Shown piece after piece: positions 1 through 38,330 of a DNA stretch of 38,330 nucleotides (within the stretch, counting starts at the first letter, position 1; the number at the start of each line of letters is the position of its first letter). The notes under the pieces are model-generated. The model was given only the letters and a program-made list of their open reading frames with translations, searched no databases and was not told the origin of the DNA. The position numbers and the translations under genes are program-made. The DNA is taken from NCBI GenBank assembly GCA_003562335.1, contig PWVE01000144.1, positions 1 through 38,330 on the forward strand, given 5' to 3'. This DNA is from PVC group bacterium (GTDB lineage Bacteria; Verrucomicrobiota; Kiritimatiellia; SLAD01).

Positions 1-912
1 CCCCTGCCTGCCGATGCCGACACGCTCGAAATAACGGCCAAGTCGATCCCGCAACCGCTGGAAGTGGTCGGCTCGGTAACGTCCGACAACAAGGTCCACC
101 TCAGCGCCCGCATCCAAGCCTACGTGGATGAGGCCCCGGTTTCGGCCGGCGACCGCGTGACGCGTGGTCAACTGCTCATCCGCCTGGACGACCGCGACCT
201 GCGCACGGAAGAGCAAGCGGCCCAAGCCGCGCTGCGCCGCGCCCGCACGGAATTCGAACGCATCAAGACGCTACGCGAAAGCCTGGCCGCTACGGAACAG
301 CAACTGGTGGCCGCCGAATCAACGTTTCTGGTGACACAAGCCGACCTGGAACGCACTGAAGTGGTGCTCACCTACGCCGAGATCCGGGCGCCGTTCGACG
401 GTATTGTGGCGGATCGTCACGTGGATGCAGGCACCCTCGCCCATCCCGGGGAACGATTGGCGACCGTCTACGCCACCGACGTGATGCGCCTGGATGCGCC
501 GATTCCGGTACGACTGGTGAATTACATGGCCATCGGCGATGAGTTGACGGTCCAGCTTGAACAGCCCGACCGCACATTGACCGGCCGGGTCAACCGGATC
601 GTCGGCGAAATTGATCCCCACACGCGTACCCGAATGGTCCAAGTGCTACTGGACACAGCCGAGGAGATGATCCTGCCCGGCACGTTCGGTCGTCTGCTGC
701 TGCCCACTTCCCCGCAGGAACGTTATCTGGTGCCCGCTTCCGCGATCACGGCGGTGGGGCAACTCGATTTCGTGTATGTGGTGGTGGACGATCGCGTACT
801 CAAACGCCACATAACGACTGGGCGACGGCACGATGACCAAGTTGAAGTCCTGTCGGGCCTGCAAGCGGGCGAAGTCATCTTCGTGGAGGGACCTACTCAT
901 GGCACGCCATGA
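1..912 (+). CDS. RND efflux periplasmic adaptor (HlyD/MFP family), 5'-truncated by window edge
   Basis: The reading frame is open from base 1, so the N-terminus (signal or lipid anchor) lies outside the window; 303 codons are visible before TGA. The protein would be the periplasmic bridge between an inner-membrane RND permease and an outer-membrane channel. Visible in order are the first half of the barrel-sandwich (lipoyl-like) domain with DRVTRGQLLIRLDDRDL, a short alpha-hairpin rich in Ala/Arg/Glu, the returning lipoyl half with the family-typical AEIRAPFDGIV and DAGTLAHPGERLATV, a beta-barrel domain (VNRIVGEIDPHTRTRMVQV) and the membrane-proximal end (LVPASAI...GLQAGEVIFVEG). The gene overlaps the permease gene by 14 bases, so the two are one operon. 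The exported substrate cannot be told from this fragment. No TolC-type channel gene is visible on this side. Confidence 0.93.
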   Translation, partial: PLPADADTLEITAKSIPQPLEVVGSVTSDNKVHLSARIQAYVDEAPVSAGDRVTRGQLLIRLDDRDLRTEEQAAQAALRRARTEFERIKTLRESLAATEQQLVAAESTFLVTQADLERTEVVLTYAEIRAPFDGIVADRHVDAGTLAHPGERLATVYATDVMRLDAPIPVRLVNYMAIGDELTVQLEQPDRTLTGRVNRIVGEIDPHTRTRMVQVLLDTAEEMILPGTFGRLLLPTSPQERYLVPASAITAVGQLDFVYVVVDDRVLKRHITTGRRHDDQVEVLSGLQAGEVIFVEGPTHGTP

Positions 913-3900
913 CAACCTCTTAATGGGCATTGTCCGGACCTTCCTCACCGGCAACCTGGCCCCGCTGCTGATCCTGGTCAGCCTGCTGATCGGGGCGGGC
1001 GCGCTGTGGGTGACCCCGCGCGAGGAGGAACCGCAGATTGTGGTGCCGGTGGCCGATGTGTTGGTCAACTATCCCGGCGGCTCCGCAGCGGAAGTGGAGC
1101 AAATGGTGTCGTCGCGCCTGGAAAAATTGCTCTACCAAATTGACGGCGTTGAATACGTCTACTCCGCCTCCCGCCCCGGCCAAGCGGTGGTGACGGTCCG
1201 TTTCTTTGTGGGCGAGGACCGCGAGGAAAGCCTGATCAAGCTCTACAACAAGCTCTTCTCGAACGTGGACCAGGTTACGCCGGGCATCACCGACTGGGTG
1301 GTGAAACCGATTGAGATCGATGATGTCCCGATCATCAACGCCACGCTGTTCAGTGATCGCTACGACACGCACGCGCTCTACCGCATCGCGGAAGAAGCGG
1401 TCGATCACCTGCAGCGCATAACCGATACGGCCCGGATCACGATTCATGGCGGCGCGCCGCGCACGTTGCACGTCTATCTCGATCCCGCCCGCATCGCGGC
1501 CTATCAACTGTCGCCGCTCGACATCATGCGCGCGCTGGAAGCCGCCAATGCCCAAACGCGTAGCGGCGCATTTGATCGCAACGATCGCGTGGTACAGGTG
1601 CAGACGGGTCCCTTCCTGCAAAGCGCTGACGAAGTGAGCCTGCTCATGGTCGGGGCGCACGACGGGCGTCCGATCTACTTGCGGGACGTAGCAAAAATCG
1701 TCGATGGCCCGGCGGAGCCGACGTCCTACACCCGGCTCGGCTTCGGTCCGGCCGGTCAACCGGACCCGCAAGCCGCCGTGGCCTCCGCTGACGACTATGC
1801 TGCCGTGACGGTGGCGGTGGCCAAGAAAGGCGGCAGCAACGCCGTGCGCGTATCCCGCGCGGTGCGCGCGGAATGGGAAGCCATGCGCGGCGTGGTCGTG
1901 CCCGACGAAGTGGGCATCCAGATCACGCGCGATTACGGTGAAACGGCCAACGAAAAGGTCAACACGCTGGTCGGCTCCCTAAGCTTGGCAATTGTCACGG
2001 TGATCGGTCTGCTGGCGCTCACGATGAGCTGGCGCGAGGGATTGATTGTGGCGATTGCCGTCCCGATCACTTACTCCCTCACGTTGCTGTTCAACTATCT
2101 GATCGGCTACACCATCAACCGGGTGACGTTGTTTGCACTGATCCTGACGCTGGGCTTGTTGGTTGATGACCCGATCGTGGGCGTGGAAAACATCTATCGC
2201 CATTTACGACTGCGCAGCGCCTCGCGCCTGGACGCGATTCTCAACGCAATGAACGAGGTCATGCCGCCGATTGTGCTCTCGACGCTGGCCGTAATGGTTT
2301 CGTTTTTCCCGATGTTCTTCATCACGGGCATGATGGGTCCCTACATGGCGCCGATGGCGATGAACGTGCCGATCGCGGTACTGTTCTCGACGGTTGTGGC
2401 CTTGACTATTACGCCTACCCTGAGCCGCTTGCTGCTCAAAGTGCCGGAGAACAACGACTCCTCCACCGATTCCGGCGGCGACGGCGAAGACGATGTGACC
2501 CGTAGCGGTTTCTACCGCGTTTATCAGCGTGTCCTGGCACCGTTCATCGATTCGCCGGGCAAACGGCGGGTGTTGTTCTGGGGTACCGGCGCGCTGTTTA
2601 TCGGATCGGTGGCGTTGGCCCTGACCGGTGCGGTGCCGTTGAAGATGCTGCCGTTCGATAACAAGAACGAGTTACAAATCATTGTGGACATGCCGGAAGC
2701 CACCACGCTGGAGCGGACCGACGCCGTGGTGCGCCGGATCGAGGATGAGCTGCGCACCATCCCGGAGGTCGCCGATTTCACCGCCACGGTGGGTACGGCT
2801 TCGCCGATGGATTTTAACGGGATGGTCCGGCAATACTATTTGCGCCAAGGCCCGCACCTGGCCGATATCCGTGTCAACCTGCTGCACCATCGCCAGCGCG
2901 AAATGGATAGTCACGCGTTGGTGTTGCGGATGCGCGATGCCATAGCCGATCTGGGCGAACAATTGGACGCGAATATCAAGATCGTGGAAATCCCGCCCGG
3001 CCCGCCGGTCATGGCCACGGTGGTGGCCGAGCTGTACGGGGCCCCGGACCAGTCGTACGACGATCTCATGGCCGCCGCCCGTGTCGTGCGGGCGCGCATG
3101 CACGAGGAACCCGGAATGGTGGACATTGACGACTCGGTGGAAGCGGTCCAACCGGAATACTTTTTCCGGGTTGATCGCGAGAAGGCGGGCTTGAACGGCG
3201 TGACGGTAGCGGACGTGGTGCAGACCATGCGCATTGCGTTGGCGGGCCAGATGGCCGGCACGGTCCAGACGGACCGTGACCAAAACGAATGGCCGATCAT
3301 GGTCCGCCTGCCGCGCGCGGACCGATCCGAGCTGGAGCGCCTGGCCCTGGTGCCCGTACGCGGGGCCAATGGCGATCTCGTTCCGTTGGGCGAGCTGGGC
3401 ACGTTCGAACCGCAGGCGGTCGATCAAACGATCCTGCGCAAAAACCTCGAGCGCGTCGTGTATGTCCAGGCCGAGATGGCCGGGCGCGGTCCGGCTTATG
3501 CGGTGTTGGCCTTGCAACGTCATTTCCGGGAAAATCCGCTGCCGGCGGGTATCCGGGTCGATTGGTCGGGTGAAGGCGAATGGAAGATCACGGTGGACGT
3601 GTTCCGCGATTTGGGCATTGCGTTTGGGGTGGCGTTGTTGGGTATCTTTGTGCTGCTGGTTTATCAGACCAAATCCTACGCCATACCCGGCGTCATCATG
3701 CTAAGCATTCCCTTGACCATGATCGGAATCATGCCGGGCTTTGCCCTGCTCAACGCGTTGGTCAATCGGCCGGTGGGCGGCTACGACAATCCGGTATTCT
3801 TCACCGCTACCGCCATGATCGGCATGATTGCCTTGAGCGGAATTGTGGTTCGTAACGCGCTGGTCTTGATCGAGTTCATCCGCCAAGCCGTACAGGACGG

Positions 3901-4147
3901 CATGGCCTTGCGCGAGGCCATCCTGCGGTCGGGCGCCGTGCGTATGCGCCCGATTCTGTTGACCGCCGGCACCACCATGCTCGGCGCGTGGCCGATCACG
4001 CTCGATCCCATCTTTAGCGGCCTGGCGTGGTCCATCATATTCGGGCTGTTCGTCTCCACCGCCTTCACGCTGGTAGTGGTGCCGGCGGTTTATTACGCGA
4101 TTTATTCATCCCAAACAGGTACTGGCAAAAGTTTCATGAAAAAATGA
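899..4147 (+). CDS. RND family efflux transporter permease (AcrB-like)
   Basis: A 1082-residue inner-membrane proton-driven pump of normal length for the AcrB/HAE-type RND family. An earlier in-frame ATG exists at 833, but the start at 899 is preferred: it has a GGAGGG ribosome site at 885-890, and it gives the expected N-terminus, with a first membrane segment (LLILVSLLIGAGALWVTP) followed by the family motif REEEPQIVVP. The TM4 motif GLLVDDPIVGVENI carries the paired aspartates (D423, D424) used in proton relay. Two large periplasmic porter/docking loops and the second six-helix bundle (from GEWKITVDVFRDLGIAFG onward) are complete. The gene overlaps the adaptor gene, so both act as one pump. 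The substrate is unknown. Directly downstream are sulfur-transport type genes, which could mean the pump handles sulfur or redox stress compounds (inference). The TGA stop lies at the edge of a palindromic repeat. Confidence 0.95.
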   Translation: MARHDNLLMGIVRTFLTGNLAPLLILVSLLIGAGALWVTPREEEPQIVVPVADVLVNYPGGSAAEVEQMVSSRLEKLLYQIDGVEYVYSASRPGQAVVTVRFFVGEDREESLIKLYNKLFSNVDQVTPGITDWVVKPIEIDDVPIINATLFSDRYDTHALYRIAEEAVDHLQRITDTARITIHGGAPRTLHVYLDPARIAAYQLSPLDIMRALEAANAQTRSGAFDRNDRVVQVQTGPFLQSADEVSLLMVGAHDGRPIYLRDVAKIVDGPAEPTSYTRLGFGPAGQPDPQAAVASADDYAAVTVAVAKKGGSNAVRVSRAVRAEWEAMRGVVVPDEVGIQITRDYGETANEKVNTLVGSLSLAIVTVIGLLALTMSWREGLIVAIAVPITYSLTLLFNYLIGYTINRVTLFALILTLGLLVDDPIVGVENIYRHLRLRSASRLDAILNAMNEVMPPIVLSTLAVMVSFFPMFFITGMMGPYMAPMAMNVPIAVLFSTVVALTITPTLSRLLLKVPENNDSSTDSGGDGEDDVTRSGFYRVYQRVLAPFIDSPGKRRVLFWGTGALFIGSVALALTGAVPLKMLPFDNKNELQIIVDMPEATTLERTDAVVRRIEDELRTIPEVADFTATVGTASPMDFNGMVRQYYLRQGPHLADIRVNLLHHRQREMDSHALVLRMRDAIADLGEQLDANIKIVEIPPGPPVMATVVAELYGAPDQSYDDLMAAARVVRARMHEEPGMVDIDDSVEAVQPEYFFRVDREKAGLNGVTVADVVQTMRIALAGQMAGTVQTDRDQNEWPIMVRLPRADRSELERLALVPVRGANGDLVPLGELGTFEPQAVDQTILRKNLERVVYVQAEMAGRGPAYAVLALQRHFRENPLPAGIRVDWSGEGEWKITVDVFRDLGIAFGVALLGIFVLLVYQTKSYAIPGVIMLSIPLTMIGIMPGFALLNALVNRPVGGYDNPVFFTATAMIGMIALSGIVVRNALVLIEFIRQAVQDGMALREAILRSGAVRMRPILLTAGTTMLGAWPITLDPIFSGLAWSIIFGLFVSTAFTLVVVPAVYYAIYSSQTGTGKSFMKK

Positions 4148-4223
4148 ATGGGTTGACGACTACGGCGACGACTACGGTGGACGGATTCAAGAATCTCTTC
4201 CCGTATTCCGTAGTCGTCACCCG
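4147..4223. repeat. Palindromic dispersed repeat, copy 1
   Basis: This 77-base element begins at the last base of the RND stop codon. It holds two tandem copies of GACGACTACGG (4155-4165, 4167-4177) and a perfect 11-base inverted copy CCGTAGTCGTC at 4208-4218, enclosing a loop that reads GGACGGATTCAAGAATCTCT at its start. A second copy lies at 34777-34850 with the same stem and a near-identical loop. The duplicated stem unit is at the left here and at the right in the other copy, so the elements can be aligned in both orientations. It may also act as an RNA hairpin between the pump gene and the downstream genes, but no U-tract follows. Confidence 0.85.
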
Positions 4224-4254
4224 AATGGACGTTAGAGGATAGAAAGGAGCTACA

Positions 4255-4419
4255 ATGAATATTAAATTGATCATAGGTGCCGTCATTGGGGTAGCCGCCG
4301 GTTATGCCATTTACCGGTTTATTGGCTGTCGCACTGGCGCGTGTCCATTGAATAGTAATCCCTGGGTGTCCATGGGAATCTGGGGCGCGATTGGGGTTTT
4401 GATGGCCATCAATAAATAG
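4255..4419 (+). CDS. Small DUF6132-type membrane protein
   Basis: This 54-residue ORF is preceded by a strong AAAGGAG ribosome site at 4243-4249, five bases before the ATG. One or two membrane segments are visible: residues 4-20 (KLIIGAVIGVAAGYAIY) and 39-51. Between them is the motif GCRTGACPLNSNPW, with cysteines at 25 and 30. A GCxTGxCPxxSNP motif between short hydrophobic stretches is typical of the DUF6132 family, as remembered; these are often found beside YeeE/YedE sulfur transporters and rhodaneses. The next two genes fit that neighbourhood. Function is unknown; the cysteine pair could pass or bind sulfane sulfur (inference). It is a real gene on the grounds of its ribosome site, motif and context. 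Confidence 0.78.
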   Translation: MNIKLIIGAVIGVAAGYAIYRFIGCRTGACPLNSNPWVSMGIWGAIGVLMAINK

Positions 4420-4453
4420 GTGCGGTCAACATGATGATGGATGGGAAAGGGTC

Positions 4454-4531
4454 TACGAGGACGGCGCGAGAGCGGAAGACGATTAGAAAGATGCGCTCCA
4501 ATCGTTCACCGTTCGCGTCGCCGTTCTCGTA
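4454..4531. repeat. Fold-back (long imperfect hairpin) element
   Basis: The arms at 4454-4475 (begins TACGAGGACGGCG) and 4509-4531 (ends CGCCGTTCTCGTA) are imperfectly inverted, matching at 13 of the first 14 positions. A nested perfect stem, ACGATT at 4479-4484 with AATCGT at 4500-4505, continues the hairpin. Overall size (about 78 bases) resembles the palindromic repeat at 4147-4223 but the sequence differs. No second copy was found in this window. It lies in the gap between the DUF6132-type gene and the first YeeE/YedE gene. Confidence 0.6.
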
Positions 4532-4577
4532 AAACCGAAAAAATCCAATTATGAAAAAACAGAAAGGAGAACAACAG

Positions 4578-5096
4578 ATGAGAAAGTTCGATGATGGCGG
4601 ATGGAATCCGTACGTGGCGGGCGCGCTGGTGGGCGTGTTGGCCATCTTGTCGGTCGGTTTGACCGGCCAGTTTCTGGGCGCTTCGACCACCTTTGTCCGC
4701 ATGGCGGCAGCTATTGAGCAGGTGGTCATGCCGGCCCGGGTCGAGGCCAACGAGTACTATCAACGAGTCGCCCCGCGGTTCGACTGGCAAGCAATGGTGT
4801 TGATCGGTGTGTTGCTGGGCGCGGCCTTGGCGGCCTGGCACGACCGCTCGTTCAAGTGTGAAGCCGTGCCGCCGATGTGGGCGGAACGGTTCGGCCCAAA
4901 TATCTGGAAGCGTGGCGCGGTAGCCTTTGTGGGCGGTATCTTCGCCATGTTTGGGGCCCGGCTCGCGGACGGTTGTCCCAGCGGTCACGGGCTGAGTGGG
5001 CTGATGCAGTTGTCGGTCAGCGGTTTTCTCTCGCTGGCAGGCTTCTTTATTGGCGGTTTGGTGGTAGCTAACTTGGTGTATAGGAGGAACGCGTGA
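4578..5096 (+). CDS. YeeE/YedE-family sulfur (thiosulfate-type) transporter half, first subunit
   Basis: This is a 172-residue inner-membrane protein. The start at 4578 has AAAGGAG at 4563-4569 with eight-base spacing; an ATG at 4551 is upstream of that site and rejected. About four hydrophobic segments are visible (about 11-33, 72-87, 112-127, 143-168). The motif RLADGCPSGHGLSG with C133 matches the cysteine-containing pore motif (GCxSGHGxSG) of YeeE/YedE proteins such as TsuA, which pass thiosulfate by cysteine relay. The protein is half the length of full YeeE proteins. Its partner half is the next gene, whose ATG overlaps this stop codon by one base, so the two probably form one transporter. 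Confidence 0.88.
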   Translation: MRKFDDGGWNPYVAGALVGVLAILSVGLTGQFLGASTTFVRMAAAIEQVVMPARVEANEYYQRVAPRFDWQAMVLIGVLLGAALAAWHDRSFKCEAVPPMWAERFGPNIWKRGAVAFVGGIFAMFGARLADGCPSGHGLSGLMQLSVSGFLSLAGFFIGGLVVANLVYRRNA

Positions 5097-5620
5097 TGAA
5101 TTTGTTATGGGGCTTATTGACGGGTATTGTGTTTGGTTTTCTGCTGCAAAAAGGGCGAGTACTGCGGTACGAAAAACAACTTGGTGCGCTGCGTTTGCAA
5201 GACATGACCATCATCAAATTCATGATGTCGGGCATCCTGGTGGGCATGGTCGGTATCTACGCGCTCACCGGTTTTGGGCAGGACGTGCTGAACTTAAAGG
5301 CGACCATATTGGGTGCCAACCTGATCGGCGGCTTGTTGTTCGGGATTGGTTGGGGACTTTACGGGTTATGTCCCGGCACGGCCATCGGCGCACTGGGCGA
5401 AGGCCGCTGGCACGCGCTCTTTGGGATTGTCGGTATGTGGGTTGGCGCGGCCCTGTTTGCCACGCTTTACCCGTGGCTCACGGAAACGGTCATGACTTGG
5501 GGCGATTACGGCAAGATCACGCTACCCGACATACTGGGGCTCAACCCTTGGATCGTCATCGCCGTCATGTTGGTCGGCGTCGTGGCACTCTTCCGCTGGT
5601 TTGAAAAAGTCAGACTCTGA
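5096..5620 (+). CDS. YeeE/YedE-family (DUF6691-type) transporter half, second subunit
   Basis: A 174-residue membrane protein with five or so hydrophobic segments. It contains the second conserved cysteine motif GLYGLCPGTAIGALGEG (C92), the counterpart of the GCPSGHG motif in the preceding gene. The start at ATG 5096 overlaps the upstream stop as TGATG, with TAGGAGG at 5081-5087; a GTG at 5093 is also possible and would add one residue. Residues 13-25 (FGFLLQKGRVLRYEK) are the family-typical first segment. Split YeeE/YedE pairs of this kind usually import sulfur compounds for assimilation or detoxification. The substrate here (thiosulfate, sulfide or polysulfide) cannot be told from sequence. 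Confidence 0.88.
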   Translation: MNLLWGLLTGIVFGFLLQKGRVLRYEKQLGALRLQDMTIIKFMMSGILVGMVGIYALTGFGQDVLNLKATILGANLIGGLLFGIGWGLYGLCPGTAIGALGEGRWHALFGIVGMWVGAALFATLYPWLTETVMTWGDYGKITLPDILGLNPWIVIAVMLVGVVALFRWFEKVRL

Positions 5621-5681
5621 GATTAACCATGAGGCCGCAACTATTGCCGCCTATGATGGCACCACACCGCTGCGAGCTGTG

Positions 5682-5963
5682 TTATTCGCTCGGGATGCGC
5701 TCGTCCCGGATCTTGGTGACGAGCACCGGGGGCTGCGGTGGCCGCTTGGCTTCGGTCCGCGACATGGGCTGGATGGGACAGCAGCAGCAACCCAAGACAG
5801 ACTCCGCCGAGGAAACCGTGCGTGGTGGCGCCGGCGGTTGTACCGGATCACGCGGCGGCGGCACAAAACCTTCCTCGCCTGTACCGTCGCCTGCCAGCAC
5901 CGTGCCCGAGCACAGTGTCAGTGACAACGCAGCCAAGCCAATAGTGTATTTCTCTGTTTTCAT
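5682..5963 (-). CDS. Small secreted tetra-cysteine hypothetical protein
   Basis: A 93-residue protein whose N-terminus is a clear signal peptide: basic MKTEK, hydrophobic YTIGLAALSLTLCSGTV, and an ALA-type cleavage site near residue 24 (VLA-GDG). The mature part is proline-rich and carries four consecutive cysteines in VLGCCCCPIQP, then a basic Pro-rich tail. The longer upstream ATGs at 5981 and 6050 were rejected because the signal peptide starts cleanly at 5963; there is no good ribosome site at any of them, which lowers confidence. It converges on the YeeE/YedE pair. The CCCC cluster could bind metal or sulfur, which would suit the neighbouring sulfur genes (speculative). Overlapping + strand frames lack such features and are taken as shadows. 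Confidence 0.5.
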   Translation of the reverse strand: MKTEKYTIGLAALSLTLCSGTVLAGDGTGEEGFVPPPRDPVQPPAPPRTVSSAESVLGCCCCPIQPMSRTEAKRPPQPPVLVTKIRDERIPSE

Positions 5964-6039
5964 GTGAATAAGATTACGCATCGTAAGCCAATTGGCAAGT
6001 AAAAAAATCATAAAAATTACCATCCATATTGGGCCTTCA

Positions 6040-6165
6040 GGCTCTTGCAAAACCTACCATTCATGAGGGCAGGACGGAGCCTGCCCCTCCGGAACCTACA
6101 AAATACGCCAGTTTATTTGCCGGAGGGTCGACTTCCGTGTCGACCTCGGGGGGTTTGCAAGAGCC
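6040..6165. repeat. Nested palindromic (MITE/REP-like) intergenic element
   Basis: Outer inverted repeats GGCTCTTGCAAAACC (6040-6054) and GGGTTTGCAAGAGCC (6151-6165) match at 14 of 15 positions. Inside are two perfect seven-base hairpins: GGGCAGG/CCTGCCC (6067-6073 and 6080-6086) with loop ACGGAG, and GGTCGAC/GTCGACC (6126-6132 and 6139-6145) with loop TTCCGT, whose complement is ACGGAA. The two hairpins therefore carry nearly the same hexamer loop in opposite orientation. It codes for nothing convincing and occupies most of the 296-base gap before hisG. Confidence 0.75.
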
Positions 6166-6259
6166 TCCCTTGCAAAACGGGGGTAGACGTGGCGGGTACT
6201 TTTGTTTACTATCCGGCGCTTTCACTGAATTTGGACCACAGAAAGGGCTGTTGGCGGGT

Positions 6260-7132
6260 ATGAGCAAAGTTATATTAGGGTTGCCGAAGGGCAGCCTGCA
6301 ACAAACGACGTTTGAGATGTTAAAGAAGGCCGGCTGGACGGTGTCCGGGGGGTCACGCTCGTATGTCCCGCGCGTGGATGATCCGGAGATCGAAGCCCGG
6401 CTGATCCGGGCGCAGGAAATCAGTCGCTACGTGGAAAACGGGCACTTGGACGCCGGGATGACCGGCCATGATTGGATCGTTGAAAACGGGTCGGACGTGG
6501 TGGCGGTGGCCGAATTGGTCTATGCCAAATCCGGGATGAACCCGGTCCGCTGGGTGTTGGCGGTGCCGCAGGACTCGCCGATCCAGTCGGTTCAGGATTT
6601 GCAGGGCAAACGGATTGCCACCGAGGCCGTGGGGATTACCCGGCGGTATCTGGAACAGCACGGCGTGGAAGCTGAAGTGGAGTTTTCGTGGGGGGCCACC
6701 GAGGTTAAGGCCCCGGAATTGGTCGATGCTATTGTGGAGATCACCGAAACCGGATCTTCGCTGCGCGCCAATAACTTGCGTATCGTGGAAGATATCTTGA
6801 CGTCGACCACGCGGCTGATTGCTAATCGGGCCGCTTGGGAGGACGCCTTCAAGCGCCGTAAAATCGAGAAGTTGGCGTTGATGTTGCAAGGCGTGCTGGC
6901 GGCCGATCGCAAAGTGTTGGTCAAGCTCAATGTAGAAGCCGCCAAGCTCGATGCGGTGGCCGGGTTGTTGCCTGCAATGCACGCCCCGACCATCAATAAT
7001 TTGCGGACCGAAGGCTGGTATTCTGTAGAATCCGTGCTTGACGAAAGCGTGGTTCGCGAAATTATACCGGAACTGAAAGCGGCGGGTGCCGTGGACATCA
7101 TTGAACTGGGCTTGAATAAAGTTGTGCCTTGA
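6260..7132 (+). CDS. hisG: ATP phosphoribosyltransferase, long (HisG_L) form
   Basis: Catalyses the first step of histidine synthesis, ATP plus PRPP to phosphoribosyl-ATP, in the cytoplasm. 290 residues, the usual size of the long form. The start MSKVILGLPKGSLQQTTF is the conserved N-terminus; the frame stays open upstream to 6029, but that part is the repeat element and lacks homology. Key motifs are LPKGSL (8-13), TGHDWIVENG (68-77) and the PRPP-binding loop EITETGSSLRANNL (160-173). A C-terminal HisG_C ferredoxin-like domain (about 205-285), the site of histidine feedback, shows this is the HisZ-independent form. No other his gene is in the window, so it is an orphan. The ribosome site is weak. 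It is followed after 70 bases by a tiny ribosome-type protein gene. Confidence 0.95.
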   Translation: MSKVILGLPKGSLQQTTFEMLKKAGWTVSGGSRSYVPRVDDPEIEARLIRAQEISRYVENGHLDAGMTGHDWIVENGSDVVAVAELVYAKSGMNPVRWVLAVPQDSPIQSVQDLQGKRIATEAVGITRRYLEQHGVEAEVEFSWGATEVKAPELVDAIVEITETGSSLRANNLRIVEDILTSTTRLIANRAAWEDAFKRRKIEKLALMLQGVLAADRKVLVKLNVEAAKLDAVAGLLPAMHAPTINNLRTEGWYSVESVLDESVVREIIPELKAAGAVDIIELGLNKVVP

Positions 7133-7202
7133 CGCCAAGGCGGCCATCGGGCATACGTGTCCGTCACCGCCGGACAGGTTATAGTAGCTAAGGAAATACC
7201 GT

Positions 7203-7292
7203 ATGGGAACCATCAAGAAACAGCGCCGCAGGAAAATGGCGAAACACAAGCGCCGTAAACGCCTGAAGGCCGACCGCCACAAGAAGAAATAA
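7203..7292 (+). CDS. bS22-like AURKAIP1/COX24-domain small basic protein
   Basis: A 29-residue ORF too short for most gene callers. The product MGTIKKQRRRKMAKHKRRKR followed by LKADRHKKK is more than half Lys/Arg. The pattern KKxRRxKxxKHKRRKRLK is that of bacterial proteins annotated AURKAIP1/COX24 domain, related to mitochondrial mS38 and to mycobacterial 30S protein bS22, which bind rRNA in the small subunit. AAGGA at 7190-7194 lies eight bases before the ATG. A ribosomal role follows from the family resemblance and is not proved here. It sits 70 bases after hisG and 161 bases before the TPR lipoprotein gene. Confidence 0.85.
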   Translation: MGTIKKQRRRKMAKHKRRKRLKADRHKKK

Positions 7293-7453
7293 CAGGGGCT
7301 TACCGCTGCCCGACCGATGGTTTCCGGTTTATTGGGTTATCTGCCGCTGCGCATTCGCGGCTGCAACGGAAGTTGTGTGCTTGCAAACATCGTGTGGAAG
7401 GGGAATATTGCCCCTACGTTACGGGCAACTCACCAGATCGATGGGAACACATG

Positions 7454-9664
7454 ATGGCGCGGCACATACGAAAACGAGCGGGACCACCTTGGGCCAACTA
7501 CCTGGCGGCTGTAGCAGCCGCCGTTGTGGTGGGGGGCTGTCAGCTACCTGCCCAACAGGCGGCACTGGGCGAGCATGAGGCCGGAGCGGTCGATTTAGCT
7601 GAGGCGTTGACGGCTGAGAAAAAGGCCTTTGCCGAGGCATTGGCCCATTTTGCGCTGGCGCAGACCTATGAGGTGCAGCGGGATTATGAACGTGCCTTGG
7701 CGGCCTACGACCGCGCCCGGCAAGCGGACCCGGAATATCTACCGACCTACATGCGCATGGCGATCAACCTGTTACGCCAGCGCAAAGGTGAGGACGCCGT
7801 CACCTTATTACGCGAGCTGGCCGAGCGCCATCCGGATAAGGCGCAACCGCTCATTTGGCTGGGTTCGGTCTATCGGCAAAAACATGAACTGGACCAAGCG
7901 CTGGACATCTATTCCGCCGCGTTGGAAATTTATCCCACCGAAACCGCGTTGTATCTAACCACCGCCGATCTTCTGTTCCAGTTGGGCCGGGAGGACGAGG
8001 CCTTGGCACAGTTGCAAGCGGGCATTGATGCCGGGGCGCGGTCGGCCCCGCTGCGCCGGGTGCGCGGGGAAGTCTACACGCGCCGCGCGGCGGGGGCGAC
8101 GGATAGCGCGGTCCGGCGACATTGGCGGACGAAGGCATTGGACGACTTGGAAGCCGCGTGGGCGGCAGCCCCTAACGATACCGACTTGTTGATGGCGCTT
8201 GGGGATCTGCAGCTGCAAGCTGACAATGGGGAAGCTGCTATTGCGCATTTCGAACGCCTGCTGCGGCGTGATCCAACCAATGCATTGGCATTGGAACGGA
8301 TGGCCCAGGCCTATGAACAGCAGGACGAACTTGAGTCGGCGGCGGGCGTTCTTGAACAATTGGCCAAATTGCAACCAACCAATGCCCGGGTTTTTATGGC
8401 GCTGGGTGCCCTGTATGAAACCCTGGACGAACGCGCCAAGGCCATCGTCAATTATCAACTGGCCGCGCGGGCGGCGCCGCAGGAGCCCACCGCTTACTTG
8501 AAGCTGGGCCTCTTAAAAATGGAGGATGAACCCCAGGCGGCGATTACCGCTTTGGAAACAGGCTTGGAACAGCGGCCCGAAGACCCGCGCATCTGGGAAA
8601 TGCTGGCGTATTTAAAGTTTAACGAAGCGCGTTACGCGGACGCCATCAACGCGTTTCGGGCGGCTGAACGGTACACACAGGCGGCGATGGATCGGCCGGT
8701 CTCAATGTCTGGCAATTTTTATCTGTATCTCGCGCTCGCCTATTACTACAACCGCCAAACCGACGACGTGCCGGAGGTGTTGGGGCAGGCCTTGGAACAA
8801 AACCCGGACGCCTTGGAAGCCTTTGCGCATTTGATCCTGGCCGATGACGAAACCGACCGGGCGGAACAGGCGATACCTATCTTCGAGGCACTGTACGCCG
8901 CCTATCCGGAAGAGTGGGCCATTCCCGCTATGCTGGGATATATCCACTCCTTTCGCGAGGAATATGAAGAAGCCCTTGACCTCTTGGACCGGGTGTATAA
9001 CGGCCTGCAGGACCACGAGGACGCCGATGACATTTTAACGGCGCGTTTCTTTTTCTGGTACGCCGCCGCCCACGAACGCAATAAAGATTATGCGCGTGCC
9101 GAGGAGCTGTTCTACGAGAGCCTGGAACGCGATCCGGACAACGCCGAAACCTATAATTATCTCGCCTACATGTGGGCCGAAAACGATATGAATTTGGAGC
9201 AGGCCAAGACCTACGTCCTGCGCGCGCTGGAAGACCGGCCCGATAGCGGGGCCTTCATTGATACCCTGGGCTGGATCTATTTTAAACAAGGGCGCTACGA
9301 TGACGCCTACCGCGAAATCCAGCGGGCACTGGACAAGCTGCCGGACGATCCCGTGGTGCTGGATCATATGGGAGATATCTATCTCGCACTTGATCAACCG
9401 GACAAAGCCATCGCGAAATGGAAGCGGGCGTTTGAAAAGGATCCCGATAAGGAAGATGTGGCCCGCAAACTGGCCACACATGACGTCGATGTGCTAAAAG
9501 AAACACCGCCCGACGAGCAAGCCCCTGATGAGGAGACCCCGGAACCGGATACCGACGAATGCTCCACCGTCCCGGACGATCCCGTCGAGCCCGGTGAGGA
9601 ACCGGTCCCGGACGATCCCGTGGTGCCCGACGAAATGCACAATGGAGAGACCAACCAACTATGA
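7454..9664 (+). CDS. TPR-repeat lipoprotein
   Basis: A 736-residue predicted lipoprotein. The start chosen at 7454 (the second of two adjacent ATGs, with GGGA at 7443-7446) gives a classic signal: basic N-terminus, hydrophobic LAAVAAAVVVG and lipobox VGGC with C29 as the lipidated residue. Residues about 45-690 are made of tetratricopeptide repeats, recognisable from YERALAAYDRARQADPEYLPTY, YSAALEIYPTETALY, FYESLERDPDNAETYNYLAY, YREIQRALDKLPDDPVVLDHMG and others. The C-terminal 50 residues are an acidic Pro-rich tail with VPDDPV written twice. TPR lipoproteins act as scaffolds for envelope complexes. The stop overlaps the NfeD protease start (ATGA), so the two are translationally coupled and may work together. 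The gene is preceded by 161 non-coding bases with a small GGGG-AATATTG-CCCC hairpin. Confidence 0.9.
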   Translation: MARHIRKRAGPPWANYLAAVAAAVVVGGCQLPAQQAALGEHEAGAVDLAEALTAEKKAFAEALAHFALAQTYEVQRDYERALAAYDRARQADPEYLPTYMRMAINLLRQRKGEDAVTLLRELAERHPDKAQPLIWLGSVYRQKHELDQALDIYSAALEIYPTETALYLTTADLLFQLGREDEALAQLQAGIDAGARSAPLRRVRGEVYTRRAAGATDSAVRRHWRTKALDDLEAAWAAAPNDTDLLMALGDLQLQADNGEAAIAHFERLLRRDPTNALALERMAQAYEQQDELESAAGVLEQLAKLQPTNARVFMALGALYETLDERAKAIVNYQLAARAAPQEPTAYLKLGLLKMEDEPQAAITALETGLEQRPEDPRIWEMLAYLKFNEARYADAINAFRAAERYTQAAMDRPVSMSGNFYLYLALAYYYNRQTDDVPEVLGQALEQNPDALEAFAHLILADDETDRAEQAIPIFEALYAAYPEEWAIPAMLGYIHSFREEYEEALDLLDRVYNGLQDHEDADDILTARFFFWYAAAHERNKDYARAEELFYESLERDPDNAETYNYLAYMWAENDMNLEQAKTYVLRALEDRPDSGAFIDTLGWIYFKQGRYDDAYREIQRALDKLPDDPVVLDHMGDIYLALDQPDKAIAKWKRAFEKDPDKEDVARKLATHDVDVLKETPPDEQAPDEETPEPDTDECSTVPDDPVEPGEEPVPDDPVVPDEMHNGETNQL

Positions 9665-11142
9665 TTAGAAAATACCGCTGGATCATTTTGATCGGCTGCC
9701 TGGCGACGGCGCTGGGTGGCTGGGGAATTAGTCGGGCAACCGAAACCGCGGGGGACGAAACCGGAAACGCGCTCGCCCGCCGCGCGCCGACGGGCGAGCA
9801 GGTCATCTATGTGCTGCCGATCCGCGGTCCGATCGAGCCCGCCCTGCTCTATGTGGTGCGGCGCGGTTTAGCCGAAGCCCAGGCGATGGGTGCCGATGCC
9901 ATTTTGTTCCCGATGGACACGCCCGGCGGGGCCGTCAATGTGACCGAAGAAATTATTGATTTGATCGCGCGCATGGAAATGCCCACGTACACCTTTGTCG
10001 AAAACAACGCCATCTCGGCCGGAGCCATCATTGCGCTGGCTACTGACTACATTTACATGGCGCCCGGCTCGAAGATCGGGGATGCCATGCCGATATTGAT
10101 GGCTCCGGGCGGCGGTGTACAGCCGTTACCGGATGCGGAACGGGAGAAGATCATGTCCTACGTGGACAGTCTGGTGCGCGGTATTGCCCAGCGCAAAGGG
10201 CGCGACGAGCGACTGGCGTCGGCCATGGTCCGCCCGGAAACCGAATATGAACTGGACGGCGAAATCATCAGTGCCGAGGGCCAATTATTGACCCTGACCA
10301 ACAGCGAGGCGGAACGGCGCTTCGGGGATCCGCCGCAACCCTTGTTGTCCGAAGGGACGGTGGAGGATTTTGAGGCCTTGCTGGACGTGCTGGGATTCCG
10401 GGACGCCCAGCGCGTGGATCTCGAGGTGACCTTGGCGGAGCGCGTGGCGCGTTTCCTGCAAGTCATCGGCCCGCTCCTAATGCTGGTGGGTTTTTTAGGT
10501 ATCTACTTGGAGTTTCAATCGCCGGGCGTCGGCGTGCCGGGCATCGTCGGTGCAGTCTGTCTACTGCTGTTCTTTGCCGGGCACCACATAGCGGGTTTGG
10601 CCGGTAACGAGGATATCCTGCTATTCATTATCGGCATCGCCTTGATTTTGGTGGAGTTGCTGGTGCTGCCCGGTTTCGGGGTTATCGGTATTACGGGGTT
10701 GGCGTTGGTCTTGTGGGGGATATTGAACGCCATGATTCAGCGCCTGCCCGGCGATCCGTGGTGGCCGTCCCTGCCGGAACTGCAACTGCCGCTGCTTAAG
10801 CTGTCGTTTGCGATTGTCGGGGCGGCGATCGGGGGCACGATCCTGGGCCGCTATCTGCCGGGTACCACGTTGTTTCATCGGTTGGTATTGGATAACGCGA
10901 CCAGTCGGCAAGCGGGCTATGCGGCGTCCAAAGATACCAGCAGCTGGGTGGGCAAAACCGGCGTGACCCTGTCGCCGCTCTATCCCGCAGGAAGCGCATT
11001 GATTGAAGATCAAAGGCTCGACGTGATTACCCGTGGGGACTACATTGAGGCCGATCAAGCGGTGCGCGTAGTGGAAACCCATGGGAACCGGATCATTGTC
11101 GAGCCGGTCTCCGCCGCGGCGGCGGACGCACCAACGGTCTAA
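9661..11142 (+). CDS. NfeD-type membrane-bound serine protease (ClpP class)
   Basis: 493 residues. Residues 1-20 form a signal or anchor segment. The protease domain (about 46-240) has the ClpP/crotonase-like fold signature MDTPGG (85-90) and NNAISAGAIIA, with S119 as likely nucleophile. By comparison with archaeal PH1510 the general base would be the lysine in REKIMSYVDSL (K163). Membrane segments follow at about 264-285, 292-313, 318-335, 338-357 and 380-395, then a C-terminal OB-fold-like NfeD domain (about 425-485; VGKTGVTLSPLYPAGSALI). Members cleave stomatin/flotillin-type proteins in the membrane. The gene is coupled to the TPR lipoprotein gene by a four-base overlap and followed by a second, short NfeD-like gene, but no stomatin or FloA gene is adjacent. 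Confidence 0.92.
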   Translation: MIRKYRWIILIGCLATALGGWGISRATETAGDETGNALARRAPTGEQVIYVLPIRGPIEPALLYVVRRGLAEAQAMGADAILFPMDTPGGAVNVTEEIIDLIARMEMPTYTFVENNAISAGAIIALATDYIYMAPGSKIGDAMPILMAPGGGVQPLPDAEREKIMSYVDSLVRGIAQRKGRDERLASAMVRPETEYELDGEIISAEGQLLTLTNSEAERRFGDPPQPLLSEGTVEDFEALLDVLGFRDAQRVDLEVTLAERVARFLQVIGPLLMLVGFLGIYLEFQSPGVGVPGIVGAVCLLLFFAGHHIAGLAGNEDILLFIIGIALILVELLVLPGFGVIGITGLALVLWGILNAMIQRLPGDPWWPSLPELQLPLLKLSFAIVGAAIGGTILGRYLPGTTLFHRLVLDNATSRQAGYAASKDTSSWVGKTGVTLSPLYPAGSALIEDQRLDVITRGDYIEADQAVRVVETHGNRIIVEPVSAAAADAPTV

Positions 11143-11159
11143 GCCAGGGAGGCGGCGAT

Positions 11160-11675
11160 ATGGATGCCACGTTAGTGTTTATTACCTTGTGTTGTGCGGG
11201 ACTGCTGTTAATGGGCGCGGAGATTTTTGTGCCGGGCGGCGTGCTGGGCGTGCTGGGCGCGGTGGCCTTAATGGGCGCGGTGGCCGCCGGTTTTGCGGCT
11301 TTTGGCCCGCAGCAAGGCGTGTTGGCCGCCCTGCTGATTCTCGTGTTTCTCGGGCTGTCGATTGTGTTGTGGATGCAACTGATTCCGCGCAGCAGCATCG
11401 GACGCAAATTAACGCTGGCGGAAGATTTAGGGACGTCACGCAGCGCGACCACGAACTGGAAAGAATGGCGGGGCAAGGAAGGCGAAGCCGTTTCCCCGCT
11501 GGGACCTGCGGGCGTGGTCAAGATCGATGGCCGCCGTTTGGACGCCGTGGCAGAGGGCCGCTGGATTGACGCCGGCGCCCGGGTCCGGGTGGTGCACGTC
11601 ACCGGCAATCACCTCACCGTACGCGCCATTACTGCTGCGGCCCGTACAGAGACACCGCCCGCGGCGGATGCATAA
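11160..11675 (+). CDS. Short NfeD-like membrane protein with OB-fold domain
   Basis: A 171-residue protein lacking the protease domain. Residues 4-75 hold two to three membrane segments (LVFITLCCAGLLLMGAEIFVPGG, VLGAVALMGAVAAGFAAFG, ALLILVFLGLSIVLWM). Residues about 100-160 form the NfeD OB-fold-like domain (GKEGEAVSPLGPAGVVKIDGRRLD...VRVVHVTGNHLTVRAI). This is the arrangement of truncated NfeD1a/NfeD1b-type proteins, partners of stomatin-like proteins. GGGAGG is present just before the start at 11160, and the gene begins 17 bases after the full-length NfeD stop. It probably forms a membrane complex with that protease. Function beyond this is unknown. Confidence 0.87.
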   Translation: MDATLVFITLCCAGLLLMGAEIFVPGGVLGVLGAVALMGAVAAGFAAFGPQQGVLAALLILVFLGLSIVLWMQLIPRSSIGRKLTLAEDLGTSRSATTNWKEWRGKEGEAVSPLGPAGVVKIDGRRLDAVAEGRWIDAGARVRVVHVTGNHLTVRAITAAARTETPPAADA

Positions 11676-11725
11676 GCAGCGGCCACTCAATTCACCGCCG
11701 CCCAACGAAAATCGAGGAAAAGGGC

Positions 11726-11754
11726 TTGTCAACACGACTGGCCTGCGCGATAAT
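11726..11754 (+). promoter_or_regulatory. Candidate sigma70 promoter for the zinc-ribbon gene
   Basis: TTGTCA (11726-11731) and GATAAT (11749-11754) each match five of six consensus bases and are separated by exactly 17 bases. The predicted start point near 11761 leaves a leader of about 25 bases before the ATG at 11786. The two NfeD genes end about 50 bases upstream. Confidence 0.5.
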
Positions 11755-11785
11755 GCCACGCGAAAAGTTAATGGGGGAATTACTC

Positions 11786-12163
11786 ATGAGTGACGCGAAA
11801 AAGAAGAAGATTGTGCTGAAGAAAAAGGGTGAGAGTGAAGGGAAAAAGCCGGTCATTCGGCTCAATAAGCCAGCACCCGCCGAGGCCCCACCCAAGCCTG
11901 TAGAGGAGGAAGCCGCGCCGCAAGCAGCACCAAAGGAAAAACCGTCGGCACCCGATGCCAAAGCCACTGTGGCGGCCGAGGTTACTGAAAAAGAGGCCTC
12001 TTCCGACAAGACGGATGCGAAAGCCAAGTCCGACGCCATTTTTAAATTCTACTGCGTATATTGCGGCCAAAAATTGTCAGCCGCAGTTTCAGCTGTTGGC
12101 AAATCGATCACCTGTCCGGCGTGTAAGCGTAAAATCTCGGTCCCTGAACCGCCCGCCGAGTAG
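11786..12163 (+). CDS. Zinc-ribbon protein with Lys/Ala/Pro-rich N-terminal arm
   Basis: A 125-residue protein. The start at 11786 has GGGGGAA at 11773-11779; the longer frame from 11726 would run over the promoter and is rejected. The N-terminal 28 residues are strongly basic (KKKKIVLKKKGESEGKK), then a disordered Ala/Pro/Glu/Lys linker runs to about residue 83. The C-terminus is a zinc ribbon of two CxxC knuckles, CVYC (90-93) and CPAC (110-113), 16 residues apart, in the pattern FYCVYCGQKL...ITCPACKRKISVP. A basic arm plus ribbon suggests nucleic-acid or ribosome contact, but this is inference. The family is not recognised by name. It converges on the gene at 12173-12649 with a nine-base gap. 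Confidence 0.85.
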   Translation: MSDAKKKKIVLKKKGESEGKKPVIRLNKPAPAEAPPKPVEEEAAPQAAPKEKPSAPDAKATVAAEVTEKEASSDKTDAKAKSDAIFKFYCVYCGQKLSAAVSAVGKSITCPACKRKISVPEPPAE

Positions 12164-12172
12164 TCGCTACAG

Positions 12173-12649
12173 CTACACCATATGCAGCTTGGCGGTGCTT
12201 TCGATTTCCATTTCGAGGAAGTAGGCAAACGTCCGCAGTGGGGAAGCTTCCCGGTAAGCCTTGCCCGTGATTAATTTTTCCCAGGTAATTCGACAGGCGA
12301 TTTTCAGGCGCGGTTCGTCTTCCTGAAAAATCAGGCCGTCCGTGAAAGCCTTCCACCAGTTAAATGCCGCTTTGGGCGATGCCTCCAACGCCGGCAATTT
12401 ACGTTCCACTTCCTTGTAGGCCCGCGACATCATGGCTAGATTCGATTTTTCCGTATCGGGGAAAAATTTTCCCAGAAAAAAGAGGATCATGCCGGCACCC
12501 ACTTCCTGCAACTGGGCCGCACTTATATCCAAGCGCTGATGGCTTTGCTTGTTCTCCTTTTCGAAAAAGGCTACCGCTCGTGGCAGCTTGTTTTGGATTA
12601 ACTCCGCCACCTGTTCCTCGATCCTGACTTTTTTCTTAAACCACAACAT
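12173..12649 (-). CDS. Hypothetical cytoplasmic protein
   Basis: A 158-residue protein not recognised. The start at 12649 (MLWFKKKVRIEEQVAEL) has GAGGTG about six bases upstream; the frame extends ten codons further without a ribosome site. It is predicted mostly helical, with no signal peptide. A hydrophobic stretch AGMILFFLGKFF at about 53-64 is too short and mixed to be sure of a membrane segment. Tryptophans cluster in FNWWKAFTDGL (about 96-106). It is transcribed divergently from the c-di-GMP protein gene, with 238 bases between the two starts, and converges on the zinc-ribbon gene. No function is proposed. Confidence 0.75.
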   Translation of the reverse strand: MLWFKKKVRIEEQVAELIQNKLPRAVAFFEKENKQSHQRLDISAAQLQEVGAGMILFFLGKFFPDTEKSNLAMMSRAYKEVERKLPALEASPKAAFNWWKAFTDGLIFQEDEPRLKIACRITWEKLITGKAYREASPLRTFAYFLEMEIESTAKLHMV

Positions 12650-12738
12650 AGTACACCTCGTCGTTTTCCAACACACCACCTTGCACCGTAGCGCAAGGCC
12701 GAATGGAGGGCAAGCCCCAAAACAGCCCGTTTTTTATC

Positions 12739-12767
12739 TTGTGTTTTTTCTGCTCGGTGCATAACAT
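12739..12767 (+). promoter_or_regulatory. Weak candidate promoter for the GGDEF/HD-GYP gene
   Basis: TTGTGT (12739-12744) and TAACAT (12762-12767) are spaced 17 bases apart. The match to consensus is modest (about three and four of six). It is listed because it would place the two hairpins at 12780-12857 inside the transcribed leader. Confidence 0.3.
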
Positions 12768-12779
12768 GCTGCACGGTGG

Positions 12780-12857
12780 AACAGGCGGGGAGACGGGGGA
12801 TGTGTTCCGCCTGTTGCGTGAGTGGGCAGCGGTTTGGGCTGGGGACGTGCAAACCGC
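12780..12857 (+). promoter_or_regulatory. Leader with two perfect stem-loops ahead of the c-di-GMP gene
   Basis: Hairpin 1 pairs AACAGGCGG (12780-12788) with CCGCCTGTT (12807-12815), nine perfect base pairs around an 18-base loop. Hairpin 2 pairs GCGGTTTG (12829-12836) with CAAACCGC (12850-12857), eight perfect base pairs around a 13-base loop. Both lie within 110 bases of the ATG at 12888, and hairpin 2 ends about 20 bases before the ribosome site. The layout does not match the GEMM c-di-GMP riboswitch consensus as I know it. It could be an attenuator, an RNA thermometer, a protein-binding leader, or a pair of unrelated palindromes. Confidence 0.45.
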
Positions 12858-12887
12858 GAGTCGCTTGATGGGAAAGTGGGGCATAAA

Positions 12888-15453
<2,566 letters not shown>

Positions 15454-15464
<11 letters not shown>

Positions 15465-16038
15465 ACCGGCCGCCCACAGCCACGAAATTGGAGCCGCGTC
15501 CGCGACTGAAAACATCGAAGCCGCCGGACCGATGATGCACCCGTGCAAACAACGCCGCGCGGCCATGCGCCGGTCCCAGCTCCACTTCAAAGGGCATGAA
15601 CAACAGGCGACGGGAGGTCCGTCCTCCGCGCGCCCGCTCGACCTGCGGTGTGGCTGATGCCCACGAGGGACCAATACCCAGCCCGGCATGGAGGCGCCAG
15701 TATTCGGCGCGCGGCCACGGCACCAACCGCAGCATGATGGCCGCATTGACTTCATAATGCTGCTGCAACCCCCAATGACGCGCCACACCTGCTTCGACCG
15801 CCCAGTCCGCGTAGGGCGGCCAGTCCGCCACTTTGCGCGAAACCATAACCGCCCCCACATGACTATCCTTAAACGCCGTGTCGCCACGTATGATGTCGAC
15901 AAAGCGTGTGTCCGTGTAGCGCCCCACGTACAGACTCCAGTGCCACTCATCGCCCAGCCCGGGCGGGTTACCCGCGCGGGCCACCGCCCCATACAGGCTG
16001 CATCCGCAGACCAAGGCCCTTATCGCTAAGCGCCACAT
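15454..16038 (-). CDS. Putative outer-membrane beta-barrel (PagL-like?)
   Basis: A 194-residue protein with a signal peptide (MWRLAIRALVCGCSLYGAVARA, cleavage near 22). The body alternates aromatic and polar residues as in short outer-membrane barrels (WHWSLYVGRYTD, VGAVMVSRKVADWP, EVNAAIMLRLVPWP, LHAGLGIGPSW, MPFEVELGPAH) and ends in an aromatic strand, GSNFVAVGGRFTW. The segment VHHRSGGFDVFSRGRGSNF has an HxS pair near the C-terminus. The lipid A 3-O-deacylase PagL also has a catalytic HxS near its end, so a distant lipid A deacylase is possible, but this is weak. It starts eight bases after the E1 gene and so lies at the end of the dehydrogenase operon. Its 3' end overlaps the opposing c-di-GMP gene by 11 bases. 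Confidence 0.78.
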
Positions 16039-16046
16039 CTATAGAC

Positions 16047-18497
16047 TCAAACCCCCAGTCGGTTCCGCCGCTGATTCTCGTTGGACGATTGGTTGGTGGC
16101 AGGTTGATAACCGGCCAGCGGCACGATCCGCTCGTGAATGGCATCAATCATCCAGCCCGGCTGCGGGAAGAACGTATCTTCCATTTCCGCGCACGGCGTG
16201 ATCCAGTTACGCGAGCCCACCACCACCGGCGGGGCATCCAGATAATCAAATGCATACTCCGTCAACTTGGCCGCAATCGACTCCGCCACCGAACCGCGCT
16301 CGCACGCGTCCGATGCCACCAGCACCCGGCCGGTCTGTTTAACCGATTCAATTAACGGTGCGTAGTCCAACGGATTGATGGACCGGCAATCAAAGACGTC
16401 GGCTTCCATCCCGTGCTTGGCCGACAGCGTCTCCGCCGCTTCCAGCGCGCGGTAGAGCGTGGCCCCGATCGTGATGAGCGTTATATCCTTGCCCTGACGA
16501 CGGCGGGCGGGCGGGCCGAACGGCACCTCATAATAACCCGCAGGTACTTCCGGCTCGAATTGCTCCCCGATGTCATACAGCCGCTGGCTCTCGAAGAAGA
16601 CCACCGGATCGCTGCCGTTGAGGGCCGTGTTCATCATGCCCTTGGCATCGTACGGCGTGGCCGGGAAGACCACTTTCAGGCCGGGAATATGATGGCACAG
16701 CGCGGTCCAGTCCTGCGAGTGTTGGGCCCCGTATTTGGAGCCCACCGATACGCGCAATACCACCGGCATTTCCAGCACACCCGCCGACATGCTCTGCCAC
16801 TTGGCGAGCTGGTTGAAGATTTCGTCGCCGGCCCGGCCCATGAAGTCGCAATACATCAACTCAATCAGCGCGCGCCCGCCTTCCAGTCCGTAGCCGACAC
16901 CGGTACCGACAATGGCCCCTTCCGAGATAGGCGAATTAAAGAGACGATGATACGGCAGCGTCTCGGTCAAGCCGCGGTAGGCGGCAAACGCCCCGCCCCA
17001 GTCACGGTTTTCCTCGCCATACGCGACCAGCGTAGGATCGGTGTGGAACCGGTGCAGAATGGCTTCAAACAACGCGTCGCGGAATTGCAGCATCTTGTTT
17101 TTCGACACCGGCTTGCCGTCTTGATAGGCCGAGCGCACACGTCGTTGCAAGGCCTTGATACGCGGATTTTCATCGTAGGCCAGTAAGGTCTCCGCTGGGC
17201 GATCCGCATACTTCTCGCGCGGCCGGTTGGAGAACATGACCGACTCGATCTCCGCCGCCGGCAGCCGTGGCGAGATTTCAAGATCAACGGCCAAGCGACA
17301 GGCCTTGGTTACGATCTTGCGCACACGTGCCTTGACAGCGGTTACGCCGTCTTCATCAAGCACGCCTGCGGACTGTAGTTGGCCCCCGAACCATTGAATC
17401 GAATCGGCTTGTTGCCACTTGTCCAGCTCGTCCTTGTCGCGATAGGACGAGGCGTCGGACGGGGAGTGACCGGAGTAGCGGTACGTGATCGTTTCCAGCA
17501 ATACCGGACCGCGCCCTTTGTTGATCAAGTCCTGTTTACGCCGAATGGCATCGACCACAGCCAACGGGTTATAGCCGTCCACGCGTTCGGCGTGCATGGC
17601 ATCGGCGTTGAGGCCTGCACCGACGCGGCAGAGGGCGTCGAAGGCCATCGTTTCGCCCGAGGTCTGTCCGCCCATGCCGTAGAAGTTGTTCATGAAGTTG
17701 AAGATGATCGGCAAGCCGCCGCGATGCGGTTTGTCCCACAGGGAGTAGAGCTGGCCCATGGCGGCAAAGTTCATCGCTTCCCAGGTCGGGCCGCAGCCCA
17801 TGGAGGCGTCGCCGATATTGGCGACCACCAGGCCGGGTTGACGGTTGACTTTCTTAAAGAGCGCCGCGCCGGTGGCGATATCCGCCGAGCCGCCGACGAT
17901 AGCGTTGTTGGGATAGATGCCGAACGGCGGGAAGAAAGCGTGCATTGAGCCACCCAACCCGCGATTGAACCCGGTGGCGCGACCAAAGATTTCGGCCAGC
18001 GCACCGTACACGAGAAAATCAATGGCCAGGTCGCGGGCTTCGCCCTCATGCCCTTTCTCCACAATCTTCAGGCACGTGCCGTCCATGTAATCGCGCATGA
18101 TGGTGTCCAACGCATCCGGCTCCAGCTTGCGAATAGCGGACAAGCCTTTGGCCAGAATCTCGCCGTGGGACCGGTGCGACCCGAAAATGTGATCGTCCGG
18201 CGTCAGCAGGAACGCTTGCCCGACCGACGAGGCCTCCTGTCCGATCGACAAGTGCGCCGGCCCTTTATGATCATACTCGATCCCCTCGTAGGCTCCTTCC
18301 GTCTTGATCAGTTGCAGCATCTGCTCAAACTCGCGGATGAGACACATGTCCTCGAAGATGCCGATCAGCGCGGCATCGCCCAGATTTTTACGTTCCTCTT
18401 TAATCGAGGCGGCATACTGGTTCATCGGGATATCGACCGTTTTCAGCGTCCGCTTCTTCCGTTCGACGTCCGGTTCAACAATTAAGGTCTTCGGCAT
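16047..18497 (-). CDS. 2-oxo-acid dehydrogenase E1, fused alpha-beta subunits (TPP-dependent)
   Basis: An 816-residue cytoplasmic enzyme that decarboxylates a 2-oxo acid and hands the acyl group to lipoyl-E2. The N-terminal half (about 40-390) is the alpha subunit: [29 protein letters not shown], and the thiamine-diphosphate motif GDAS (229-232) ending in NN (270-271). The C-terminal half (about 470-790) is the beta subunit: [76 protein letters not shown]. Fusion of both subunits is seen in some bacterial branched-chain or pyruvate-type complexes. The alpha half has a long insertion at about 120-170 compared with usual E1 alpha. AAGGAG precedes the start. Substrate (pyruvate, acetoin or branched-chain 2-oxo acids) cannot be fixed from sequence. 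E3 and E2 are encoded immediately upstream. Confidence 0.93.
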
Positions 18498-18542
18498 TCT
18501 ATTTCTCCTTCTTAAGGGTGGTGTTGTGGGTGGTTTGTTACA

Positions 18543-19892
18543 TTATGGATAAAGCGACCAAACGGCATCGCGCATGACTTCCGACACGGTGGGGTGGGGA
18601 AAGACCAGATCTTTGATCTCGTCCACCCGCATTTCGGTTTCGATCATGCTGGCGGCCCCGTAAATCATTTCTGAACACGCCGCGCCCAACAGGTGCACCC
18701 CCACCAGCGCCCGGGTATCCTCGCGGATGACGACCTTGACCAACCCGCGTTCGTTCTCGTGCTCGGCCAGGTAGCGCCCGTTGGCGGTCATCGGCCACTT
18801 GGCCGTCTTGACCGGCCAGCCTTGTTCCCGCGCGGCTTCCTCGGTCCAGCCCACGGTGGCGACTTCCGGCGTGGTGTACACCACGCCCGGTACGCCGTGA
18901 TAACGCATCCGGTCAGGCGTGCCGGTTAGATTGTTGACCACCACTTCGCCCATGCGCGAAGCAGCGTGGGCCAGCCATACGCGGCCGGTCACGTCGCCGG
19001 CCGCCCAAATACCGGGTACGTTGGTGGCACAGCGGTCGTCGATCCGAATACCGCGCCGGTCATGATCCACCCCGCGCGCTTCCAGTCCGATATCCGCCAC
19101 ATTCGGCGTGCGGCCCGTGGCCATCAACACTAGATCGCGCTCAACGGACTGCTTCTCGCCGTTCACGCTAAACTGCACCGCGTCGGCGGTGATGGCTTCG
19201 ACTTTAGCGTTCAGATGGAAGGTGACATTCTTCTTGCCCAGCTCGCGGCGCAGGGTCTTGGCCAATTCCGCATCCACCGCCGGACAGATTTCCGGCAGCA
19301 TTTCAATGACCGTGACCGGCACACCGATCGACCCGAAAAAGCAGGCAAACTCACAGCCAATCACGCCACCGCCAATGATCACCAATTGTTTGGGCGCTTC
19401 CTGGCATTCCAGAATGCCGGTCGAATCCATCACGCCGGGCAAATCCGCACCCGGAATCGGCGGCTGCGCGGGGGCGGAACCGGTGGCGATCAGGATGTTG
19501 TCGGCCGCCAGGGTTTCCCCGTCGACGAGTATCCCGCCGTCCGGTGCCAGTTGGGCGGCGGCGTTGCGCACATCCACCTTGCTCTTCTTCATCAACTGGC
19601 CGATACCCTTGCGCAACTGTTCGATGATCCGCGTCTTGCGTGCCTGCAACGGGCCAAAATCAAACTGGACCCCTTCCGTCCTGACGCCGTACACCTCGCC
19701 GTGCGTGGCGTATTGGTAGAGCTTGGCACTGTGCAGCATGGTCTTGGAAGGCACGCAGCCGCAGTTCAGGCACACCCCGCCCATGTGATTATGTTCCGCC
19801 AGTAACACGCGCAAACCGCGATGGCCCGCGCGTTCGGCGGCCACGTATCCGGCGGGCCCGCCGCCGATGATCGCTAGATCGTATTTGCTCAT
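18543..19892 (-). CDS. lpdA: Dihydrolipoamide dehydrogenase (E3)
   Basis: A 449-residue FAD flavoprotein that reoxidises the dihydrolipoyl groups of E2 and passes electrons to NAD. The FAD-binding GGGPAGYVAAERA (10-22) is followed by the redox disulfide motif GGVCLNCGCVPSK (C41 and C46, with an additional C44). The NAD-binding loop is IGGGVIGCEFACFFGSIG. The second FAD motif (ATGRTPNVADIGLE...GIWAAGDVTG) and the dimer-interface catalytic motif FPHPTVSE (H433, E438) are complete. The length is slightly below the usual 460-475. The ATG overlaps the stop of the E2 gene by four bases (ATGA), with AAGGAG upstream. The fused E1 gene starts 45 bases downstream. Confidence 0.96.
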   Translation of the reverse strand: MSKYDLAIIGGGPAGYVAAERAGHRGLRVLLAEHNHMGGVCLNCGCVPSKTMLHSAKLYQYATHGEVYGVRTEGVQFDFGPLQARKTRIIEQLRKGIGQLMKKSKVDVRNAAAQLAPDGGILVDGETLAADNILIATGSAPAQPPIPGADLPGVMDSTGILECQEAPKQLVIIGGGVIGCEFACFFGSIGVPVTVIEMLPEICPAVDAELAKTLRRELGKKNVTFHLNAKVEAITADAVQFSVNGEKQSVERDLVLMATGRTPNVADIGLEARGVDHDRRGIRIDDRCATNVPGIWAAGDVTGRVWLAHAASRMGEVVVNNLTGTPDRMRYHGVPGVVYTTPEVATVGWTEEAAREQGWPVKTAKWPMTANGRYLAEHENERGLVKVVIREDTRALVGVHLLGAACSEMIYGAASMIETEMRVDEIKDLVFPHPTVSEVMRDAVWSLYP

Positions 19893-21238
19893 GAATGTAC
19901 TCCTTCACTTACCAGCAGCTCGATATTCTCCAAGGCCAACGCCAGTTCCTGCAGGAACCGCGCACCGGGCGCGCCGTCGACCGCCTGATGATCAATCGTC
20001 AGGCTCAAGGTCATCGCATCCACATGCCGCACACCGTCGGGACTGCGTACCGGCTTCAAGAACAGGCCGCCGACACCGAGGATGGCAACTTCCGGGGTGT
20101 TCAACACCGGCGTGAATTGTTCAATTCCCATTGCGCCCAAGTTGGTGATGGTAAACGTACCGCCCTTGAGCTGGTCCGGCTGCACGCCACCTTCAATGCA
20201 GGCTTGGGCCAAGGGCCGAATCGTCTGCGCCAAGCCCGGCAGATTGAGTTGTTCGGCTCCGTGTACCACCGGCACCATCAAGCCGCGCGGCGTGTCCACG
20301 GCAATCCCCAGATTGACCTGCGCGTGTTGTACAATCTTGTCGCCCAGGAAATTGGCGTTGCATCCCGGGTGCCGCAACAAGGTGCGGACGGTGGCAAAGG
20401 CCACCAAATCGTTGATGGTGATGGACGGCAACCCGAACACTTCCCCGTGGGCCTTGACCTTGGCCCGGTACTGCTGAATGGCCGTGGCATCAAACGAGCG
20501 GTGCAGCGTCAGTTGCGCCGTGGATTGCAACGAATCGCGCATGCGCGTAGCGATCACCTTGCGAATACCCTTAACCGCGATGGTTTGCGGTTGGGCCTGG
20601 GCGGCAGCGGCCCGTAGATCGGACGACAAGATCATGCCGCCCGGTCCCGACCCTGCGCCAGCCGGTTGTACGCCGCCGGCCAACGCCGCCTTGGCCGTCG
20701 GGCTCAGTCGTCCACGCTCGCTGGCGGCTTGCACCACATCACGCTCAATCACGCGTCCACCGGGGCCGGACCCCGCTAGGCCGGTCACGTCGACCGCCTC
20801 CGTTGCTGCGCGCTGGCGGGCGCGCGGCGACGCATGGCCCGCCGCCTGCGGCGTCGACGTCGGAACGGGTTCCGGTGCAGCCGCAGCTGCTGGCTTTGGT
20901 TCCGTCGTTTCCGGTGTGGCCGGAGCCGATTCCGGTTCGGGCGTCGCCGTGGCACTTTCACTCGCACCCTCCGTCGGCCGCAAATCCGTCACATCTTCGC
21001 CCGCTGAGCCGATCGCGCCGATATGCGTCAGCACCGGCACATCTGCGCCTTCCTCAAAAAACAGTTCGATGATCTCACCGTCGGCCGGGGCCTCGATGTC
21101 GAACATCGCCTTATCGGTTTCGATCTGGGCCACGATGTCGCCCGTCTTCACCGCATCGCCCGGCTTAACTTTCCATTCTACCAGAATACAGCTTTCCACC
21201 GACTGGCCTTGCCTCGGCATTAATATTGGTGTCGCCAT
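19889..21238 (-). CDS. Dihydrolipoamide acyltransferase (E2) with two tandem subunit-binding motifs
   Basis: The 449-residue core of the 2-oxo-acid dehydrogenase complex. An N-terminal lipoyl domain (1-80) has lipoylation site K43 in ETDKAMFD. An Ala/Pro/Glu linker (about 88-133) follows. A peripheral subunit-binding domain is at 136-171 (ASPRARQRAA...GSGPGGRVIERDV), and a second similar motif at 178-211 (LSPTAKAALA...GSGPGGMILSSDL). The acyltransferase domain (about 220-449) contains GIRKVIATRMRDSLQST, VNLGIAVDTPRGLMVPVV, FTITNLGAMG and the catalytic DHQAVDG (H417, D421). AAGGAG precedes the ATG. It is the second gene of the operon, 21 bases after the DeoR-type regulator. Acyl specificity (acetyl or branched) is unresolved. 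Confidence 0.95.
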   Translation of the reverse strand: MATPILMPRQGQSVESCILVEWKVKPGDAVKTGDIVAQIETDKAMFDIEAPADGEIIELFFEEGADVPVLTHIGAIGSAGEDVTDLRPTEGASESATATPEPESAPATPETTEPKPAAAAAPEPVPTSTPQAAGHASPRARQRAATEAVDVTGLAGSGPGGRVIERDVVQAASERGRLSPTAKAALAGGVQPAGAGSGPGGMILSSDLRAAAAQAQPQTIAVKGIRKVIATRMRDSLQSTAQLTLHRSFDATAIQQYRAKVKAHGEVFGLPSITINDLVAFATVRTLLRHPGCNANFLGDKIVQHAQVNLGIAVDTPRGLMVPVVHGAEQLNLPGLAQTIRPLAQACIEGGVQPDQLKGGTFTITNLGAMGIEQFTPVLNTPEVAILGVGGLFLKPVRSPDGVRHVDAMTLSLTIDHQAVDGAPGARFLQELALALENIELLVSEGVHS

Positions 21239-21259
21239 TATTTCTCCTTACCTAAGGGT

Positions 21260-22012
21260 TCAAACTTTCTCCACTCCCCATCCATTCTTTTTCAGGGTCT
21301 TGACCAATTGCACCGGGAATTTCGCATCGGTGATCAGGGTCGTGGCCGTACGCGGTTCGCCCGACCGGGCGAAGGCCACTTTGCCCGCCTTCTGATGATC
21401 CGCCAGTACAAAAACATGCAGTGCCTGATGCATTGCCAACTCTTTCGTGTAGGCCTCCCCCGGATCACTGGTCGTCAACCCTTCCGGCCAGGACAAACCC
21501 ATGGTGCCCATGAAGGCCTTGTCCGTCCGCATCGTTTGCAACAGATAGCGCGTGAGCGGACCGATGGTTGTTTGGCTGAGTCGCCGCAGTTCGCCGCCCA
21601 CCAGAATCAAGCGCGGGCCGTTACCCGATAATTCAATAGCCGCCCGCAGCGAGTTGGTGACCACCGTAATATCCGTGCGGTTCACCAGTAGCCGGGCCAG
21701 CTCCAACACTGTGCTGCCGCCGTCCAGATAAATCGTATCGCCATGCATAATTTGGGTCGCCGCATATTCCGCAATCCGCCGTTTTTCCCGGCTGGCAATC
21801 GAGGTCTTATCATCAAACAACGGTTCTTCCAGCCGCGATTCCAACGCCACCGCACCGCCGTGCACGCGTTGAATCCGGCCCTGCTCGTCCAGATACGCCA
21901 GGTCACGTCGCACCGTGGCTGGCGAAACGTCAAAACGTTCCTCCAGCTCCGCCAACCGCACCACTCCGCGCCCGCGGATATAGTCCAGCATCTGTACCTG
22001 TCTCGTATTCAT
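21260..22012 (-). CDS. DeoR/GlpR-family transcriptional regulator
   Basis: A 250-residue regulator. The N-terminal winged helix (1-56) has the family helix-turn-helix LAELEERFDVSPATVRRDLAYL and the wing GRIQRVHGGAV. The C-terminal DeoR sensor domain (about 75-235), a ribose-phosphate-isomerase-like fold that binds phosphorylated sugars, is seen from GDTIYLDGGSTVLELA, VVTNSLRAAIEL, LVGGELRRLSQTTIGPLT, DKAFMGTMGLS and VLADHQKAGKVAF. It is the first gene of the E2-E3-E1 operon and so probably regulates it. DeoR proteins usually repress until bound by a sugar phosphate, which would link the dehydrogenase to sugar catabolism (inference). Three phased GATCA(C/T) sites lie upstream. Confidence 0.93.
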   Translation of the reverse strand: MNTRQVQMLDYIRGRGVVRLAELEERFDVSPATVRRDLAYLDEQGRIQRVHGGAVALESRLEEPLFDDKTSIASREKRRIAEYAATQIMHGDTIYLDGGSTVLELARLLVNRTDITVVTNSLRAAIELSGNGPRLILVGGELRRLSQTTIGPLTRYLLQTMRTDKAFMGTMGLSWPEGLTTSDPGEAYTKELAMHQALHVFVLADHQKAGKVAFARSGEPRTATTLITDAKFPVQLVKTLKKNGWGVEKV

Positions 22013-22040
22013 ACGTCGTGCACGCTACCGCTCAAAGTGT

Positions 22041-22110
22041 TCACTAAATGATTGAATGCGATCACTGTCGATCATTTTATGACACAAGTCAATCAAAAAA
22101 GATCATTTAT
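22041..22110 (-). promoter_or_regulatory. Candidate operator sites for the DeoR-type regulator
   Basis: The regulator's upstream region has three GATCA(C/T) sites at 22060-22065, 22070-22075 and 22101-22106. They are spaced 10 and 31 bases apart, so all lie on one face of the helix. The latter two share the extended form GATCATTT(T)AT. DeoR/GlpR proteins bind short AT-rich repeats, often containing TGATC-like cores. No convincing -35/-10 pair was assigned; TAAAAT on the minus strand is a possible -10. Confidence 0.4.
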
Positions 22111-22168
22111 TTTCCCTGCAGTGGCGTGACGATCCAGCGAGTGGCCCCATCCTGCTGGGCTAGCGTCT

Positions 22169-22197
22169 CTTTGGTTCATAGGGTTATCCCACCAAAG
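22169..22197 (-). terminator. Perfect seven-pair hairpin after the NodB-like gene (possible terminator)
   Basis: CTTTGGT (22169-22175) pairs with ACCAAAG (22191-22197) around a 15-base loop, 25 bases past the stop of the NodB-like gene. No T-run follows on the minus strand, so it is not a standard intrinsic terminator. It may instead be part of the leader region of the DeoR operon. Confidence 0.25.
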
Positions 22198-22222
22198 TCA
22201 CGAAATGACATGGAAATGCGCG

Positions 22223-25200
22223 TTAGAACCACAGCCAGCGGTGCGGGGGCGGTTCGAAGTCCCCTTGGCCTTCCGGCGTGGGCATTAGCATGACGCTGGC
22301 GGGCGCGTCCGGGGATGGCTCCACGACGAGTTGCCGGGTCTGCCGACGGCCGGGGAAAAGACCGAGCCGGGGTCCTAGTTCCCGCACTTCGACCCATTCC
22401 TGATCGGTGTCGACCCGGACCGCCAACAGGTTGAGGCCGCTCTCCTGCAAGGCTGCCTCGGCTTGCGCGAACCAGCGCTCGTCCGGCATGCGCACAAACA
22501 ACAGGGTAAATCCGTCCAGCCGTTCCGCTTCCGCTAAAGCGGCTAGTTCTTCGAAATCCAAGTTGCGGGGGACCGCCGCACGAATAGTGGGCAGCAGGCG
22601 AATCTGATAGTAGCGGGTCAATAGGCGAAGGTCACGGAAGCGCTCCGGTTGTTCGGCTGTGATATGCCCGTCCATCTCATGCACAAACCATGTGGGGGCC
22701 ACCGCCTGCAGCTGCATGGCAAAGGGGGTAAGGGCCGCTATCATTTCCTTGTCACGCCACGGTGTGTCCTGCGGCCTGAAAGCGGCAATCTGCACGGGCA
22801 ACGGGCCGCCGGCCAGGCGCCGGATAACCGCCTCGGCCACACCCAGCTGCGGGGCCCAAGGCGAAAGGCCCCACCACCCGAGTTCAACCGATTCGGGGAC
22901 CCGCATCGGGGCACCGAACGCGGGGGCACCATCAATATAGCCCATGGCCCCGTCACCGCGCACTTCCAAGCGCAGGGTGGTGACATCGCCGGGGTGTTGC
23001 CATGACCGGGTTAGATTATTCAACAGGCGTTCCCCTTGCCAAACCTGGAGATAGAGTCGGCCTTCTGAATCAAAACCAAACCGCACCATGCCCGCCTGGC
23101 TGCGACGCGCGTACAGCCAGAACATCCCGCGCGCCTCGCCAATTTCGGCCTCAATGATTCCGCTGTGCATGAGGTCCGATTGGGCCAGCCGCAAACTGGC
23201 CTCGGCTGCGGAAGGCTCGGCGGCCAGTAGGTAGTCCGCATCCTCTTCATCTGTCAGATCGCCGATGGCCTCCCAGTTGTTGGAGAGTTGTCCGTGCCGG
23301 AATACTTCCATGGCGACACGGTGGCGCGGGAGCAGCCGGGAAAACGATCCGGGGCGTTCCGATGCTTGCTCCCGCTGCGCTTCGTCCTCAACGAACGGCA
23401 TGAGCAGCCAAGCCTCGGGGTGCAGCAGGATCTCGTGCTGCCGCAATATATCCGCGAAATGCGACCGCAACCCCGGGCGGCGCCCGATGGCCAGCATCTG
23501 TTGCAGGTTATGGCGACGCGACGCCGGGCGGCGCAGCAAGCTGTGCAGCAAGGCCAACGCTTCCAAGTCCTCCGGATTCTGTTCCACCACGCGCCGGACC
23601 AGGGTACCGGCTTCGCTGCGGCGGTTTTGTCCGATCAAGAGCTGGGCTTGGGCCAGCAGGATATCGGGATTACCCGGGAACAGGCGCGCATACAGTTCCA
23701 GCAAGGCCCCGGCCTCTTCCGGTTGGTCCGCCCGGCGATCCAGCAGGCGGGCGGTCTCGGCCGCCAGGGGAATCTGTCCGGGATTCCGTTCCAGGCTCTC
23801 ACGATACTGCCGGATTGCTTCATCATACTGGTTTAGGCGCAAATAGATATCGCCCCGCAAACGCGGCGGAGTGGCGTTGTGCGGTTCCAGTTCGCTCCAG
23901 CGCCCCCATATGAGCAAGGCCTGCTCCAAATCGCCACGTTCGAGCGCGGCATGTCCCTGGGACCGCAATAACTGGTGACGACTAACCTCGCCCCAGTCTT
24001 CAATCTCGGCATCGCCGCCCGTCAACGTGTGGATGTCGGGCGGTTCCAACTCGGCCAAATCGAGCCGGGTCATGTGCGCCAACCGCAGGCGGTAGGCATC
24101 CATCTCCGTTATCATGGCCTGATAGGTGTGCGGGGCAAAGGCTACTTGCAAGTTGGGCAGGCTTTGCAAGAGCGCCGATAGCGTGCTTTCCCGCTCCCAG
24201 GAAGTGGGTAGCCGCACCAGCAATTCCAGTTCGTGTTCGTCCAAGGCTTGCGACAAGGACAAGAGCCAGGCCGTGATACGGGCCAGCGGGGGGTCGCCCC
24301 TGATTTCAGTCAAGTTGCAAAGCAACCCATCGGCACCCTGTTCCGCTGCTGCGGCCGCCAATTGTTGCGGTAATCCGTCCTCCTGACCGGCCAAGCCTTC
24401 CAACACGATTTCGGGCGTGAACCGCAGGTCATACGTATGGGCCAGATCCCGAAACAGCGTGGGGTCCCAGCCCGGCTGTTCCCCTTGCGTCCGGGTTGCC
24501 ACCCGCAGCCAAGGCGGCGCAAAATGGGTGTGTTGTACTGCGTGATGCTGTAACCAGGCCGCCAGGCGCTGGTCACGCGCGGCCACCGGTGTCCACGCCA
24601 CCACCCGATTGACAAACGGCTCGACTTCGAGCCGCGACAAGCGCACGGTCGCCGCCCCCGGTTCCGGATCCCAAACACTTAGGCCCAGCATCCCCGGCAT
24701 GGTGGCGCCTCTGAGCGTCAGTACTTCGCTGAACAGGGCCCGGCCATTCACGCGCACGAAGAAATGGCGTCCGCGCAGGTGTAGTTCGAGTTCAAACGGC
24801 TGGTTGGGCGCGATGTTGATCTTCTCACTGCCGAGCGTAAAAGCCGGCAACCCGACGTGCTTCTGCCGCAGCCATACATTGCCGCGGTGATCAATGCCCA
24901 GGTAGACATGCCGTTCGCCGTCGGGGGCCGCCCGCAGATAAAATCCCACCTGCCCCTGTTCCAGTTGCAACCGGAACCGACTGCGAAAATCCTGAAAGAG
25001 GTCACTGCCGTTGATCCATACCTTGGCCCCGGTCGTTTCAGGCGTGGCGCGAAGCTGGATCAGCCGCGCGTCCTGCTCGAATACGCCCCAGTCCTGCAAC
25101 CAGAGATGCGGATTATCGCGCGCCTCGGCCGCTTGGAAGCCCTGTTGACGCGGCCAGGCATTGTCCAGCCGCTCCAATAGTTCGTCGCCGGTCCAGTGAC

Positions 25201-26176
25201 TCTGCACGAGTAAGCGGCTAAGCCGACGAGGATCACTGTGACGCGTGTTCAGCGCCGTGAACCCGTGAATGAAGCCGAGGTCGTAAAACTCGCCGACCAA
25301 TTCCATGTTGATACGGCGGCTTAACACGGCGCGTTCGTCGTATTGACCGTAGTCGCCGTACGGAAACGCAAACGCGCGCGGGGCCTGGCCGGCCCGTTGC
25401 GTAATCAAGTCACGCGTGAATATATGATCGGCGCGCAGGCGCTCGCGAAACGCCTGGGGCTCCTCGAACCGCATTTCCTCGGTTAGCCAGCGCGGGGCCG
25501 TCATAAAATTCTGCAGTTGGCCTTCACTGTCGGCTACCACCTGCTCAAAACCGTGGTGGCTCTGGGCCCCGGCCTCCCAGTTTCCGCTGCGCAACATGGT
25601 ACGGATATACGGCCAACGCAACGCCGCCGGATCCTCGTCCTCGATCGGTTTGGTCCACAAGAACATCACCGCCGGCCAACCGGCGCGGGCCAATACCGAG
25701 CGCACGTCAAAGTAGGACGACTTGCGGGAATGGTCGAAGGTCAGCAGAATGGCTTTACGCGGCAGGGGTTTCCCCTCGGCATACAGTGCGTGGACTTCCT
25801 CCAGGGTAATCGGGTTGTATCCGGCCGCGCGCAGGGTTTCCAGGTGTTGCCGGAAGCGCTCGGGCGAAACCTCGCGCGGACTGGTGGACACCCCTTCATA
25901 GGCGAGGGCCACGAAGGCGTATTGATCGTGTACGCCCCGATCCTGCGGGCGGTCCGTCAGGCGCCGCATAATGAAATAATGCAACGGCACACCCCACGCG
26001 ATGACGAGGGACAGAATGAACAAGAACATCAACCACGCCTGACGATAGTTGGCTTTTAGCACGGCTACCCGGGCGGGGACCACCGGCGGGGCGTTACGGG
26101 CTTGCGCCGCGCGGCGCTGACCGCGCGGGCGGCGCGGCGTGGGGGGCGTGTGCGGACGGGTATCCGGCGTGCTCAT
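22223..26176 (-). CDS. Membrane-anchored NodB-like (PgaB-like) multidomain protein with TPRs and two sandwich-barrel modules
   Basis: A 1317-residue protein. The start at 26176 overlaps the GT2 stop (ATGA); a 21-codon upstream extension is rejected. Order: cytoplasmic Pro/Arg-rich tail (1-45); membrane segment (about 47-68); NodB-type deacetylase-like domain (about 85-340) with PITLEEVHAL, AILLTFDHS, SGNWEAGAQSHHGF and AFAFPYGDYGQYDE; beta-sandwich (about 350-520, WGVFEQDARLIQLRA...VWINGSDLF); degenerate TIM-barrel-like region (about 525-715); TPRs (about 735-885); second beta-sandwich (about 955-1125, GWWGLSPWAPQ); second barrel-like region (about 1130-1275). PgaB also joins a deacetylase to a barrel. 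The usual metal ligands are altered: FDD is FDH (D148, H149), and HxxxH is HHGFE (H207, H208). It probably acts in the periplasm on the polymer made by the adjacent GT2; enzymatic activity is doubtful. Confidence 0.85.
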   Translation of the reverse strand: MSTPDTRPHTPPTPRRPRGQRRAAQARNAPPVVPARVAVLKANYRQAWLMFLFILSLVIAWGVPLHYFIMRRLTDRPQDRGVHDQYAFVALAYEGVSTSPREVSPERFRQHLETLRAAGYNPITLEEVHALYAEGKPLPRKAILLTFDHSRKSSYFDVRSVLARAGWPAVMFLWTKPIEDEDPAALRWPYIRTMLRSGNWEAGAQSHHGFEQVVADSEGQLQNFMTAPRWLTEEMRFEEPQAFRERLRADHIFTRDLITQRAGQAPRAFAFPYGDYGQYDERAVLSRRINMELVGEFYDLGFIHGFTALNTRHSDPRRLSRLLVQSHWTGDELLERLDNAWPRQQGFQAAEARDNPHLWLQDWGVFEQDARLIQLRATPETTGAKVWINGSDLFQDFRSRFRLQLEQGQVGFYLRAAPDGERHVYLGIDHRGNVWLRQKHVGLPAFTLGSEKINIAPNQPFELELHLRGRHFFVRVNGRALFSEVLTLRGATMPGMLGLSVWDPEPGAATVRLSRLEVEPFVNRVVAWTPVAARDQRLAAWLQHHAVQHTHFAPPWLRVATRTQGEQPGWDPTLFRDLAHTYDLRFTPEIVLEGLAGQEDGLPQQLAAAAAEQGADGLLCNLTEIRGDPPLARITAWLLSLSQALDEHELELLVRLPTSWERESTLSALLQSLPNLQVAFAPHTYQAMITEMDAYRLRLAHMTRLDLAELEPPDIHTLTGGDAEIEDWGEVSRHQLLRSQGHAALERGDLEQALLIWGRWSELEPHNATPPRLRGDIYLRLNQYDEAIRQYRESLERNPGQIPLAAETARLLDRRADQPEEAGALLELYARLFPGNPDILLAQAQLLIGQNRRSEAGTLVRRVVEQNPEDLEALALLHSLLRRPASRRHNLQQMLAIGRRPGLRSHFADILRQHEILLHPEAWLLMPFVEDEAQREQASERPGSFSRLLPRHRVAMEVFRHGQLSNNWEAIGDLTDEEDADYLLAAEPSAAEASLRLAQSDLMHSGIIEAEIGEARGMFWLYARRSQAGMVRFGFDSEGRLYLQVWQGERLLNNLTRSWQHPGDVTTLRLEVRGDGAMGYIDGAPAFGAPMRVPESVELGWWGLSPWAPQLGVAEAVIRRLAGGPLPVQIAAFRPQDTPWRDKEMIAALTPFAMQLQAVAPTWFVHEMDGHITAEQPERFRDLRLLTRYYQIRLLPTIRAAVPRNLDFEELAALAEAERLDGFTLLFVRMPDERWFAQAEAALQESGLNLLAVRVDTDQEWVEVRELGPRLGLFPGRRQTRQLVVEPSPDAPASVMLMPTPEGQGDFEPPPHRWLWF

Positions 26177-27651
26177 GAGCTTCCCCGTGTGCCCCAGCCT
26201 TTGGTGGCCATGGTGATGATGGCGTAGTACACCTGCCAACTATAAAACCCGATATACGTCAAGGTGAACACAAACCCCGCCCACCAATGCGTCCGGCCCG
26301 TTTTTTGCAGGTGGTACAAGGCCCAGACAAACGTGATAATCGATATCCCGAAGATATAGGACGTGGTAACCAATCCTTCCTGTAAGGGTTTAATGATCAG
26401 GGCCTGTACCATGATATACGGCTCGATGATGGGCAGCAACATCATCGCGTACCAGGAAAGGGCCGGTACGGGATGCTTGCGCCACATAAACGGACTGGCC
26501 GTCACGATCCCGCGCATGGAAGACCGCATCCAACGGGCCTGTTGCCGGGTATAGACCCCCCATTTCTCCGGGGCAATGGTCGTCGCCAATGCCTCGCTAT
26601 CGTAAAGCACCTGATAGTCGCGCAAAACCAAGTTCGTCAAACTACGGTCATCACCGTAGTTCCCCGACTGGCCAAACACCTTTTCCTTCATCCACTCGTC
26701 CATCACGTGCAACACACAGGTCCGCCGGTAAGCGGAAAAACAGCCGGGCAAACAACTGACGGTGCCGTGTACGCTTTCCGCCGCTTTCATGATGCGGTAG
26801 GAGAAGAAATAACGCACGTCCTGCATCTTGGTCAGCACGTTCCGGCCGGCATTCTCCACATCCGTGTGGCCGGCGATGCCGGCCACGGTGGGGTCAATAA
26901 AGCCTTGGACCACCTTCTCCACGGCGCCGGGCAGGAGAAACGTGTCGGAGTCCACAAAAACCAGCACTTCGCTGCGGGCCAGTAAACTGGAGTAGGCCAT
27001 GCCGTAGCAAAGGCCGCGGTTATGCTCGAAATCAACCACCACCAATTTCGGGTGCGCGGCCTGGGCGCGCAGCATTTCCTCCAGCGTGTTGTCGGTGGAA
27101 CCGTCGTTGACCACAATCACTTCCCGCAGGTCGTCGGGGTAGCCTTCCGCGTAAATCCGGTCGATTGACCGGCCGATAGAGGTTTCTTCGTTCATACACG
27201 GGATCAATACGCTCACGGAGGGATGATGCCCCACCTGCGGTGGCGGCGCATAAAACGCAGCCAATATGAAACGCGACACGATGAAGAGGCCCACGATCAA
27301 TGAGTACACATTAACGGCCGGCGCATAGTAATAGTGCTCGATATTGTTGATTTGGAAGTAGACGGCAAACGCCAGCAAAAACGTGCTGATAAGTGCCAGC
27401 ACCGCCACCAGCAGGCGTGGCGGGTTGCGATAGAGGCGCTTGATGTGGGCTTCGGGGGATTCCTGGGCCTCGGGCGCGCGCGGCGGCGGGACCTGAAATC
27501 CTTCCACGGCCATGGCGCGATGGCAAAAGGAGCAAACCGTGGGGGGCGGCGAGTCGATCACCCGCACGGATATGCGGCAATGCGGACAACGACACACCGT
27601 GCCCGTGCGTTGGGTATCCGAAGAGGAGTGGGTTTCGTAAGCCGCCATCAT
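26173..27651 (-). CDS. Processive GT2 glycosyltransferase (hyaluronan/chitin-synthase-like) with N-terminal zinc ribbon
   Basis: A 492-residue membrane synthase. The N-terminal zinc ribbon has CPHC (22-25) and CSFC (40-43). Membrane segments lie at about 80-98 and 113-133. The GT-A domain (about 145-375) has SVSVLIPCMNEE, VIVVNDGSTDNT, the metal/nucleotide motif DSD (234-236), the acceptor motif GDDR (333-336) and the processivity motif QQARW (370-374). Three to four C-terminal membrane helices follow (about 400-420, 430-447, 457-478). CLPGCFSAYRR and GDDRSLTN resemble HasA, NodC and chitin synthases, so the product may be an amino-sugar polymer. The zinc ribbon is not a normal part of these enzymes. 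GGGAA stands seven bases before the first of two ATGs. The gene is four bases from its upstream neighbour and overlaps the next by four. Confidence 0.92.
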   Translation of the reverse strand: MMAAYETHSSSDTQRTGTVCRCPHCRISVRVIDSPPPTVCSFCHRAMAVEGFQVPPPRAPEAQESPEAHIKRLYRNPPRLLVAVLALISTFLLAFAVYFQINNIEHYYYAPAVNVYSLIVGLFIVSRFILAAFYAPPPQVGHHPSVSVLIPCMNEETSIGRSIDRIYAEGYPDDLREVIVVNDGSTDNTLEEMLRAQAAHPKLVVVDFEHNRGLCYGMAYSSLLARSEVLVFVDSDTFLLPGAVEKVVQGFIDPTVAGIAGHTDVENAGRNVLTKMQDVRYFFSYRIMKAAESVHGTVSCLPGCFSAYRRTCVLHVMDEWMKEKVFGQSGNYGDDRSLTNLVLRDYQVLYDSEALATTIAPEKWGVYTRQQARWMRSSMRGIVTASPFMWRKHPVPALSWYAMMLLPIIEPYIMVQALIIKPLQEGLVTTSYIFGISIITFVWALYHLQKTGRTHWWAGFVFTLTYIGFYSWQVYYAIITMATKGWGTRGSS

Positions 27652-27655
27652 TAAT

Positions 27656-30061
27656 TTATTCCCGCAACCGTATAATCGTGTTTCCTAACGCATTCCAATC
27701 CGCATCGTCGTCGAGGTCGATGTCATCCGCCAACGCCACATTCAGCGGCTGCACCCGGCGCGGCCCCGGCAGCAACCCCACGAACGGTGCGATCTCACGG
27801 AGTCGCGCGCGCGTGCCGGCGGGCTCCCACAGTAGCAGATTAATGGCCAGCTCGCGCTCCACCGCCTCGGCTTCCGCCGCGCGCAGCCATTCCGGTGGCG
27901 GCATTTTGTACACGGGTATGGTAAAGCCGTCCAGCCGGTCGCGGGCCGCCACCCGGGAGGCTTCGTCCCAATCGAATGTAGTCTCCGCCCGTAACCGGAC
28001 CACCGGCATCAGCCGTGCGCGGTGAAAGCGGGCCAGTAACCGCAGTTCCTGGTCGTCGGCATAGGCATTCCGTTGCCAGCGCCCATCGTCCGCTTCCGCG
28101 TACCAATCCGGCATAGCGGCCACCGTCCCGTTCATTAAGCGCCGCAACCGTTCCAGCATGGCGCCGGACCGTGGCTCGTCAGGCGGGCGCTCGGTATAGT
28201 CCCACCACAGCAAGCGGGCGGCCAACGGTCCACCGGCGGCCCGGTGAATGTTTACGGCTGCATATCCCGGTTCCGGTGCCCACGGGGCCAGTCCCCACCA
28301 GCCAAGCCCCATATCCCGCGGGATGGATAACGGGGAGTGGAAGGCGGGCCGGCCATCAATGTAGCTAAAGATACCGTCGCCCCGCACTTCCAGCCGCAGG
28401 CGCGCCACGTCGGTGTCCTGCGCCCACAGGCGTGATTCGTTCAAGTGCAGCTGACCATTGATCCAAACCTGCTGGTAAAGGTTGCCCGGCTCATCAAATC
28501 CGAAGCGGACCATATTGCCTTCCCCCCGGCGGGCGTACATCCAAAAATAGCCCCGGGTGCCTTCGATATCGGCCTCGATAAAGCCGCTGGGCATGGCGTC
28601 GGACTGTTCCAACCGCAAATAGGCTTCGGTCTGTGTCGGATCCGCCCCCAGCACCAAGGCCCCGTCATCGTCCCACATTTGGTCGCGCGACGACGCCCAA
28701 CTGCGCGACAACCGGCCAATTCCGAAATCCTCCACCGCCACCTCGGTGCGCGGAAGCAAGGACTGAAACGTTTCCCGGACATACGCTTCCGGCGCCCGGA
28801 ACGCCACGTCATCAATGTACGCCAGCAGGACCCACGACTCAGGCCGCGTCAATAGGTGATGATCCAAAATCACCCGCGCGAGCAAAGGATCCGCGCCCGG
28901 GCGATACCCGACCGCCAGGATTTCCTGCAAATTGGCAAAGCGGTCCACCGTGGTTTCCAGGAGGGTATGGCGCAGCACCAACGCCCGCAAATTTTCGGCG
29001 TCCCGCACCAGCACGCGGTCAATCAACCGCCCGGCCTCCTGATAGCGGCGGCGACGAATCAGCCATTCCGCTTTCGCCAACACAATTTCGGGATGCTCGG
29101 GGAACAATCGTTCATAATGGTTCAGCAACTCCCGGGACTTGTCCGGACGTTCCATCTCCACATCCAACAGTCGCGCCAACCGCACCATTAGCCGAATTTG
29201 GCCGGGTTGTATGGCCAGGCTACGCCGGTATTTTTCAACGGCTTCATCCAGTTGTTGTTGCCGCAAGTAGGTGTCGCCGATCAACGCCACCGGTTCCGGG
29301 TTCTCGGGTGCCAACGCGGCCCATTCCCGCCACACTTCTATCGCGCGCTCATAATCGCCGGCATTGAACGCGAGCCGCCCCTCCGTACGCAGGGCACGCT
29401 GCCGCAATTCCGGCTGCAAGGCATGGTCCTCCACCTCACGGCCACCGGTAAACTCATAGTACATGGCCAATTCAATATCGCGCGCAACGCCCGGTTCCAA
29501 TTCATCGTGCGGCGCGTCGAACACACGACACATGACCGATAAGGTGGCCCCGCTATACGCCGTGTACCCGTGCACAACGATGTACCAGTCGCCGGAGGGC
29601 GGGCGATCCAGCATGATCTGCTCATCGTTACCGCGCACATAGGGACGGGCATCGAACAACGTGGGCGTGGGGGCCGCCCGGTGCCGCACATACAGGTCGG
29701 CATCGCCGGAGCCCCCTTCCAGAGAAATCTCAAGCCGTTCCGTGTTGGGAGGCACCCGCCAGACGAACAGGGAAGAGGTCCCCTGCCGGCCAGCCAGCCC
29801 CTCTAATTCGTCACCACACGTGAGCCGCCGCGGAACCACATAGTCCGGCAGGTCAAAGCGGACGGTGGGCGCATCGTCCACCCGCCGCCAGATGGGCGGG
29901 GGCGGCGTGAACCGGTCGTCGGCCTCCGCCGAACCGGCTGTTTGCGCCCCGGCTACCAGCGCCGCGCACCCAAGCCCCACGCACACATACCGCGCACGGG
30001 AGGATGCGACACGCGCCGTGCCGCACCTGCCACCCCGCGTCCACGATATTGGACTTCTCAT
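27656..30061 (-). CDS. Secreted PPC-TPR-sandwich-barrel protein, paralogue of the NodB-like protein's C-terminal half
   Basis: 801 residues from ATG 30061 (a GTG two codons earlier is possible). A long signal peptide is likely (hydrophobic VCVGLGCAALVAGAQTAGSAEA, about 27-47). Domains are PPC-type beta-sandwich (about 95-180: FVWRVPPNTERLEISLEGG, GDADLYVRH, DARPYVRGNDE, DWYIVVHGYTAYSGATLSV), TPRs (about 218-370), lectin-like beta-sandwich (about 440-612, LGWWGLAPWAPEPG) and barrel-like region (about 615-768). From residue 216 to 768 it aligns domain by domain with residues 732-1285 of the NodB-like protein; shared motifs include RFGFDxxGxLY, LRLEVRGDG, YIDGxPAF and RLDGFT. PPC domains normally hang on secreted proteases and help bind polymers; none is encoded here. 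It is probably a periplasmic or surface scaffold of the polysaccharide machine. Confidence 0.85.
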   Translation of the reverse strand: MRSPISWTRGGRCGTARVASSRARYVCVGLGCAALVAGAQTAGSAEADDRFTPPPPIWRRVDDAPTVRFDLPDYVVPRRLTCGDELEGLAGRQGTSSLFVWRVPPNTERLEISLEGGSGDADLYVRHRAAPTPTLFDARPYVRGNDEQIMLDRPPSGDWYIVVHGYTAYSGATLSVMCRVFDAPHDELEPGVARDIELAMYYEFTGGREVEDHALQPELRQRALRTEGRLAFNAGDYERAIEVWREWAALAPENPEPVALIGDTYLRQQQLDEAVEKYRRSLAIQPGQIRLMVRLARLLDVEMERPDKSRELLNHYERLFPEHPEIVLAKAEWLIRRRRYQEAGRLIDRVLVRDAENLRALVLRHTLLETTVDRFANLQEILAVGYRPGADPLLARVILDHHLLTRPESWVLLAYIDDVAFRAPEAYVRETFQSLLPRTEVAVEDFGIGRLSRSWASSRDQMWDDDGALVLGADPTQTEAYLRLEQSDAMPSGFIEADIEGTRGYFWMYARRGEGNMVRFGFDEPGNLYQQVWINGQLHLNESRLWAQDTDVARLRLEVRGDGIFSYIDGRPAFHSPLSIPRDMGLGWWGLAPWAPEPGYAAVNIHRAAGGPLAARLLWWDYTERPPDEPRSGAMLERLRRLMNGTVAAMPDWYAEADDGRWQRNAYADDQELRLLARFHRARLMPVVRLRAETTFDWDEASRVAARDRLDGFTIPVYKMPPPEWLRAAEAEAVERELAINLLLWEPAGTRARLREIAPFVGLLPGPRRVQPLNVALADDIDLDDDADWNALGNTIIRLRE

Positions 30062-30066
30062 TCCCA

Positions 30067-32379
30067 CTACTCTCCTGCTACCGCCCGGTGCTGAACACGT
30101 CTGAGCGCCGGGAAAATTTCGTTGGCAACTGTCGTATTCAAATCAAACACCACCACGCCGGCCACCCCTTCTTCAATGGCCGCCTGCGCTTGGCGCAACG
30201 TTGCGCCCGGCCCCAATTGGGTGTGCGACGCCGTGACCCCCAACCCGGCCCAGACACGACCCGCCGCCCCGGGCAAGGCCAACTGACGCGCCGTCCACTG
30301 CTTGAGTTCCGCCTCACGTTCGGTATAGCTCATGGGCACCACAAAGTCCACCCATTCGTTTGCCAGCCAACGAGGCCAATCCTGGCCAAGCTGCGCCTTA
30401 ACCGTGTTCACGTCCGGCCACACGGCGGCCGAGAGGTTCACGTCAGGATACCGCTCGGCCATGGCGGCCGACACCGCTTCCACAAATTGACTGATGGCGT
30501 CGGCACGCCACGCCACAAACGCCTCACGGGTCGCCCCCGACAAGTCGGGCCAGTTTGGCAGGGCGCGACCATAGTGCGCCTCAAAACGCGCCTGACATTC
30601 AGGACCATAACAGTAGTCCGCGTCCGGATAGCGGACATAGTCTAAGTGCAATCCCTGCACCCCGTGCGTCGCGGCCAAGGCCAGTACCCGTTCCAACTCC
30701 GACTCCCGATTTGCCGGCAAGGCCGGGCACAACCACGTGGTAGCCGTCCCATCGGCACCGGTTTGCAGTCTCCCGTCACGGCGATACCCGGCCAGCGTTT
30801 GGGTATCGGCCGATTCAACATTGAAGACAATCGGCCACACGTGCAGCTTGATCCCGGCTTCCTGGGCCGTACGCACGGCCCGGGACGACAGGGTCCCGCC
30901 GTAACGGACGTAGACAAAGGCATCGGTAAATCCCGTCGCCCGCAATTCCGCCCACGTCCGCGCCCAATCCCCGGGATAGAGGCCGCGCCCGGAATGGTCC
31001 CATATGCCCAAAGCCACGTCGGCCGGCCACACGGTTTCAATCCTGTCGTCTGCGGCGTGGGCAGCCACCCATTCGGCATAGCGGTCCCAGGCCGTACCGG
31101 CTGAACCGCGTTCAAGCGCGCGTTGGGTCGCGGCCTGCGCCCGCTGCACGGCGGGTCCATTGGCGATCGTCGTTTGGGCGGCGAGGGTTTCGGCCTTGCG
31201 TTTGACGGCGGCCAAGGCGGCCGACGGCAGGTACCGGTCCAGCATGAACGCCAAGGCGCGCAGCCGGGCGGCATCGTCGTCCCGGCCCAGCAGATGACTG
31301 AACCAAACCCCGTGCGGCGTCGCGATAATAGCCGGTTCAGATTGCGGACGGCCGTTGGTATCCGCCCAAAAAGCCAAGACCTCCGCCTCGTCGTGAGCCG
31401 GGCGGATGGGCAGGATGTGGGGGGCCGATTGGACCACCCGCGCGGGGCCCTCCCAAGCCGACATGTCGGTAAACGCCCATTGATGAAGCGGATTGGCAGG
31501 TCCGGCCGCCCGCCAGACACCAGGCGTTACACCCGCGGCGGCGGCCAAATCGGTGTCCGCACTGTAACACACCCATAAAGCCCCGCCCTGCCGCACATAC
31601 GAAAGCAATGCACGCCGCAACGGGGAAGCGGGTTGCGGGTTATAGGGTAGGATCACCACCTTGAACGGGCGCAAATCCGCCGCCCGCAGCCCCTCCTCAT
31701 CCAGCGGGATAGCCGGCTGATCCAGCCGGGACAGGTCCGCCAGCCAGCGCTCAGCGTTATTGCGCGCAAACGGGCGTTCGTCCGCCAACGGCACCGATTT
31801 GGCACTGGGCATGACGACCGCGATACGCGCGCGCCGGGCTTGCACCCCATGCAAATGAACCGTGCCGGAACCTTCCCCGCTGCTCCAGGGCGAAAGCCGA
31901 AAACGATTCACAGAATTCCAACCGGCCACGGCCCCCTCACGCTCAAAGGAGCTGAATGGGACCCAGGCGCGTTGCCGCCCCGAGCGTACCGGTAACGCTG
32001 CCGCATACCATCCCGGCCCGCTGCGCACGTACCAAGTTAATCCGCGAAACGCGTCAGCCGGTTCCAACGTGTAGGTCCATTCCAGTCCGTGCACGCCGTC
32101 GGCGGAAAAAGAGCGGGGTACCGGTACATCCCATACGTGCCGGTCGACACCGGACGGGAACGGGCAGGGAAACGAAACGCCATCAGCTGCGACGGTCGGC
32201 GCGGGATTTGACGGTAATGGCTGCCAGCGCGCCTCCATGTCCAGTTGCCAAACCGGATCGTCCGCGGCCAACGGCAGTGCGACCAGCGCCAGCCCGATCA
32301 CGATGGCCTGAATCCCCCCGGCGGTGGTCGCTGACCGCACGCCGCGGTGCGGGCACTCCCCCGGCCTACTCCCAAACAT
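30067..32379 (-). CDS. Secreted GHL10-type glycoside hydrolase-like protein
   Basis: 770 residues with a signal segment (about 23-39, IQAIVIGLALVALPLAAD). The N-terminal beta-sandwich (about 75-180) resembles a carbohydrate-binding module. A Rossmann/GATase-like region (about 183-385, RIAVVMPSAKSVPL, FKVVILPYNP, YVRQGGALWVCYS) recalls the trimerisation domain of some glycosidases. The C-terminal domain (about 450-755) is a TIM barrel of the GHL10 (DUF187, YngK-like) type: GIWDHSGRGLYPGDWARTW, GIKLHVWPIVFN, the signature GLHLDYVRYP with D580, LSAAVWPDV and VDFVVPMSYT. GHL10 members are thought to hydrolyse or bind bacterial polysaccharides. Its start overlaps the upstream small-protein gene by 14 bases, and the next gene begins five bases after its stop. 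It may trim or release the polymer made by the locus. Confidence 0.88.
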   Translation of the reverse strand: MFGSRPGECPHRGVRSATTAGGIQAIVIGLALVALPLAADDPVWQLDMEARWQPLPSNPAPTVAADGVSFPCPFPSGVDRHVWDVPVPRSFSADGVHGLEWTYTLEPADAFRGLTWYVRSGPGWYAAALPVRSGRQRAWVPFSSFEREGAVAGWNSVNRFRLSPWSSGEGSGTVHLHGVQARRARIAVVMPSAKSVPLADERPFARNNAERWLADLSRLDQPAIPLDEEGLRAADLRPFKVVILPYNPQPASPLRRALLSYVRQGGALWVCYSADTDLAAAAGVTPGVWRAAGPANPLHQWAFTDMSAWEGPARVVQSAPHILPIRPAHDEAEVLAFWADTNGRPQSEPAIIATPHGVWFSHLLGRDDDAARLRALAFMLDRYLPSAALAAVKRKAETLAAQTTIANGPAVQRAQAATQRALERGSAGTAWDRYAEWVAAHAADDRIETVWPADVALGIWDHSGRGLYPGDWARTWAELRATGFTDAFVYVRYGGTLSSRAVRTAQEAGIKLHVWPIVFNVESADTQTLAGYRRDGRLQTGADGTATTWLCPALPANRESELERVLALAATHGVQGLHLDYVRYPDADYCYGPECQARFEAHYGRALPNWPDLSGATREAFVAWRADAISQFVEAVSAAMAERYPDVNLSAAVWPDVNTVKAQLGQDWPRWLANEWVDFVVPMSYTEREAELKQWTARQLALPGAAGRVWAGLGVTASHTQLGPGATLRQAQAAIEEGVAGVVVFDLNTTVANEIFPALRRVQHRAVAGE

Positions 32380-32689
32380 ACAGGTCGCCCTTGGGTTCTA
32401 CCGGATCTTCCGGTACGCCACCGGCCCGGGTCACTTGTCGGAACAGCGATCCGCCCGTAGCGGCGGCAGGCTTGGATTCAGGGGTCGGCTTGGGAGGTGC
32501 CACCGGAGGTTTTTCCGGGATCGGCTCTGCCGGTGGCGGCCTGAACGTGAGGGTTTCCTCCTCAGACTGGGCCGCTGCAATAATTTTACGCCGGTTAACA
32601 GAGTTCCACAAAGCCGCCAAGGCAAAAATAATGGCGAGTATCGTGCCGATTACCATGATCGGCGCTATGAGATTTGATAAAGCGTCCAT
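32366..32689 (-). CDS. Small membrane protein with Pro-rich arm, first gene of the polysaccharide unit
   Basis: 107 residues: one membrane segment (about 7-30, LIAPIMVIGTILAIIFALAALW), a basic stop (NRRK), a Pro/Glu/Lys-rich flexible arm (about 50-75) and a short conserved-looking tail ending GDLYVWE. No family is recognised. AGGAGG at 32701-32706 lies 11 bases before the ATG, slightly far. The gene overlaps the GHL10 gene by 14 bases. Small membrane proteins such as PgaD support the synthase in related systems, but the topology here (one helix, long arm) differs, so that role is only a guess. Confidence 0.78.
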   Translation of the reverse strand: MDALSNLIAPIMVIGTILAIIFALAALWNSVNRRKIIAAAQSEEETLTFRPPPAEPIPEKPPVAPPKPTPESKPAAATGGSLFRQVTRAGGVPEDPVEPKGDLYVWE

Positions 32690-32716
32690 GCAACGATTGA
32701 TCCTCCTATGGCCCCT

Positions 32717-32744
32717 ATAATAACGACCATACGGAGAAATGCAA
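32717..32744 (-). promoter_or_regulatory. Candidate sigma70 promoter for the polysaccharide unit
   Basis: Reading the minus strand, TTGCAT (32739-32744) and TATTAT (32717-32722) are 16 bases apart. They match four and five of six consensus bases. This would start transcription about 20 bases before the small membrane protein gene, separating the five-gene unit from hflC, whose stop lies just upstream. Confidence 0.42.
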
Positions 32745-32752
32745 CCCAGGCA

Positions 32753-33826
32753 CTAATAATCAAGCACTTTAAACCACTCGAACAGCGGGCTGTCGGTGCC
32801 TAGGATAAGCGTGCCATTTTCGCCCAGTGCCGTTTCATAGGCCTGCAACGTGCGCAGGAAACGGAAGAATTCGGGATCGGCATTATAGGCCTCGGCATAA
32901 ATACCAATGGACTCCGCCTCGGCCTGGCCGCGAATCCGCTCGGCCCGCTCCACGGCTTCACTGCTGATGGTAGCCAACTCGCGCTCCATCTCGCCCAAGC
33001 GCTGTTCAGCGCGTTGCTGCCCGAGGGACCGGAACCCGGCCGATATCTTTTGCAGCTCCGCGTTCATCTGGCGATAGACGTTTTCCTCGATCGCCGAGGT
33101 ATAATTGACCTGCTTGATCAGAATGTCCTCCAGGTGAATGCCCAGTCCGATTTCCTCGAGCCGCTCGCGCGCCCGCTCGAGGATACCGGCAATCACCACC
33201 GGGCGCCCGGCCAGATAGGTGCCGTCGGGCGCCGTATCCAACGGCGGCATTTCGCCGCCCATGGTGGTCAAGTCCAAATCGTCGGGCAGCTCCTCGTCGT
33301 CTTCCGTCAGCGTCACCGGGATCTCCTCATCCCGCTCCAGAATACGGTTGCTGCTGCGCACGACCTCGTACAGGTCGTATTGGCCGATCTCATTACGTAC
33401 CGCCCCCTCAATAATGCCGTCCAGCCGGTTTAACGCCAGGTTGGTGGAACCCCCAATCGATTCCAAAAACGCCCGCGCATCGCGAATCCGCCAACGGGCG
33501 GTGACATCGACAATAATGGCACGGCGATCCTTGGTATAAATGGTTCGTTCCTGGCCGTCCCAGCGCAGCAGCCGCTTATCAAAGGTATGCACTTGTTGCA
33601 CAAACGGTCGCTTGAAATGCAGACCCGCCTCGGTAATCGGCTCACCGCGGATTGCGCCGAACTGTGTAATGATCGCTTGTTCCCATTCGTGGACCACGAA
33701 CAAAGAGTTCACCAACAAGAAAACCAGCGCGGCCGCCACAATCAACGCCATCACGGGCGTTGAGCCGCCAGTCGGCCCGCGCGATGACGAGGCCCAGGGA
33801 TTAATCCATGTCCAAACATTCTTCAT
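32753..33826 (-). CDS. hflC: HflC-type SPFH/prohibitin membrane protein
   Basis: 357 residues. It has an N-terminal cytoplasmic stretch (1-24), a membrane segment (about 25-45) and an SPFH/band-7 domain (about 45-250: VVHEWEQAIITQFGAIRGEPITEAGLHFKRPFVQQVHTFDKRLLRWDG). A helical coiled region (EQRLGEMERELATISSEAVERAERIRGQAEAES) ends in the HflC signature NADPEFFRFLRTLQAYE. HflK and HflC form a large periplasmic cage that restrains the FtsH protease. Residues about 163-208 are an acidic insertion (TEDDEELPDDLDLTT) within the SPFH domain, not usual for HflC. The gene starts two bases after the hflK stop, with GGAGG upstream. Confidence 0.92.
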   Translation of the reverse strand: MKNVWTWINPWASSSRGPTGGSTPVMALIVAAALVFLLVNSLFVVHEWEQAIITQFGAIRGEPITEAGLHFKRPFVQQVHTFDKRLLRWDGQERTIYTKDRRAIIVDVTARWRIRDARAFLESIGGSTNLALNRLDGIIEGAVRNEIGQYDLYEVVRSSNRILERDEEIPVTLTEDDEELPDDLDLTTMGGEMPPLDTAPDGTYLAGRPVVIAGILERARERLEEIGLGIHLEDILIKQVNYTSAIEENVYRQMNAELQKISAGFRSLGQQRAEQRLGEMERELATISSEAVERAERIRGQAEAESIGIYAEAYNADPEFFRFLRTLQAYETALGENGTLILGTDSPLFEWFKVLDY

Positions 33827-33828
33827 GA

Positions 33829-34749
33829 TTACAGTCCTCCGCGCATGTTCAGGTGCGGCAGAATACCTTCGCGGTCCGCATCCAAAATGATTACTTCTTT
33901 CAACTGCGGCAACCGTTCCTCCAGTGTTTCCAGATAGAGCCGGCGCCGCGTCACTTCCGGCGACTCGCGGTAGGCGGTCAACATGTCCGTAAACCGTTGG
34001 GCCTCGCCCCGCGCCACATTAACACGGCGCTGACGGAACCCTTCCGCTTCCAAAATCACGCGCTGCGCTTCACCGCGCGCACGCGGCACCCGCTCCTGAT
34101 ATTGGCGGGAAGCCTCTTCGAAAAAGCGCACGGCATCCTGCTCCGCACGGTTTAAATCGTTGAACGCGTCCAACACGGGCCGTGGCGGATCGACGAACAA
34201 GAGGTTCACTTCATTGATGCGAATGCCCATGCGGAACTGGTCCGCTTGTTGCTGGATGAGTTCGCGAACTCGCTGCTGAATCTCTGCCCGGCCGACGGTG
34301 AGGATCAGGATACTGGCGCGGTCCCCCATGATCTCGCGCATCACCGACTGGGCAATGTCGCGTAGCGTGTTGATCGGATCCTCCACTTCGAAGATGAACT
34401 GGGCCGGGTCTTCCCGGCTGAATTGAACGTCCCAGCCGGCCAGCACCATATTCAGGTCGCCGGTCAACATGGAATGCTCGTCCTGCCCCCGGCGCTCACC
34501 AAATTGCTGGACGTCCACAATACGCGTGGGTACTTTAAGAACCCGGTCGATGCCGAACGGCAACTTGAGATGCAAGCCCGGCGGCGACGTCTTCACATGC
34601 CGTCCAAACCGCAGCAACAAGCCTTCCTGTTCCGGCGCAATCTGGTAAAACATCGACAGCGCACTGAACACCAACAACACCGCCACGACGCCGGCCACGA
34701 TGGCCTTGACCGGTATTTCAATGACTTTTCCTTCTATTTCAATTTGCAT
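33829..34749 (-). CDS. hflK: HflK-type SPFH/prohibitin membrane protein
   Basis: 306 residues, short for HflK because the long glycine-rich N-terminal tail is missing. A membrane segment (about 14-35) is followed by the SPFH domain with YQIAPEQEGLLLRFGRHVKTSPPGLHLKLPFGIDRV, which is the HflK pattern, then VDVQQFGERR, TLRDIAQSVMREIMGDR, QQADQFRMGIRINEVNL and a coiled-coil region rich in Arg/Glu (QRVPRARGEAQRVILEAEGF type). AAAGGAAG precedes the ATG. It forms the HflKC complex with the next gene product. The palindromic repeat copy 2 lies in its upstream region, 28 bases from the start. Confidence 0.92.
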   Translation of the reverse strand: MQIEIEGKVIEIPVKAIVAGVVAVLLVFSALSMFYQIAPEQEGLLLRFGRHVKTSPPGLHLKLPFGIDRVLKVPTRIVDVQQFGERRGQDEHSMLTGDLNMVLAGWDVQFSREDPAQFIFEVEDPINTLRDIAQSVMREIMGDRASILILTVGRAEIQQRVRELIQQQADQFRMGIRINEVNLLFVDPPRPVLDAFNDLNRAEQDAVRFFEEASRQYQERVPRARGEAQRVILEAEGFRQRRVNVARGEAQRFTDMLTAYRESPEVTRRRLYLETLEERLPQLKEVIILDADREGILPHLNMRGGL

Positions 34750-34776
34750 GGTCTTCCTTTCTTAGCCATTTCGGTG

Positions 34777-34850
34777 GACGACTACGGTAGACGGACTCAA
34801 AAATCTCTCCCCGTAGTCCGTAGTCGTCGCCGTAGTCGTCGACCCATTCA
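34777..34850. repeat. Palindromic dispersed repeat, copy 2
   Basis: GACGACTACGG (34777-34787) is matched by inverted CCGTAGTCGTC at 34818-34828, with a second tandem inverted copy at 34830-34840. The loop reads GACGGACTCAAAAATCTCTC, nearly the same as copy 1 at 4147-4223. The end GTCGACCCATTCAC is the complement of the start of copy 1 (GAATGGGTTGAC) with one mismatch, so the whole element is present in both places, flipped. It sits between hflK and the gene at 34897-36318. Confidence 0.85.
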
Positions 34851-34896
34851 CCTTTTCACAAATTTTTGACAGTATCCCAACACCGAGTGCAAACGT

Positions 34897-36318
34897 TTAC
34901 TGCGGTACCGCCAGTGTACCATTATGGAATTCGATAACATGGCCTTTTTCAACCAGCCACGTCAACGGTTGCAACAGCTCGGCTAGTTTGGCCGGATCGT
35001 CGCCCGCAGCGGGGCGGAGCTCGGCGATTAATTCGGCGCGCGTGCCGCCGGGATGTGCCCGCAGCCATTCCAATATTTCGCGGATGACCGGAATCACCCC
35101 ACCCGGATCCACCGGGTGCGGGGCCACGGCAGTGACAAACAACGAGTGGTTCGCGGTCTGAAACACGTGCAGCTTCATCCGCTTGAAGGCACCGCGCAAC
35201 GCGCGCACCAATGTGGCCGGATAGCGTTGTTCACGCGCCCAGGCTGCCCGCAGTAACGCCAACAGCGCAGGCTCCCGTATTTCCCGCGATAACGGGCCGG
35301 GCAACACGGCTTTATGCACGCGCTTAAGATCCGTCGGCAACACGTGCTGCTCGATGTAGGCGCGCGCCTCTTTTTCTGTGCAAGGTTCTGCCGCAGCGTC
35401 GCCAGCGGCCCGTTCAGGGCGTAACCGGTAAACCGTTACCGTGCGCTGCGCTTCCTTCCACGCCTCAATGGCTTCCGGATCGCGTACCGTCTCGATGTGC
35501 CGCCGGTAATCGTCCAACGACAAATGACCAAAACGGGCCTGATGCAAATGCTGGACCGCCGCCGTATAGTCATGATGATTCGGCGGTCCCAGCCACTCAC
35601 CGCTCAGCCCGCACCGGGCCACGCAAACAAACTGGCCGGCCGGCGGCTCTTTCTGGACGGTTTCGCATTCGAAATAGTGTTCCACTCCGCGCGCCAACAC
35701 GTCCCGGCGCGCCTGCTCCACATCGTAATAGACCAAACCCGTCAAGCGGGATTGATAGAACGACAAGGCATACGCCCCGCCCCGTTTCCGATGCGCTTCA
35801 AAGCGTACGGCGTGCCATTGCGGCCGATTCAAAAACAGATGCGCCAACTCGGGCAAAGGAAACGCGTGCTGCGCGGCCCGCAGATCGGCCGCCATCGTCG
35901 CCAGCTTTTCCTGGTCGGGAATAAAGGAAACTTGAATAGGTAACCGTTGCGGCGCTTCCCGCTGGTGCCGACGCGTGTCCGGGCGAGGCCCCGGCGAACG
36001 CGACCGGTCCGGGCGCCGGTCAGCACCGGGACGGCGACCCGATTGGTCAGCGGTGGGTTTGCGTGTGCGGTTGCGATCACGACCATACGGGTCCTTGGCT
36101 GCGCGACGATCTCCTTGGCGTGGGCGGGGCGCACCGCCGCGATCCCGTCGACCCGCTGAACGCCCGCGGTCGTCCCGGGTATCCCCTCCGCTATGATCGC
36201 GATAGGGATCCGCGCTCGGGGGTTGCCGCGCCCAGTCCGGCACAAAATTCAGGTCCAGCAGCAGGGCTGCAGGGTCGCCGCCGGGGCGGCTGTTTTCAGG
36301 CGTGTGCGCGTCGGTCAT
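34897..36318 (-). CDS. Hypothetical protein with long Arg/Asp-rich low-complexity region
   Basis: 473 residues from the ATG at 36318; the frame runs 23 codons further but the N-terminus MTDAHTPENSRPGGDPAALLLDLNFVPDWAR looks natural. No ribosome site is clear. Residues about 38-125 are a disordered Arg/Asp/Gly/Pro region (RGRSAGRRDRGGAPRPRQGD), like the RNA-contacting tails of helicases and ribosomal factors. The globular part (about 127-473) includes LPIQVSFIPDQEKLATMAADL, CETVQKEPPAGQFVCVARCGLSGEW, GPPNHHDYTAAVQHLH, an alpha-helical middle and a winged-helix-like C-terminus (IREILEWLRAHPGGTRAELIAEL). No named family is recognised. Nucleic-acid binding is an inference from charge and the winged-helix-like end. 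It is transcribed divergently from the next gene, 93 bases apart. Confidence 0.82.
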   Translation of the reverse strand: MTDAHTPENSRPGGDPAALLLDLNFVPDWARQPPSADPYRDHSGGDTRDDRGRSAGRRDRGGAPRPRQGDRRAAKDPYGRDRNRTRKPTADQSGRRPGADRRPDRSRSPGPRPDTRRHQREAPQRLPIQVSFIPDQEKLATMAADLRAAQHAFPLPELAHLFLNRPQWHAVRFEAHRKRGGAYALSFYQSRLTGLVYYDVEQARRDVLARGVEHYFECETVQKEPPAGQFVCVARCGLSGEWLGPPNHHDYTAAVQHLHQARFGHLSLDDYRRHIETVRDPEAIEAWKEAQRTVTVYRLRPERAAGDAAAEPCTEKEARAYIEQHVLPTDLKRVHKAVLPGPLSREIREPALLALLRAAWAREQRYPATLVRALRGAFKRMKLHVFQTANHSLFVTAVAPHPVDPGGVIPVIREILEWLRAHPGGTRAELIAELRPAAGDDPAKLAELLQPLTWLVEKGHVIEFHNGTLAVPQ

Positions 36319-36411
36319 AAATCGTATTGGGTGTGTGACAACAATCGTGTAGGATCGCCAATGAACTAAACAGCTTATTCGCCCCAAGGTGATTAATCAA
36401 TAGGAAACGTT

Positions 36412-38124
36412 ATGTCCACTGAATCCACCCGCGCCCAAAGAGAGAAATATACGTCGGCCATCACGCTGTCGGACATGGAGATTTTTATCTTTCCCGAACT
36501 GCTCTACAGCCTTCTGCTGGCCAACATCATGTCGCCGCGCATCTGGGCGTGGCGCGACGATCCCTGGTTCAAGGACATCGAACGAATGAAACCGTACCGC
36601 CGTATCCTGCGCCTTAAACAGTTCATCATGGACCGCTACGAGTTCAACCTGGACCTCGACACCTGGGGCCTGACGCGTAAAGAGGTCGAACTGGCCCGGT
36701 TCCGCGGCATTGTGGATGAAGAGACCCTGAGCCGGAGCAACGCCTTGTTCGGTTATGAGGGGGACAAATACTATTTCGACATCGATATCCGCCGCCACTT
36801 CGGCTTGGATAAATACACCTCTGACGTTATCCCCTACTGGAAAACCGAAACCGTGGAAGCCATGGACGCTTTTTGCTTCCGTGACGGCTATCAGCAGGGG
36901 GCCGGCGAGTGTGTTTCCCTCTCGACCCTTTATGCCGCCGCGCTGTTTATCGTGTGCGGGATCCCGCTGGAGGATATCTACCTGATCGCCACGCCGCTCC
37001 ATTCGCAGAATTTTGTCGATGTGCGCGAGGGCGTATTGACCAATAACCGGCGGATTGTGACCAAGAACATGTGGTTTAACGGAACGGAAATTACCTACAA
37101 GGCACAACGCGCGCTGCGCAACGAGCAAATCACCATCGTGGCCCATCAAAGCGGCTATATTCATGCCGTCTACCCGGTGGCCACAATGGCGGCTGAGGCC
37201 TACGCACACTTCAAGAACCGCCTGCAGGCGTTTCTGGTCACGGACATTAACGCGGAAATCGTGGCCAACTTCCTGCGCCAGCAAAGCCACTTGCAAAGCT
37301 GCTTCCAAGTGGTCGGCCAATGTCACGGCAAGACCCGTTACATCCCGGCCGAACGCCTCTACGCGTACGAGCATAACAGCCCCTACCGCGTCAGTGACGG
37401 CACCCGGGAAAAACTGTTGTGCGAAATCGAGGAGGATGAATATTACACCGACCCCATTCCCGGCCGCATCTCCATGAACATGTTTGAAGATTTCTTCAAA
37501 CAGCACCGGATTGACTTGAACAAACCGGACGACTTGGTCCGGCTACGCGATCAGTTCCAGTGCAATAACGCGCGCGGCGACGAGATTCTGGAGGACTTGA
37601 TCGCCTTCTGCCGGGTCACCCCGCGCTTCCCGGACACCGACGCCTCCAAACAGTTTACACAAACCGTCCCGCCGCTGGCCATCACGCCCGATATGGACCG
37701 TACCGCCATTATCGCCGCGCTCGAGGCTGCCCGGGACCAGTCACCCGTAGCGGATTTAGCGTTTTACGCCTATCGCGACCTGACCCGCACAGACTGGCAA
37801 CCCTTCCTGCAAGCCGCGTGGGAACGTAACCCGGTCAGTGTGGAAGCCGCGCAAAAACTTTCGCTGGCCGAGGTGGAGGCGCAACTGCGCCACTGGCCCG
37901 AGGCGTCCATCTATGACGGTCCGCGCCTGGCCCAACCCGACGAAGTCTGGAACTTTCAGCGCGGCGACGGCCTGGAAAAGGCACTCTGCCTCGCCAACAT
38001 CGCGCGCCACGTCCATCAAGCCGCCATCGGCCAACTCACCGTTACCCCTGACGAAGCCCGCATCGAGATCAACGGACAATCCCACGCCTTCGCCAGCCGG
38101 AAAAAGCTAACCTACACGGGGTAG
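36412..38124 (+). CDS. Hypothetical protein with possible transglutaminase-like core
   Basis: A 570-residue soluble protein with AGGA upstream of the ATG at 36412. No signal peptide was seen; a short hydrophobic run (IFPELLYSLLLANIM, about 26-40) is not a clear membrane segment. The stretch FCFRDGYQQGAGECVSLSTLYAAALFIVCGIP with C167, then ATPLHSQNFVDV with H197, resembles the order of a transglutaminase-like Cys-His core (Cys at a helix start, His about 30 residues on, then N200 or D203). This is a weak match by eye. The C-terminal third is acidic and helical. No named family is recognised. Divergent from the Arg/Asp-rich protein gene; the two may share a regulatory region of 93 bases. Confidence 0.82.
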   Translation: MSTESTRAQREKYTSAITLSDMEIFIFPELLYSLLLANIMSPRIWAWRDDPWFKDIERMKPYRRILRLKQFIMDRYEFNLDLDTWGLTRKEVELARFRGIVDEETLSRSNALFGYEGDKYYFDIDIRRHFGLDKYTSDVIPYWKTETVEAMDAFCFRDGYQQGAGECVSLSTLYAAALFIVCGIPLEDIYLIATPLHSQNFVDVREGVLTNNRRIVTKNMWFNGTEITYKAQRALRNEQITIVAHQSGYIHAVYPVATMAAEAYAHFKNRLQAFLVTDINAEIVANFLRQQSHLQSCFQVVGQCHGKTRYIPAERLYAYEHNSPYRVSDGTREKLLCEIEEDEYYTDPIPGRISMNMFEDFFKQHRIDLNKPDDLVRLRDQFQCNNARGDEILEDLIAFCRVTPRFPDTDASKQFTQTVPPLAITPDMDRTAIIAALEAARDQSPVADLAFYAYRDLTRTDWQPFLQAAWERNPVSVEAAQKLSLAEVEAQLRHWPEASIYDGPRLAQPDEVWNFQRGDGLEKALCLANIARHVHQAAIGQLTVTPDEARIEINGQSHAFASRKKLTYTG

Positions 38125-38163
38125 CCCGTTCGAGCGCGGATGGGTTTAGTTCATAAACGCTCA

Positions 38164-38190
38164 CTTTTTCGCCCTATTTCGGCGAAAGAG
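38164..38190 (+). terminator. Hairpin downstream of the 36412-38124 gene
   Basis: TTTCGCC (38167-38173) pairs perfectly with GGCGAAA (38181-38187), and the stem extends with one mismatch to 38164 and 38190. It lies 39 bases after the stop codon. The following bases are not U-rich, so it is a hairpin with only possible terminator function. The remaining bases to the window end hold no gene that I can see. Confidence 0.35.
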
Positions 38191-38330
38191 CCGATTGCGC
38201 TGTAAGAAATTGATGGAGTATGTGCTTCGGGGGAGCGTGTGTGGAGGCTGTTATTGAGTATGAAGGGACTTTGTCATGTCGAGCTTGCCGAGACATCTCC
38301 GAATCGCGCCAGCCACCGTCGCGTTGGGAA

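Follow-up and report, generated by a model that had tools for sequence, protein, structure and literature searches.

The operon and its surroundings

We asked whether five tightly packed genes in a Kiritimatiellia MAG encode a single machine for exopolysaccharide assembly and, if so, how that machine relates to known synthase-dependent systems. The genes lie in a stretch of 38,330 nucleotides (the window), one of the 242 contigs (C191) that make up a 2.66 Mb genome. The original prediction, made from the DNA alone, grouped them into one operon, and all five open reading frames are present on the - strand in the order SM, GHL10, PPC-TPR, GT2, DAC:

32366..32689, - strand: SM, small protein, 107 aa (orthologue alignment; membrane segment read from the sequence)
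30067..32379, - strand: GHL10-type exported TIM-barrel protein with an N-terminal accessory region, 770 aa (Pfam GHL10, 4e-11)
27656..30067, - strand: PPC-TPR protein, 803 aa (Pfam PPC, 2e-12, and TPR)
26173..27651, - strand: GT2, processive family-2 synthase of the hyaluronan/chitin-synthase type, 492 aa (Pfam GT2/Chitin_synth_2, ~1e-25 to 2e-25)
22223..26176, - strand: DAC, NodB/CBM66-like/TPR protein with an inner-membrane anchor (ATG start at 26176; reading frame open to TTG 26239)

Neighbouring genes overlap by 14 bases (SM/GHL10), 1 base (GHL10/PPC-TPR) and 4 bases (GT2/DAC), and a 4-base gap separates PPC-TPR from GT2. The likeliest start of DAC is ATG 26176, where the DAC start and the GT2 stop share the letters ATGA. 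Pfam backed each of the domains named in the prediction, but the shared candidate promoter found no such backing, as a consensus scan of 32300-33000 gave no sigma-70 match on the - strand. Immediately upstream, in the same orientation, are homologues of HflC and HflK (window 32753-34749), an arrangement not seen in the relatives examined. Window positions 34897-36387 hold a 496-aa Arg/Asp-rich ORF with no NCBIfam match.

GT2 and DAC are the conserved core

Homologues of GT2 (E<=1e-60) were detected in 35 of 116 genomes of the class; the named relatives with GT2 are Kiritimatiellae MAGs and Kiritimatiellaeota bacterium B1221. DAC homologues were present in 40/116, among them every GT2-positive genome (35/35). 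DAC lies directly downstream of GT2 on the same strand in 40 of the 45 GT2 copies read in context; the other five comprise two copies at contig ends, two with DAC adjacent in reverse order and one that has diverged. The order SM-GHL10-TPR-GT2-DAC recurs in two other genomes (G050 and G094; loci L032 and L033). In G001, where SM was not called, the genes are spread over separate contigs; G096 has the order, again with no SM call, and G102, G059 and G039 have it without GHL10. Because the eight GT2s of these genomes and the window form one supported clade (100/99) in the GT2 tree, the extra genes (SM, GHL10 and PPC-TPR) mark a GT2 subclade, while the core consists of GT2 and DAC. The expectation that the five genes would co-occur in the same order was borne out in part: GT2 and DAC are adjacent almost everywhere, but the full order is confined to the subclade. 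The claim that the genes belong to one machine gains from the GT2-NodB adjacency in nearly every copy and from the recurrence of the five-gene order in other genomes; the genes were not scattered among relatives, and GT2 did not fall within the clade of a known locus.

A draw of 388 genomes from the phylum gave 37 matches, all in the same class, a weak statement on absence elsewhere. We disregarded one neighbourhood-clustering "family" (c8), whose members seem to be reading frames that run antisense to GT2. A cluster of receiver, KaiC-like ATPase and ExeA-like (XrtA/PEP-CTERM-associated) ATPase genes adjoins many GT2-DAC loci, usually in divergent orientation (L032 2411-4748, L039, L041, L047 and others).

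GT2 is a processive synthase of its own clade

To place the synthase we examined its motifs, family scores and phylogeny. The features read were:

27523..27594, - strand: N-terminal cytosolic zinc-ribbon-like CxxC...CxxC (clade alignment)
26941..26952, - strand: DxD motif, DSDT (comparison with hyaluronan synthase)
26644..26655, - strand: catalytic-base motif, GDDR (aligned with GDDR of hyaluronan synthase)
26530..26544, - strand: Q-x-x-R-W motif, QQARW (processive GT2 motif)
26182..26196, - strand: C-terminal motif, WGTRG (aligned with WGTRG of hyaluronan synthase)

All of the processive motifs (DxD, GDDR-type, QxxRW and WGTRG-like) are thus present. They are shared with the GT2s of hyaluronan synthase, chitin synthase and NodC, which also give the best PDB and Pfam matches, and the closest solved relatives are hyaluronan synthases (PDB, E=5e-23). 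In contrast to these enzymes, GT2 has a zinc ribbon at its N-terminus, branches as a clade of its own and has a near-constant NodB anchor as neighbour. The two CxxC motifs are found in nearly all clade members, and a PilZ domain replaces the zinc ribbon in GT2s of the sister branch and Paenibacillus (L098, L077, L072). GT2 scored 123.8 bits for the PgaC family (TIGR03937; cut-off 422) and 138.9 bits, higher than its PgaC score, for the NodC family (TIGR04242; cut-off 550), well below either cut-off. The tree places it outside the known cellulose or Nod locus clade and separate from NodC. Judged by the GT2 family, the polymer probably contains GlcNAc. Recoding through an in-frame TGA in GT2 relatives was considered and rejected for the five copies inspected, a set that left out copies with TAA or several stops: these five end in WGTR-stop, and the aligner had overrun the natural stop.

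Architecture of DAC and the three accessory proteins

DAC is a long, modular protein:

25982..26038, - strand: single N-terminal membrane anchor (hydrophobic stretch read from the sequence)
25115..25906, - strand: PgaB-type NodB domain with a degenerate active site (alignment to E. coli PgaB)
24590..25102, - strand: CBM66-like jelly roll 1 (AF2 model, Foldseek)
24062..24571, - strand: alpha/beta partial barrel 1 (AF2)
23366..23989, - strand: TPR array (Pfam, AF2, Foldseek)
22781..23317, - strand: CBM66-like jelly roll 2, internal duplicate (hhalign 99% vs jelly roll 1)
22370..22753, - strand: partial barrel 2, internal duplicate (hhalign 98.8% vs barrel 1)

The NodB domain matches Polysacc_deac_1 (Pfam, 4e-10), and DAC scores 106 bits for the PgaB family TIGR03938 against a cut-off of 322. 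The C-terminal 959 aa were modelled by AF2 (pLDDT 87.5) as a CBM66-like jelly roll, a partial barrel, the TPR array, a second jelly roll and a second partial barrel, and CBM66 was the best structural match of this model in Foldseek. An identity of the half barrels as PgaB C-terminal domain or as GHL10 was dismissed, as neither gave a profile match.

A relationship missed in the original prediction joins PPC-TPR to DAC: it is paralogous to the C-terminal half of that protein (~42% identity to DAC 736-1308). PPC-TPR repeats the unit of TPR, CBM66-like domain and half-barrel and carries a PPC domain where DAC has its anchor and NodB.

SM has one predicted N-terminal TM segment, a Pro-rich tail and a conserved TFRP...LFRxV...YxWE pattern. 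Orthologues occur in L032, L033, L039, L040 and L041, with invariant columns that include the C-terminal WE, and no Pfam or NCBIfam family matched. The proposed analogy to PgaD finds no support in a protein with a single predicted TM, a conserved C-terminal YxWE and no family match, encoded away from GT2.

The GHL10 gene, which had been taken as a dedicated part, stands beside the operon in only some relatives (L032, L033, L054 and L078). Because 98/116 genomes carry GHL10 relatives, usually at a distance from GT2 and regardless of its presence, the protein is not diagnostic of the system, and we rejected it as an obligate subunit. Its H578, D580, Y581 and R583 are >=90% conserved among homologues; the motif is:

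30622..30648, - strand: GHL10 motif, HLDYVRYPD (homologue conservation)

A candidate outer-membrane channel is encoded in trans

The original prediction saw no porin and proposed a search for an export partner elsewhere in the genome. That search found a candidate channel of 1,186 aa on another contig (G000:C202:10255-13815, G000 being the genome of the window), with TPRs, NodB and a predicted 16-strand barrel. A protein of this kind (~1,100-1,280 aa, with TPRs, NodB and a strand-rich C-terminal region) adjoins GT2-DAC in many relatives, and most full-length copies end in an aromatic residue. In L032/L093 the orthologue shares a locus with the full five-gene operon, so that synthase, periplasmic TPR protein and outer-membrane barrel occur together. 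The C202 protein is 48% identical to the L032 copy and has its best match (55%) in L039; orthology is the ground for assigning it to this operon and not to the other system of the genome, on C142.

The channel protein was found in 36/116 genomes. GT2 and channel occur together in 31 genomes, GT2 only in 4, channel only in 5 and neither in 76, an association with a Fisher value of 1e-18 that treats related genomes as independent and serves as a guide only. The four GT2-only genomes represent a divergent GT2 branch, and neighbourhood clustering revealed divergent channel homologues in its loci. Five genomes carry anchor-like and channel genes with no GT2 match. The channel query also matches DAC, which inflates its neighbour counts, and those counts were left out.

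An AF2 model from an alignment of 27 members (mean pLDDT 85.7) shows NodB, four helices and 16 strands. Foldseek matched it to E. coli PgaB (4e-12, NodB part), BcsC (6e-10), the PgaA barrel (2e-9, TMt 0.69) and PelBC (1e-8). Comparison of the barrel with PgaA and BcsC by sequence gave no detectable similarity; we therefore rejected sequence kinship and keep a match at the level of fold. The L034 channel homologue scores 49.5 bits against 367 for the PgaA family TIGR03939. In PgaA, the TPRs adjacent to the porin are where the deacetylase domain of PgaB binds (PMC9384988), and the point of NodB fusion in the channel, the TPR region beside the barrel, matches this place. The fusion unites in one chain what in PgaA/PgaB are separate, interacting proteins. 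SGNH and MBOAT genes adjoin the channel gene in several relatives, which suggests O-acylation at those loci.

Loss of catalytic residues in the NodB domains

Active-site residues named for E. coli PgaB are H55, D114 and D115 (PMC7112194), and metal binding in CE4 enzymes needs the second Asp of TFDD and the two His of motif 2 (PMC5855634). In an alignment to E. coli PgaB, 38/38 DAC proteins of the class lack H55, D115, H184 and H189, the general acid of PgaB together with its three metal ligands, and have D or E at D114; many members, though not all, carry a His near the H184 position. The window DAC has E, D, H, Q and F at H55, D114, D115, H184 and H189, with H55 replaced by E at LAYEGV (25889-25906), D115 by H at TFDH (25730-25741), and a motif 2 of QSHHGFE (25544-25564). 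Two DAC homologues from Patescibacteria (L035, L036) retain all five residues. Retention in the channel NodB is 25/31 for H55, 27/31 for D115, 24/31 for H184 and only 5/31 for H189; the C202 channel has lost all four, and the losses are of a similar kind in a relative of the same genus. The CE4 His-His-Asp metal triad is thus found in 0/38 anchors and is absent from the channel of this genome.

One missing ligand is no proof of inactivity, since the metal Asp is missing from MurNAc deacetylases (PMC5855634). Here all ligands are lost with variable replacements, which argues for a pseudoenzyme family, and non-enzymatic cell-wall roles are known for NodB-domain proteins (PMC4505593); a metal site built from unusual ligands, for example with the TFDH histidine, is conceivable. 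Because the catalytic residues are lost in both, the anchor NodB and the NodB of the cognate porin in this genome are probably binding scaffolds and not deacetylases, so the original reading of the anchor as a functional deacetylase lacks support. The channel NodB of other lineages, which keeps most catalytic residues, may deacetylate. With NodB catalysis lost by degrees, intact at one end (Patescibacteria) and dead at the other (Kiritimatiellia), the part that a deacetylase fold plays in export beyond deacetylation becomes directly testable.

A model for assembly and export, and its alternatives

We consider it likely that the operon encodes one half, that of the inner membrane and periplasm, of a synthase-dependent machine for exopolysaccharide assembly and export in part of the Kiritimatiellia, best read as a variant of such systems with a new architecture. 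GT2 would polymerise a sugar nucleotide and extrude the chain across the inner membrane; its likeliest substrate is UDP-GlcNAc, by itself or combined with a second sugar. DAC, possibly in a physical complex with GT2, would bind the emerging chain through its degenerate, probably non-catalytic NodB fold. In the subclade of the window the soluble paralogue PPC-TPR would extend the periplasmic scaffold, binding and guiding the chain, and the GHL10 barrel may trim the glycan or clear peptidoglycan. The chain would leave through the C202-type TPR-NodB-16-strand-barrel channel. In other lineages the channel NodB may deacetylate it and the products of nearby SGNH/MBOAT genes may O-acetylate it. A bolder version, which we find possible but somewhat doubtful, is that NodB folds were repurposed at both membranes as non-catalytic chain-binding stations (the synthase-side anchor and the channel fusion) and that the zinc ribbon replaced PilZ (c-di-GMP) control, defining a distinct class of secretion system. 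We found no description of this system among open-licence papers.

The proposed echo of the Pga functions stands for the processive GT2, the PgaB-type NodB fold and the TPR scaffold, all shared with PgaABCD of E. coli, and finds no support for PgaD or for an active deacetylase; the predicted 16-strand outer-membrane barrel adds a resemblance at the level of fold. Unlike PgaABCD, the system has degenerate NodB domains that are doubled (inner-membrane anchor and channel fusion), no GH153, no PgaD, a GT2 outside the PgaC family, and CBM66-like/TPR additions. The locus could be a divergent PNAG (pgaABCD) member with active deacetylation, its NodB using non-standard metal ligands. NodB is PgaB-type by both profile and structure, a TPR and barrel partner exists, and the channel NodB keeps H55, D114, D115 and H184 in many relatives; however, GT2 reaches 124 bits against the PgaC cut-off of 422 and NodC scores higher, the GHL13/GH153 domain (PF14883) is absent from the genome, and the four lost anchor residues and the rarity of H189 in channels make this improbable. 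The TPR array followed by a barrel and the Foldseek matches also recall the BcsC (cellulose) and PelB (Pel) channels, but here NodB lies between TPRs and barrel, and the barrel has no sequence similarity to that of BcsC (PelB was compared by fold alone).

Another alternative overlaps the export machine favoured above, from which it departs solely by specifying a polymer: GT2 would alternate UDP-GlcNAc and UDP-uronic acid to make a hyaluronan/glycosaminoglycan-like product, explaining the GAG-like exopolymers of Kiritimatiellales. Pontiella strains make N-sulfated, hexosamine-containing GAG-like EPS by enzymes that are unknown (PMC7356697), hyaluronan synthases are the closest solved GT2 relatives, and in Zambryskibacteria L036 GT2 is immediately preceded by a gene resembling nucleotide-sugar dehydrogenases. 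The window operon, however, has no sugar-nucleotide dehydrogenase in or beside it, the NodC and chitin-synthase families score similarly for GT2, and the Pontiella cluster named in PMC7356697 differs in composition, so that we rate this naming as rather unlikely and treat the Pontiella polymers as a lead only. A locus for carbohydrate sensing or polysaccharide uptake, not export, would accommodate the CBM66-like modules and the GH-like barrel, and cultured Kiritimatiellales degrade polysaccharides (PMC7356697). It is very hard to reconcile with a core gene that is a processive GT2 with all motifs and a channel that resembles polysaccharide secretion barrels, and no SusCD-like or other transporter was noticed. 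The export reading offers a candidate machine and channel, spanning many families of the class, for the glycosaminoglycan-like exopolymers of Kiritimatiellales.

Related loci

GT2-NodB gene pairs also occur on a Paenibacillus cellulositrophicus plasmid (L098) and in Pacebacteria/Zambryskibacteria (L035, L036), and no channel or TPR part was seen in these three loci. The Paenibacillus NodB is homologous to DAC (1e-26), but its GT2 has PilZ and not the zinc ribbon. The cluster at L098 4580-12210 consists of NodB, PilZ-GT2, NodB and GH18, and the active site of the second NodB appears changed by eye. The GT2-NodB module therefore extends beyond Kiritimatiellia.

The genome of the window itself holds further related loci. 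A second, divergent GT2-DAC system lies at G000:C142 (L069) 8025-16944, together with an SGNH gene, a facing TPR-NodB-barrel gene and KaiC-like and ExeA-like genes. Another contig, G000:C23 (L070), lacks GT2 but encodes at 2-6695 a further DAC-like protein, the third in this genome, along with a TPR-NodB partner in which the five PgaB-like active-site residues appear intact.
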